Positions 1 through 64,000 of a stretch of DNA of 64,000 nucleotides are shown here, one piece after another (the stretch's first letter is position 1; every line of letters begins with the position of its first letter). The stretch covers positions 51,410,354-51,474,353 of the forward strand of contig NC_065536.1 in assembly GCF_932294415.1 (NCBI RefSeq). Reading direction: 5' to 3'. The notes beneath the pieces were generated by a model. That model was not told where the DNA came from and did no database searches. It saw only the letters and a program-made list of their open reading frames with translations. This DNA comes from Quercus robur (taxonomy: Eukaryota; Streptophyta; Magnoliopsida; Fagales; Fagaceae). Position numbers and translations under genes: made by a program.

Positions 1-2
1 AT

Positions 3-32
3 AAAACTCAACATTAGTAATGTTGAGTTTTA
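3..32. repeat. Perfect short hairpin at the window edge
   Basis: The arms aaaactcaacat and atgttgagtttt are exact reverse complements around a 5-base loop. A related, less perfect copy of the motif lies near positions 73-105. Two spaced copies suggest the end of a repetitive element that continues left of the window, but the family cannot be named. Confidence 0.55.
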
Positions 33-260
33 CTTAAATTTAAAAAAAAAAAATTGAAGTGACAAAACATGCATAAAACTCAATATTGATAATGTCGAGT
101 TCCATTTAAAAAAAGGAACATTTTGTTAAATAATTTCAAAATAGAAACATTGCACTGTATGGTTTGTAAATTAGGAGAAAATGCTTATTTTTCCTACCAA
201 GGGATGGCAAAAGGGATTATAGTGAATGTGAAGGCCGAAGGAAAATCAGTAAATGACAAT

Positions 261-328
261 GTGCAATAGTTGTTGCTCTAAAGAAGTAAACCATGTGCAA
301 TACTAGTTGCTCTAAAGAAGTAAACCAT
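261..328. repeat. Tandem duplication, two 34-bp units
   Basis: Units 261-294 and 295-328 both start gtgcaata and end aaagaagtaaaccat, with a few differences in the middle. This looks like a simple local duplication. Confidence 0.7.
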
Positions 329-1631
329 CACGCACCATTAGCATGAATACTTGTGGAATAGGTTAAGAGGAAAATTCTATCTCAGATAAAGTTTTAAAAA
401 AAAAATTAAAAATTAAATAGAGAGGTAAAGAAGTCATAGGCATGGAATTTTCAACTAAAGCAGCCTAAAGAATCAGAATTTAAAATGTAAGAGAGATCTG
501 TCAATAATAGATGCTTATTGCTTAAGTAGAATTGTTAAACATTCAATTTAATAAATGACTAGTGTTCAATACTTCTAGCTACATGCCAAAAACTGACATC
601 TTTCAAGAGAAAGAAACAAGAGCACTTTTGGCATGAGAATCTAAACTTACACAGTTTCACAACTATAACTGAGCCCGACAAAAATCTTCATCCAATGGGA
701 AGAAACATAAAGTACAATGGCCATCTGTAATGAAAAATAACAATCACCGTGGAAGGTAAAAATTAACTGTTACTTCTACAATCGAGGAAGGAAACCCAGG
801 ACTAGGAGCCAGAAAATAATAATAAATGAGAATGGAGATATATTAGAGCCCAAAGCACACAGTTTGTTAAGACTTCCCAGCTCAAACAAGAGATATCCTC
901 CTGCAAAAAAGAGGCTCCATTATTTATAGCCGTTTGTCACAGAAAATACAGCTCCAACAACGGTCTGTATCACATACATAAGAATGGCAGGAAGATTAAC
1001 CATTAAACATCCTTGGGTGACTGAGAGACCAAAAGGACATCCCATTTCACTGCTATCAGATAAATATCACTGCTTCCTTCCCCGATGCAGCATTCAAGTT
1101 ATTGAAGAATGACTACCAATATCATATAACAGACGAGTCATCTTTCTTTTTACTTTGTTCTCTACAACATCTTGTACTCCCTGCAAGACGGTGCTGAAAT
1201 ATCAAATCCCACTTCTGCACCTACTCACTGACACTTCTGAATATCCAAGTACAAATCGATGCACTAATCAGATTTATTCACGAGAACCACCTACAACAAT
1301 AAGATCATCTTGGAATTCATGCAGAGAATTTCTTCATAATATTCTTTACATTTTCTATTTATTTCTTTCCTTTTTCTTTTTTCACCCTTTCCCTCCATAT
1401 CAATACAGACATTAACTCCATACTCAGAATATACCAAATGCATCCAGCCAACGTTGAAGTCCACCCACAGGCAGAACCCGACAGTCAACTGACTCAGGAC
1501 ATACTGAGAAAGAAATGGAAACATACTCTTCTAAGCTGCCTTACATATATTCATGATAGCAATCCAGATGACCACTCTTGCTATATCTCATCCCCAATGT
1601 GAAACCAGTAGACATACACAGATATCCATCT

Positions 1632-4600
1632 CTAGCCATAAAGAGAAAAGCTATGACTCTGTTCATGTAGAAGAGCAGGCTTAGAGGGGCCAAACTTTCT
1701 ATCATGCCTCTCCTGACACTTTGGTAGCTGGTTCAAACAATCTGAGCAAAGCAACTCCAAACAAAATGTTTCCTCATATTCACTGTCATTAATGCACCGA
1801 CCACACTGCACACACCGTGGTATGCAAAGCGTGCATGCCCTGCATACCTGAGTTGCATGCTCTTTCCCTTGACAACCCTGAGCCGGGCAATCATAAACAA
1901 GCCTCATGTTCTGACATCTTGGGCACATTTCAATATCAATCAAACGATCATCATCACAGGACAGATAAAAATTTCCTCTGTGATAGAAATGTGGCTTGCG
2001 GGCATTCTGCTGCATATTATCATTCATGCCCAACAAAAACTTCAAATCTTCAAAATGCTTCTGTGTTACACCATAAAGTCCACCGATTCGTAAATGCTTC
2101 ACTCCTAGAGTGCCCACAGACTTGAAAGCCTTTAGGCAACTCACAATACCCTCAATGCTGAGTCTTGTACACCCAGGCACACTCAACTGCACAAAGGAAG
2201 ATAAATTTTAGCAGTTTGTCAATTCAACATGCGACATGACATACTATATGGAGCTCAAACAGACTATTGCATATAGAAATTGATACAGTAACAAGTTGAG
2301 AAAAGAGAAAGGGCATCCCCACGTCAAGTATTTAAAAAATCTGTTGTTTCAACAAATTCCAATGAATAGTCTAGAGTGGCTATGGCGGCCAGAGAATAAA
2401 AGGATCAATAACATGTGTGAATGTGTGTAAACCCAGGTTACTCAAAACCATTTTCTTACATTTATTATTTGAATGGATGCACACTTTGGGCAGCATACAT
2501 TGTGATCTTCTCTTTCAAGTTTTCAGTTGTAATTTTTAAAGATGATATCATAAGCATCTTGAATATTAATTATTTTATATTTTAATAAAATTTCAATTAT
2601 ATATCCCCCAGAAAGTGTCAACATAGCAAGAAAGGTAGGAATCTGCAACTCAGTTTGGTGCCACCAATAATCCACCTCACCTGACCCAACCTCACATCAT
2701 CAAGCTATTACACTCCCCCTCCCCCTCCTTTTTTTTCCTTTTTTTAATAAATAAAACTCAAGCTTATCATAGGTATATTCTATGTTCTCATAAGGACACA
2801 ATCCATTATAAAGTTATCAATTGGTGATTGGAATTAGACCTTATAATCTGGTCATTGTGACTAAATAAACAGAATGAGATGCAATAGGTCAACTTTAGAC
2901 CTCACAATCCTGACATCAACCCAGTTTCAGCTTGGATTTGGCTAAAGTTGGTTCAAATCATGCTTGATTTCTAACCCAATTTCACAGAATTAAACTACCA
3001 AGTCAAAAGTAGATTCGCATCTCCAGATGTACTTGTAGATGCATGTAGAAAAACATACAGACACTTTTGTATGGAATAATCCATTTTAAAAGCAGCTAGT
3101 AAAATATAAACCTGCAGGTAAGATGTTGAATCAACTTTCAAGACATTCTAAAAGCACCTTCCAATCCTATAACTACAAATTTGCTTTTTATACCAAGAAC
3201 CTTTTGAACAGTGAGGTCAAGAGCAGCTCCAGAAGCAGAAAAGAACAACTTTAAAGAGAAGGCAGAACATCAAGCAAGGATCCAAGCTGTGTATGACAAG
3301 TCAAATTATCTTTATCTATTTATTTTTTTTATAATAATTCATAGTTACAATAATGGGGGACAGGGGATTTGAACCTTTGAACATCTCCGTTGGAAACACC
3401 AAGAGGTGCCAATTGAGCTACAAGGCTCTTGGCAAGTCTTTATCTTTGTTATGGCAGTAAAAATTTTAGCACATGGTCATGGTATTTAAATTTAAATGAT
3501 CTAAAAAAAGGGACAATCCTTTTAGAGAATTTTAATAGGAAGGATATATACTTCCAAAAATAAAGCAGGAAAAAAAAAAAAAACACCCCAACCATTTTAA
3601 AATCTAAAACAAGATACTTGAGAATAGATACACACAATGCATGCATAAACACATTTAACAAAGAAAAAATTCAGGAATCAATCTGACAGCTGACATTTAT
3701 AAAATAAAGTCACACTGACCTTGGTTAGCCTAGGGTTACTATCAAGCACACGTTTTAGACCATCATCAGTGATCCTTGGGCACTCCACCAGGCTCAGGCA
3801 TTGAAGACTACCTTGAGCCCTATTAGTCAATTGCAAAAGAACTTCATCAGTAATCTTCTCATTCAAAGGTTGATCAATGTGTACACTCCTCCACAAAAGA
3901 GGGTCGCCTCGAACCGTAGAACGAAGAGATCTGCAAACAGTTTCAACAAGAAGAAGATCCCGCAAACCCAGATAACCAAGGGCAAAATTCAAAGCCCCAT
4001 GAGGAGCTCCGCTATCTCCAACAGAACAAATCCCATTACCTTTAGGACAAGCTTCACTTTGTTGGCCAGAAACTCCCGGAGTTTCATTGCCCAAACCCAG
4101 AATACCATCCACGTTACAATCTGATCCAAAACCACCACGGCAAGATGTATCACCAACTTCCATCTTCCCAGAACACCCCCCAATTCCACCCGCTACATCA
4201 AACCTATAATCAACCCCCATATTCCCCGAAAAACTCTGGTACTTCAAAGCATTATTCCAAATAAAATTCAACCCCGCAAATAACTGATAACTCCCATCAC
4301 TTGTCCCAACCTCATTCCCGCCATACCCACCATAATCAGCTTGAAAGTCCTCCAGCCAACCCGTGATGGCCGTAAAAGTGGTACTTATGTCCATACCAAA
4401 CGGATCCGAAGGCAACAGATCAAGAACATCATTCGAAACAGACTCCTGCGACCCACTCCTATCACACCTATCCCTTCCATAATCAAACCGATCCTCAACA
4501 TCGCGGCTAGAAATCCACGACCTCCCAAACCCATCTCCATTCCTCTCCGAAACTCCCTCAACAAGATACCCATTAGCAATCCTCATTGGCGCAACCAAAT

Positions 4601-4655
4601 TGTCCTCAGCCAGATGCGCCGGAAAGATTGGTCGATGCGAAAAGTTCAAGGCCAT
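1632..4655 (-). CDS. SKIP14: F-box protein SKIP14-like, two exons
   Basis: Predicted 496-aa F-box protein. F-box proteins of this family act as substrate-receptor subunits of SCF (SKP1-Cullin1-F-box) ubiquitin ligases; the substrate is not known to me. Exon 1 is 3720-4655 (312 codons) and exon 2 is 1632-2186 (185 codons with stop). The intron (2187-3719) has a GT donor and an AG acceptor and is in phase 0. I chose the start MALNFSHRP, typical of the family, over an in-frame ATG five codons upstream. The F-box lies around residues 218-260 (core GYLGLRDLLLVETVCRSL), followed by leucine-rich repeats (CLSLVECPRITDDGL). A Cys-rich C-terminal block around residues 400-460 (MCPRCQNMRL, QVCRACTLC, RCVQCGRC) looks zinc-binding. 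The order F-box, LRR, Cys-rich tail matches the SKIP14 family. The frame is intact. The intron carries a SINE. Confidence 0.88.
3318..3436 (-). mobile_element. tRNA-derived SINE in the SKIP14-type intron
   Basis: Read on the minus strand, this block begins gagccttgtagctcaattgg, a tRNA-like box A, and then carries a box B (ggttcaaatcc) about 40 bases on. It ends in an A-rich tail, seen as T-rich sequence near 3318-3331 on the plus strand. It is flanked by the direct repeat tctttatct (3309-3317 and 3437-3445), as expected of a target-site duplication. A second copy lies at 50271-50398. It sits in sense orientation in the host intron and does not touch the splice sites. Confidence 0.78.
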
Positions 4656-4683
4656 TGTATATACACACACAACCTAAACCCAA

Positions 4684-4684
<1 letters not shown>

Positions 4685-4732
<48 letters not shown>
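4685..4732. repeat. CT/GA microsatellite in the SKIP14-type 5' leader
   Basis: An almost pure CT dinucleotide run starts about 30 bases upstream of the start codon. Read with the gene it is a GA repeat in the likely 5' UTR. Such repeats are length-variable and can bind GAGA-type factors in plants; that role is an inference. Confidence 0.85.
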
Positions 4733-4736
<4 letters not shown>

Positions 4737-5582
4737 ATCCAACAAAGCAAAAGCAAACCCTAAATTTCTTCTTTTTTTTTTTTTCTTTTCAGAGAAACAA
4801 AAAAATAATTCAAAATCAAAATCAAAACTTTGTGAAGTGGAAGATCTAATTCTAATCTAACAACGAAACCCTCGATTTTAGATGACAAACTAAAACAACG
4901 CACCAAAAATTTCACAGAGTTTCTTGTAAGGAACCTACAAATCAGCTAAAAATGGAATCAAAAAAAAAAAAAAAAACGACGCCGTTAATCGAATATATCT
5001 ACAAAGATAAAAGAATCAATCAAATTTTGTCTCTCTTTTTTTTATTTTTTTATTTTTTGGGGATTTCTAAGCTAAGCTAATAAAAAACTAGGGTTTGCAA
5101 AATAAGGATCAAAAGAAAATGGATAGGAATTTGAGAAAAACAAAGAACCTGAATCGGCGACGAAACGAAACGGAAAATAATCGAGGTGATTATTACGACG
5201 GCGATAAAAACCCTAGTGTTTTTTTTGGGGACGAACGCAATCGACGGCGAAGAACGAAGTGTGCGTTTTGCTTTGGTATCGAATTCTTGCAGAAAAAGCA
5301 AAAAGCTTTTGTGGGTTTTTTTTTTTTTTTTTTTGGGTTTGGGAGGAATTGAAATTGGAGAGAGATGGAGAGATTTTAGGGTTTTGTTTCTCTGGTCGGA
5401 ATTCGATCCGAGCGCTGTCGATCGTGCTGTCAAGGAGAGAAAGGGGAGAGATAGAGAGAGAGAGAGGGGAAGAGAGAGAAATATAATAAAAGGAATTTTT
5501 TTTTTTTTTTTTTAGGGAGAGAGAGAGAAGTGAAGGGTAACGGTGAATTGCCCAATTTAGGAGAGATGGGTGTGGTGTAACG

Positions 5583-5592
5583 GACACGTGTC
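5583..5592. promoter_or_regulatory. Palindromic G-box / ABRE-type site
   Basis: The palindrome gacacgtgtc contains the CACGTG core bound by plant bZIP and bHLH factors. It lies about 930 bp upstream of the SKIP14-type start codon, in a locally GC-richer stretch. Distance and context allow a regulatory role, but this is motif evidence only. Confidence 0.45.
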
Positions 5593-5751
5593 GGGTGGAA
5601 ATGTTTTGGGTTTACTCTTTCTACGCAAAACTAGACGTGGCGGGAGGAGGAGGAGGAGGAAAAAAAGGTGGGAATTGGAATTGGAATTGGGATTCCCTCC
5701 TCTATTTTGGTTTTTCAACTTTTTTTTTTTTTTTTTTTTACTGTCTTTGTT

Positions 5752-6170
5752 TCTACATCATTGATTATGTGTGTTTGTATTTTGTGGAGTGTTGGATTGT
5801 GGAGTGGATGGCTGAGATTCGATGGTTTTAGGATAAAGAGTATTATTTAAGTACTTTTAAAAGGGATATGGCTTGAGTCTAGCGTTCAGTTACACCTGAT
5901 AAGATGATAACATGTGTCTACTATAGGACACTTATTATCATTTTGACAGGTCCAAGACAATTGAATTCTACATCGTTGATAACGGTTTTTGTAATTGTTG
6001 ATGGATGGGGATTTCATGTTTAGTTTATAGAGTGGGCGACTAAAATTGGATGGTTTTAGGATAAAGAGTAATTATTTAGGTACTCTCAAAAGGGATTTAG
6101 TTTGAATTTAGTGTTCAATTACACTTTGACTGTCAAGATAATGACAAATAATCAAAAGTTGTATTAGACT
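5752..6170. repeat. Tandem direct repeat, two units of about 215-230 bp
   Basis: Two diverged units start at tctacatcattgat (5752) and tctacatcgttgat (5967). Each later contains gatggttttaggataaagag (5821 and 6049) followed by similar text. Part of the motif recurs inverted near 6290-6320. It may be a MITE that duplicated, but no clear ends were found. Confidence 0.55.
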
Positions 6171-6199
6171 TGTCAAGTGACACGTAGCAACTTTTGGAC

Positions 6200-7780
6200 A
6201 TATGTCGATAACTAGATAATGGATTTTATAATGACATGATACTCTCTCCTCTCATAATAGAAATTATTATAATTATGAGAAAGTGGAGCACTGTATTACT
6301 GTATTCTAAAAGTACCTAATAATTAATCGATTATAAGATAGTTGTGAAATGGCTGTGATGGGTATCAATGAGTCAAAGTTTTGTTTAGGTTATTTGAAGC
6401 TTCCTTGTTTTTTTTAGAAGAAGAAGATGCTTCCAAGTTAAACTTGGACTTCTAACCTTTAAAACGGACCCTAACTGCGTGGATTGATCAGGGTTGGCTA
6501 AGATTTTATCCAAATAAATCTTACTTTTTTCTATTTTTTCTTTTTGAAGGGGTTAAACCATGTGGTCACCTTTATTTGGTGGGTTTATTGATAATTGGAT
6601 CCTTAAACTATGGTAAATCGAGTGGTGTTTGTGCGATGAGAAGTCAGAACTGGATCTCTTAGCTGGAAGTGCCCTTTGACCAACTCGTCCATACCATAAC
6701 CTATACTAAACGACCATTGTTTTTTTCTTTTTTTGGTTTTCTTTGGGTGCGTGTTGGGGGCAAGGGTGTTTGTTGAGGCAAATAAGTTGGTTTGGTGGTA
6801 GTGTTTGTGTACCTACCGAAACACACTTTGATGTATTGATTTGATTGCCACTACAAGTTTTTTTTTTTTTTTTTTTAAGTAAGGTGAAATGGTGTATTTT
6901 TAATATAACAGATAACTATATATTTCTTCTTGCACCATAAATTTTTTTTTTTTAAACAGATTATAACGTATATAAAAAGAAAATTCTTAGAAAAGGAAAG
7001 TCAGAAGTATCATTTACATATTAATATTAATTTAATGGGATATCATCTAATCTATAATTTAGGCAAGAATCTTTTTTTTTTTTTTATAATGAAATATTTT
7101 GACAAGAAAGTAAAGGATAGATTTATACGTAGCATTTATAAAAAAATTCATTTTGGAAGTATCATTTGGATAAACCTCAATAAAGTTGATTTAATTTATT
7201 CTTTATTATTATTTTTTATAATTACATTTTCCCCCCTTGAGGTTTGGAAAAATAACACTTCACCGCAAACTTGAAAGAAAAAAACATTTTCCCTCTTGAC
7301 ATCCGATTAACCAAATTTTGTGAAATTCATATTAAAAATATTGTATACTAACCTGCCAAGTTTCCAAATTATATTATTTTATAATTAAAATTTATTGTTT
7401 TAAATTCTTAATTAAAGTGTATTTTAAAATATTAAGTGTGAATTTTGCTTATTAATTTTTTTTTAATGAGTATGGAGAGATTTGTCGTTATAAGTGTTTT
7501 GGTACTTGATAAATTTTACATTTTTATTCTAAATTTATTAGTTATTTTTTTTACTAACCATGGTTAAAATTTTGTAAAGAGATTCTTATAAAATTTAGAA
7601 TACTTCATTACGAATATAAGCAAAAAGGAAGAGAATGAGGGGGAGAAGTGTTAATTTCTTCAAGGCTTAAGGGAAGGAAGTGTAAATACCCCTTTTTTGG
7701 GTTTTAAAAATGAAAATATATTATCAATGGAAGACATCTAATAGGAAATTTGCGGTGCAAATATTAAGAGAACTCACATC
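6200..7780. other. AT-rich intergenic DNA, no gene seen
   Basis: Very AT-rich sequence with polyT tracts, for example near 6860 and 7072. One 114-codon frame (6930-7274) has strongly AT-driven composition and no recognisable domain. I see no RNA gene or clear element here. Confidence 0.5.
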
Positions 7781-7785
7781 AACGT

Positions 7786-8404
7786 TGTGGGGCCCAACAA
7801 TATATGGGCCAGGCCCACTTGTTCACGGGAAGCTTTAAGGCCCAAGCCGAAGAAGGTGGCAGTCCAAGCTCATTAGCGCAAAGCACAAATGGGCCCAGAA
7901 AAGCGGCCGAGGACGGTGCAGCCCTCGGCTAGCCCAAAGCTCCACCAAGAAAAGGGGCAAAAGCAGTATAGGGACAATCTTAAAATAAAATCTGAAATAT
8001 CTAGGACAGGCTGCCCTTACTGCCTTTTCCCCGACTGAACTTGGCACCTAACAGAGTTATGCTCTTTAGCTTTATCAGCTACTCCCAACGACTTAGGTCT
8101 AGGACAGATGGGACAAGTATCAGTCTTGGAAAGGTCGACCCTACACGTGGACGAAGGAAATTGAACGCATGCTAGTATAAAAGAAAAATATGTAACCTAA
8201 TGGAGGGGCTCTGATCCCACGGAAAAAAGGGGAGGGGTTCCAGAGGTGAATACACCTGAACCATATATGAGCTTCTCAACAAAACCACCGTCGGGCAAAC
8301 ACGACTTAGCCTTTCGATCCCACTCTTTACAAATGATATTGTATGGGTCCATTTATGTGCGAACCCAACTCTATTGCGGGTTGACGCGAAAATGTTCCCC
8401 TACA
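7786..8404 (+). mobile_element. Solo LTR with perfect 5-bp target duplication (fossil)
   Basis: This 619-bp block starts TGTGGGGCCC and ends CCCCTACA, so it has the TG...CA ends of plant LTRs. The five bases before it (aacgt, 7781-7785) are repeated directly after it (8405-8409), the duplication left by LTR-retrotransposon integration. A TATA-like tataaaagaaa lies near 8177, which suggests plus orientation. No internal region, primer-binding site or second LTR flanks it, so it is a solo LTR, the usual product of LTR-LTR recombination. The superfamily cannot be assigned without coding sequence. The intact target duplication argues against great age. Confidence 0.8.
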
Positions 8405-8409
8405 AACGT

Positions 8410-9776
8410 GTATGATAGAAAAATTTGTAAAATTTAAACATTTTTGCCTAAAAATGATCCATATTAATGAGTGTAAAATTATGTAAATTTACAAATTTAC
8501 TACAATAAATCATGTAAATTTACATTGATATTATTATTTTTAATTTAATTTTTTTATTCTTTCTTTACGTATGTTGAATACAAATGAAGAGCGTAAATGG
8601 TAATTATTGTATATGAAGAAAGATAAACAATTAAAAATATTTTTAAAAAATTGATATCTTAATAAAATGTAGTGTAAAATAAATAATTTGATGTATGATG
8701 TTTTGAAAAGTGAGTATGTAAAATTTTTATGCTATAATATACATAATTTTTTGCACAAACAATGCGAAAGTTTTATCAATCCTATATCTATCTCAGCAAG
8801 GCAGAGTTGGTTCCTTTTTTACACTAGTTGATGCCCAAGGAATCCTTAAATAACTTGAAGTTCTCAAAGATGTTCACCAAAATTCCAAAGCATCTATCAA
8901 GCCATCCCCTTGAAGACAAGGCATCAGACATTTTGGACAAAGCACAAAAATTGTCTCCACCAAAAAGAAGTTTTCCATGGAAAGTTGGACCAGGATACAG
9001 ATACAGTCACCTTCTATCACAAGGACTAGTCTTCTACGTACCAAAGAAGCAAACTTATTTTTGAGTGGAACAAAACCCCTAGTCCAAGCTCCAACTAAAA
9101 ACAAATAAAAAGCAATAGTTTCTCAAGTGGAACAAAAAATAATTAAATTGATTTGTCTCCACTAAAAGAAGTCTGTGGAAAAGTTGGACTAGGATACCTT
9201 CTCAGCTAGATCTCAACATCTACTTGCCAAAGAAGCAAACATATTTTCAAGTAGAATAAAACCCATTGTCCAAAAAAGAAAGAAAGTTGGAACAAAGCCA
9301 TCCTGTGAAGGCCAAACCCAAATCACATAGGCCCACTCTTGGAGGGCCATGCAGTGCATCCCTAAAACGATGTTTAACTTTCTACCATACAGAGACAACC
9401 CCAGATCCACCCAAAAAATAAAGTAGAAAATAAATGAAACGTCACACTCAAAACAATTAATAAGTAGAATAAATGAAACGTCACACTCAAGTCAACTTCG
9501 TATAAAAATTTCTGTATAGTTTAACAACTATTTTTTTCTGTTTTATTTAATTACTTTTCAAAGCATTCACATATTGTTTATTCTATATCCGTGCATTAAA
9601 TGTTTTTATCACTTTTCACACGCTTCCAATTTTCTTCTTTTTTTTCTCCAAAAATGCCAAAAAAAAAAATTAAAAACTGAAATGTATAATAACAGTGTTT
9701 GTGCAGATTTGCACAACGGATTATGCTAATATGTTTGTAGTTTTTTGGAGTTGATTTGGAAAATTTTGGTAGTGAT
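8410..9776. other. Intergenic DNA with a degenerate internal duplication
   Basis: AT-rich sequence without a convincing gene. Two diverged similar passages occur near 8950-9090 and 9150-9290: each has an aaaagaagt motif, then aagttgga, aggata, aagaagcaaac and a cc..gtcca motif. This suggests an old local duplication of a repeat. Short frames here have no recognisable domain. Confidence 0.45.
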
Positions 9777-9780
9777 CTAA

Positions 9781-10217
9781 GGATTCGTTTGGTTGGAGAA
9801 GTGAAAAGTGGGAGGATGAAAAATTAATGAGAGGATAGAAAAGTGGGAAGATAAAAAAGATTTGATTTTTCCTCATATGTATTTGGTTGGAGAGGTGGAA
9901 AATTTTTTTGTTTGATTGGAGAGAAAAAGGGGATGATGGAAAATGTAGTTTATATATATTAACTATTATGTCCTTGTTATATAATAGATAAGTGAGAAGG
10001 GTAGGTGAGTGCAATAAAGTGGGGGTGTTTGTGTAAATCACATCATTCAACATCCTTTCCTCCACATTTTCCCCCATATTGTGAGGATAAAAAATGTGGC
10101 CCAGAGGGATTATTTTCCTCCCCATTTTCTATCTCTCTTGTTTTCTCTCCTGAATCAAATGGTATTTTCCTCTCCCTATTTTTCATCATTCATGTTTTCA
10201 CCCCAACCAAACATACC
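9781..10217. mobile_element. MITE with TTTGGTTGG inverted ends
   Basis: The left end ggattcgtttggttgg is matched by the reverse complement of the right end, ccaaccaaacatacc. CTAA directly abuts both ends (9777-9780, 10218-10221). Inside there is purine-rich sequence on the left half and pyrimidine-rich sequence on the right half, so the element can fold back on itself. It has no coding capacity. The ends resemble those of hAT-type MITEs, but a full 8-bp duplication is not seen, so the superfamily is open. Confidence 0.6.
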
Positions 10218-11289
10218 CTAAGCGTTATTTTATGTGACTTTTAGAAGAATACCAATGGTGCAAAACTGAGCATCACTATACTAGGCTCTCTAACCAATAC
10301 AAAAGTTCCCTTAAGCTTGGTCTCAAGTTATCATATGCTTCTTTAACGTCCATTTGGTTGGGTGAATTTTAGGGGGATGGAAAATAGGAGAGAGAAAAGA
10401 AGAGAGAATGTTTTTTTTTTTTTAATGAACTGGAGGTAAATTTTATTAAGACAAAAAAAATAGCAACTACACAAAAGGGGTACAAGCCTCAGCTTTAATT
10501 ACATAAACAAAACAAGGAGGCCCCAATCCTACGCCTACATCAAAAATAACCAAAAGAATTGTTCAACAAAGACCACTTAACTAAGACAGGCAGCAACATT
10601 AGCATCTTAGGCTACCTAGCAAATACAACAATTTGAGATTTGAGTCTGCAAGTCTAAAACATCAAAGCAGATGGTTCCAATTCTCCAAGGGACTCCCAGG
10701 TTGGAAATTATCAACGCATCAACACAGGACTTTGTGTCACTCACAATGCAGATGGAATCAACGTCAAGGTTTAATGCCAAGTTGATAGCCTAGATTATAG
10801 CTTCAACCTCTGCTTGGAAAGGAAGTGTGGTGTTCACTCTTTTCAAGCAAGCAAATACCACTTCCCCTCTCCAATCTCTGGCTACAACTACAACGGAGGA
10901 ACTCTTAAGGTTACAAGCCGCATTTACATTGATTTTGTCGGGGGTGTTTTTTGTGCGCGTAGCCACGTGCCTTTGGAGGTGTGGCTTTGTTAGACCCGGA
11001 TTTGTTTTGGGGAGGTCAACCCGGAACTCGACATTAGGCCGCATAGACCAATGGCTACCGGTGTATTTTTAAGCCTACAAAATAGATAAAACCCAAAGTC
11101 TTAGAATCATGATAATGGTTGAAATAAATAAATAATATGCTTAGCATGATAGCTTTGATTAAATGGTGAGTTGATATGTTATTATTATGTATATTGAGTG
11201 ATGTCCAATATTAGAAAATAATTAATTAGGTGTCAAATGTCCAATAATGGGATGAATCTGATGTCTAGTTGCGGTTCATGGTTCATATT

Positions 11290-11482
11290 CATCATAATAA
11301 GGTATGTCTAGCAATGGTCCATGTCCAAATAATATATGTCCATTGGTGTTATATGTCCAAATGATACAAGTCCAGCAATGGTTTATGTTCAAGTAATATA
11401 TGTCCATTGGTGGTATATGTCTAAGTAATACAAGTCCAACAATGGTTTATGTCTAAGTAATATATGTCCATTGGTGGTATAT
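11290..11482. repeat. Minisatellite, about 60-bp units
   Basis: Units built from tatgtccattggtggtatat, tccaagtaatacaagtcca and gcaatggtttatgtc recur about three times in tandem with small changes. It lies inside the LTR-like block. A similar style of internal repetition occurs in the related block near 42040-42240. Confidence 0.7.
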
Positions 11483-12187
11483 CAATTTATTAATATGTAT
11501 GTTTATTATTAGTAAGACCATGTTTATTAAACGGTGAGATAATGGTAAAATGACAATGAGTTAACATATACTCAATAATGTAATTTCAAAAATGGAGAAA
11601 ACTGACTTATCTTTCATGTTTCTAACTCCAGCCGTGTAGCATCACTTTGTTCTTCATGTGATTTGTGGCTCCAGCCGTATAATGTTAGTGAGCTTCATAG
11701 TTTGTGGCTCTAGCCTTATAGTGTTAATGAGCTAATAAGATTCCAACAGTATAATGACATTAGTTGAGTGGTATAATAATAATGAACGAAATATACTTGA
11801 TGATAAGTTTGAAGGTAAAATATAATGACTTATCTTCATAGTTTGGAGCTCCAGCCGTAGGACAACAGTAGACTTAGACATTTCAACAGCGTGATAAAAT
11901 GAGTCCAGCGGTACAATATGATATTATGAGTCCTTCCATGGTGACTTCATGATTGAAGGGGGAAAATGGGTGCAACTGAAGGGAGAGGGAGTATGTCTAG
12001 CCGTATGCATAGATTGGTTAAGTTTATCCCCTTTCATCATACACTTAAATGACTTTTCCCATGTAATACTCTTTTAGTTTTTAGTCAAATATGAGTGATA
12101 TTGCCTTCAATAAGAAGGGCTTTTGATTTTATAAGTTTTTGTCTTTCATAAGAAAGGGCTTTTAGTAATAAGTTCTTGGAAGAGTAT

Positions 12188-12190
12188 TTG

Positions 12191-12233
<43 letters not shown>
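12188..12233. repeat. Compound (AT)n(GT)n microsatellite
   Basis: A run of alternating AT passes directly into a run of GT. It makes a long minus-strand frame (12146-12634) look coding when it is not. Alternating purine-pyrimidine tracts like this are length-variable. Confidence 0.85.
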
Positions 12234-14085
12234 GAGATGGTAAGGAATATGTATATATTGTGAGATATGGTGTTTGTAATATGTATGGGAATTATTTGTA
12301 GATACTTTGTTGGACATGGATCTTGTATATGTATACTATATGAGATATGGAGCTTAGAGATATATGAGAAGTATGTATGGGTATTTTGTGAGAAATGTGT
12401 TTTGTAAAATAAATGGAAGTATGAGATAAATAAATGAAGGTTAAATGTAGTAAAGGCTGCTGCTGGGATTGTTTTTTGTATTATGATATTGGTTATGTTG
12501 TTTTCTAAGAAAGGGGATTTAGTATGAGAAATAAAGAATGAGATGGAGATGTGTTTTGGGCAGCAAAGATGATGAAGTTTCTGAATAATGGAGTGTGGGA
12601 AAGATGGGTAATGAATAATGGTTTTTTGTAACATGTGTGTTGTGTTGTTATCTATGAAGAGGGACTTTGTAAGAGAGATGGGGAAGTGTGAAAATGTGTA
12701 TTTTGCAGCAAAATGAGTGAAGTTTCTGCATAAGAGGGTGAGAGAGGGATGAATCTGAGAGAGAGGATCAGAGAGAGGGATCAGTGAAAGAGAGCAGACA
12801 AAGAGAGAGAGAGATCAAAGAGGGGCCCCCTTTAGTGTATAGCTTAGTCCTCTTTATATAGAGTCAAGCTATGTAACTAGATCAGAACTAGTTGAAGGAA
12901 AACTTAGCAAATCAGGAAAAAACTTTGACAAAGTAAGTGGTCTTTTGTTTTTTGGCCAAAAGAAGAAAGTTTGAGACTTAATGGCTGAAGTTATAGCTGT
13001 AACAGCTGTCAATCATGATTTGACTAAAGATGGTGAGATAAGCTTTATGAGATTTTTCTGGTACCACAGTTGGAGCTAATGCAGAATGTGCTGGAACTGT
13101 TTCAGCTTCTGCAGAAAGTGTTTCTGCTTCTGCTGGAGCTGTCTGCAGCTTAACTGGAGCTATTACAGCTTCTGCAGAAGCTGTTTGCAGCTTCCGCTGG
13201 AGCAGTTTTTGGTGTTTTCGGCTAAGTTTTATCTTTTCAAAAATATATTTGGTGAAGTTTTAGAGATGTAATCATGGTCTTTTTGTATCTTAACCAAATC
13301 TTGAAGAGTAAGGAGAGCATTTTAATGCTAGATATGAGATATTAATATATATTTAGCTATGTGCTTGAAATTGATTTAGATGATAAAAATATGATTGATA
13401 TGAAATACTACAATTACATCTTTAAATTTATATTATATGATGAACATTAATTTTTATGTAAAGAGTATGGAGAGTTTTATCATTTTAAGTGTTATGTGAT
13501 ATTAGAGGCTTACCAAATGTTACCTATTGCACACTGACCCGTCAGAGTTCAGGGAATTGGGGAAGACATGCCAAGTAACATGATTTCCTTTATCGAATCA
13601 CTGGAGCTTTGTTGAACATACTTCTTGGCCCTCCAAACCACGACTCCCAAAATTCCCCCGATGAGACTCATGAGCTTGGATAATAAGCCAAAAATAAGAT
13701 GATGTGTCATGAGCTTGAACCATGGGCTTTAACGCCTTTTTGTGTAAATATGGGCTCTTTTGGGCTTTAAAAGAGGTTTTCCCAAAATCCATGATAATGT
13801 TGACGTGGTGCGGGTCGCCAATGAAATGAAGCCATGTGACGTGAAAAATTTGTCCTCAGCAGATTTTAATAGGTTTTTTATTAAGTTTAGACCAAACTAA
13901 CTAAGCACGAATGGATGGTCCAAGACCTTAATAAATTCTACAACAAAACTGAATACTTTTAATGTAATCTCATCCAACTTTGGAGTTAATCCCTCAAATT
14001 GTACTTGGTTTCTTAGTTTCTAGGACATGTCATGGATCACTACACCATAAAGTAAAAAAATATGCCTTATTATTTGAGTTCAATG

Positions 14086-14602
14086 GTTGTCAAAATCTCG
14101 ATTTGGATCCTACGATCCTACAATTTTATGATCCCACCTGCCTAAAACGATCCGGATCTTTCAAGGATCTTTGCGAAAGATCTTTGCGATCGTTCAGAAT
14201 CAGTAGGATTGTACAATTCTGATGATCCTAGACGATCTTGATTTCTTATAATCTTCTTTAACTTGATAGAAGGCTTAGTTGAACCTAAATGAAAAATAAA
14301 ATCTTAATAGACCAAGCTTTTTCACTCTAATGTAGAGAGTGTCAGTTGGATCCAAATAAAAAATATCCTAATAGAGTGTCACATTTTGAGGTTTTTTTGT
14401 CTCTTTAAATGATGCTTATAAATGGATGTAGTGATGTATGGTAATTATATCAATGAATGTATAATTTATATGATTATTTAACATACCAATGTGTATTTTT
14501 TTGTTTTTTTCTCAAATGATGTAAGATCTTACAATTCACGAACCAATCCTACGATCCCACCTACATTCCACAATCCTACGTAAGATCCCAATTTTGACAA
14601 CT
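14086..14602. mobile_element. MITE with TTGTCAAAAT inverted ends, inside the LINE
   Basis: The left end gttgtcaaaatctcgatttg is matched by the reverse complement of the right end, ccaattttgacaac. The interior repeats the word gatcctacgat and its variants near both ends. The element is flanked on both sides by minus-strand LINE coding sequence (zinc-binding domain on the right, linker on the left), so it inserted into the LINE. I could not find a clean target duplication, so the superfamily stays open. Confidence 0.6.
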
Positions 14603-15697
14603 CTAGCAACTATATTTGGACGAGATTAAGGTTTGGATGAATTAGGAAAAAGAAGAGAGACCCAAACCATCAAACCTTAAACCATAATGGCTGTTAAACC
14701 AAGTGGCTTTCATCAGAGGGCACAAAACAAATAGATGGATGCTAGTCTCTTCTTCCATCAAATGGATAGAAAGAATCCCCAACATTCATAAATCTTACCA
14801 GAAAGGATTTAGTAGGGAAACAATTCGTTGCCATCCTCCGTAGATGTATTTCTGGCCTATCATAGTCTCATAAATCTTGGTTTTCCAGATTTGTCCGTGT
14901 GATGCATCTTGACTAGTAGGAGGATTCCCACTGCCGCAAAGAATAAGTTGATTTTATTGAGTTTTGTCCATTGCCAGTAGTGGTACATATCCACTTGTCT
15001 GCTTGTGAGTGCAAGCAAATGGGTATTTTTCTGATTAGCTTTAACAGTCAGCTCGTTGAATAAGTTTATGCAAGTCCCACTCTTTATGACTTTGAGTAAG
15101 GAGTTGGGATAAGAGATTTTTTATTTTTATTTTTTTTTTTGAGTGTTTGATTAGGTGGATTTTAAGAAGAAAAACTGGTGCGCCTAAGCCCACCAAAATG
15201 CTATCTCTCCATTTTGGAAAAAAGAAAAAAGAAAAGAGTAGTTGCAGTCAAAAGATTGAACTATTCTTCATCTTAGTTTTTTTTTTTAGTTTACCTGGAC
15301 TTGAATTTTTTATTTATTACTTTCTTCATTTTTAATTTCCTAGTTATGATTTTTCTTTTTTAATAAACTTAGGTTATTGCCTTCTTTATTTATTTTTAGT
15401 TGGTTGCTCCCTTTTTTTAATAAGGACATATGAGTTATTTAAACATAAACGAGAGAAACTAAAATCTCTTTTATTCCTTCTACTTTTCTATCCTCCCAAC
15501 CAAATGAAGCTTTAAGATTGGACAGAGCAAAATACGGGAAAATAACAAGAAGCAACGGCAAAATATAAAAGCATCACGACAAGGCCAGTATGTTTTGAAT
15601 GTCCTAAATTAAATCCGAATGGCACAATGGCCAAAAAATTTTCCAAAAACATGCAGCAATTCAAAATTTTCAACCAAAAATTATGGATCCTTTCTAG

Positions 15698-18600
15698 TTA
15701 GTTCCTAGACTTCTTTCTGGATGACTTGGATGAAGGCTTGGATTGCTCTGCAGCTGCATTCTGTGAGGTTCCTTTGGAGGTACTCACTTGGTTTGATTTT
15801 GAATTTGAAGAGTTAGAACTCGCACCAGAAGTCCCAGCTTCTTGCTTTTCTCTTGCAACTGCACCCTGAGATCCTCTCACCTGAGCTGCTCTCTTATCCT
15901 TCCTCTTGGGCCTGTAACTTGACCTCTCTCTCTTGGGGAGCCACCTTTCTGGATCTGGTGGAGGACCTGGGTTAGCAGGGTCAAACCCTTTAGGGTACCT
16001 TGGCTTTCTCTTTCTCTTCTTCTTTGATTTAGCTTTACTCTTCCCTTCTTCATAAGCCTCAGTAGCCCCAACATGAGAAGCACTACCATCAACATGTTTC
16101 GCCCCAGAAGTCTTCTCTAAGCTATCCACATCCACCCCCCTCAGACCTGGTAACGGCTTCAGCTGCTTCTCATAGGTTTCTGCCTTGTTAACATCCACAC
16201 GAGCAACTGTAGTTACCAGTCCAACCAATGCTTCCATGTTTCCATGGCTTTTCACAAGCTCCTCGTATAAATGGGCAGCATCCTCTTCATGGCCATGCCT
16301 CAGCTTAAAGGAAGCAGCCTCTTGCATTATGATATTGAGCTTATTGTCCTCAGTCATAGCATTGGACCACCATTTGATTGCAGAGTCAAGCACAGCAGCT
16401 GCACCGTCAATATCTCCAGCACGCTCCTTAAGAGACACAAGGGTTGCAACAGTGGCGGGCATGTGCTGGATATCAGGTATCTTAGCCAGGGACTCAGCTG
16501 CAATTTGGGGATGACCAGCAGCAGCAGCAACCTGTGCCCTAGCTAGGAGAACAACCTTGGACTTATCAGGGAACTTTTCAGCAAACTGTCCTAGAACTTC
16601 TTCAGCTCTCACAGCTTTGTTCTCTCTCACAAAGACAGCAGCTTGAAGCAGTACAGGCATCACACTATCAGCAAACATGTCAGACACTGCAGCAACAAGT
16701 TCTCGAGCCTGTAAAGAATCCAGAAGAGATAGAGTTGATCAAGAAAATCAGCTCACCAACAGTGACTCACTTTGTCATGATTAAATTGAAATTAGAAAGG
16801 TTAAAAATAAAGAGTGCAAAACCTGATCCAGCCTATTTGCGTGGAGAAGTAAAAGAACTCGATTTGCATATACTGCTTCCCTTTGTTTTGGTGAAAGCTT
16901 CAAGTTAAGTCCATAAGCAAGCTGGAAGTTCTGTGAATCTTTCTCTTTCAGCCTATCAAGTTTCCTTAGGCCATCAGAAACATCTTTTGGACCTTTCAAT
17001 GCAATGAGGTTGTTCACTGCCACTGCCAGTGATGGCTCATCTGCCAGATCTCGATTAATAATGTCTGTGTAAGCTTCACTGGCCTCTTGTGTGTGCCCAA
17101 GGAGCTGATGAATAAAGCTAATTTGCATCACTTGCTGCCTCCATCACCAAAACAAGAAACGATTGAATATATACATAATGTAATAATTTTACCTGCTGAA
17201 CATAGGCCAACTGGACAGCTATAGGAGCCAATTCAATCTCTATGTCATCATCAGGCAAGTTGTCTTCCATTAGTGTTTCCTGACCAATTCTGACAACAAC
17301 AAGCACATTAGCATCCAGTGGAGATATTACCACTTTTCCTACAGAAGTTTCCCCCTGCTCTGCCCCCAATCCCCCCTCATTTTTTAAGTACATGCATGTG
17401 TTTACAGTTCAGAGCATATCAATTCATTGCACACTTCAATCCTCATTTACTTCATATTCAGAGCAAAACCAAAAAAATGTATACAAATTATTAGCATGGA
17501 TTAACTTGACAGCCACTAACAAATATAGATTAAAAGTGATGATGTTAAAATGCAAAACAGGACTTCCAGACTTCAAAACAGAACTTACATTAACCAATAT
17601 GTAAACCCCTTCCCAATCAAAGTGATTTCCTTTTGAATTTCAACCTCCCCAAGTACTGTTTATAGTTACTACCTAAAGAGAGAGAAACCAGTTTAAAGGA
17701 TGTGCTGCAAATGGAAAATAGAGAGAACCTTTTTTTTTTCCTGATAAGCAGCAAATAGAGAAAACTTAACAAAAGGTAAGGCACAAACATGATTCAGAAG
17801 ACAGAATACCAGATTCTAAAAAAGAACCATTCAGGATTTTTTTTTTTTAATAGTTTCATTCTGGAATTTTAAAATGTTAAATAATAATAATTTTTCTTGC
17901 CCCTAACAAATTTCATTATAAGGAACTTCCATATACAACACCAAATAGATGGTTTTTTGCATCGAAGACTGCTGCAGTGGTTATCTAAGATTAGGATTCT
18001 AGTCAGTTATCAAAAGAGATTAGGGTTCTAGCCATAGAGAAAAAAAAGATGTTTCTTCGCATGATCATGCTTGTATGAAATTTCTCTAAACATACTTACC
18101 AGCCAAATTCAAGTAAGCTATAGATTTACCAACTTAAGCTTGACAAATAATGCAGTAAACACAATACAAAGCATCAAAATAATATTAGTCTGGAATCACA
18201 ACATTATTCAATACAGTTGAAATCAACTTGCTTATCATAACCAATGGCAATGTTTGCAACCAACAGTACATTACCTTCGGGCTGACAGCAAGAGTTGTTC
18301 TGCATCTGTGTACTTGTTCCTTTCAATCAAAGAACACGCGGTGTTGTATGCCAACTCAAAACTGCTAGTTGCTTTGACCCTAAGTGCATCCAACATTCCT
18401 TGTACTTCGGAAGCTCTCCCAGAGGAAACCAAACCAGCAACAGAGTTTATTTCTAAGGAGTCAATCTTTGATTTTTGAAGCTTCTGATAGATATCGACGC
18501 AAGCATCCATTTTTCCAAGACGATAAAGAATCTGTGACTCTAACAGCATGGTTGCAGAATTTGTCTCTTGGGTTTTCAAGGACTCTAATGCTTCATCTAG

Positions 18601-20049
18601 CTTGTTTTGTCTGTATAAGCAGTATGCCTATTTAGAGATAGCAAAAGCAAAAATAAGAACATCAACAATGCATAATGTATACAGCCAAATATACAATTGA
18701 AACCCTCAGAAGGGTTTGATGAAGAAAATCTAAGCTAACTATATATATATAATGCATATGGGCCATTTTTGGTTGATTAAGCTCATATATGGACCACATA
18801 CTTAAGAACATGCAAATTAGATGCACCATCTGACATTAAGTTCAAATAGTAGACCAATCCAAATCTAGAGAAGGGTACCTATTCAACTAGTGTGAAAAAT
18901 TAACATATGACCAAGGAGACAAAAAAAAAACCCTTGAATTTAGCATTTGCTCACAGATAAAAGAAATACCCAAGTGCAGGAGTATTTGATATCACCTATC
19001 AATAAGTACCAAACTTGCGAAAAAATTTTATTCTTTTCCGTTTAATTTCTCCCTAATTCTTTTATACAATCATTGAGAAACAAGTGTCCACAAAATAAAA
19101 AGGCATATCACAAAATGTTCTCTAACATGAGAACTCTAAATAAGAGCCCTTTGGACGTGCCTGTAGCTAGTAAAATCTATGAGCAGCTGACCCCCACACG
19201 CCATAACCAGTTTCTAGGTAAATTAATAGGCATATCGCAAAGCGTGCTCTAACACAAGAACTCTAAAGAAGAACCATTTGGACACGCCTCTAGTTTCCAG
19301 GTAAATCAACAGGCATATCACAAAGTGTGCTCTAACATGAGAACTCTAAAGAAGGGCCCTTTGGACGCGCCTCTCGCCAGTAAAACCTACAAGCAGCTGA
19401 CCCCACACACCATAACCAGTTTCCAAGTAATCCCGGTACACTATCGCAAGAACATTAGGTTTTTTTTTTTTTTTTTTTAAATTTTATGAAAACGCTTAAT
19501 TTGAAGGCAATGCCTAGTGATTAAATTCCCTAAAGCATTTTGATAAGAAAATTCACCTATCAAAGTATGTAAATGCAATGTACTTCGAATTCAAGCAGAG
19601 AAAGAGACTGGCACAAAATTAAATTTAAGACAATTTCATAATAATGGTATAAATGCTTGAAATTACGTACCTTAAAGAAAGTGAAATCGATCGGGACCTT
19701 CTTTGTGGATTGAATCGTCGAGAGAGCATCGTCGATCCTATCCGCCTTGATCAAAGCCACAACCTTGCATCGAATCGCATCCTCATCACCTGGTGCCACT
19801 CTTAGAACTGCAAAAAAAACCCCCCAAAAAATAAAGATCAAAATTGAAATTTAATAGGAAAAATAAATTTAGGAATTCGGAGAAGGTGATGAAACCGAGA
19901 AATGGACCTTGATCTGTGACTTTGGCGGCTTGTTCGAACTCGGATCTTTGGATGTGTTTGCTAAGGGAAGCGAAGAGATCTTCGATTGGAGGAGGAGGCT
20001 GTGACGGCGAATGAGAGGGTTTTGGTTTGTCTTTGGGCTTCGGAGCCAT
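15698..20049 (-). CDS. SRP72: Signal recognition particle subunit SRP72, six exons
   Basis: Predicted 673-aa SRP72. With SRP68 it binds the 7S RNA of the cytosolic particle that targets ribosomes making secretory proteins to the ER. Exons in gene order: 19908-20049, 19671-19807, 18275-18627, 17193-17289, 16823-17104, 15698-16708. All introns are GT-AG and the summed length divides by three. The N-terminus is MAPKPKDKPKPSHS with a short proline run. TPR-like helices fill most of the protein (for example SFELAYNTACSLIERNKYTD and LAVAVNNLIALKG). The C-terminus, from about residue 560, has the basic RNA-binding patch KSKKKRKRKPRYPKG followed by the family signature PDPERWLPKRER, then a low-complexity Ser/Lys tail. 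For exon 5 I placed the acceptor at 17104, giving VQQ-LLGHTQEA, because the upstream alternative would add residues not usual in the family. The frame is intact. Confidence 0.93.
19101..19430. repeat. Three tandem copies of a dispersed repeat in an SRP72 intron
   Basis: Copies start at about 19102, 19229 and 19312 with ggcatatc(a/g)caaa. They share gagaactctaaa, ccctttggacg and agcagctgacccc; the middle copy is shorter. A related single copy lies at 47213-47310 in an intron of the oligopeptidase gene. The repeat is non-coding and its family is unknown. It lies in the second SRP72 intron, clear of the splice sites. Confidence 0.65.
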
Positions 20050-20353
20050 TGAATATTGCCGGACGCGAGAGCTTTGATTGTGATTTTCTCGGTTGCCAAA
20101 CAGATGTTAGGAAAAATAATAATTTAAAATGAGTGAGAATTGGATTGAGACGAAGGTTTTGAGTGAGAATATAGATAAGCAGAGATGGCTGCTGGGGTTT
20201 ACGATTTCTTCTCGTTTTCACAGCTTCTACTCTTTTTCCGTTTTTTTTCACTCTTTGCCTTTCTCGGGAAAATGGTAAGCGGGTCGGGACGTAACCGGTT
20301 GACCCGAAGATCCGGGTTAAGCTAGGCCCATCGTTTTGTGAGCTTTGAGTGAT
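20050..20353 (-). promoter_or_regulatory. 5' leader and proximal promoter of SRP72
   Basis: About 300 bp separate the SRP72 start codon from a MITE. The stretch is pyrimidine-rich on the plus strand near 20205-20270 and GC-richer near 20275-20335. It contains gggcccatcg-like text (gctaggcccatcg near 20320-20332); GCCCA motifs of this kind are frequent in promoters of plant translation-related genes. The start site cannot be placed. Open frames here are short and low in complexity. Confidence 0.4.
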
Positions 20354-20640
20354 GGGAAAAATTTGCCAGCATAATTTTAGGAGAATTTTAGGAAAGCAAT
20401 ACACTGATGAAATTATTTTGTAAGTTAGATTGTTTTTAGAACTCGAGTTTGAACCGAAACTCGAGTTTCAATATTGCTGCACACTGCTTGGAACTCGAGT
20501 TTGTTTGTCACTCGAGTTCTAGTCCAAACACAAGTTTATCAAACTTGAGTTCCAAAAACAATCTAACTTATAAAATAATTTCAAATGCATGCTATGCATC
20601 AAATTTTTTTCTAAAAAGCTACTATTCCGCAAATTTTGCC
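20354..20640. mobile_element. Mutator-type MITE with 9-bp target duplication
   Basis: This 287-bp element starts gggaaaaatttgcc and ends gcaaattttgcc. The flanking nine bases ttgagtgat are present on both sides (20345-20353 and 20641-20649), the duplication length typical of Mutator-like elements; three further bases also match. A longer inner inverted repeat of about 42 bp (20410-20451 against 20541-20582) differs at only a few bases. The core carries several copies of aactcgagttt. It has no coding capacity. It lies about 300 bp upstream of the SRP72 start codon. Confidence 0.82.
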
Positions 20641-20649
20641 TTGAGTGAT

Positions 20650-23600
20650 GGGTTAAAAGTTTTTGAGCCGTTGTGAGAACTTAGGTAGAAATGGTCCAAA
20701 TGGACCATGGTCCTCACCCTATTTTGCTCCTAATGAATGAATTTTTTTTTTTTTTTTCCTTTTAATCAGACTAATGAATGTATTTACTCTCAAAGAAAGA
20801 GAGAAAAAAAAATATATTAATACTGCTGCAATTTTTGTGCGTAAGTTTTATATAAGAAAATTTCTAGTATTCCTAGTATTGTTTTGAAAAAAAGAACTAA
20901 AATTATTACAAATTTTACTACAAAGAGCTTTACAAATTGATATGGTGATATGATTGTTGTCGCTTAAACAAAACTATGAAATGAATGTTTTGAATCATTT
21001 CTTTGTGATTAATGACATGTTAATATGTAAATATTATATTGTAATTTTTTTTTCATATCTCTAGCATTGCTCAAAAAAAGTTTGTGGTATTTTTTTGGTG
21101 AAACTACACTATTGGTCCCTGAAGTTTACCCTGTGTGCGCAATTAGTCCCTCAAGTTTGAAGCGAGCACAACAATTAGTCCCTTAAGTTTTAAAACTGAG
21201 TTATATTGGTCCTTTTACTAATTGCTGTTAACGGTGTTACTTACATGACTAACAGAACAATGACTTGACTTTTTTTTTTTTTTTTTTTTAATGATGTGGC
21301 ATGTTTTTAATTAAAAATTTTAAAAAACAGTTTCCACGTTAGATGAAATTGAAAAATCATATTGACTGGATTAAAAACAAATATGATATTTGTTTAACAA
21401 AGGCACGACGGAGAGAGAGAAGGGGAAGCGAGAGATTGACAACCACAAGAAAGAAGGGGACGAAGTGAAGGAAAACCCAAGCCTAGCCACCACCGGTGGA
21501 GACCAAATCCCTAGCCGCACAACAGCACTGCTTCTCTGGCATAACCACTGAACCGCTGCCGCCTCCCTCTGTTGGCGACGGTGGCCTCTTGCCTCCTAGC
21601 AACGCTTCCTTCTTGGCCACTTTTGTGTCTTCGTGCTAGCACAGCCACTGATACCTCGGCATCGCCGCTCCTCCTCCTCTTATTGAAAACCCTCTTAGGT
21701 ATTGCTGATTTTTGTCTTCGTCGATTTGTTGTCATGCTGGGTGGGTGTTCAATGCTTAGGAGCGCTTTTATTTATAAATAATTTTGAATGGATATTTGTA
21801 ACTAAATTCAAAAGATTATGTTTGGTTTATGGTAAAGTTGTGAAGTTTTTGTTTTCTTTAGCATTGTTGATTTGAACCATGTTATAGCCATCTACTTTTG
21901 GTCCTTCTTGAAGTTTCCTTTATAGTATGGGTACATACACCAATGTCAAATTTATTTTCTTGTCTTTGGTTCAACGAAGTTGACTGATTTACCTCACGTG
22001 ATCAACTAAGCTCTGCATATACTTGCTTGAAGCTGAGGAGAATAAATTTAGAAAGACCATTTTATTTAAATATGTTTAAGGTTAACACATTTTCTTTTAG
22101 TGATTCATTGTAGTTGTCTGTGTATTATTATAATTTTTATGTCATAGATTAAGTAATTTACTTTTTTCTAGAGCTGTGGCTAAAACGGTTCCTAGAGCTA
22201 CTCTAATCATTCATTTATTGGTACTTTTGGATCACATGGAAATTAAATCTTTGCATATCAGCAAAAACTGACTACTGGCTATTAGAACTAACAAAAGAAA
22301 TAGAATATGAAAGAAAAGATCATATAGTGAACTAAACTGGTAGGGGTATGTACCATTATATTATTTGCAATCCTTAGAAGCAACATAAATTCGTGTATCC
22401 GTTTGAGATGTCATGGCTGATGGGTACTATTGTAGGACTTATTTATTTATTTTTACATAGATCCAAATAGTTTCTATTTACAGATTTTATATAAGTTCAT
22501 GACAATGCTTATATTGTCTATGTAGGGATGTATATTGAAGGTATATAGGACTGTACTATCATTGGCTTTTTCCTTTTCCCACTTCCCAAAATCAACCTTG
22601 GTGCAAGGTGGACCATAACCAAGCCATATTATCTAGCTTCTTTCCTTGGTGTCAATGAATGTGTCAACTTTCAAGACTATCCTATCAATTTTGGGAAGAT
22701 AAATTCAATTGTGTTTGGTTCCCATGAGATTCTTCAAAAGGGCAGGGCAGACTGTATTAGGTTTTAATTTGCTCTGCATTATCATAATCATGGGGCTTAA
22801 AAGGATAAAGGAAGGATGAAAATTACTTTCCCATTCTACTTTATATTACTTTTTGTGAATATATATTAAAAAAATTACCCCATAACTAAACGACCTTCTC
22901 CTTTGTTTTTATTTATTAATTTGGTGTTTCTTGATTATGTGTGTGTGTGCATGTGCATGAGAGAGAGCTTAACTACTTGTACGTTTGCAAGTCATGCTTT
23001 TTATGAAGATTTGAACTCCCAGTCTTTGATTTGTATAGTGAGTTTTGTCCCTGCTTGTTACCATGACAGTCATGCAATTTGCATCAATTTCTGTACTAGT
23101 GTGATTTTCATGTTGCTCAACCACTGAGACTATCTATTAATGCCAGCTTTAAGCACTAGCTTGTACAGTCAATAAAGCAAATAAGCCAATTCTTTCTAGC
23201 ATTATAATATATTTGCTCTACTAGTGCATTCTATTTGGTTTCCTGCAAATAAGCCAAGTCAATAAAGCAAATAAGTCAATTGTTGACTGCTTTCTATTTG
23301 GTTTCCTCCAATAAAGCAATCTAAACCATTCCAGGGAATAACAATATATTTAAACAATTGATCTAGCCAATTACATAATCTGACAAGGTTTCCAATAAAC
23401 ATCATATTAATTGCACCAATTAACATGTTCAAAATAGTAACATCAAATAAGCTATACTTCAAATAGTAGTAATCCTCAAACTATTTCAAACAATAACAAA
23501 AAAATATCTAAATGTTCTATCCACTTCAAAATACACATTTATCTCCGCAAGCACCTTCACTTCTACACATTTAACCACAAGAAATGTCGTTCACCTTTGC

Positions 23601-23990
23601 CCTTATTCTTATAAAATTTTGTAATTCTTTTTTATGTCTCACTTGCAGCAACCATTGTCTATACTAACACTTCAAAACTATAATTTCTTGTAACTTCATT
23701 AGGTCCAACCTGAACAGTGCACAAGGATATTAATCTACTAGAAACAACAAAGTTAATTTTGTTGAAACATATAAATGTAATAATAATAACCTGAGATGTT
23801 GGTTGACTTCGATGTACTCCTTCACATTGGGTGTTGGTTGACTTTGTGTTGTGACATTTCTTTTCTTAACCTGAAAATCCATTATAGTTTCATTTCAGTA
23901 CATTAACAATAAATTTGTGATTTTTTCATATGAGACTAACAAATATATATATATATGTATTTGCAATCACTTACAAGTATTTTTTGACTA
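20650..23990. other. Intergenic repeats, no gene seen
   Basis: The part near 21095-21235 carries three spaced variants of (ggtccc / agtccc)(t/c)(g/c/t)aagttt, a family of repeat text common in plant genomes but not assignable here. A GC-richer patch at about 21400-21735 contrasts with its AT-rich surroundings and may be a captured gene fragment, but no domain is recognisable. A direct repeat with a period of about 91 bases lies at 23167-23310 (gtcaataaagcaaataag in both units). Open frames are short and unrelated to known families. Confidence 0.45.
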
Positions 23991-23999
23991 TGCTGACTT

Positions 24000-26710
24000 G
24001 CATATGCTTCCTCACTTGTTTGCAGTGGCGGTGTTGCCCTATTAGTAGGTTCTACATGACTTGAAGATGTCCTATGTTCTTGGCTTTCCAAATTGTGTGC
24101 TGTTACATTTGGCTCTCTCACCTATAAATTTTAGGTCACAGCTTAGTAGCACATTATCAACAAGGGAAAAATAAAGAAAAAAAAATCTAACTATTACAAG
24201 CCTTACCTGTAGTTGTTTGCTAGCCTGAGTAGTGGGATTGCACCTTCTCTTGTTATGGCCTACTGTCCCACATTGGCAACATTTAACATGACCGATTCTC
24301 CTCTTCATCTTATATGGATTGTTTAGCTCACCAAGTTCCTTCTTTCTCTTCTTTTTAGGCCTTCCCCCTTGTCTTATTTTTTTAGGAGGGAGTATGGTTT
24401 CTCTGTCACTCCGTGGCCACAACTTAGGACCACTAATAGGGTATATACATGACCCATAAGTCTGGGTTAAGGACTCCATACTATAACAATGATGCACATA
24501 ATCTTCAATTGTGTGACCCATATATCCCAATGTAGCTATAGAATGTGCACAAGGAATCCCAATTAGGTCCCATGATCCACATGCGCATGTACACTACTTT
24601 ATGTCAACTACATACTTATCAGGCAATTTTGATACTTCAAACTTTGATTCATTGCTATCCCCACACCAAACTGGAACCCAATCTGTACTATTAATTTTTT
24701 TCGGTCTCTAACGTGTTCTAGATTCTAGGACATATAGGGCCATGATACCTTGTAATTTTCTCATTCTTCTTAATATAATAAGCCATCAGATGCAATCTAA
24801 TCTTCTCCAACATAGTAATTATTGATTTGTCCCTATTCTCTAATATTTGAGAACTAAAATTTTCACATCCATTGTTGGTTAGTGCATTACACCTGGGATA
24901 CCTTCTAAAAGCTGCTCTTGTCCAAAACCTAGGTTCCTTTCCTACCAACCATTCCCATGCCTTTATGTTTAATTTCTTGATCTTCCCCATTTCAAATTGA
25001 AACTCAAACATGTTAGTGGCCTTAGCAGCTGCCCATATACGATCTTTTAATAGCTTACTTTTATAATCTTTACTAAAATTATTATATAGATGTCGAAACA
25101 CAAAATCAATGGTCCACACCTGGCATGAGCTCATCAAACATTTGTGTTAATCCCTACAACAAAGACATAAAATACAAAATTATTGGATGTATTAGAATAC
25201 AATTAATTTGGTGTGAATTTATAACAAGGTATATCATCCAAATTTAAAGAATAAAATAAAATGAAAGTTTCATTCACCTTTTGTTGGTCAAACATGAAAA
25301 TCCACCCTTCATCCCTTAAACTTCTAATATCATCAAGCAACCTTTTCATGAACCATGTCCATGAGTCCTTTGTTTCTACCTCAACCACGACAAATGCAAT
25401 TGGGTAAACATAATTATTGCCATCCTTGCCAACTGCTATCAAGATCTATCTTGGATACTCACCCTTCAAATGACATCCATCAACACCAATGAAAGGCCTA
25501 CAAGCAGCTAAAAAGCCTTTCTTACAAGCATCCAAACATACATATAATCTCTCAAATTTTGGCTACAAGTGTGGTTGAGGTCTATTGGTAGAGATTAGTA
25601 TAGTACACCCAGAGTTGCTTCTTAACAATTCTTCACAGTAATCGCCCAACCGGGCATATTGTTCTGTAAAAGTTCCATGCACTAATTCTTTAGCCCTACC
25701 TGTTGCTCTAGATGCTTGATACCTACTAATATGAACCTTAAACTTATTTACAACTTGGTCTTTGATAACGGACATCTTCACATTTGGGTCACTCCTCACA
25801 TCATCCACCAGATGCTTCCTAAGCCAATTTGAAGATGCAAATCTATTCTTAAATCGCCTCCCACAATTATGTTCAGGATTCAATTTTTTCACTATCCAAG
25901 TATCTTCATCTTTCATCTTTCATCTTTCTATAATACAACTCAAAATGACATCTATCTGTGCATTTTACTCTTACCCTTACTTTGTCATTTTTTTTTAAAC
26001 TTTACTGGAACCCCTTTGAAAATAGAGTAGAGTTTGATAGCATCCATGACGTCCTTTTTGGTGGCAAACTGCATATCAAGTTCAAAGTGCACCTCAGAGA
26101 AGGATTCTGGTGGATGGTATTAAGGATACCTAGGCCTAGTTTCATCATCAAATGAACTAACCAGACTTGCAGATGTCTCTGACTCCCACTTATCTTCATC
26201 CCTATCAGCTCCAAATGCAACAAGTGCACTTGCACTAGGATTAACCCACTTGCATCAACCCATGTAGGATTAACACCTCTTGCATCAATCCCACTAGGAC
26301 CAACACCACTTGTACCAACCTCATCCTGATTAACATCGCTAGGATCAACCCCACTGCCACCAACCCTACTAGGACTAACCCCACATGCACTAGCCTTTCC
26401 CTTTCTCCCCTCTTTGAGTTTCACTTGCTTATCTTTTCTAAGACACAAGGTCTCATCAAGTAAGCCTTTTACTTTGGAGGCTATTTCACCACTGCTAATA
26501 TACTGTGCAAACATATCATTGTCGTCACTTTCACTGCATCCAAAATGACCTTATGAGCACTATCCTCTTCACTAACAACTCCATCTACTTTATCTCCCTC
26601 ATCAAGATTACCCCCCTCATTATCACCATCTTCCTCATCTCCTTCATTACCAATAGCATTCTCATAATCATCTAAAAACATAACGTACACTTCCACTTCA
26701 TTATAACCCC
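24000..26710 (-). pseudogene. MULE (MuDR) transposase, core and C-terminal part, broken
   Basis: Minus-strand fragments in the order of a MuDR transposase. First comes an acidic linker (26481-26710), then a basic DNA-binding region (CGRRFKNRFASSNWLRKHLV). The DDE core has RPFIGVDGCHLKGEYP and GKDGNNYVYPIAFVVVEVE, and the later core block has FSKDYKSKLLKDRIWAAAK. A SWIM zinc finger (CTCACGSWDLIGIPCAHSIA) and a CCHC knuckle (CCQCGTVGHNKRRC) follow. Stops interrupt it, for example TAG at 25446-25448 after GEYPR and another just before the SWIM finger; a frameshift lies near 25095. The aspartate motif reads FMFDQQK. It is a dead element. Its N-terminal part lies beyond an inserted Harbinger element, at 34703-35006. 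Confidence 0.85.
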
Positions 26711-26832
26711 TAAAAGCATTAGCATTGGTGAATGCTAATGCCAAATCTAAAGGAAATTTAGCATTTTTAACCCCAAAACCATTTGCATCAGAGAATGGTA
26801 AACAGCACTATTGCAAAAATTTTTACAATAGT

Positions 26833-26870
26833 GCTACAGTGCAATTCTAAACATAGAATTGCACTGTAGC
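26833..26870. repeat. Subterminal hairpin of the Harbinger element
   Basis: gctacagtgcaattct and agaattgcactgtagc are exact reverse complements around six bases, and a weaker stem continues outward on both sides to roughly 26810-26895. It lies about 120 bp inside the left end. Subterminal palindromes often bind transposase or ORF1 protein; that role here is an inference. Confidence 0.7.
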
Positions 26871-26999
26871 AAGTATTGTATCAAAAATAATATATTTTAT
26901 GATGTTTTCCCCCTAAAACTTCTCTCTCATCAATACATTCTACACAGGCTCTTCTCTCTTTATTCCTTCTCTGTTTCTCATCTGCTCTCTCATCTCTGA

Positions 27000-27245
27000 A
27001 GCTTCATCTCCGAAATTTCTATGTGACCATCTCCGAAATTTCTGACCCATCTCCATCTCCGAAATTTCTCACCCAATTCACCCTCACCCATCTCCATCAC
27101 TAAAGCTTCACCCTCACCCATTCACCAATTCACCCTCACCCATCTCCATCGCTGAAGCTTCACCTTCACCCATTCACCAATTCACCCTCACCGATTCACC
27201 CTCACCCTCACCCATCTTAACTGATTCACCCTCGCCCATTCTCAA
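27000..27245. repeat. Cysteine-free CT-rich minisatellite upstream of ORF1
   Basis: Units made of cccatctccatc, gaagcttcaccctcaccc and attcaccaattcaccctc recur several times with variable spacing. It lies in the likely leader of the Harbinger ORF1 transcript. The repeats are in DNA outside any recognised frame. Confidence 0.65.
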
Positions 27246-27972
27246 GGGTTTTTGGGTTTGGGTTCAGATTTTGCAAAAACGAAGCTCCGTTGGTGTTGGG
27301 GGATTCAGCTCCGTTGGTGTTGGTGCTGACTGTAAGGTGGGTTTTGATCAATGTATTAGAGTTTTTGTGTTTGTGTTTCTTTTCTCTCTCTGCAAGAAAA
27401 AGAGGGATTCAGCTTGTGTTTGTGTTTGGGTTTTGATAAAAGAATTGTTGTTGATGTTTGTAGAGTTTTTGTTGTTGATTTAGCATCTTCGAGACCGTAA
27501 GCTCGAGTTCATCTTCAGAAAGTTTGCTCAGGTTCATCGTCAATTACTAGTAAGTATCTCTCTCTATCTATTTCTCTCCCTTCTCTCTTTTCTCTTTGTT
27601 TATGTACCCCTCTGTAAAACCGTTCTTTGATAAGCTTTTTTTTTTTTCCTCACAAATCATTCAACAACTCCTCCTTTCTACCAAAATCCCAATTTTATTA
27701 GATAATAGGTGTTCTTGTATTCTATTAATATTTGGCTGTGTACAGGGCTAGTATTTCTGTAACAAAAAATTACTGTAGTATAGTTGAAATATGTTGATTA
27801 GGAGTTGTCAATATATATTGTTTTGATTAGGAGTTGTCAACATATATTGTAGGATGTTGCTATATGTGAGAAGTTGTCACCAAAATATTATGATTAGCTT
27901 ATACTGATTGTAAAGATACAAATAAGAATTGACTTCATACACTAACTATTTTAAGTTCCCTATTTAAAAGGG

Positions 27973-28974
27973 ATGGTTAGGCAAGAAGACTATGACCAAT
28001 ATGGTAATTTCTTACAAGCTGATTCTGATTTTATGGAACCATTTTTAAGTGGGTCTCAAAATCCTTCAATGCCCATCCAGTCTTTACCGGAAGTTGAAAT
28101 TGTCACCTCTAAACGTGGTGGCAACTTCAGTGTAGATGAGGACCTCCTCCTCATCGCTGCATGGCTTAACATTGGCATGAATGCTGTGCATGGTACTGAA
28201 CAAAACGGTGACAAATTTTGGACGAAAATCTGGGAATTTTTTTGCACGAACAATACTTACGAAACCACACATTCTAGTACCTCCCTATCAAGTCAATGGG
28301 GAAATATTAATAGGGAGACAAGTAGGTTTGCTGGGTTCATGGCTAAAGTTGAAGCTCGAAATAAAAGCGGTACAACTAACGAGGACAAGGTATAAATTAT
28401 ATTGCAATGGTGTCACAATATTAATTTGCTTTAAAGTTTCAAGACTCTAATTATTTTATTTTAAAAAAAAAAACTTTAGTTGAAAGAGGCAAAGGAACTA
28501 TATAAAGCTACACCAAATCCAACATCCGGCAAATACATGGCTTTTGCTTATGAACATTGTTGGGTTATGTTGAAGAACCAACCAAAGTGGAGTATGCCTA
28601 AGGAAAGATCAAAAAGGCTCCCTCAAACTCCAAGTTCAATCGATCAAGTTGATAGTAATGATGATGACACAGTGGTACTAGAGAGACCAATTGGTAGAAA
28701 AGCCGAAAAGGCTAAGCGAAAGAGGATAGATGGTGATAAGGGTTTCGATGATTATTTAGCGAAAACATTGCAGTATATTCAAGCATCACATGAACAAGAC
28801 CAAGAGGCTCTTCGCATCAAAGCAGAAAAGCTTCGTCTTAAAACTATTAGGGAGGAGGGAAGAATAATAACCATGGATACAAGTGGCATGAATGACAAAG
28901 AAAGACTTTATTTTGAAAATCTCAAGGATCAAATCCTTGCAAGACAAGTTGGAGTTGACCCAAGGAACATGTAG
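27973..28974 (+). CDS. Harbinger ORF1, SANT/trihelix-type DNA-binding protein
   Basis: Apparently intact 303-aa protein from two exons, 27973-28389 and 28480-28974, with a short GT-AG intron in phase 0. The N-terminal half holds the SANT/trihelix-type fold: GGNFSVDEDLLLIAAWLNIG, then FWTKIWEFF and SLSSQWGNINRE. The C-terminal half is basic and helical, with a KAEKAKRKR patch and a likely coiled coil (HEQDQEALRIKAEKLRLKTI), as in the NAM-associated C-terminal domain. In PIF/Harbinger elements the ORF1 product is needed beside the transposase for nuclear import and binding to the element ends. Host homologues are often misnamed glutathione S-transferase T3-like. No stop or frameshift interrupts it, unlike the transposase of the same element. 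Confidence 0.82.
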
Positions 28975-28979
28975 ATGTC

Positions 28980-30140
28980 TTGTTGTAACCTTATTTTGGT
29001 AGTAAATTATTTTAGGGTTGGGTTTGGCATATGTAGATGCCATTTTGTAAGTAACCTTATTTTGGTAGTGACTTATTTTAAGCGTAGGTTTGGAACATGT
29101 AGGTGATGTATTGGTCCAACTTGATCAATTGGCAGTAGATTGTGCCACTTATGTAATCACATCATTTTTGTTTATATGAAAAACTTATGTATTTTCTATG
29201 TTTGATATCATATCTTCTACCAATTTGTTGTTCCAACTTTAAGTTTGTTTTCAGTTTTATACTTCTGTTTAATTTTTTCTAATAGTTATTTGCCTGCTGG
29301 TATCTGTTTTAAGTCTGTTTAATTCTGTTTTAAGGGTGTTTCTTTGGCTGTTTATGATAGTTAAGTTTGCTAGCTGTTTATGTGGCTGTTTTATTGTTGT
29401 TTGTGTGGCTGTTTGGTGAGATTTAGTAGCCTAGGAAACATTACACAGTGAATTTAGGAATGATTAAAAAATTTAGCTGAAACGTGTTGGGGGTGATGAA
29501 AATATTGTGCAAGTATTTGTTTTTCTACAGCCCCTACAACCATTATATCCATATTTACATATTCAAATTTCTTGCATGAATCATATTTGATATTTCTATC
29601 TATCTATCTATGTAACTTCGCATCTATATTTACAAAATTAGATGTCATCTTTCATCCATCAAAAATTGTAATCAGCATTTTAATTTTGTTTACAAAGACA
29701 ACCCAAACTAGCTTATTTGAAAAAGTGCCCATTTGAGCTTCTCTAAACTTTGTCCTGCATCACAAAAAATTAATATTATATCTGAGTTCACAAGCAGATT
29801 TCTATTGTTTTCCATCATTCCTATGGTCATCATTCAGAGATCAAAATACATGCACATCTGAAGAATTTCTAGCCATCCATATAAATCTGTTTTGAGCTAA
29901 ATTTGTATATTATTCACTCATACATCTTTATGATTCAGTGTCACCAAAAATATGACACTGACACTTAAAATTCCTGAGTATTTTAAAACATCAATTGTTG
30001 ACTGCAATTTAAATAATATGAAACTAGTGATTGATCTGGAGGCCTAAAAAGGAATTGCAAAACAGAGTTCAATATCTTTCACCATTATCTTTTTCAGTTT
30101 CCAAGGATTGGAATGTGATTAAAATAAGGTTACTCTTTCA
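28980..30140. other. Harbinger spacer and inserted DNA, no gene seen
   Basis: The first part (28980-29420) follows ORF1 and contains repeated words: gtaaccttattttggtagt occurs near 28985 and 29050, and variants of ggctgttt(a/t)tgtggctgtt occur near 29345-29415. The latter also occur at 32120-32370, just before the transposase. That suggests the spacer was once continuous and that roughly 29450-32100 was inserted or rearranged later. The part next to 30142 would be the 3' UTR of the captured host exon. Confidence 0.4.
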
Positions 30141-30141
30141 T

Positions 30142-30321
30142 TTAATTACTAATTGAAAAGGCAGCCTTCAACCTTTCACAAAGATGTGGCAGCATCTTGA
30201 TGCCGTCCTGGGTTGATTGATCCACACAGGACTCCAAATCATTTAGTGCACCGGGTTTGTTCTGTTGCTTAGCTGTCTCATACTTATCTTGGCAAACCAT
30301 CAGCGATCTATTCAATTTTTC
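30142..30321 (-). pseudogene. Last exon of a FAM136A/DUF842-type gene, captured in the Harbinger
   Basis: The minus-strand frame EKLNRSLMVCQDKYETAKQQ through NDLESCVDQSTQDGIKMLPH and LCERLKAAFSISN-stop matches the C-terminal half of eukaryotic DUF842 proteins (human FAM136A family). It includes the conserved pair of cysteines spaced as C..DK...C. The exon starts after a proper AG acceptor (30322-30323), so it was copied with its intron rather than from mRNA. The upstream exons, which should encode the CAYECFDR-type motif, are not found to the right. The exon itself is open and ends in a normal stop. It lies inside a transposon, so I call it a gene fragment. FAM136A is an intermembrane-space mitochondrial protein in animals; the plant role is not known to me. 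Confidence 0.75.
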
Positions 30322-31160
30322 CTGCATCCAATAAAATAATATTTGAATAATCTTTATTAGTATTGAGAAATTTCTTCAGCAATGGCTAGGAAAAGAAAAA
30401 TATTTTGTAAACTTAAATACATATAATGACTTAGCGGGCATGCTCATGCCCACACACAAAAACACATACTTATACTCATACATAAAACTTCAGCTTAATA
30501 AGTTCTAATGATGCCGTAAAATCACCAGTGAGCTACACGATCCACACTCGCTGAAACTAACAACCTGCAAGAAGAAAGAAGTGATCTCGCCAAGGGCACC
30601 AGTGTGGTGTTGGCCAAATACCCTCCGATGGTCAAGTTAGAATTGTTCTCAACTCTAGAGTGCTAGAGAGGGTAAATTATGCGTACCTTGATTTGTGAGG
30701 GTATTGGGACTTTTATAGTAGTAGGAGGTTGGCGATCTATTCAATTTTTCCTGCATCCAATAAAATAATATTTGAATAATCTTTATTAGTATTGAGAAAT
30801 TTCTTCAGCAATGGCCAGGAAAAGAAAAATATTTTGTAAACTTAAATACATATAATGACTTAGCGGGCATGCTCATGCCCACACACAAAAACACATACTT
30901 ATACTCATACATAAAACTTCAGCTTAATAAGTTCTAATGATGCCGTAAAATCACTAGTGAGCTACACGATCCACACTCGCTGAAACTAACAACCTGCAAG
31001 AAGAAAGAAGTGATCTCGCCAAGGGCACCAGTGTGGTGTTGGCCAAATACCCTCCGATGGTCAAGTTAGAATTGTTCTCAACTCTAGAGTGCTAGAGAGG
31101 GTAAATTATGCGTACCTTGATTTGTGAGGGTATTGGGGCTTTTATAGTAGTAGGAGGTTG
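30303..31160. repeat. Young tandem duplication, two 429-bp units
   Basis: Units 30303-30731 and 30732-31160 differ at only about three positions that I could see (for example ggctagg against ggccagg). Each starts with the first 19 bases of the captured FAM136A-type exon and runs through intron sequence into LTR-like DNA ending gtaggaggttg. The near identity says the duplication is recent compared with the decay of the transposase next to it, or was corrected by gene conversion. It could also be an assembly artefact. Confidence 0.85.
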
Positions 31161-31440
31161 GCCTCTCTTCCTTGACCTAGAAGTCTTTTCCTTATAGGAC
31201 TCTACTTGAGCAATCCCAAACGTGATGGGCAAACATTTCCTTGTAAAGTGGGTTTTTCATTAAACGCGTATCTTCTAGAATTACCCTTGCACTAGTATTA
31301 CGATCTCCTTTAGGATTCTTTCGGATTTCAAACGCGCGCCACAAGTATTTTAAGTTATGCCAGGCCCTGGGCTCTCCCTTATTGTCAGCCCATGGGCTCG
31401 GATCCGTCAGGCCCAACGTCATGCTATTTTTTACCCCTTC
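30430..31440 (-). mobile_element. LTR-like sequence within the captured intron (fossil)
   Basis: On the minus strand this region carries a TATA-like ctataaaag motif (twice, because of the tandem duplication), GC-richer text such as atggtcaagttagaattgtt on the plus strand, and a promoter-like right part (31161-31440). This resembles a retrotransposon LTR lying antisense to the Harbinger genes. No TG...CA ends with target duplication could be fixed and no coding part is present, so name, ends and age remain uncertain. Confidence 0.35.
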
Positions 31441-32436
31441 AAGTTCAAAAGGGAAAATTAGCAAGGCACACAAATGTTTACAATATATTTTAGAACATTC
31501 CCAAGAAGAAACACCAAATAGCTTAATTATTGTTTGTCTCACACTCGCTTGTAGAATATCTTAAAATGTCTTGGGACAAACTGAATTCTATCCAACAATT
31601 TTTTTTGATAAATAAATTCTATCCAACTATTAACAACTTTCTTTCCATTTCCATGCTTATAGTATTCTTGAACAGTAGTTCAATTTTGAGATTAATATCA
31701 ACAACTCTAGAAGGTAGATGTGATTACATCTTTGTTGTAAAAGGAACCATTAGGCAAGCAAACTAAGACCTCTTATCAATTAACATTCCCTGAAATAGAT
31801 TCCAAGGGTGCGAGACCATTAATACTGCCAGGTTTAAATATGGTGCAACCACTCAATGTCAGGAATTTGCAATGGAGGTAGTACCTATCCATTGTCACCT
31901 GGAGGTAGTACCTATCCATTGCAATTAAGTGGTTCACATAGGTGTCCCTTCCTTAATCCAAAATAAGTGATTATGCTGATTTTCTAATATAATGACCAAT
32001 TTGCTTGTTAATTTTAAACAAAGGTTAATAAGAAATAGATAGATAGAAAATTTGTTCTGCTTGAGTAAATTCAAGCGTATGGAACACTAAGATTGTCCAC
32101 AAAAAGGTGAACAAGAAGTTACTCGTGGCTGTTTAGGTGGCTGTCCACAAAAAGGTAAATTCAAGTGTTTAATGTGGCTGTTTTATGTCTATTTCAGTGG
32201 CAGAATTTGTCAAAATCTGTTATGGGGCTGTTTTAAGTATGTTTTAAGCTATTTAAGTGTGTGTAATTTTTCTTGAAGTTTGTCTATGTGGCTGTTTTAT
32301 GTCTGTTTCAGTGGCAGAATTAGTCAAAATCTGTTATGGGGCTGTTTTAAGTATGTTTTAAGCTATTTAAGTGAGATAATTTCCTGTTCAATAATAATGA
32401 TAAATTCCTAACACTGTTGTCTTCAAGGTTGTCTCT
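31441..32436. other. Harbinger spacer with short duplications, no gene seen
   Basis: AT-rich sequence up to the transposase start. ggaggtagtacctatccatt occurs twice, near 31874 and 31902. A larger direct repeat at 32174-32375 is listed separately. The open frames here have no recognisable domain. Confidence 0.45.
32174..32375. repeat. Direct repeat, period 114 bp
   Basis: The block starting gtggctgttttatgtct recurs at 32174 and 32288, and both copies run on through cagtggcagaatt and tgttatggggctgttttaag. The words match those of 29345-29415, on the other side of the captured gene fragment. Confidence 0.75.
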
Positions 32437-33677
32437 ATGGGTCGCTTTCTTTTTAAAAAGTTGCTTTTTGACGACTCAGACGAGGATGAGATAATGAGGT
32501 GAGTTCTTAAGGGTTCAACTAAACAACGTAAACGTCGTCGGTGTATCGAACTTGATCGTTTGGCAGGTCATAAAAGACTTCTTGACTACTTTTCCGACAC
32601 ACTAGTGTATCCTCCTAATTTATTTCGGAGGAGATTTCAGATGAGTCGGAATCTTTTTCTCCGTATTCAGCATGAGGTAGAGGCATATGAATCTTACTTT
32701 ATCCAAAAAAGAGATAATGCCCAAAAATGAGGTTTATCTTCTCTTCAAAAGATAACAGTTGCACTTAGGATGCTTGCGTATGGAGTTACAGCTGATTTTA
32801 TGGATGAGTATGTGTGGATTGGAGTATCCACTGCAATGAAAAGTCTGAAAAAATTTTGTTAAAGCGGTGGTTGATATTTTCTCCAAGGAATACTTGAGGT
32901 CCCCAAACAACGAAGACATTGCTAGACTTTTAGCCAATGGGGAAAGACGTGGATTTCCAGGGATGCTAGAGAGCATTGATTGCATGCATTGGAAATGGAA
33001 AAATTGTCCGGTTGCATGGAAAGGTCAGTACTCTGGTCACATTCGTGAGCCAACCATTGTTTTGGAAGCAGTAGCATCATTTGATCTTTGGATATGGCAT
33101 GCATTTTTTGGGTTACTTGGATCAAATAATGACATTAATGTATTAGAACGGTCTCCTATATTTTCTGAGCTCGAACAAGGACGTGCTCCTGCAGTTAATT
33201 ACTCAATCAATGGTCATGAGTATACAATGGGATACTACCTTGCCGATGGCATATATCCAAAGTGGTCAACATTCGTTAAAACAATTCCATTTCCACAAGG
33301 ACACAAAAACAAATTATTTGCAAAAGCCTAAGAGGCGAATAGGAAGGATGTAGAGCGTGCATTTGGAGTGCTTCAAGCAAGATTTGTAATTGTGCGTGGA
33401 CCTGCAAGATTTTTCCATAGTGAAATGCTTCAAGACATCATGAAAGCGTGTAATTCTTCATAACATGATCATTGAGGATGAACGAGATGTAAATGAAGTG
33501 GTGGAATTAGATTATGAGTAAATTAATGACAATCCTACTATACAACTGTCACAGGAGAACACAAATACATTTACGGAGTTCATTGAAACCCATCAATGTA
33601 TTCAAGACCATAAAAATCATTTTCAACTCCAATCAGACCTCATTGAGCATTTATGGCAATTACAAGGGGAGTTGTAG
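32437..33677 (+). pseudogene. PIF/Harbinger DDE transposase, decayed
   Basis: This is an ALP1/HARBI1-type nuclease transposase. The start MGRFLFKKLLFDDSDEDEIM, the N-terminal block FRRRFQMSRNLFLRIQHEVE, the first catalytic aspartate in ESIDCMHWKW, the second in LGSNNDINVLERSP and the glutamate in DVERAFGVLQARF are all visible. The C-terminus ends LIEHLWQLQGEL. In-frame stops occur at 32500-32502 and 32728-32730, in the KA-stop-EANRKDVE stretch near 33329, and at 33519-33521; small frameshifts lie near 32860 and 33450. So the gene is full length but dead. Several of the stops fit C-to-T change at a CGA or CAA codon. Confidence 0.88.
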
Positions 33678-33940
33678 GAATTTAGTAAGTGTGTGAGTTA
33701 TGCGTGTGGTGTTTTATTGTAATTTGATATATGTACGAATCTTCTAAAGACAACATTGATAGTTATGTATGTGGATTGCATCTATATATATGTATGTGGA
33801 TTTTTGGCAGGTTGCATGTATATATATGTATGTGGATTTAGGTTGAGTATATTGATATTAAGCAGGTTGCATATGTATATATATATGTATGTGGATTTTT
33901 TAAGTTGGCAGGTTGAGTACATTGATATTTGGCAGGTTGC

Positions 33941-33976
<36 letters not shown>

Positions 33977-34699
33977 GTATGTGGATTTTTAAAATTAGCA
34001 AGTTTGAGTAAATTGATATTTGGCAAGTTCTTTCTATAAAGAAAAATTGGCAGGTTCTATATGTGTGTGTGTGGATCATTAAAGTTGGCAGGTTGAATTT
34101 GACAGGTTCTATATGTGTGTGTGTGGATCAGAAAAATTGGCAGGTTCTATATGTATGTGTATGTATTTGGCAAGTTGTTTGGAATAGTTGTTGAATTTGA
34201 CAAAAAAAAAAAAAAAAGTTTGTTGGAAAGAAATGATAAAGGCCAGGTAAAGATATTTGACAGGTTCTTTAAAAAAAAAAAAAAAAAAAAAAATTGGTAG
34301 GTTGTTTGGAATAGATGTTGAATTTGACAAAAAAATAAATAAAAAAAGTTTGCTGGAAAGAAATTATATAAAGGCCAAGAAAGAAATGTGACCGCTAGAA
34401 TCAAAATCTCAGAATTATACTGTTGAAAAAAATTGGCTGTTGGAACTTGGAAAGCTGAGGAAAGAAATTGACAGTTGGAAAGAAGTGTGACTGTTGGAAA
34501 CTTGGAATCACGCCAAAATCTGAAAAAAAAAAAATTGACAGTTGAAATAAATAATAAAGAAAGTTTAAAAAAAATAATATTTTAATAAAAATAGAAGTTT
34601 GGGATGTAGAGGTATTGTAAAATAGTATGGTATAAATGATAAAGTGATTTTTAGAATAGTAAAATAGAGTAGCATTGCAATTTTCCAATGCTAATGCCC
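33678..34699. repeat. Harbinger 3' spacer with minisatellite and AT repeats
   Basis: From about 33770 to 34160, units of ggcaggtt(g/c) followed by tatatatgtatgtggattt or tatgtgtgtgtgtggatca recur about seven times with variable AT and GT runs. From 34166 to 34385 a segment starting gtttggaatag(t/a)tgttga occurs twice, period about 139. The rest, up to the right inverted end at 34685-34699, is AT-rich. No gene is seen; long frames here are made of the simple repeats. Confidence 0.65.
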
Positions 34700-34702
34700 T
34701 AA

Positions 34703-35006
34703 TACACTTCACCATGTTCATTACATCAACATCATTCTCCAAAGGTTTTAAACCACCTACAAATGGCATAGTAGGCACTCTATACATAAATACATCATTT
34801 TCACCATACCCAAAAATTTTGGCCTTATTCCATATCTCAGCAAGTGACATTTCATTAGAATTATTATCTTCATATATTTTTATCTCCCCTCCTTCATATC
34901 TGTATGGATTATTCCTAATCTTCCCCCAATAGTAAAGGGTGATTGTGAAGTCAAAGTCATCCATCCCTACAACAAGAGCAAGGAATTTAACATTAAGAAT
35001 AGACAT
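34703..35006 (-). pseudogene. MULE (MuDR) transposase, N-terminal PB1-like part
   Basis: The minus-strand frame with MDDFDFTITLYYWGKI and RYEGGEIKIYEDNNSNEMSL, followed by LAEIWNKAKIFGYGEN, is the PB1-like N-terminal domain of plant MuDR transposases. The likely family start is the ATG at 34962-34964; just upstream lies ttgttgtag, a possible splice acceptor. It ends at the Harbinger target site, where KCIR is followed, once the insert is removed, by GYNEVEVYVMFLDD at 26710. The same gene continues in 24000-26710. Confidence 0.85.
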
Positions 35007-36000
35007 AGCAAAGGGATGGATTATTTTTTAAAAGTTACTCTACAATTTCAATATAAATTAAACAATAAAATAAAGAATCATCATTTGAGCTGTAAAGTTA
35101 TTTTTATGTATGCAGGCCATTTTGTTGGACACTTTAAGGGATAAGAATTGATCCAAATTAAATTTTGCGTCCTAAATCCTAATATTCACAACTAGTAATA
35201 CTTAGACAAAACCAAATTAGATTTGCCAAGTTATATAGGTATTACTCGATCAAAACCAACATGTAATATTTTTTTTATTAAATTTAACAAGTACAAATTT
35301 GCCTCACGTGCACAATACATTTATACTCAACACAAAACCTGTGTTAACATTCACAACTAGTAACATTGGGATAATTATACACAGATAACACATTTACACA
35401 ATAAAATTGATTTTGTCAAACAGAAAGTAAAACAAAAGAGAAGAAAAGTAAGAAGTAACGAGAGAAAAAACAGAGAGTTTAGAATGGCAAGCATGTATCA
35501 ATAGGTTGATCTCATTTCTCCCTCAATAGCCCTGCTTTCCATAAAAGGCAAAAGATCTGTATTTCGGCATGGACCATTTAGGCCTGTTCTCTCAAGCAAT
35601 TAATTTCTTCTCTGAGATTATTCGTGTTGAGGGAACGATTTTTCCTTTCTTGATTTCAACCCCATGTATTACTTGACGTGGCAGACTAACGCTTTGATTT
35701 TGCTAACTCTTTTTTTTATCCTTCACTTAGCTTATTCTGTATACAAAGAGCCTTTTGTTACTCACCTTTATTTATTGTGGCTAAAAGTAGTGATTGTATT
35801 TCTTATATCATCTTTATTATATCTGTCTGCCATAACTTACTCACAGCGGTTCTGTCTGCCATGGGTATGTGATTAAACTCTGGCGAACGAGGCATAGTTT
35901 GTGCACAAGCCGGACCAAAGTGAGTTACAATTGGACCGGTTTCGACTTCCTTACTCAGAACATTTGGGCCAAATATCGCAGGAGGCAGCCCAACACTGTA
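35007..36000. other. 5' flank of the MULE, no gene seen
   Basis: AT-rich sequence upstream of the MULE transposase start. It should contain the MULE promoter and right terminal inverted repeat, but I could not match it by eye to the other side near 23000-24000. attcacaactagtaa(t/c)a occurs twice (near 35185 and 35350). Short frames have no recognisable domain. Confidence 0.4.
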
Positions 36001-38430
36001 AAAAAGGCTCACTACAGACTTTATGTAAGATAGATTCGTGCCTTCTAGGAGAAGGACTTTAGTAATAGAAGTTCATGACTTCACGAGAAGAAATTTTAGT
36101 ATAAGTGCTTAATATCTCTTGAGAAGTGTGGAGATAGTAAAATATATAGATGTTTTGTAGGATGTAGTATTTGTAATATGTATGATATATGGAAGTTTGA
36201 GAGATATGGAGGTTAAAGATAGTAAAAATATGAGATTATGGCCTGGTTTGGATAGCGTTGCGTTTCTGCGTTTTCCTTTTTTTTTTTTTTTTTTTTCACG
36301 CGTTTTTCCCACAAGCGGCTACTGTTCATGCAACAGTAGCCGCAACTTTTGACTGGTCAGCTATGAACAGTGCACGGATGCACTGTTCATGGACCCACAA
36401 ATTTCATTTTTTATCAATTTTTTCATTAAAAATGGGTCCCACAGTACTATTCACACATTTAAAAATTATTTTGCTACAGTGTTTTCAGTTTTCAGTTTTC
36501 AGTTTCAGCAAAATAAGTTCTATCCAAACACACCCTATAACTACTGGAGAAGTTGTAGAGATTGTTTTCCAAGAGGAAAGATTTTGTAAGAGAAGAGTAT
36601 GGAGATGTGTTTAGATATTTGGAGATAGGAGTAGTAAGATAGATGTATTTTCTGAATATGGAGAGTGAGTGAATGGAGGGGTAATGGTGTTGTAGTGTGT
36701 TTAGCAAAGCTGTTGAGATTTTCTACTGGAGGATGTATGAGGGCTTATAAAGGGCATTTATGAGCTAAGGGCTGAAGAGTTTGGTTCCTAATTTGGAAAC
36801 TAAAAACTCAGAATTTCATTAAGAGCTTAAGAAGATTATTAGAGGGAGAGAGGAGTTTATGAGAGAGTTCTTCTCTATTTGTGTCCCCTTGAGGTGTTGA
36901 TGAAGGGTTCTATTTATAGTTGAGTTTAAGGGAGTATTTTAGAAAAGAATATGAGCCAAAATCTGTCTCAATTAGCAATAAATTTTCAGTGAATCCATCT
37001 TAAGATTTAGCCAAAAATGGTATGTTTAGCTTTAAGATATTCTTACTATTTTGGGTAAGAGCTGCTAGGGAAAGAGCAGCAAAAAAGGAAAGTAGCAGCA
37101 GAAAAGAAAAGTATTTTGGTAAGAAAAAGATAATTTCTTTAGTTGGTTTTGGTTTTAACCAAATGTGGAAAATCAACAATGCTAAGGCTACTGGGTCAGC
37201 TGTTACATCTATTCTGAAAAAGTTGTCGCAACTATCAGGAAAAGTTGTGACAGCTATCATGAGACAGTTGTCATAGTTGTAATAAGACAGTTGTTGCTTG
37301 GGGCAGAAGCAGATGATGTCAGATGTCAAATGTTGAACATACTGCTGGAGTTATGTTGGAAATGTTTCATTTTTTGGGTGTTTCTATTTTTGGTCCAAGG
37401 TTCTATTACAACACGTTTTTAGTAAGTAATAGAATGATTGGTTGAAAGTTAATGAAGTTTTAGAGATTTAGTCAAGGTTTCATTGTGTTGTGACTTAATC
37501 TTGGTGAGCAAGAAGAGCATTTAATGCTTTGGTCTGACAACTGGCAGAGAAATATTAGGTTTGATTGTGGCAGACAGTAGCTGGATATTAGAGATATCAT
37601 GAATATTATATGTATATGGAGATCAAGGATAGCCAATCAAATTAGACCATGTGTTTGAGTTGAATTTTAGCTGAAAGTAGTAATGTAGTTTATGTAGAAT
37701 AATATAATGAAAATTTTAAATTTGTATAGGAACAGCTGGAGGTTGAATGAATAGCTATTTGTTCAGCATTTAGATGGCTGGAGATATTGAGTATTTGTCA
37801 TATGATGAATATTAAGTTTTAGAAAAAGAGTAATGGAGAATTTTATCATTTTAAGTGCTATGTGATAAGAGATGCTTACCATATGTTACCTACTACACAC
37901 GGACTCGTCAGAGTTCAGAGAGTTGGAGAAGACATGCCAAGTAACATGTTTCTTTTATTAACTTTAAACCACTGGAGCTTTACTAAACATACCTCTTGGC
38001 CCTCCAAACCACGAATTCCAAAGTTTCCCTAAAGAGACTCATGAACTTGGATCATAAGCCGAAGATGAGATGACATACCTTGGGTTTTATTGTCATTTTG
38101 TATGAATATGGGCTTTTGTTGGAGAAGCCTCTTGCCATGAATATGAGAGAGGTAATATGGGCCATGAGTTTCGATTTATTGCTTGAACCCAATTCATATG
38201 TTGATGTTGATGATGTCATGGGTTATGATCCAAATTGATGAAGAGGAAATGTGGACCATGAATCCGCCTTTTGAAGTAATGATCTCATGGGCCATGTGAG
38301 CCCAATCCATGAGATATAAGCTTATTTTGGGTTTTAAATAGATTTATCCAAAAAATCAATAATATGTTGATATGGTATGGGTTGCCAATGGTGTAGTGCC
38401 ATGTGAGGCGAAAAAAAAGTCCTCAAAAAT
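36000..38430 (-). mobile_element. LTR-like non-coding block related to 11052-13887 (fossil)
   Basis: The right part (37860-38425) aligns with 13490-13862: gttacct, cgtcagagttcag, agacatgccaagtaacatg, ttggccctccaaaccacga, and the end gccatgtga followed by tcctca. A TATA-like tataaatag on the minus strand near 36908-36918 suggests a leftward LTR promoter, as in the other copy. A MITE (36240-36535) lies inside. No coding for capsid or polymerase is seen. Ends are uncertain and the copy is old and diverged. Confidence 0.4.
36240..36535. mobile_element. MITE with GTTTGGATAG inverted ends
   Basis: The left end ggcctggtttggatag is matched by the reverse complement of the right end, ctatccaaacacaccc. 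TAT abuts both ends (36237-36239 and 36536-36538), a possible 3-bp target duplication. The interior has palindromic ctactgttcatg / catgaacagt-type words around 36320-36395. It has no coding capacity. It interrupts the LTR-like block, so it is younger than that block. Confidence 0.65.
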
Positions 38431-38569
38431 GGGTATTTAAGCTTGTGGTGGTGTGATGGAGTTAATGTTGAGGCTAAGGCTTTTATGGGTAAAAAGTTAT
38501 TTGTGACTGATTAGGAAACATTTATGGGCTGTGAATATGTAGAAAAAGAAAAGGAATGTCTAAGGCTAA

Positions 38570-39136
38570 GACCTTGTTTGGGGGGAGAGAATGAAATGGA
38601 AAGGCATGAAAAGAATAATTTTAAAATATTCTTTCTTTCCCTTATTTGAGAGTTTTAATGGAGGGAATAGAAAGTTCATTCCCTTATTTGGGAGTTTGAG
38701 TGAGAGGGAATGGAATGGGTAGTAGGAAATACTCATTCCTCTCTATTTCCTTAAAACCTCAAATTTTCATTCTCCTCGAAATTAGGAGGAATGGGAGGGA
38801 ATGAAATTAGATTTAATGAATTTTTTACTAAAACTCCCAAAATACCCCTATATATTTAACCATTTATTTTAAAATAAGGGTCTAATAGTAATATTGTAAT
38901 AAAATGATTTAATTCCATTCATTCCATGTTATTCCCAAACAATATTACTTACATTCTATTCATTTTTAATAATTTTCATACCTTTATTTTAAAACATCAA
39001 ATCAAGATTACTTAATTCCATTCCATTTCATTCATTTCCCTTACTTAAATACATTCTATTCCATTCAATTCCCTTCCCTTCTCTTATGATCATTCAATTC
39101 AATTCCATTTCATTTTCTTATTGAATGTTCAAATAG
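38570..39136. mobile_element. Diverged MITE with CTTGTTTGG-type end
   Basis: The left end ccttgtttggggggagagaa leads into gaatgaaatggaaagg. The right half is its degenerate complement, rich in attccatttcatt words up to about 39118. The two halves can pair over much of their length. The right terminus is diverged and no target duplication was found. Confidence 0.45.
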
Positions 39137-40182
39137 TGTGTAAAACACCTATAAACGTTTATACCCCAATTTACAAATTATTAACACAAGCTTATAATAA
39201 AAAAATATATGTGCGGAATATGAAAATAAGCTAAAACAGAATTGGTAAAACAATCTAAACCAAAATTAATCAAAACCACAGCAGTAATTAAAAGACAAAG
39301 ATTAAGGGAAGAGAGATGCAAACACAAAGACAACACAACGACATGTTATTGAAAAAGAAATCGAAGTCCTCGGCGAAAAACCTCTCCGTCGCCCTCCAAG
39401 TGGTCAATAATCCACTAGAGAATAAAATTGGGATACATGAATAGCTGAAAACCCTCCAAACCTAATCTACCCAGTGCACCTAAGCCCTCCAAGCTTCTTG
39501 CTCCAACAGGGTTACGCTGAACCTTGTCTTCTCTAGCTTACTGGATCCCGCAATAGCTCATTGCATCAACTAAAATGAAATGGTCCCTTCTGAATTGCTT
39601 CCCAAGCACCAAATAACCTCTTCATAGATATGAGTATGGTGAGATAAGGATTTGGCTAATGTACCTCTCAAGGATGTAACAATGGAAATGGTGAGAGTAG
39701 AGGAATTTGGAGAATCAAAGGATGAAGATTGTGGATGAGTCAATCTTATTTTTCTCTAGGGTTTATCTCTTAAAATTCTCTCTGGAAAGCTTTCTACATT
39801 TCGTGGGTATAAGAGTATTTATAGTAGGGTGTGTATGGAATGCAAAGAGTTAGTTACAACCAAATAGGCTGTTCTGGTGACTCGAGCCTGTGACTGGAAC
39901 GAGTCGCGAGTTTGAGTCGCGAGCTAACTGCCTTGCTAGACTGGAGGTTTTGTCCTGTAGTGCAACAACTGGCGTGACGCTTCAGCTCCCCCTACATGCT
40001 TCACACGTGTGCCATTCTAGCGACTTGCTAGTCGCGAGATCCAGTCGCGAGGATCTTCTTGATTGCACACTCTTGAGTTTTTCTTCACACTCTCTCACAC
40101 ACTACCCTTACATGATTCCCACCTAAATATAGGGTTTTTACATGTTGAATTACAAGCAAATTTGGTACGGAATAAAGCCAAC
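39137..40182 (-). mobile_element. LTR-like block, minus orientation (fossil)
   Basis: The block begins tgtgtaaaacacct and can be read to ...gccaaca, giving TG...CA ends over about 1.05 kb. The minus strand has a TATA-like tataaatac near 39815-39825. It is GC-richer than its flanks near 39360-39560 and contains repeated gagtcgcgag-type words near 39900-40050. No target duplication was seen, so the ends are tentative. No coding region is visible. Confidence 0.4.
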
Positions 40183-42560
40183 AAAATGATTGAATAAATT
40201 CAACTTTACACTTATGAACTCCCAAACGAAGCCTAAGTGAGTGTGGGCTAAAGGGAATGATATATAAGCTTGGGGAGAGTTGAACCACAAACAAAGTGAC
40301 AAGAAAGTCAGAAATTTTAGAGGGGTTTGATGTGTCTATTTTAAGGTGCTGGATTTTTTGAGAATATGGAATTTGATGTTTATGGGTAAGTCCATATGAG
40401 CATTTATGGACTAAAGACTAGTTTCTAAACTAAGAGACTGACTTATGGGCTGAAAATAACATGATGGGTGAAGAATTTCATGATAAGATTTGTTATCCTT
40501 CATGAGTTGATGGTATTTCCCTTTTATAGTAAAACTTACTGGATTGATTAGCAAAAGTCCAAAAACATAGGACTGCTAGGGGTAGGACAACAGACTTAAT
40601 TATCCTAGGATTTGGCTTAAAATGGGATATTTGCTTTTGGGGTTGTTTTGCTTCTTTGGGCAATGTCACACACAGGTAAAAATCAGCATAATTTTGCATT
40701 AAATGCTAAGAATTCTGAGATTGTGTTCAGCCAATGAGATTAAGGCAGGTATTAAGGAGGAATCCCAGTGCTGCAACTGAGATTTGGACCCTAGGAAGTA
40801 GTATTCAACACCCTAAGCCAAGTGTCAAAGTTTAAGTCCACTTCAGAGGGTTCCGCTGGAGATCTCTTTATGCCCTCCAAACCACATATTTTCAAATTTT
40901 CCCCTTTAGGATTCATGGACTTGGTTCACGAACCAATTACATACATTTTTAATAATAAAATAAACTATTTGGTTGAGGATTTCTTGAGCTTGGAGGTCTT
41001 AGTTATGGCTTCCTTGAGTTGTGACCAAAACTTAGGGAAGAAGGGTATTTATTGCCCATTAGCCTTTTAGGTGTCAGCCTCTGGTATTGTTCATGTCAGA
41101 GTTGGCAATGGGACAGGTGGCCAGCTCTTAATTTGGTTTGGGAGCTTGGTTGCTTCTTAAGGTGACCTTCAGTAAAAAGCAGAACTGAATGGAGTTCTCT
41201 AGCGGGGTCAGTTTGCACACATGAGCTGTTTTGGCTGAGATTTCATGTTGGGCTTGGCCATGATAGCTGAGTATTTTGGTGGGCCTTTGACTTGGTGGTT
41301 CTCTCCACTTGTGCATATCCTTTTGCTTTCTCATTGTGAGTCCTACAAAATAGATAAAGCTACCATATATTGCCATGAATTTTTATTCCACATGGGCTTT
41401 AGTTGTTAATAGAAATAAAATGAATCCATGAGCTTTAATAAATATTTATGATAAGTTTTGGGTATTAGTTTTCATGAGCTTTAAATAACAACTTGTATAG
41501 TTTCTCATAATTTTTGCTACAGATTATTTTTGTAAATAATATTTTCTTTGGGCTTTTAAATAATGACCTCCAATATTTCTTGAGAATAATATTTACCATG
41601 GGTTTTAAATAGAGGCAATATCCATGGGTTTCAAATATGGTGACAACCACTATAGTGGAATAATGTGATATTCTCGTGGTTTTTTTTTATCATAATATGC
41701 TTGTAAGGTGAGTAATTGTCATGAGTTTTGGAAATAAATATTATGAATGTTGTGATGTAAGATAGATAGTGAACATGAGTTTATAATATGATATGAAATA
41801 AAAAAATGTCATGGGTCTAAGATAAATAATCATAACTTTCCATGGGCTTTTATAAGATGATTGCCATGGGTCTTGAGAATAGATAATTCATAAATTCCAT
41901 AAGCTTGTAATATTATAGTAATAGGTTTAAGAATCTAAAGTATTGTTCATTATTGAACTTTTAAGTGAAATAATTATGATATAGTATTTTGCCAAGTATT
42001 AATAATATTGGGCTTTTGATAAAATAGTGCCAAGTAGTTAGTTTGGACTTTTAATAGTGCCAACGTAAGTTGGGTTTTTGATATTGCCAATAAGAATTTG
42101 GTTTTGATATTGCCAGCGAGAACTGGGCTTTGATATTGCCAATGAAGATTAAGCTTTGATGTTGCCAATGAAAATTGAGTTTTAAATATTGCCAGCGAGA
42201 ACTGGGCTTTGATATTGCCAATGTAAATTGAGTTTTGGATAAATAAATTGCCATGGGTTTAAACCATGAGCTTTGATTATGGATTTGAATTTCATTGATA
42301 AAATTATTTTGCTATGGACTTGAATCATGGGCTTTTCAAATATTACCAAATATAAGTATTATTGGGCTTTAAATATAATAGGATGTGTGTACTGGGCTCA
42401 TAGGGCTAGTTTTGGGCTTAGCTAAATAATAATAATAAAATTAGATAAAATATGAGTTTTTTGGGTTTTTTGTGATAGTTTATATCATGACCCAATTTTG
42501 ATAATGAGATATAAAATATTTGTGAATAACATAACAATAGAGCAAAAAATATTTGGGAAA
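40183..42560 (-). mobile_element. Further LTR-like non-coding sequence (fossil)
   Basis: ccctccaaaccaca near 40874 and the text after it resemble the other two blocks (about 13630 and 38000), and cctacaaaatagataaa at 41342 recurs at 11074. The sequence is full of degenerate words such as catgggctttaa. This looks like diverged copies of one LTR-type family in the same orientation. No coding region is seen and borders cannot be set. Confidence 0.35.
42040..42245. repeat. Minisatellite, about 28-30 bp units
   Basis: The phrase (gaactgggct)ttgatattgcca(a/g)(t/c)g recurs about seven times in tandem with small changes. It lies in the LTR-like block and can be read as repeated frames, which are not real genes. 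Confidence 0.75.
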
Positions 42561-43575
42561 ACCCAATAACTTATTAGTGGTATTTGAAAATAAATAGGTG
42601 GTACTTAAATAAAATTAGGTGTGAAAAAAATGGTACCCTAACATTCGTTAAACCCTTTTTTTCCCGAGGAAAAGTAGACCAATTGAAAAGCGACCTTTCT
42701 CTTAAGTCGAGGACACCCTTTATTCACATTTTTCCCCAGGAACACGTCGAAGAAAATGCAAAGCCCAATGTAACAGTCACCTCTGCATTAATGAGCTCTC
42801 CTTACCTAATGTTAGTTATATTAAATGCTGAATGACTGGCTTAAACAATAGAAACACCCCCTAAAGTCCTTCTTCATGATCAAGAAATAACAGGATAAAG
42901 GGCTGATGTGACAAGTTTCCCCCTAAATCCAACTAAGAGCTAGACAGCTGGAAGAGGAAGGGAGATGACTATAGAAGGAGGAGGACAGCAATAGAAAGGG
43001 GGATCCAGAAAAAAGACCTAAGGAAGAACAAGAGTGAGAAAGTTAGGAATTCTTTGTACCTTGGGAATACACTTTTTCATATATAAATATTTGATTCAGT
43101 TGCTTTTTATCTTCAACTATCTTACTAATCTTCCCACTATGGATTTTTGTTTCCAATGTTTTAAAAATTAGTTGTGTTGATCAAGAACTTCCATCCAAAT
43201 TCACTTTTTGGTGTTTTTGATGCCCACACTATCTAACTATTTAAGATATTAGCTTCTCATTTATTATTTTGACTATTTATTTTTTTCAACATATGACGTA
43301 TGTTTTATAATAAATATTTTATTATATATATATTTTTTTTATCATTAAGCTAAAATATCAATATAGTTTTAGTGTGGGTAGGGTTTGAACAAATTTTTTT
43401 TTTTTTTTGAGAAACATCCGGGTTTAAATATGATATCTCTTATTCAACAACTTCTCATATATGATTCTCAAATTTTAAAAAAAAAAAAAAAAAAAAATCT
43501 CATATAGGTTAGAGAGTTTTAACTTATGGCGTCCACTCTTGATGATAGATCAGACTAAGATACCAATTGGTTTTT
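42561..43575. other. Intergenic DNA, no gene seen
   Basis: AT-rich, with polyA and polyT tracts (near 43320-43345, 43396 and 43477). The part near 43370-43560 has tRNA-like words (gggtagggtttgaac, atctcttattcaac) resembling the SINE-type sequence at 44102 but interrupted by polyT and polyA, so it may be a broken SINE copy. An open frame at 42584-42835 has no recognisable domain. Confidence 0.4.
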
Positions 43576-43576
43576 A

Positions 43577-44097
43577 GGGTATGTTTGGTAGACAGTAATA
43601 AACACTGTATAGTAATAGTTATTTCTATGGTTTAGCTATTCAGTAGTTTTGTCATGTTTTTATTACAAGAAATAGTCATTTCTTATGAATAGTTATTCTT
43701 TAAAATGAAGAATAGCTATTCATTTCTAAAAGTGATGTTATAGTCATTCCTTAGTAAGTGTATTAATTACTACAAGTAATATATTTCTAAATAAATAAAC
43801 TTTCCATATGTATATAACAATTATGAAAATAAAAAATTATAAAAAATAACTAATCTCTTTTTCAAATTGAAAAAAATGTTATTTTTTAGGAAATATAATT
43901 ATATGAGTAAAATATTTCCTAAAATATATCTTTAGTTTGATTTAAAATACTTTTATTTCATTATTTTCAAGGTTCTATTATTGTGTTGTTACCAAACAAA
44001 TAAATAGTAATAAGCATTATATTACAACATTTTGTATTCATTGTAATATCTATTTTTATTCCTATGTAATTACCATTACAGTTTACTAAACGTGCAC
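43577..44097. mobile_element. Tourist-like MITE with TTA duplication
   Basis: The left end gggtatgtttggtagacagt and the reverse complement of the right end (gtgcacgtttagtaaactgt) share GTTT.GTA.AC.GTAAT. TTA abuts both ends (43574-43576 and 44098-44100), the target preference of PIF/Harbinger MITEs. The inside is AT-rich and non-coding. The fit to the target site is good but the ends have diverged. Confidence 0.58.
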
Positions 44098-44101
44098 TTA
44101 A

Positions 44102-44180
44102 TGTAGGTAGGGATTGAACCCAGATCTCTTATTTAATTATCAGAGATTTTACCAGTGGAGCTAACGAGAACCTACAAATC
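44102..44180 (-). mobile_element. tRNA-derived SINE-like fragment
   Basis: Read on the minus strand, ttagctccactggtaaaatc is a tRNA-like box A and gggttcaatccctac is a good box B, in the spacing of a tRNA head. The text matches the monomers of the array at 44890-45540. No tail or target duplication could be fixed. Confidence 0.55.
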
Positions 44181-44889
44181 TCATATAGCTTATAGACAAT
44201 TAAATTGCAACAAATTTTTTTTTCTCTGAATTAATTGCAACAACTTTCGATTTAAACAAGCTGGCCAACTGATGAATTTTTCTTTTCTTATTACACATGA
44301 ACCGTAAATTAAATACAGCCCATCTAAAACATCTTGTGGACTAAAATAGACTATTAAATGTAAAAACATAAACTTTAAAGCACTATTGATGGGCTACTAG
44401 GTGGCGTCTGAACCTGCATATCATAAAATTTTGATCCAGGGAGGACATAATAAAACACTGTGGCCTGTCAACTACCTTTAACCAAACATTGCAGTTTGCA
44501 AACACGTAATATAGTCCATTCATAACCACCCCTTGCAGATCATATGAATCAAAAGTTAAGGCAGGTGAGTATTGAACATTGTCTTAGTCAATCATTTTCT
44601 TTAAGAAAAAAAAATCTTACTCGAAAAAGATAACATTTTCTGTTTAATGTAATCCGCCAATTGGTTCAATTCATGTGTGTTTGACTTCGGTTTAAAAAGT
44701 TAGCTTATTTTACTATGCAGTTTATTTTTGTTACTATTCATGGTCCCACTGTATTTTTTGGTACTATTTATGAGTTCTACTGTACTATTTCAGGTAACTT
44801 TTACTTTTATCTACCATATATTCAGCAAAAAATTTCTAGTTTTAGTAAAGTAAGCAAATCTCAAACAGATCCTTCATATATTGTTAAGG

Positions 44890-45540
44890 GTATTTTATTG
44901 TTAGCTCAACCCATAAAATCTTTTTGCAGCTTTGCCTACACAAAAAAATTATTAGTATCTTGGCATAATTATAAAGAACAATAATCATGGGTGGGTTTTC
45001 ATTAGTTCAACTGTTAAAATCTCTTGTCCTTGAATATGAGATCTAGGGTCCGAACTTTGCGGTTCTACTTACACAAAAATTCAATTGGTGCCTTGGTCTG
45101 ATGATAAAGAATAATAATCATGGACGAGTTTCCATTAACTCAACTAGTAAAATGTCTTGTGATTGAATTTGAGATATAGGGCCCAAACTTTGCGACTTTG
45201 CCAACACCAAAAACTAATTGGTGTATGGCCTAATGATAAAAAACAATAATCATGGGTAGGTTCCCGCTAGCTCCACCAGTAAAATCTCTTATTGTTGAAT
45301 ATGAGATTTAGTATCCAAATTCTGTGGCTCTACTTATACTAAAAACCAATTTGTGCCATGACATGATGATTAAGAACAAAAATCATTAGTAGGTTTCGGT
45401 TAGCTCAATTGGTAAAATATTTTATTGTTGAATATAAGATTTAGGGTTCAAACTCTGTAATTTTACTTACACTAAAAACCAATTAGAATCTTGGCATGAT
45501 AATAAAGAACAACAATTATGGAATAGACCCATAAATCCAA
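44890..45540 (+). repeat. Tandem array of SINE-like (tRNA-derived) monomers
   Basis: Units begin near 44975, 45108, 45240, 45373 and 45506, period about 132-133 bases, with a shortened unit before the first. Each full unit has a box A-like word (best copy ttagctcaattggtaaaata near 45400), a box B-like word (best copy agggttcaaactctg near 45432), and ends with (t)tggcatgatgat-like text. tRNA-derived SINEs are normally dispersed single copies, so a head-to-tail array of four to five is unusual. It lies about 0.8-1.5 kb upstream of the oligopeptidase start codon. Confidence 0.68.
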
Positions 45541-46370
45541 TCTTGGAACTCATAAGAGCATCTACAATAAGGGTGCTAGATTAACTAAAAACTAAAAAGT
45601 CAATTTAGCAACCAATACTGGGAAAACATGTTCTATAGCAAAGAAGGAAAATTTTAAAAAATTTGAGTTTGTGCTAGAGATAGCAGCTAACTATAGTTCA
45701 AGCTCAAAACAAAATCAATTGTTTATTCAAAGGAACACGCGTGATTGGGGTGGCTAATTTGTGTGGGGAAGTTTTATTTTATTTTAATAAGTTGTTTATA
45801 TTTATTTTAATGGGATGAATGTAAAAATAAAACTTTTAACGTAGAGTATATTTTAAAATAAGTGGTTAATAGATAAAATGATTTTTTGAATTGCTTAAAT
45901 TTTTTGAGAATTGAATTTGAATGCTAAAACCTAAGATTAAAGACTCGTTTGATAATATTATTTTAGTAACATTGTTTGTATTTTTAAAAAATATATATAA
46001 ATAAAAAAATACATATAATATTATTTAAACAATAAAAATTATTGTTTAAAATTCATTATCAAACAGCCCTAAGCAATTGGCGCAATCAAGGGCCGGCCAC
46101 GATGTGTAGTGACAAAAACAGGGATGTCGTGTCGTGTCGTCCTCTTACCTTACCCACCAAATAAATTACTCCTACATTTATTAACAAAATTAAATCAAGG
46201 CCCCATTCTCGCCCCTATATTTTTTTTTTTAAAATTTAAATTTAAATTTGTTCAAAATTTTCAAATGTATAAATTATCCGCCTTGGCTTAAAAATGGGTT
46301 AATGACCTTTCTCACTCACTTCAGACACAAATTTCCCTCCCAAATTGCTGTTTGGTGAGACAGAAAAAAA
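45541..46370 (+). promoter_or_regulatory. Upstream region of the oligopeptidase gene
   Basis: Mostly AT-rich. The last 250 bases before the ATG are mixed in composition, with gtcgtgtcgtcc near 46126-46142 and a pyrimidine-rich stretch, which would suit a 5' UTR and core promoter. No clear TATA position or known element could be fixed. No other gene is seen. Confidence 0.4.
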
Positions 46371-49300
46371 ATGAAAGAAAGTGACGGAAAGCACAACAAA
46401 GAACGAAACCTACTAGCTCTCACCGGAGCCGCTGCTCTTCTCGCTCTCGCTGCCAACCTCGCTTTCTCAGCCTTCAACTCTCACAGGAAAAAGACAAAGA
46501 AAAAAGGTCCTCTCTTTTTCTCTTTTCTTTCACTCAAATTTTCCACCTAACCAAACACAAACTACACTAGTTTCTTTATACTGTTACTGTTTGATTCTCT
46601 AATTTAAAATTTTTTGTTTTGGTTCCAGATCTTCCGGGCTCGAATGTCCGTGTTAATATTTCGCCATCGGAGATTCTCCGATTGGCGGACCGAATCATCG
46701 CGAAATCTAAGGCGGTTCACGATAAAGTTGCTTCTATTCCTCTTGACAAGGTATTCACAAACTAGAAGCTTGTTTTCCACATTTTGATTTGCGAAATTTC
46801 TCGTTTTTGAAGTTTTGACTGTAGTGCTGGTTTTGAAAAGTGCAGGTTTCGTATGTGAACGTTGTTTCTCCTCTGGCGGAATTAGAGGCAGAGCAATTTC
46901 CACTGATACAGTCTTGCGTGTTTCCGAAGTTTGTTTCCACTTCAGATGAAGTGCGCAAAGCCAGTGCTGAAGCTGAGCGGAGACTAGATGCTCATGCTCT
47001 CATGTGCAGGTTTTGTTTGTTAATTTGTTTTGCTTTTTCATCGAATTGGTGCAATATGATAAGGCTTTTAAAGTTGTGTGACATTTCCATAATACCATAT
47101 GTTATATATCATATGGGCAATGGGTGATTTAGCTCGAAAACCGAAAAAAGACTGCAGCTTGACATACTTAACTCATGCTGATTAGAAATGTGATTTTTAA
47201 TTCTTTTTGATAACGTAGGAAATCTTTATAAAGAAGAGGCATTTGGACTTGCGTTTATCCGCTAGAATGTTAATGGGCAATTGACCCCACCCGCCAGAAC
47301 CGTTTGATTGAGAAATGTGATATCAATGGAAGATTGTGAGAGAAAATACTAAACTTATGCTAAAATGAACTCTAGCAGTCTAGCTCAAGTAGTTCCACTT
47401 CCCCTCTAAGAATGGGATGGAGGATCTGGTCAATGGTTTAAGACCAATTGGGTCTGGGTGTAATCTGAAAATTAAAAATTTAATGACTACAACTTACATT
47501 AAATAGTTGTATCTAGTGCACAAAGCATGTCTCTTTGGGTGGAAAGAATTTGCTGTTGTACCAAAGCCCAACATCTAACACTAATCCTTACATTGTTTTT
47601 GAAAAGAAAAAAAAAGGATTTTTACTTTTTTTCTCACTTTTTTTAGTATGGAAATAAATCTGTGCTATTTCATGCAATTTAATCAGCATGCGTGAAGATG
47701 TATACCTTGTCATCAAAGCTGTTGCTGCAAGGGGGGAATGGATGAGCGCTGAAGCTAAATGCTATATTCAGAGTCTGGTAAGGACACAGCCACATTTACA
47801 TGCTCAGCTTCTATGTCTGTGCACGCGTGATCCCAACATGTTTATTACTTTCGTTGGTCAAATGTATCGATTTTGTAAAAGTTGTTTGTACTTCTCAATT
47901 AGTTAGTAGCTTTATGGTACTTGAAATGGATGATTACTCAATATCATCCATGGAACACGAGCACCATCTTGAATTTGAATGGACATAATATATATGTTTG
48001 GTTGATAAATGTCAAAAGATTTTAATAATCTGCATCAAAAGTTAGTTCTGGATGTTGATTCTTTCCTGATCAGTGACAGGTGAGAGAATTTGAGCAGAAT
48101 GGTTTGAACCTTACTGCAACCAAGAGAGAAGAAGTGCAGCGCTTGAGAACTCAAATGGATGAGCTAAGCTTGCAATATGTAAAAAATCTGAATGATAAAA
48201 GTACTTTTCTTCTCTTCAGTGAGGCTGAGTTAGCTGGGTTACCGCTAGAGTTCTTTAAGGTTTGATATGTTTATTCTTTCCTCATCTATTTTCCACTATT
48301 CCAGATATGCTTTTCTTCTACTTAGTAATGGAACTAATGAATAGACTCCTTTCCCTTTGCCTTATCCAAATAATATTTCAGGCAGTGTTAATTTTGTTTT
48401 TAGGTGTGTGCTTGTAACTAGTAAATTCTTTTATAATAATGGTCTGAAGTAATTTACAATTCTATGTCAAGATTATCAAGAAGCATACCTCTGCTTGTGT
48501 TGAAAGGGATCAGTTGATAGGGACCAGACCCTGCATATTTGTTCAATTATGTGATATTGGACAATGCCTGATGCAAACTAACCACATGAAGATGTTGAAC
48601 AAACAATTTTCTTAAATAATTTAATATGAGAATGGCCACACCAGAAATAAAGGCAAATTGAAGATTTAAAGAAAGATCTAAATATTAAATATTTATTGAA
48701 TATGGTATGTACTGCCGATGCTCAATCATATCAAGACTGACCTATGGTTTAAATGTTGTTGATATTCTTCTCAGTGAAATATGATTTTTAATTTAAACCT
48801 TAACTCAAGCAAACCATGTCCAAATAAAAGGGTGTGTGAAAGCTCATTACTGCATAATCTCTTCATGCTATAAGGAAGTCAATGTATTTTCATTGTAATG
48901 TATTGTGTGCTGAAATGACTTCGTTCCTGGGCAGGGCTTAGACAAAGCTGAAAATGGTAAATTCAAGGTCAACCTGAGAAGTAATTTTGTTGCCGCAGTG
49001 CTGGAACTCTGCAAGGTATTACATTCTGGTATCATTAATTGTGCTCTGCTCTGTGCTGGTACCAAATTTACTATGATATGTCAATCTGCATATGTTAATG
49101 GAATCAATGAATGCATTTACTGGCATACTGTGCTTTTTGGTTATTGAATCTTGGATGCATTTCTGTGTTAAATGCATAATTATAATAATCATATCTGAAA
49201 GAAAACATACCTATATATATATCTGAGAAAAAATTTAATCATTTTTATGTTTTGTTGTTTTGGCCTGTAATTATTTTATATTTAATTCTTGCTTTGATTG

Positions 49301-52300
49301 TTTGGGACACGTATTTATTTTGTTAACAAAATCAATTTTGAGCCTGTGAAGGTAGGAAGGACAAGGAGGATGGTAGCTGTGGCATATGGGAAGAGATGTG
49401 GAGATGTCAATCTTTCCGTCTTAGAAAATTTGGTATGAATCCATTAGATCAGTTGTAAGTTTATAAGATATATAAAGCTGAAACCGAGCCCCTTTTTTAA
49501 CGACTTTTTTCCGAGTTTCTTAAATGCAATCAACAAGTTAGAATGCATATGGCAGACCCTAACTAACTTGTTGAGGATTCATAGCGGACTCCAAAATTTT
49601 GGGACTAATGTTTTGTTTGTTGTTAAACGCAATCAACAAGTTGATTTTATTAGTTGAGCATATGTAGATCAACTTGTGACTAAATCCTGTCTTTCAGCAC
49701 CAAAATTATTTATTTCCAAGACTTTTCAATTATTTGCCATTAATGTTTATTGAATGTATTAATTGTAAAAGAAATCACAATGGGCTTCTTTGAAAACCAA
49801 GACATTGTTGTTGTTTTGAGGAAAACTTCTAAATAGCATGCCACAAGTTTAGCTTTTGGTTGGCAACTCTAGGAAATCTCTTATTGTCAAAGCTCTGATT
49901 GGCTTTGGTATTTGAATGTTATTAGATGATTCCTATCAGGTGTTGTATGCATGTTACTGATGCTCAATGGTAACTGTTTTACTAAACAGGATTCTTGTTG
50001 GAATATCTTCAAAATTTTAAATAAGAGAGCAGAATTTTCTGCTTGAGTTTTTCTTTCTGCCTTCTACTAATATTTTTTTGGCTGTTATGCATTGATATTC
50101 TTTTCTTATGAGTCAGGTCCAACTGCGCCATAAATATGCTCGATTACTTGGCTATTCAAACTATGCAGACTATGCTGTGGATCTTAGAATGGCAAAGACA
50201 ACATCAAAGGTTTAAATAATGTTGCGTTCTCATTAAAAAGTGATAATGTACAATATTACTCTTAAGGCCAGAATTATTATTATTCTTTATTTTTCATAGT
50301 TCAATAGTTACAATAATGGGGGAGGGGGGATTTGAACCTTGGATGTCTTTGTTAAAAACACTAGGGGGTGCCAATTGAGCTACAAGGCTCTTGGTTTTAA
50401 GTGATAATGTGCAATTTTACTCGAGTCCAGATTCAAATAATGCATTGTAGTGTGTACTTTTTTGCTCAATACTTGTTTAGATGAAGCTTGCATTGACTTT
50501 CTGTGAATCTTCCTATTGTTCTAGGTATTTGAGTTCTTAGAGGACATCTCCATCAATTTAACAGACTTGGCGACTAAAGAACTTAATCTGTTGAAAGACT
50601 TAAAGGTTATTGTTTTTCCCAGTGTATTTATACTTAAATAATAGAATGTGCTTGTAATATGTTCTCCTCTGCGACAGTTTTTTTCTTGTCTGATTGGTTT
50701 TCTTTCTGATGGTTCATCAGAAGAAAGAGGAAGGGGAGGTTCCATTTGGAATTGAGGATTTATTATACTATGCAAAGAGAGTTGAAGAACAGAAGTTTGA
50801 TATTGACTTTGGAGCTCTTAAGCAATACTTTCCTGTCAATTTGGTCTTATCTGGGGTCTTCAAAACATTCCAAGACCTTTTTGGTAATTATATATTTTCA
50901 CTTTGGATGAGATTTGGAGTGTCTTTATAATATATTCTCACCCCTTTATCTTTATATATTTTATGTTGTCCAGTTGACTTATTCATTTCAATTTCAATAA
51001 GTAGTGATTCTCACCCCTATATCTTTGCTTCATACAGGTTTAAGGTTTGAGGAAATTTTGGATGCTGAGGTTTGGCATGGTGATGTTCGTGTATTTTCAG
51101 TTTTTGATTTAAGTTCTCGTGAACTCTTCGGTTATTTCTATCAAGATATATATGCAAGGTTGGTTTTACTTAAATATGTTTTTTTAAAATCTAATTTTCA
51201 GCTCTTGATTTATTACTGGTTCGTTTGAGTTTGAAAGAAATGGCCATATGTTGTAACTTGGATAGGGAAGGAAAATATGGTCAGACCTGTGTGGTGGCTC
51301 TACAAAATGGTGCATTATCATCAAATGGTGCACGGCAGGTGATTATTATAAACCTAATGGCTCTGCTTTACTTTTGTGGAACTAAAAACTGTATAATATG
51401 TGAAGCCAAGTCTTATGGTATTGGATTGGACTTCTCAAGTATTTATCTTGTAATGCACTCCATCTGTTTGGAAAGATGGAATCAAATGATGAATATTTCC
51501 GCAAAAGAAATATATAAATTTTTGGTAGTAAGCTGTGTCTGTGGAAGTAGAGAAACTGTATAATTCTGGATGTGTTTTCTCGGTGCATACCTAATGCCCT
51601 TGTTTTCCAAATGATTTCTTATTGCCATTTTAACCTCAGGAAATTTAATTAACTTTTGCATATTCAGATGGGAGCATGTGTGTCTGTTCCATGGCTTTAA
51701 GGTAGATTTGGGGTAATAATAATAAATAAATATGCATGACAAGGCAGAAAGATAAGTCTACAAATTGGACTATCAAAGGTCTACAATTTGGAATTACTCT
51801 GTGTCTCTTGGGGAACTTATTAGAACCCTTTGTGGAGCCTGCTCTTTCTTTTCCATAGGCGTTCTTTCTATTTTTTTATTATAATAATTTCCAATTATTG
51901 CATTTATGCTTATGGTTTTCCTGTGCTTCATCCCTTCATGTTATCTGAATAAATGAATTTGTATTACATAAATTATTAAACCTAGGTTTCTGCAATTAGG
52001 TACCAGTGGCACTACTTATTTCTCAATTTGAGAAGGACATCAGTGGCCATCCTGGGTTGTTACGATTCTCTGAAGTGGTTAATCTTTTCCATGAATTCGG
52101 ACATGTGGTATGTTTTCTTTGATTTTACACTTTATCTGCAATCAGAACTTGCATTCTCCTTCACTGTATCTATTTTAGCAGTAGAAATTGTATTAAAAAT
52201 GAACTGTATTTGTTTGGTGTAATGAATTCTAGAAAGAGGTCTCAGTAATGGCAGACTGATTTACTCTATACTTCAGATAACCATTCTCTCAAGGATGTAA

Positions 52301-53977
52301 CACTTTTCAGAAATAGAGTGAGTCCCCATTTCAGTGGCTAACAGACCCAAACATTTTTGACAGTGGAAAATAATGTTCTTTAGACAATGAGTGTGTGGTT
52401 GCTTTTATGTGCGGAACCTAGCTTTTAATATGCAATGGTTTTTCCACACTACTTAGTACTTAATAACAAGATCCACTTCAGTCAATGTCTTTTCACTCAA
52501 TGTATTCTCTTGGCAAATAACTGTTTTTATATCGGATGTGATAAATTATAATGTCCGCTGTGATATGATATCTCTGACTGTCTTTTTTTGAACTTTAGGT
52601 CCAACATATTTGCAACCGTGCATCATTTGCCAGATTTTCTGGGCTGCGTATAGATCCTGACTTTGTGGAGATCCCTGCTCAGGTTCTAGAAAACTTGTAA
52701 GTAATAAATCATGTTGTTCCATGTTCTGATTAGATAAAACACAAACTCACCTTTCAATAATCATGGAATTTTAGGTGCTATGAGAGCTTTGTACTGAAGT
52801 TGATATCTGGATTCCATCAGGTGATGCATGCTTCCAATTGATTCATTACAAGAAATGCTTGGCCTGTTAATCTGGTCCCCCCTCCTCTTCTTCACTCCAC
52901 ACATACAAAAGTGGCCCTTTTATATAATTTTTTCATTTAATTACCATGATTTGTCTGAATTGTAGGATATCACAAAGCCCATCAAGGATGATATATGTAA
53001 ATCACTTAAAAGATGGCGACATTCCTTTTCTGCACTTAAATTGAAGCAGGAAATTCTTTATTGTAAGTTCTCTTATTATTCAACTTGCTTAATTAAGACT
53101 ACGGAATGTTTTGCTTTACTGCTTGAGAGATGGACATTTTTGGAGAACAGATTATGAATGATCAGGATCTGCAGATAATTTCTTTTATAATGTTTGTCTT
53201 CTCAGGCCTTTTTGATCAAATTATACATTCTGCTGACAATATTGATGTTGTTGAGTTATTCAAACATCTTCATCCAAAGGCAAGTAACAATTACACTAGT
53301 TCCTTTATCAAGTGGCGTTCATAGATATGTAATAACCCTTTGTTCCTCCAGGTGATGTTAGGTTTGCCAGTGCTGGAAGGAACCAATCCAGCTTCATGCT
53401 TTCCACGCTCTGCTATTGGTTATGAAGCTGCTTGTTACAGTCGTATTTGGAGTGAGGTGTGGATCTCCTATTTATCACAAGTTCTTGTTGTGTGCAACTA
53501 CTGTAGAGCAACAAATTTTCTCTAATTGTATTGATCATTATTATTGTTTTACAATTATTTACTTTTTAGTTACTTTGCTCAAAATGCTGTAATTTATGTC
53601 CAAGAATTGCAAAAACAGTTAACTTGAAGGACTTCTGTCCACATTTTCTTTGAATCTAATGATCATTACTGATGCCTCACATATGCCAATAGGTTTTTGC
53701 GTCTGATGTATTTGCCTCAAAGTTTCATGGTGATCCTTTGAACCAATATGTTGGCATGCAGTTCAGGAACAAGGTGAATAAATTACGTAACTTAATCAAC
53801 CATTGGCTATATAATATTTTGAAGCATTCAGTTGAATTCATTTGTTATTAAGGAACCTCAGGAAGTGTGCCTTTGGGGTCATTTCTTGCCTTTTATTGGC
53901 AGTTGTCTCACTCTAAAATCTGTCTGGGCTGAAAATTTACAATTGTTAAGGTCTTTTTTTTTTGGTTTGTATTTTAA

Positions 53978-54013
<36 letters not shown>

Positions 54014-54135
54014 TAATATGGCAGGTATTTGGCCCGGGAGGAGCAAAGGAACCTATTGAAGTTCTTTCAGACTTTCTTGGAAGAGAACCATCAATTCAAG
54101 CTTTTGTTGACAGTAAATCCGAATATAGTTTGTAA
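46371..54135 (+). CDS. Thimet oligopeptidase-like M3 metallopeptidase, 20 exons
   Basis: Predicted 704-aa zinc endopeptidase of family M3A, which cuts short peptides; plant members degrade peptides such as released targeting peptides. Exons: 46371-46506, 46629-46750, 46846-47009, 47687-47777, 48080-48259, 48935-49015, 49343-49432, 50117-50209, 50525-50605, 50721-50883, 51038-51158, 51266-51338, 52000-52107, 52599-52696, 52775-52820, 52966-53062, 53206-53279, 53352-53456, 53693-53773, 54025-54135. They sum to 705 codons with stop. The zinc site is HEFGH at residues 496-500, with the third ligand E525 in DFVEIPAQVLE, 25 residues after the second His as the family requires. The substrate loop GLPVLEGTNPASCFPRS is present. 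The N-terminus has a hydrophobic segment at about 13-35 followed by HRKKTKKK, so a membrane anchor is likely, unlike animal TOP. Intron 17 begins GC instead of GT. The closest relative I recall is Arabidopsis At1g67690. Confidence 0.9.
47213..47310. repeat. Dispersed repeat related to the SRP72-intron repeat
   Basis: Text such as tataaagaagaggcatttgg, followed by ttgaccccacccgccagaacc and gttt, matches 19340-19430 at a diverged level and in the same plus orientation. It lies in intron 3 of the oligopeptidase gene. The two sites show that the repeat is mobile or dispersed. Confidence 0.5.
50271..50398 (-). mobile_element. tRNA-derived SINE in intron 8 of the oligopeptidase gene
   Basis: Same family as 3318-3436. 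Read on the minus strand it begins gagccttgtagctcaattgg and has a box B-like aaggttcaaatcc, then the body and a tail. It is flanked by an unusually long direct repeat: aagtgataatgt with caat and ttactc following (from 50239) recurs from 50399, with a few mismatches, over roughly 30 bases. It is antisense to the host gene and far from the splice sites. Confidence 0.75.
53978..54012. repeat. AT microsatellite in intron 19 of the oligopeptidase gene
   Basis: A run of alternating AT of about 30 bases starts close to a polyT tract, about 12 bases before the acceptor of the last exon. Length variation here could affect branch-point spacing, which is an inference. Confidence 0.8.
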
Positions 54136-55003
54136 TGCAAATGAATTTTGGTAATGTTTTCTCCCCTCCTCTCTCTGCTTCTGTGAGATAAAATTCAATC
54201 AGCATCCTGAAATTTTGTTGTCGGTGGAAACTATAGTTTCTACTTTCAACTATTTAATCATTGAAATTTCATGTTCAATTTGATGATCACATCTTGTTCT
54301 CACTCTTGTAACGGTTATATATTTAAAGCAGCAATCAATCTTAGCAAGCACTAGCAGGATGAATGATTAACAGATGAGCATCCTACAGTTTCAATTGCCA
54401 GAAAAGTTTTGTTGTATTTATGTTTTGTAGATAAGCCTTCTTCTCAGAATGATACATTTCACTGTTTCTGTAATGCTTATATAACTTATGTACTCAAACA
54501 TTGAATGCTAAATGAAAGCTATTGCTAGAATTATGTTTCAAATTGCATTATGAACTTTGTTAGTGGAGTGTCAATGGAACAATGCTATGAACAAAGGTTC
54601 ACCCCATGGTGCAGACGTGTCATCTTGGGCATCCCATTATCGTTTTGAACTGTCCCACTTATCTGCTTTGATTGTAGTACGTTGGCAAGGTTGACCTGCA
54701 TGATGATTTCATCTCTAAATATTCGCATTGCTGCTTGTCAAAGAATAATCAGTGAGACTGATCATTTGGTTGCCACAATATGCTTTCAGCCACTTGAATA
54801 TAGGCTTCTGTCATGGACTTGAAGTTATAGGCTTCTGTCAATCATGTTTGCGAATATAGGCTTCTGTCATGGACTTAGGTTATGGAGTGCTGCATTGTAG
54901 AGACTATCAAATTGGGGTGTATTGTTTGGTCATTATGATGGTGTCTTCCACTCATTGCCTTAGTCTTGAATTCTTGCATGAGCTCATTGACATCGCTACA
55001 TAC
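54136..55003. other. 3' flank of the oligopeptidase gene, no gene seen
   Basis: Likely 3' UTR followed by intergenic DNA. A short word, ataggcttctgtca, occurs three times between 54800 and 54870 (near 54800, 54829 and 54856). No other element is evident. Confidence 0.45.
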
Positions 55004-55387
55004 ATGGGATACGGGCATGGGACAGCATAGTTGAATAATGAGAGACTACAGTACCTCCAACAATACCAGTTGACCCGAAAAAGAAAAAAAAAGGACTCAA
55101 TAGTGCAGAAGAAAATTAAGAAACCTATTATTGTTTCATTCACCCGACTTACCAAATGCACATCATGTCATTCTTTTCCTTTTGGTCACATGAAATGGGA
55201 TACGGGCATGGGACAACCTAGTTGAATAATGAGAGACTACAGTACCTCCAACAATACCAGTTGACCCGAGAAAGAAAAAAAAAAGGACTCCATAGTGCAG
55301 AAGAAAATTAACAAAACCTATTATTGTTTCATTCACCCGACTTACCAAATGCACATTATGTCATTCTTTTCCTTGTGGTCACATGAA
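55004..55387. repeat. Tandem duplication, two 191-bp units
   Basis: Units 55004-55194 and 55195-55387 both start atgggatacgggcatgggac and end near tcacatgaa. They differ at only a few bases and small indels in the polyA run. It lies about 0.9 kb beyond the oligopeptidase stop. Short frames that appear twice here are made by this duplication. Confidence 0.85.
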
Positions 55388-57200
55388 TTGTATCAAGTTG
55401 ATGTTTTCAGACATATATTTTGAAGATTGCAAAATCTGCTGTATTTGGAGGACAACAATGTTTTGAAAAGTACAATAACATGGGCCAACAAGCCGAACTT
55501 CGCGGGTCCAATAAGCTCATGCCGCTAGGAATAGGATCATGATTGCTTTTGTTTATTCATTGTACAATTCTATTGCTACATGTGCCTTTGAAAAAAAATC
55601 TTTTCGCTTTGAGGATTTTTTTTTTTAGATTCCAATTACAATTCCATGATCCCTCCATACGTGCATGCGTGTACTGGTTGATTTCTGTTTGTGATTTTTA
55701 TTTTTATCTTTTGTCAAAGTCAACAATCATCAATAAACACGTTCTGTACTCGGTCTAAAAAAATATCACATAAAATTCCTATCTTGACGGTCAAATAATA
55801 TTTATTATAATATCAAACAATATGTAAAACATGATATTTTAGTGACTAGGACATTTTTGAAGCATATTTTTTGGTCAAATAAACGCAGGCTGCACTCAAT
55901 TCTGATCTTAGTCCCGTGGAGAAGGCGAAGACAACGCATACATTTAATTTCCCAGTTTGACACTCCACCACGAGACTGTGTCCAATACTTTTATCTCTGT
56001 TTTCTAACTCACTCCCCACGGCAAGTCCAACACAAGGCAAAATGGAAAAAGCTGAATGGGACCCTATATGTTTTTAAGACTGAATAAGTTGATAAATATA
56101 ATTATAAGGACACATTTTGTTACCAAACTTTGTAGGTAGAAATTCCCTTCTCATTCTATTTGGTTTCCTTGTTTTATGGGTTAGGTTTTAGGTATGCACT
56201 AACATTAGCAAATGGACAGGATGATGATGATCCTCTACAATATGAGGAATATCTTAGACAGTAGATGCATTGAGAAGTACGCTTTATTTGAAAAGGGTGT
56301 TTCATTTGAGAAGTATATGCAATGTTCTCATCATATGCGAGTCTTACATACTAATGAAGTTTACATTATATGAGAGACATAATGTATATAATGGATGCAA
56401 CATATCATTTTTCATCCTATCTCGATATTAAATGTCATGACTCATGAGTAATTAGAAGGATGGTGAGTCAATGCATAAGGCAGCCAAACAAAAAAGCAAA
56501 AGACCCCCTTCTTAGTAACTTCTTCAACACAAGAAAGGAAATGGAAAGATTATTAAAAAGCAAAAAGAAAGTTCCTTTTGGGTAGACATCGGCACATTAC
56601 TACCAGGAAAAAAAAAAAAAAAAAACTAGTAGCAGTTTAACAGTAATTTTTGTTTGAAAAATAGTAAAAGATATTACAAATTGTTTTTATAACTTTTACA
56701 AATTAAGGTGATATCAACAAATGTCATCAACGGATTTTACTTTAAGGGTTCGGTTAACGTATCCTTTGAGTATATATTAATTATTTATTTTAAAGATTTT
56801 TTAATAAAAAATTAAAAAAATTATCGAAAAAGGTTAATCACTTTTTTTCACTTTCCTATAAAAAATTTCCTAACATGTACCCTATACGCATTCGTTACTA
56901 AAACCCTTACCTTAATTAATTCTTTTTGTTTTGGCAAGTGCATCTCATATCACACTTTTGTATGTAATTACTAATTAGTAATTACTGGACAGACTCAGCT
57001 GGCATTGGTTTTTCACTGGTCGTTTTGTTTTGTCTCGAATTTCAAGTCTCAACTCAAAATCAGCCCAGAAGAAGTAAGTAGAAAAGCAAAGATTTACTAG
57101 AATTCAAGAAAAGTAAATTATAAGTAACGGACACACGGAAACACTTGTAGGCAAAAAAAAACACTTTTCTAAAGTCAGCAAACAACAACTAGACCAAACT
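55388..57200. other. Intergenic DNA between the oligopeptidase and PP2A B' genes
   Basis: No convincing gene. The stretch near 55860-56040 is GC-richer than its surroundings and has short frames on both strands, none recognisable. PolyA near 56608 and AT-rich text follow. The last part should hold the promoter of the PP2A B' gene. Confidence 0.45.
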
Positions 57201-57913
57201 CAAGCCTTTTCTCTGGCTGTAAACTGTAAGTGACATCAAAACTCAAAACAAAAAGCCTTTCTTTTCAAGTTCTGTTATCACTTCTCACGTTTCTTCATCT
57301 GGGTTTCTCTTTATTGGAAATCTATCTATGCCCTTTCTTGCTTTTATTTTTATTTGTTTTTTTCATCTTTCATAAGCATTACAGTCTTTCATTTGATTTA
57401 TTTTCTTGCTGAATAATCATGTTCTGATAGGTTTAGCGAAAAGGAAATGGGGTGCATGTTGTGTATTTTCCTTGCTTTTTAAGTGGGAAACACAGACAAG
57501 AAAAAAAGGGGTTTGTGAATTGATTGTGGAAAGTTGGTTGGGGATTTCTTTTTTTGGGTTTATAGTGGCTTTGGGCATCTGGGTTTTTTCAGAATAGTAT
57601 AAAAGTTTGATTTTTTAATTTTTAATTTAATTTAATTTAATTTTTTTTTGTGGTGGGTTTTGATGAAAGTGAGGGATTTTGTAGGTTTTTAATGAGGGCA
57701 TAAAGCTTCATGTGGGTTTTTATGTTGGGTTTTTGAGACTGAGATATAAAGTTTTTTGGTTTTTTACTTTCAGATGAGAAGGGGGTTTTGGCCCCCCTTT
57801 TTGTTCTGGGTTTTCTGGTGTGGCATTATTGTTGGACAGGGTTTGTGAAGGTTTTGGTAAATAAATATTCCGGTTTTTTGGAGGGTGGCGTTTTGTTTTT
57901 ATTTATGTGAACT
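57201..57913 (+). promoter_or_regulatory. 5' leader of the PP2A B' gene with a probable intron
   Basis: A likely first non-coding exon ends near aaact|gtaagt (donor at 57226). A pyrimidine-rich tract then leads to tttactttcag (57763-57773), a good acceptor, about 140 bases before the start codon. A leader intron is common in this family; here it is inferred from splice signals only. Short frames in this span are not called as genes. Confidence 0.4.
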
Positions 57914-60900
57914 ATGTTGAAGCAGATACTTAGTAAGCTTCCTAGAAAGCCATCTAAGAATGCCGATAATCGTGAACATGGTGGAAGCCATACAACACTT
58001 TTGAATTCTTCTACCAGTTCTAGAAGCAGTGATTTAGGGACAAGCAAGTCTGGAAATTCTATTGCATCTCATGTGGCCCTTAATTATGCTTCGGATATTG
58101 GACCATATAATGATAAAAAGTTTGCTCGAGGTGCAAACCCAAAGGTGAATGGGATTCCAGTGTCTTCTTTTTATGAAGCATTGCCTGGATTCAGGGATGT
58201 TCCAAGCTCTGAGAAGCAGAGCTTATTTATAAAAAAGCTTAACATGTGCTGTGTCATATTTGACTTCACTGACCCAACAAAGTATATCAAGGAAAAGGAA
58301 ATCAAGCGAAACACATTGTTAGAGCTTGTGGATTATGTGACTTCAGTGAATGGCAAATTTACTGAAACTGTGATGCAAGAAGTCATAACAATGGTATCTG
58401 CAAATTTATTTAGAACTTTCAATCCTCAACCACGTGAGAACAAAGTCATAGAAGCTTTTGATGTAGAAGAAGAGGAGCCTTCCATGGATCCTGCATGGCT
58501 TCATTTGCAAATTGTGTACGAGTTTTTCTTAAGGTTTGTTGCATCGCCTGAGCTGGATGCAAAATTGGCCAAAAGGTACATTGATCATTCCTTTATTCTG
58601 AAGTTGCTGGATCTATTTGACTCTGAAGATCCTAGAGAAAGAGAATACTTGAAAACGATTTTGCACCGCATCTATGGAAAATTTATGGTTCATCGTCCTT
58701 TTATCAGGAAAGCTACCAACAACATATTTTATATTTTCGTTTTTGAGACTGAGAAGCATAATGGGATAGCTGAGCTTTTAGAAATTTTAGGCAGTGTTAT
58801 TAATGGGTTTGCTCTGCCACTGAAAGAAGAGCATAAATTGTTCCTAGTTCGGGCACTGATTCCCCTGCACAAACCAAAATGCTTGCCAATGTACCATCAG
58901 CAGTTATCTTACTGCATTATGCAATTTGTAGAGAAAGATTGCAAGCTTGCTGATACTGTCATAAGGGGTTTATTGAAGTACTGGCCAATTACAAATAGTT
59001 CAAAGGAAGTCATGTTCCTAAGTGAGTTGGAAGAAGTCTTAGAAGCAACTCAACCTTCAGAATTTCAGCGTTGTATGGTTCCCTTGTTTCACCAGATTGC
59101 TCGTTGTCTGAGCAGTTCACACTTTCAGGTAGCAAGTTTATCCCACTTTGCTTATGTTCATTTATATCTATGCAAACTTCACTTTCTTTTTTGGAACATG
59201 ATTGATATTTGCAACATGAAAGATATCCAAGTTCAGCACTTATTTAATTTTTACCTAGATGCATTCTCTGCTTTATATTGAAAGTGCAATTTATTCACCT
59301 TTTATTCTGGATCATCCCTAATTTTCTGTTATGTCTTTCTCTTCATCTCTGCCTTAAAGTAAGTTTAGAAGTATCATTCATTCAAATTGTTCTTTCCATG
59401 TTTCCGCCATTTCCTACACTGTGATCACTTATGTTATGTTCCCATGTGTGAATTATTAGAGACAATTGGGAATACTGCAATTCTCTTCATATGGGTTATT
59501 CACTGTTGAGTGCTGATAAGCTGATCAAGTCCAATACACTTTAGTTCCTGACTACCTGCAGTTTGTTGTTTACTTTTGGTGTATCTTACCTTCTTATTTA
59601 TTATACTACTAGAATTTTCTGTCTGGAAAACTCAAGTATGTTCAGTTTTTATGAGAGATTAATGTCGATGCAAATGGAGGATCCGGACTGAAAAGAGTGG
59701 ATATGTAAATAGTATTGCTAGAAAGTGCCAATGAGCTCTAACCAAGGTTGTGAATATCATACTGATGACTGTTTCTGATTTACTGAAGAAACGAAATATT
59801 TTGGTGCTGTTGGTCCCAGGGTACTGTTTCAAGATTACTGCTATATATATATGTATGTATATAATAGTTATTTGCATTCCAATATAAAACAAACAATTTT
59901 AGTTGTATGAACTCGTACAAAATAATTTTTTACTAGACTAATATTTTCTTTTAGTAATTACTTGGCCAATCAATATTGTTTCTTTGTGATTTTTATCCAT
60001 ACCATAGCATAGGTCTTGGTTTGAAGCGAGAAAGGAAATTGTATATTATATTTTTTATTTATAAAAAATTAAAAGAATATTCCTGGCTGAAATGTATTTT
60101 TTACTCGGAATGGCCTGTGTTGGCCAGAACAATCCGGAATGTTGTTCTGATATTTGAGGTAAGTCGATATTTGAGGTAAGTCGAAACAAGGGGGCGTACT
60201 TGTACCAGGGTACTGGTATGGCAAATACCACATGTACCAGCCGGTATGAAATGGTTACCACAATGTTGGCTTTAACGCAAATGCCACCTTCTCCCTTTGT
60301 AAGTGCAAGGGTGAAGAATGAGATTGTGGGTTCAAGACTCACTGGATGTGTGTATAACTCAATACAATAAAGCAGTGTCCCACCAAAAAATGAACGGAAA
60401 AAATACAGATATGAGTTAATATGGTATCTTGCTCTGTTGACTGTTGATTTAGTTAAGCCAATAGATGGTCAATATATTTGTTATGGTTCTCTTTCTTTTT
60501 CTTCACCTGCTCCTAGTCTCCCTGCATTATAAGCTTTGGATCCCCACGCATGTAATAGATTTTCGTCCAGTGGAGTAGTTAAATGGCATCTCCTCCTCTT
60601 GCAAGAGCAAGATAAAAAGTGAGGTCGTGGGTACATGTATAACTTATCACCACCACCACAACAACAAAAACGACCACTAAGCCTTAGTCCAAAATTTTTT
60701 TAGGTCGGTTATGGATCCTCAACAAATTAGTTAGAGTTGGCCACATATATTTTTTTCTTCCATTTACTCTATCCAAAGTAATTTCTCTGTTAATTCTTTA
60801 ATTGATTTATTCTTTTTTAACTAATTTTACTAAATGAAATATTATTACTATTTTTTTTTTTAAATTTCATAGACACATGATTGAACTAGTTCCCTTCTAC

Positions 60901-62417
60901 AGATTTGGTGCCACATGTCTATGTGCACCTAAGTTTTGTTCTGTAATAACAACTGTTAGGAAATCTAGTCTACACATTTGGAAGTTAATTGAAGTTTGTA
61001 TTGTAGAGTAATGTTCGAAGCACCTAGTGACAAACCCAGAGAAAATTTGGATTTTAATTGGATATTTCAGTTTGGTTTATGTAGGAATGTGTTGATGTTA
61101 AGCAACCATGATATATTTGTAATGGATTCTAATACTTGTAAGATTTTTTACATTAGTAAAAGAAGTATATTAGTTAATGTGCCCAGTGAACAGAAAGTAG
61201 TGTTCACCTTTTCATTTAGTGCTGTTCAAGCTTACTATATCTTTTGCTTGGCAATCAAGGCTTTGCCTCCTAATCAATACCTCAGCATTGGTTGTTACAT
61301 GCTTATTTCGTAGGTGAGCCCAATGCCTTATTATGTTTTTATCAAACTGTCCCATGTTATAATATTCTGAAATGTCGGTGATTTTATAATGCTGTTAAAG
61401 TTGTAACAAGTTCTATAATGTTGCTTAAGTTATGATTGATTGAAACAGATTTTTACTATCTTTCCACAATCTCAGTGCAGGATACAAAAATGGCTATTTC
61501 TATCCATCAGATATATAATTAAAAATCTTACATAATATGAAAAAAGCTCTTTCCCTATCTTATGTCCTGAAAATTAGCATCCCAGAACTTCAGGAATACA
61601 ACTTTTCTATCAACTTGAAGTTACTCAAGAAAAGTGTGGTTGTGGGGTTCTCTATTTTAACCATATTGCCTGAGCAGTTAAGGAGGCTTCCTACGCTAAT
61701 TGCAGGATCTGCTGCCTGAACCTAATGGATTCTCAACTTGAAATTTTCTCTGAACAACATATGCATTGATGATGCACATGCTTTTAAGTCTACACGAAAC
61801 TAGGTGGAATTAATTTACATATACTTGACATCAGTCGTTAGCCACCCCCCCTCGCTTTTTTAATTTTTGTTTTTGTTTTTGTTCTGTAATGAGCTTAGCT
61901 GACCGAACACGTATTTTTTTGGCTGGAATATCCTCTACAGAAATGGATAGAGCACATTGACACTTTCTTCTCATGTTGCTTTTATGAGAGCATAACGTCC
62001 TTCCATTCCAGTCCTGGATACGTTCTCACATAATGCTGTTGATTCTTCTTTCCTTAGGTGGCAGAGAGAGCTTTGTTCTTGTGGAACAATGATCACATTG
62101 AGAACTTGATCAAACAAAATTGCGAGGTCATACTGCCCATTATCTTTCCTGCATTGGAGAGAAATGCTAGAAATCATTGGAATCAGGCTGTGCATGGTCT
62201 GACCATAAACGTCCGCAAGATTTTCTATGATCTTGATCCTGAGCTGTTTCAGGAATGCTTACAAGAGTTTCAGGAAAATGAATTGAAGGAAGATGAGGTC
62301 AAAGCAAGACGTGAGGCCGCATGGAAACGTCTAGAGGAACTTGCTGCAAAAAAAGCTGCCAGTAATGAAGCTGTGCTTGTTCTTCGGAAAGCATCAGTTC
62401 CCAGCTTTTCAGGTTAG
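57914..62417 (+). CDS. PP2A B' (B56) regulatory subunit, two coding exons
   Basis: Predicted 524-aa B' regulatory subunit of the trimeric serine/threonine phosphatase 2A, which directs the catalytic core to substrates. Exon 1 is 57914-59128 (405 codons) and exon 2 is 62058-62417 (119 codons plus stop), split by a 2.9-kb GT-AG intron in phase 0. The start [17 protein letters not shown] is typical of the plant B' group. A serine-rich linker (residues 27-50) follows, then the HEAT-like B56 core ([60 protein letters not shown], and [15 protein letters not shown] at the splice site). It continues as [18 protein letters not shown] and ends [12 protein letters not shown]. The tail lacks a peroxisomal SSL-type signal, so it is not the theta isoform; an eta/gamma/zeta-like member fits better. 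The frame is intact. Confidence 0.93.
59129..62057 (+). other. Single large intron of the PP2A B' gene
   Basis: The intron begins gtagc after TTTCAG and ends tccttag before GTGGCAGAG. It carries repeat-like material: AT runs near 59841, two SINE-like tRNA-derived pieces near 60230-60400 and 60560-60670, and a patch with repeated gtacca / ggtac words near 60196-60250. A frame at 60996-61313 has no recognisable domain and is not called. No nested gene is seen. Confidence 0.6.
60230..60400 (+). mobile_element. SINE-like tRNA-derived fragment
   Basis: tgccacc(t)tctccctttgtaag leads into a good box B (gtgggttcaagactc) and then gtgtgtataactcaatacaa, the layout of a plant SINE body. Box A is poor. 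A similar, more diverged piece with ggcatctcctcctcttgcaa and gtgggtacatgtataact lies at about 60560-60670. Confidence 0.45.
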
Positions 62418-64000
62418 CGAAAATAAGAGGTATTTGTTGGATGTCTTGTTAACTCTAATATACTACAGAAAAAGTTCAAGACAAGAGTGTATCCATCGAA
62501 TCCAACAAGCATTTTTGGGTTTGTAGAGAGGTTCAAGACAAGATAATGTAGAGTGGTTCTTATCCATAACCATAGACAAGCAAGCATTTTTACAGTTATT
62601 TTTTTATTCTTAAACTTTTATGTATCTAATCCTTTTATAGCTTGAAACAACATATGCAAGACTTTATACCATTCATTTGAAGTCTGGACTGGCATATAAG
62701 TGTATGCACACCTGGTAGGCTAAAATGGAATTTTCTCTAAAATAGATAGTATTGTACCTAAAATGCCCTAAAAAAGCTCCCACCCAGTTAGCCATTACTA
62801 ATTGAAAATTTGCAAAAGCTAAATCACTGTAGCGTTTGTAAAACTTTTCTTGTGTTTTATTCCTCTCTCTCTCTCTCTCTCTCCGTTAAACAAAGAAGAG
62901 CCACCACCCATCTAGGAGTCAAGTGACTTTGCAACTTTGAAGGAAGCCGAGCTTGTGATGGTCTTGCCGGCATTGTCAGGGCGGATGATAACCTATCAAA
63001 AATAAAAGCAAATTGAAATTGGGAAGTTATACTTTCCTCAAAGGCATTAAGGGATTTGCAAGAATCTTTGAAACAATTTTGTATGAAAAATTACGGAGGC
63101 TAATTGGTCTTTTTATTTTTTATTTTTTTTTTGAGGGAAGCTAATTGGTCTAAATTGACCAAAGTTTTCGGCACCTGCCACCATAATCACCTGCACCTAT
63201 AACATCCCAACAATTGACAATTCCATGGAGAATTCAGCATGCGTGGACTCACATGCTTGTGAGAGGCGTGCTCTATAGGACTATAGGACAGGTGGAAAAG
63301 ATAATTTTTCCTTAAAAAAAAGGGCCAATCTAATATTATGTAGACCTAGCAAACAGTTTGGGTCGGGCTTATTGGGTTTGGATAAAAAAAATAAGTTATC
63401 TTAAATGGGTTGCAAGTGGGTTGAGTCAATTGGGGTTGCTGGAAGATTTGTATTTTTTTTCTATGCAAAAATAAATAAATAAATAAATAACTAAAAAAAA
63501 AAAAATTAAATGTAAAAAATAACAAAATACTCAAAAAGAAAAGCTAAATAATACAATACATATTGTATTTGTATGGTCACAAGGCCAAAACATGGGGGAC
63601 ATGATGGTTATTTCACTTAAAAAACATCAAATCCATTCTGGCCATCCACACGTGCAGGACAAGAGCATAAATATTCCAAAGGCTGAGGGTAGAATCATTA
63701 AATCAATGGGAGACCTCCCAAACCAAGGTCGCAAGGGTTGTTATTGGATACTCCGAAAATATACTCCCTCCCTCTCACATAGAAGTGAACCCCCCTATGC
63801 GAGCGGGAGGGATTATACTACCGAAATACCCAATAATTTTTTAGGACGCAATGGCATGCTCGGTGCAATGGTCATGAATGGGTGCAACAGGCATGCTCAT
63901 GCAAAAGAACACGGTATGTACTCACACAAACAAAGAATGGAGCACCACAATCCAACCCATTAGCTGAATGACCCTACTACAGAGAAGAATCGCCTGTACC
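62418..64000. other. 3' flank of the PP2A B' gene, repeats, no gene seen
   Basis: 3' UTR then intergenic DNA. A CT run lies at about 62864-62883. A TAAA-rich repeat lies near 63470-63490. Near 63763-63815, tactccctccctctcacata and a gcgagcgggagggatta arm can pair, like a small MITE-type hairpin. A 123-codon frame at 63592-63963 has no recognisable domain. Confidence 0.45.

Follow-up and report, generated by a model that had tools for sequence, protein, structure and literature searches.

The window analysed here is a 64,000-nt stretch of the Quercus robur genome (NC_065536.1). A PIF/Harbinger element of 7,986 bp (26714-34699, plus strand) lies nested within a MULE of this window, and a 1.54-kb portion of a FAM136A-like host gene is in turn found inside the Harbinger, between its ORF1 and its transposase gene (Table 1). 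The MULE exceeds the range of 24000-35006 considered in an earlier sequence-only reading of the locus, with a 3' repeat that starts at 21097 and homology to relatives that reaches approximately 35421-35428. Searches for tRNAs and Rfam families, covering the whole window and 20000-40000, gave no match.

Table 1. Features of the nested MULE and Harbinger elements (window coordinates)
Feature	Position	Strand	Basis
PIF/Harbinger element	26714..34699	+	end/TAA analysis; Pfam hits; genomic relatives
TAA target site duplication, left copy	26711..26713	.	end analysis
TAA target site duplication, right copy	34700..34702	.	end analysis
Left TIR AAGCATTAGCATTGG, one change from family GAGCATTAGCATTGG	26714..26728	+	
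Right TIR GGGCATTAGCATTGG, one change from family GAGCATTAGCATTGG	34685..34699	-	
Harbinger ORF1, two open exons (to ~28395; from 28480)	27973..28974	+	start and intron placed by eye
Harbinger DDE transposase gene, with stops and frame changes	32437..33521	+	ends placed by eye
FAM136A-like host gene segment	29423..31921	-	identity to donor; DUF842; templated repeat
Solo LTR inside captured segment	30934..31441	.	target duplication of 5-6 bp, (A)AGTTC (by eye)
429-bp tandem duplication (30303-30731 / 30732-31160)	30303..31160	.	426/429 columns identical
MULE 3' terminal inverted repeat (GGTGAAACTACACTATTGGTCCC... from 21097)	21097..21320	-	seen in relatives
MULE transposase 3' coding part, decayed: acidic linker, MULE domain, SWIM zinc finger	24072..26713	-	
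MULE transposase 5' coding part (MDDFDF... to KCI), severed by Harbinger	34703..34964	-	
MULE 5' leader	34965..35428	-	homology to relatives stops ~35421-35428

Pfam analysis identified both genes of the Harbinger. The DDE transposase was recognized by PF04827 (Plant_tran) at 32849-33331 (E=5e-74, 248.8 bits against a cut-off of 22), and the second gene, ORF1, by the NAM-associated domain PF14303 at 28480-28974 (E=9.8e-18). There was no Pfam match in 27955-28395, hence no Myb domain was detected in that part of ORF1, and a search of PDB sequences with the transposase piece gave no match at E 0.001. These two domains, together with the TAA duplication and the TIRs, support the assignment to PIF/Harbinger that had been made from the sequence alone.

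The ends of the element were determined by scoring all offsets of 26690-26729 against 34690-34729, with repeat lengths of 2, 3, 4, 5, 6, 8, 9 and 10. The sole pair combining a repeat of at least 3 bp with ends matching at 11 or more of 15 positions was 26714/34699; two rival 2-bp pairs, situated inside the TIRs, scored 12/15 and 13/15. The two ends match each other at 13 of 15 positions and are flanked by TAA/TAA, in agreement with the 3-bp TAA or TTA target duplication of PIF/Harbinger. The previously proposed length and TAA flanks are exactly those obtained here, and no other pairing of TIR and target in the grid fitted better. The family termini were defined independently. At the right ends of 20 Harbinger relatives, the 15-bp TIR GAGCATTAGCATTGG, which falls within the 14-25 bp of the superfamily, was exact in 17, with one change in L069 and L088 and two changes in L076. 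TAA or TTA adjoined this end in 18 of the 20, the exceptions being L069 (TGA) and L076 (TTT). Left ends were read in four of the five full-length relatives, selected once TAA or TTA had been seen at their right ends, and all four had the exact TIR and a triplet equal to the right-hand one.

The MULE was characterized largely through its relatives. When the window alone was searched for MULE inverted repeats, the top matches were poly-A/T and the others were weak; comparison with relatives made the ends visible. The sequence of the 3' repeat is found at the opposite end, inverted relative to the body, in five of six MULE relatives fetched with flanks, the sixth (C4:85.48 Mb) showing no such inverted repeat. 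A 5' inverted repeat was not detected in the window, so the 9-bp duplication of the window MULE cannot be read. In the related L068, the inverted repeats align at 86.6% over 202 bp, and TAAATCTTT, a 9-bp duplication without mismatch, was read off the two ends. Both the 9-bp duplication and the inverted repeats of a MULE are present in this relative, the window showing the 3' repeat only. Domain searches support the MULE assignment of the sequence-only reading. The SWIM domain PF04434 is present in the 3' coding part (E=4.3e-5), and the MULE domain PF10551 scored 27.4 bits in the window piece (E=4.6e-6), just under the cut-off of 27.6, and above cut-off in all three relatives scanned (E=1.9e-9 to 5.5e-9). 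The MuDR N-terminal domain PF03108 reached 22.6-23.7 bits in three relatives, below the Pfam cut-off of 25.

Removal of the Harbinger with one TAA joins the MULE in frame as had been predicted, giving a minus-strand open stretch of 185 codons that reads ...NMVKCIRGYNEVEVYVMFLDD. We searched the host genome with this 555-nt joined sequence as an empty-site query; the match counts are lower bounds. At least 27 places were found, and among the matches listed two are the halves in the window, the junction is crossed by 14, and another 11 match in part, neither reaching nor crossing it. All 14 crossing copies (88-96% identity) are uninterrupted and gap-free at the junction, with substitutions present; the triplet at the junction is TTA in 13 and CTA in one (L007). 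Six relatives (L002, L004, L006, L010, L011 and L012) retain frames of 562 or 566 codons through the junction. The insert-free MULE copies reading across 34703 and 26710 that the sequence-only reading called for therefore exist, this confirmation being based on paralogous copies within one genome.

These copies also bear upon whether the ends, the TAA and the frame match could reflect coincidence or an assembly join. When 4,000 pairs of 40-bp stretches were drawn at random from the window, none had TAA or TTA together with ends matching at 13 or more of 15 positions, and the joined sequence occurs in 14 copies that carry substitutions and are free of gaps. Chance pairing of the ends and the TAA is ruled out by these two results, and we consider the probability of a coincidence or misjoin to be negligible. 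The boundaries, the target duplication, the empty sequence and the order of events are all shown. The reverse order, insertion of the MULE into the Harbinger, is ruled out, since it is the MULE that is interrupted, the Harbinger being continuous from end to end. The order proposed earlier, with the MULE arriving first and the Harbinger second, is established.

A potential concern is whether the gap-free copies are sites of precise Harbinger excision, in which one TAA was removed along with the element. Excision of PIF/Harbinger elements is usually precise (PMC2836001), so that an excised site would look identical to an empty one. This explanation requires, however, that each of the 14 crossing copies (88-96% identity), or their common ancestor, once held the element, and among the 27 places listed none but the window pair is interrupted at the junction, the 11 partial matches being uninformative. 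We regard it as very improbable. Somewhat less improbable, though still unlikely, is that the Harbinger-in-MULE composite formed elsewhere and was brought to this site as a unit by the MULE. The MULE family has been mobile, the nearest relative being 96% identical, but no second insert-bearing copy was present among the matches listed. In addition, the window MULE has no detected 5' inverted repeat and would be immobile at present, a loss that could be later than the insertion. We conclude that the Harbinger was almost certainly inserted by cut-and-paste at a TAA of an older MULE, the pre-insertion site being kept in sister copies.

The sequence-only reading had also proposed that the MULE was still open when it was hit and that its domains are joined in the right order, beginning with a PB1-like domain. 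The first proposal is supported only locally. The frame is clean from the start codon (34964, set by alignment to L002) to 165 nt past the junction, containing neither stops nor frameshifts. Farther on, when compared with the open frame of L002 from 26713 down to approximately 25271, the window MULE shows four indels that shift the frame and as many as five stops; these lesions could be older or younger than the Harbinger. As for the domain order, the in-frame join stands and the PB1-like label is unconfirmed: Pfam gave no match to such a domain, a PDB sequence search found no solved relative, and the structure model was unusable (mean pLDDT 37.6). The transposase genes of both the MULE and the Harbinger are broken in the window copy.

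The captured host gene segment is an addition to what had been read from the sequence earlier. Its donor-derived pieces, 29423-30505 and 31441-31904 followed by a templated repeat to 31921, are 98.2% and 97.0% identical, respectively, to the donor at C39:5616490-5618033. The last exon of the FAM136A-like gene lies at approximately 30160-30330, and DUF842 (PF05811) is detected in the segment (E=4.3e-11). Apart from the window and the donor, the first piece (29423-30504) was found only on C2, where 414 nt match partially, possibly a copy of the donor's 3' flank. Among the matches listed for the solo LTR within the segment, many related LTRs are paired approximately 9-11 kb apart. In the five closest full-length Harbingers, the spacer between ORF1 and the transposase gene measures approximately 2.25, 2.24, 1.40, 3.37 and 4.54 kb, and the first captured piece was unmatched in these five spacers. 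The five interiors lie at C4:2090413-2092663, C5:13012971-13014375, C39:14813157-14815401, C3:60668640-60672007 and C5:85537987-85542522. It is conceivable, though unlikely, that this spacer is a recurrent cargo site of the lineage; the simpler and likelier reading is that the spacer is ancestral, varies in length, and underwent a single replacement in the window copy. If the five interiors proved to be different host segments, the family would be one that swaps cargo at one place.

Divergence provides a guide to relative timing. Among 731 MULE columns in which at least eight other copies have a base, the window has 12 private substitutions and six relatives have 0 to 13. The captured segment and the donor disagree in 31 of 1,547 aligned letters, with a further two gap columns; by eye, 16 of the 31 differences are C-to-T or G-to-A when read from donor to window copy, and three run the other way. 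The tandem duplication is identical in 426 of 429 columns. These divergences would fit an order of MULE before capture before duplication, at numbers too small and too rate-dependent for dates. In the sequence of events that we propose, the MULE inserted first, and the PIF/Harbinger was then pasted into a TAA in the first coding segment of the MULE transposase, with duplication of that TAA, presumably by the usual PIF/Harbinger mechanism involving ORF1 and transposase. Inside the Harbinger, a copy of the FAM136A-like segment took the place of what had lain between ORF1 and the transposase gene, probably through template-switching repair of a break. An LTR element subsequently landed in the captured copy and was reduced to a solo LTR, and the 429-bp tandem duplication came after.

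Nested insertions are already known, as is the capture of genes by PIF elements, and the window represents a well-resolved case. The base-resolved nesting, with the pre-insertion sequence kept many times in the genome, can serve as a worked example and as a check on transposon annotation, and the FAM136A-like segment with its identified donor is a small case of host DNA pick-up by PIF/Harbinger. Tourist-type elements are related to PIF/Harbinger. In PMC3903597, 46 nested elements in maize and 23 in rice are counted as directly disrupting MULE transposases, and the Tourist-like MITE Os0548 sits in rice coding-MULEs, a Tourist-type element inside transposase-bearing MULEs as in the window. Os0548 is a 274-bp MITE found, intact or partial, in 107 similar elements and thought to derive from one insertion, whereas in the window a single 8-kb Harbinger of the coding type breaks the transposase of one MULE copy. 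The grapevine Pifvine-3 elements (PMC2528002) are likewise long PIF elements whose extra sequence matches host exons and introns and whose target duplications are mostly TAA or TTA. In Pifvine-3 this additional DNA occupies a long 5' region and is sometimes common to several copies; in the window, by contrast, the cargo is enclosed by ORF1 and the transposase gene, and the first piece of this cargo was found in one Harbinger copy only. Medicago PIF/Harbinger elements (PMC2213677) resemble the window element in having ORF1 and transposase in part of the elements, TIRs of 14-25 bp, TAA/TTA duplications, nested insertions and MITE relatives. In the sections consulted there, the Harbinger is the host of nested elements, whereas the window Harbinger is both guest and host, and the Medicago motif G(N)5GTT is absent from the window family TIR. 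Finally, the domesticated MULE genes MUSTANG-B (PMC3435246) share the transposase architecture of MULEs, preceded by a PB1 domain, like the arrangement named in the sequence-only reading, but the MUSTANG-B sequences are host genes under purifying selection and the window MULE is a decayed mobile copy with an unconfirmed PB1.

Removal in silico of the PIF/Harbinger element together with one TAA produced a 185-codon open stretch on the minus strand that reads ...KCIRGYNEVEVYVMFLDD, and the joined 555-nt sequence was used as a query against the 785.7 Mb host genome, in which the window corresponds to C3:51410354-51474353. The matches listed fell at 27 places: the two halves within the window, which overlap by the junction bases common to both, 14 MULE copies that cross the junction (L002-L015), and 11 partial matches that do not cross it. 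All 14 crossing copies are gap-free at this point, with the minus-strand target triplet being TTA in 13 and CTA in L007, and they are 90.4-96.2% identical to the window over 521-800 aligned columns (88-96% in the genome search itself). A start-motif search identified frames 100 codons long or longer in nine of the crossing copies and recovered none in the other five; each of the nine frames reads through the junction, as KCIRGYNE in seven, KCTRGYNE in L007, and KCIKGYNE in L012. Frames of 562 or 566 codons extend through the first transposase part in six copies (L002, L004, L006, L010, L011, and L012), and the family containing them may have been recently active. The sequence-only reading had the MULE joining in frame and named uninterrupted copies as the check; the in-frame join holds, and the copies supply the check as paralogous empty sites with, in 13 cases, a single TTA. 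The proposed relative age, MULE first and Harbinger second, is established. Six of the 11 partial matches (L018, L019, L020, L021, L023, and L024) all stop at query base 193 of 555, well short of the junction, and are perhaps a deleted or divergent subgroup.

The Harbinger boundaries were also fixed without recourse to the MULE reading frame, based on the TIRs and TAA/TTA triplets of its relatives. Right ends were read in 20 relatives, of which 10 had long matches and 10 short. Seventeen of the 20 carry the TIR GAGCATTAGCATTGG unchanged, whereas L069 and L088 each depart from it by a single change and L076 by two; the TIR is adjoined by TAA or TTA in 18/20, the exceptions being L069 (TGA) and L076 (TTT). 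Left ends were read in four of five full-length relatives, picked once the right ends were known; the TIR is exact in all four, and the triplets at the two ends are TAA/TAA in two and TTA/TTA in two. The window element matches between its termini at 13 of 15 bases because each of its TIRs has one change from the family form. Within a 40 x 40 grid around both ends no other pair combines a direct repeat of 3 bp or longer with a terminal match of 11/15 or better, and none of 4,000 random stretch pairs passed a stricter test (TAA/TTA plus 13/15). The limits originally assigned to the element are thus correct to the base. Both ends of the window element are small palindromes, the left one consisting of an 11-base arm, 4 bases, and the inverted copy of the arm (DNA fold z -4.36). 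Among the 20 right ends, the arms pair at 10 or 11 of 11 positions in 10 and at 8 of 11 in the remaining 10, which are mostly one second form.

Features in the window and at related host loci (contigs C2, C3, C4, C5, and C39)
Feature	Contig	Position	Strand	Detail
SRP72 gene	window	15698-16738	-	PF08492, E=9.8e-18
MULE 3' inverted repeat	window	from 21097		
TAA, left	window	26711-26713		
Harbinger	window	26714-34699		7,986 bp
Left-end palindrome	window	26714-26741		
Captured segment	window	29423-31921		antisense to Harbinger genes
First piece aligned to donor	window	29423-30505		98.2% identity
Second piece aligned to donor	window	31441-31904		97.0% identity
LTR plus duplication	window	30303-31441		
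Solo LTR	window	30934-31441		508 bp, inside captured segment
Right-end palindrome	window	34672-34699		
TAA, right	window	34700-34702		
PP2A B56 regulatory subunit gene	window	57911-59281	+	PF01603, E=1.6e-150
Donor stretch	C39	5616490-5618033		
Match to start of captured segment	C2	84393617-84394031		414 nt, 97%
Full-length Harbinger interior	C4	2090413-2092663		
Full-length Harbinger interior	C5	13012971-13014375		
Full-length Harbinger interior	C39	14813157-14815401		
Full-length Harbinger interior	C3	60668640-60672007		
Full-length Harbinger interior	C5	85537987-85542522		

The host element was characterized by comparison with its relatives. The MULE domain PF10551 was present in all three relatives scanned (E=1.9e-9 to 5.5e-9), in which the MuDR domain was sub-threshold; the window MULE has a SWIM finger and a MULE-domain piece scoring just below the cut-off. 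In the relative L068, inverted repeats align over 202 bp at 86.6% and are accompanied by a perfect 9-bp duplication, TAAATCTTT. The window MULE has a 3' inverted repeat, and its 5'-side homology to relatives ends at ~35421-35428. No 5' inverted repeat was detected when the 5' parts of three relatives were compared with the window. Judged from these limits, the MULE extends beyond the range of 24000..35006 initially given for the nested pair, and it appears truncated. The 5' end of SRP72 lies near 20100 (by eye), ~1 kb from the MULE 3' end, placing the nested elements upstream of this gene.

The MULE had also been described as still open when hit. With L002, which has an open frame, as the reference, the window shows no break from the MULE start codon to 165 nt past the junction, but further on it contains four frameshifting indels, three of 1 nt (at 26548, 26247, and 25996) and one of 7 nt (at 25931), together with as many as five stops. 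Two of these stops are adjacent to each other beside the 7-nt insertion and are perhaps alignment effects. The break closest to the junction is a 1-nt deletion private to the window, the base being present in all 14 other copies. The sequence is therefore consistent with an open MULE at the junction only locally, and from this one locus the frameshifts and stops could be either earlier or later than the Harbinger.

The Harbinger encodes a transposase (PF04827, E=5e-74) and an ORF1 protein (PF14303, E=9.8e-18). Among the best 40 of 230 transposase candidates, 27 besides the window share at least 87% identity (top 96%). Many other relatives, among the best 40 of 945 candidates, have only the right ~130-200 bp in common, the pattern that shortened derivatives would show. 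The element also carries a captured host gene segment, missed previously, between ORF1 and the transposase gene. Two pieces of this segment align to a continuous donor stretch that contains the last exon of a FAM136A-like gene with, as judged by eye from its frames, apparently three exons. The captured exon matches DUF842 (PF05811, E=4.3e-11), the gene with this domain being the one we take to be named FAM136A. A 21-bp stretch of the captured sequence, GGAGGTAGTACCTATCCATTG, is present at both 31874 and 31901, marking the right joint, but only once in the donor, from which we infer a joint resembling template-switching repair. The first captured piece was located only in the window, in the donor, and as a partial match on contig C2, near which no Harbinger match was found among the matches listed. 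In the five closest full-length Harbingers among the matches listed, the same flanks surround ~1.4 to 4.5 kb that the first captured piece does not match; the window interior thus appears to have been replaced by the host segment rather than simply enlarged.

The captured segment was itself modified. It contains a solo LTR, whose relatives among the matches listed often occur in pairs ~9-11 kb apart, and a 429-bp tandem duplication (426/429 columns identical) that spans the joint between gene and LTR. Based on nesting, we read the order of events as MULE, Harbinger, LTR, and duplication. Gene capture is older than the LTR insertion, and may have occurred either before or after the Harbinger reached its present site.

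No prior description of this exact locus was found in a literature search not aimed at Quercus robur. Published work describes 107 rice coding-MULEs that contain a Tourist-like MITE, as well as MULE transposases disrupted by nested elements in 46 maize and 23 rice cases (PMC3903597), PIF/Harbinger elements as targets of nested insertions (PMC2213677), and capture of host exons and introns by PIF elements (PMC2528002). Other papers treat two-protein transposition with precise excision (PMC2836001), TIR and target features (PMC4565680), Pack-TYPE elements (PMC8903248), and PB1 in MUSTANG-B genes (PMC3435246). Nested insertion and PIF gene capture, which make up the present case, have both been published and so are known kinds; the finding of a Harbinger within a MULE is right and unusually well resolved, and it is ordinary in kind.
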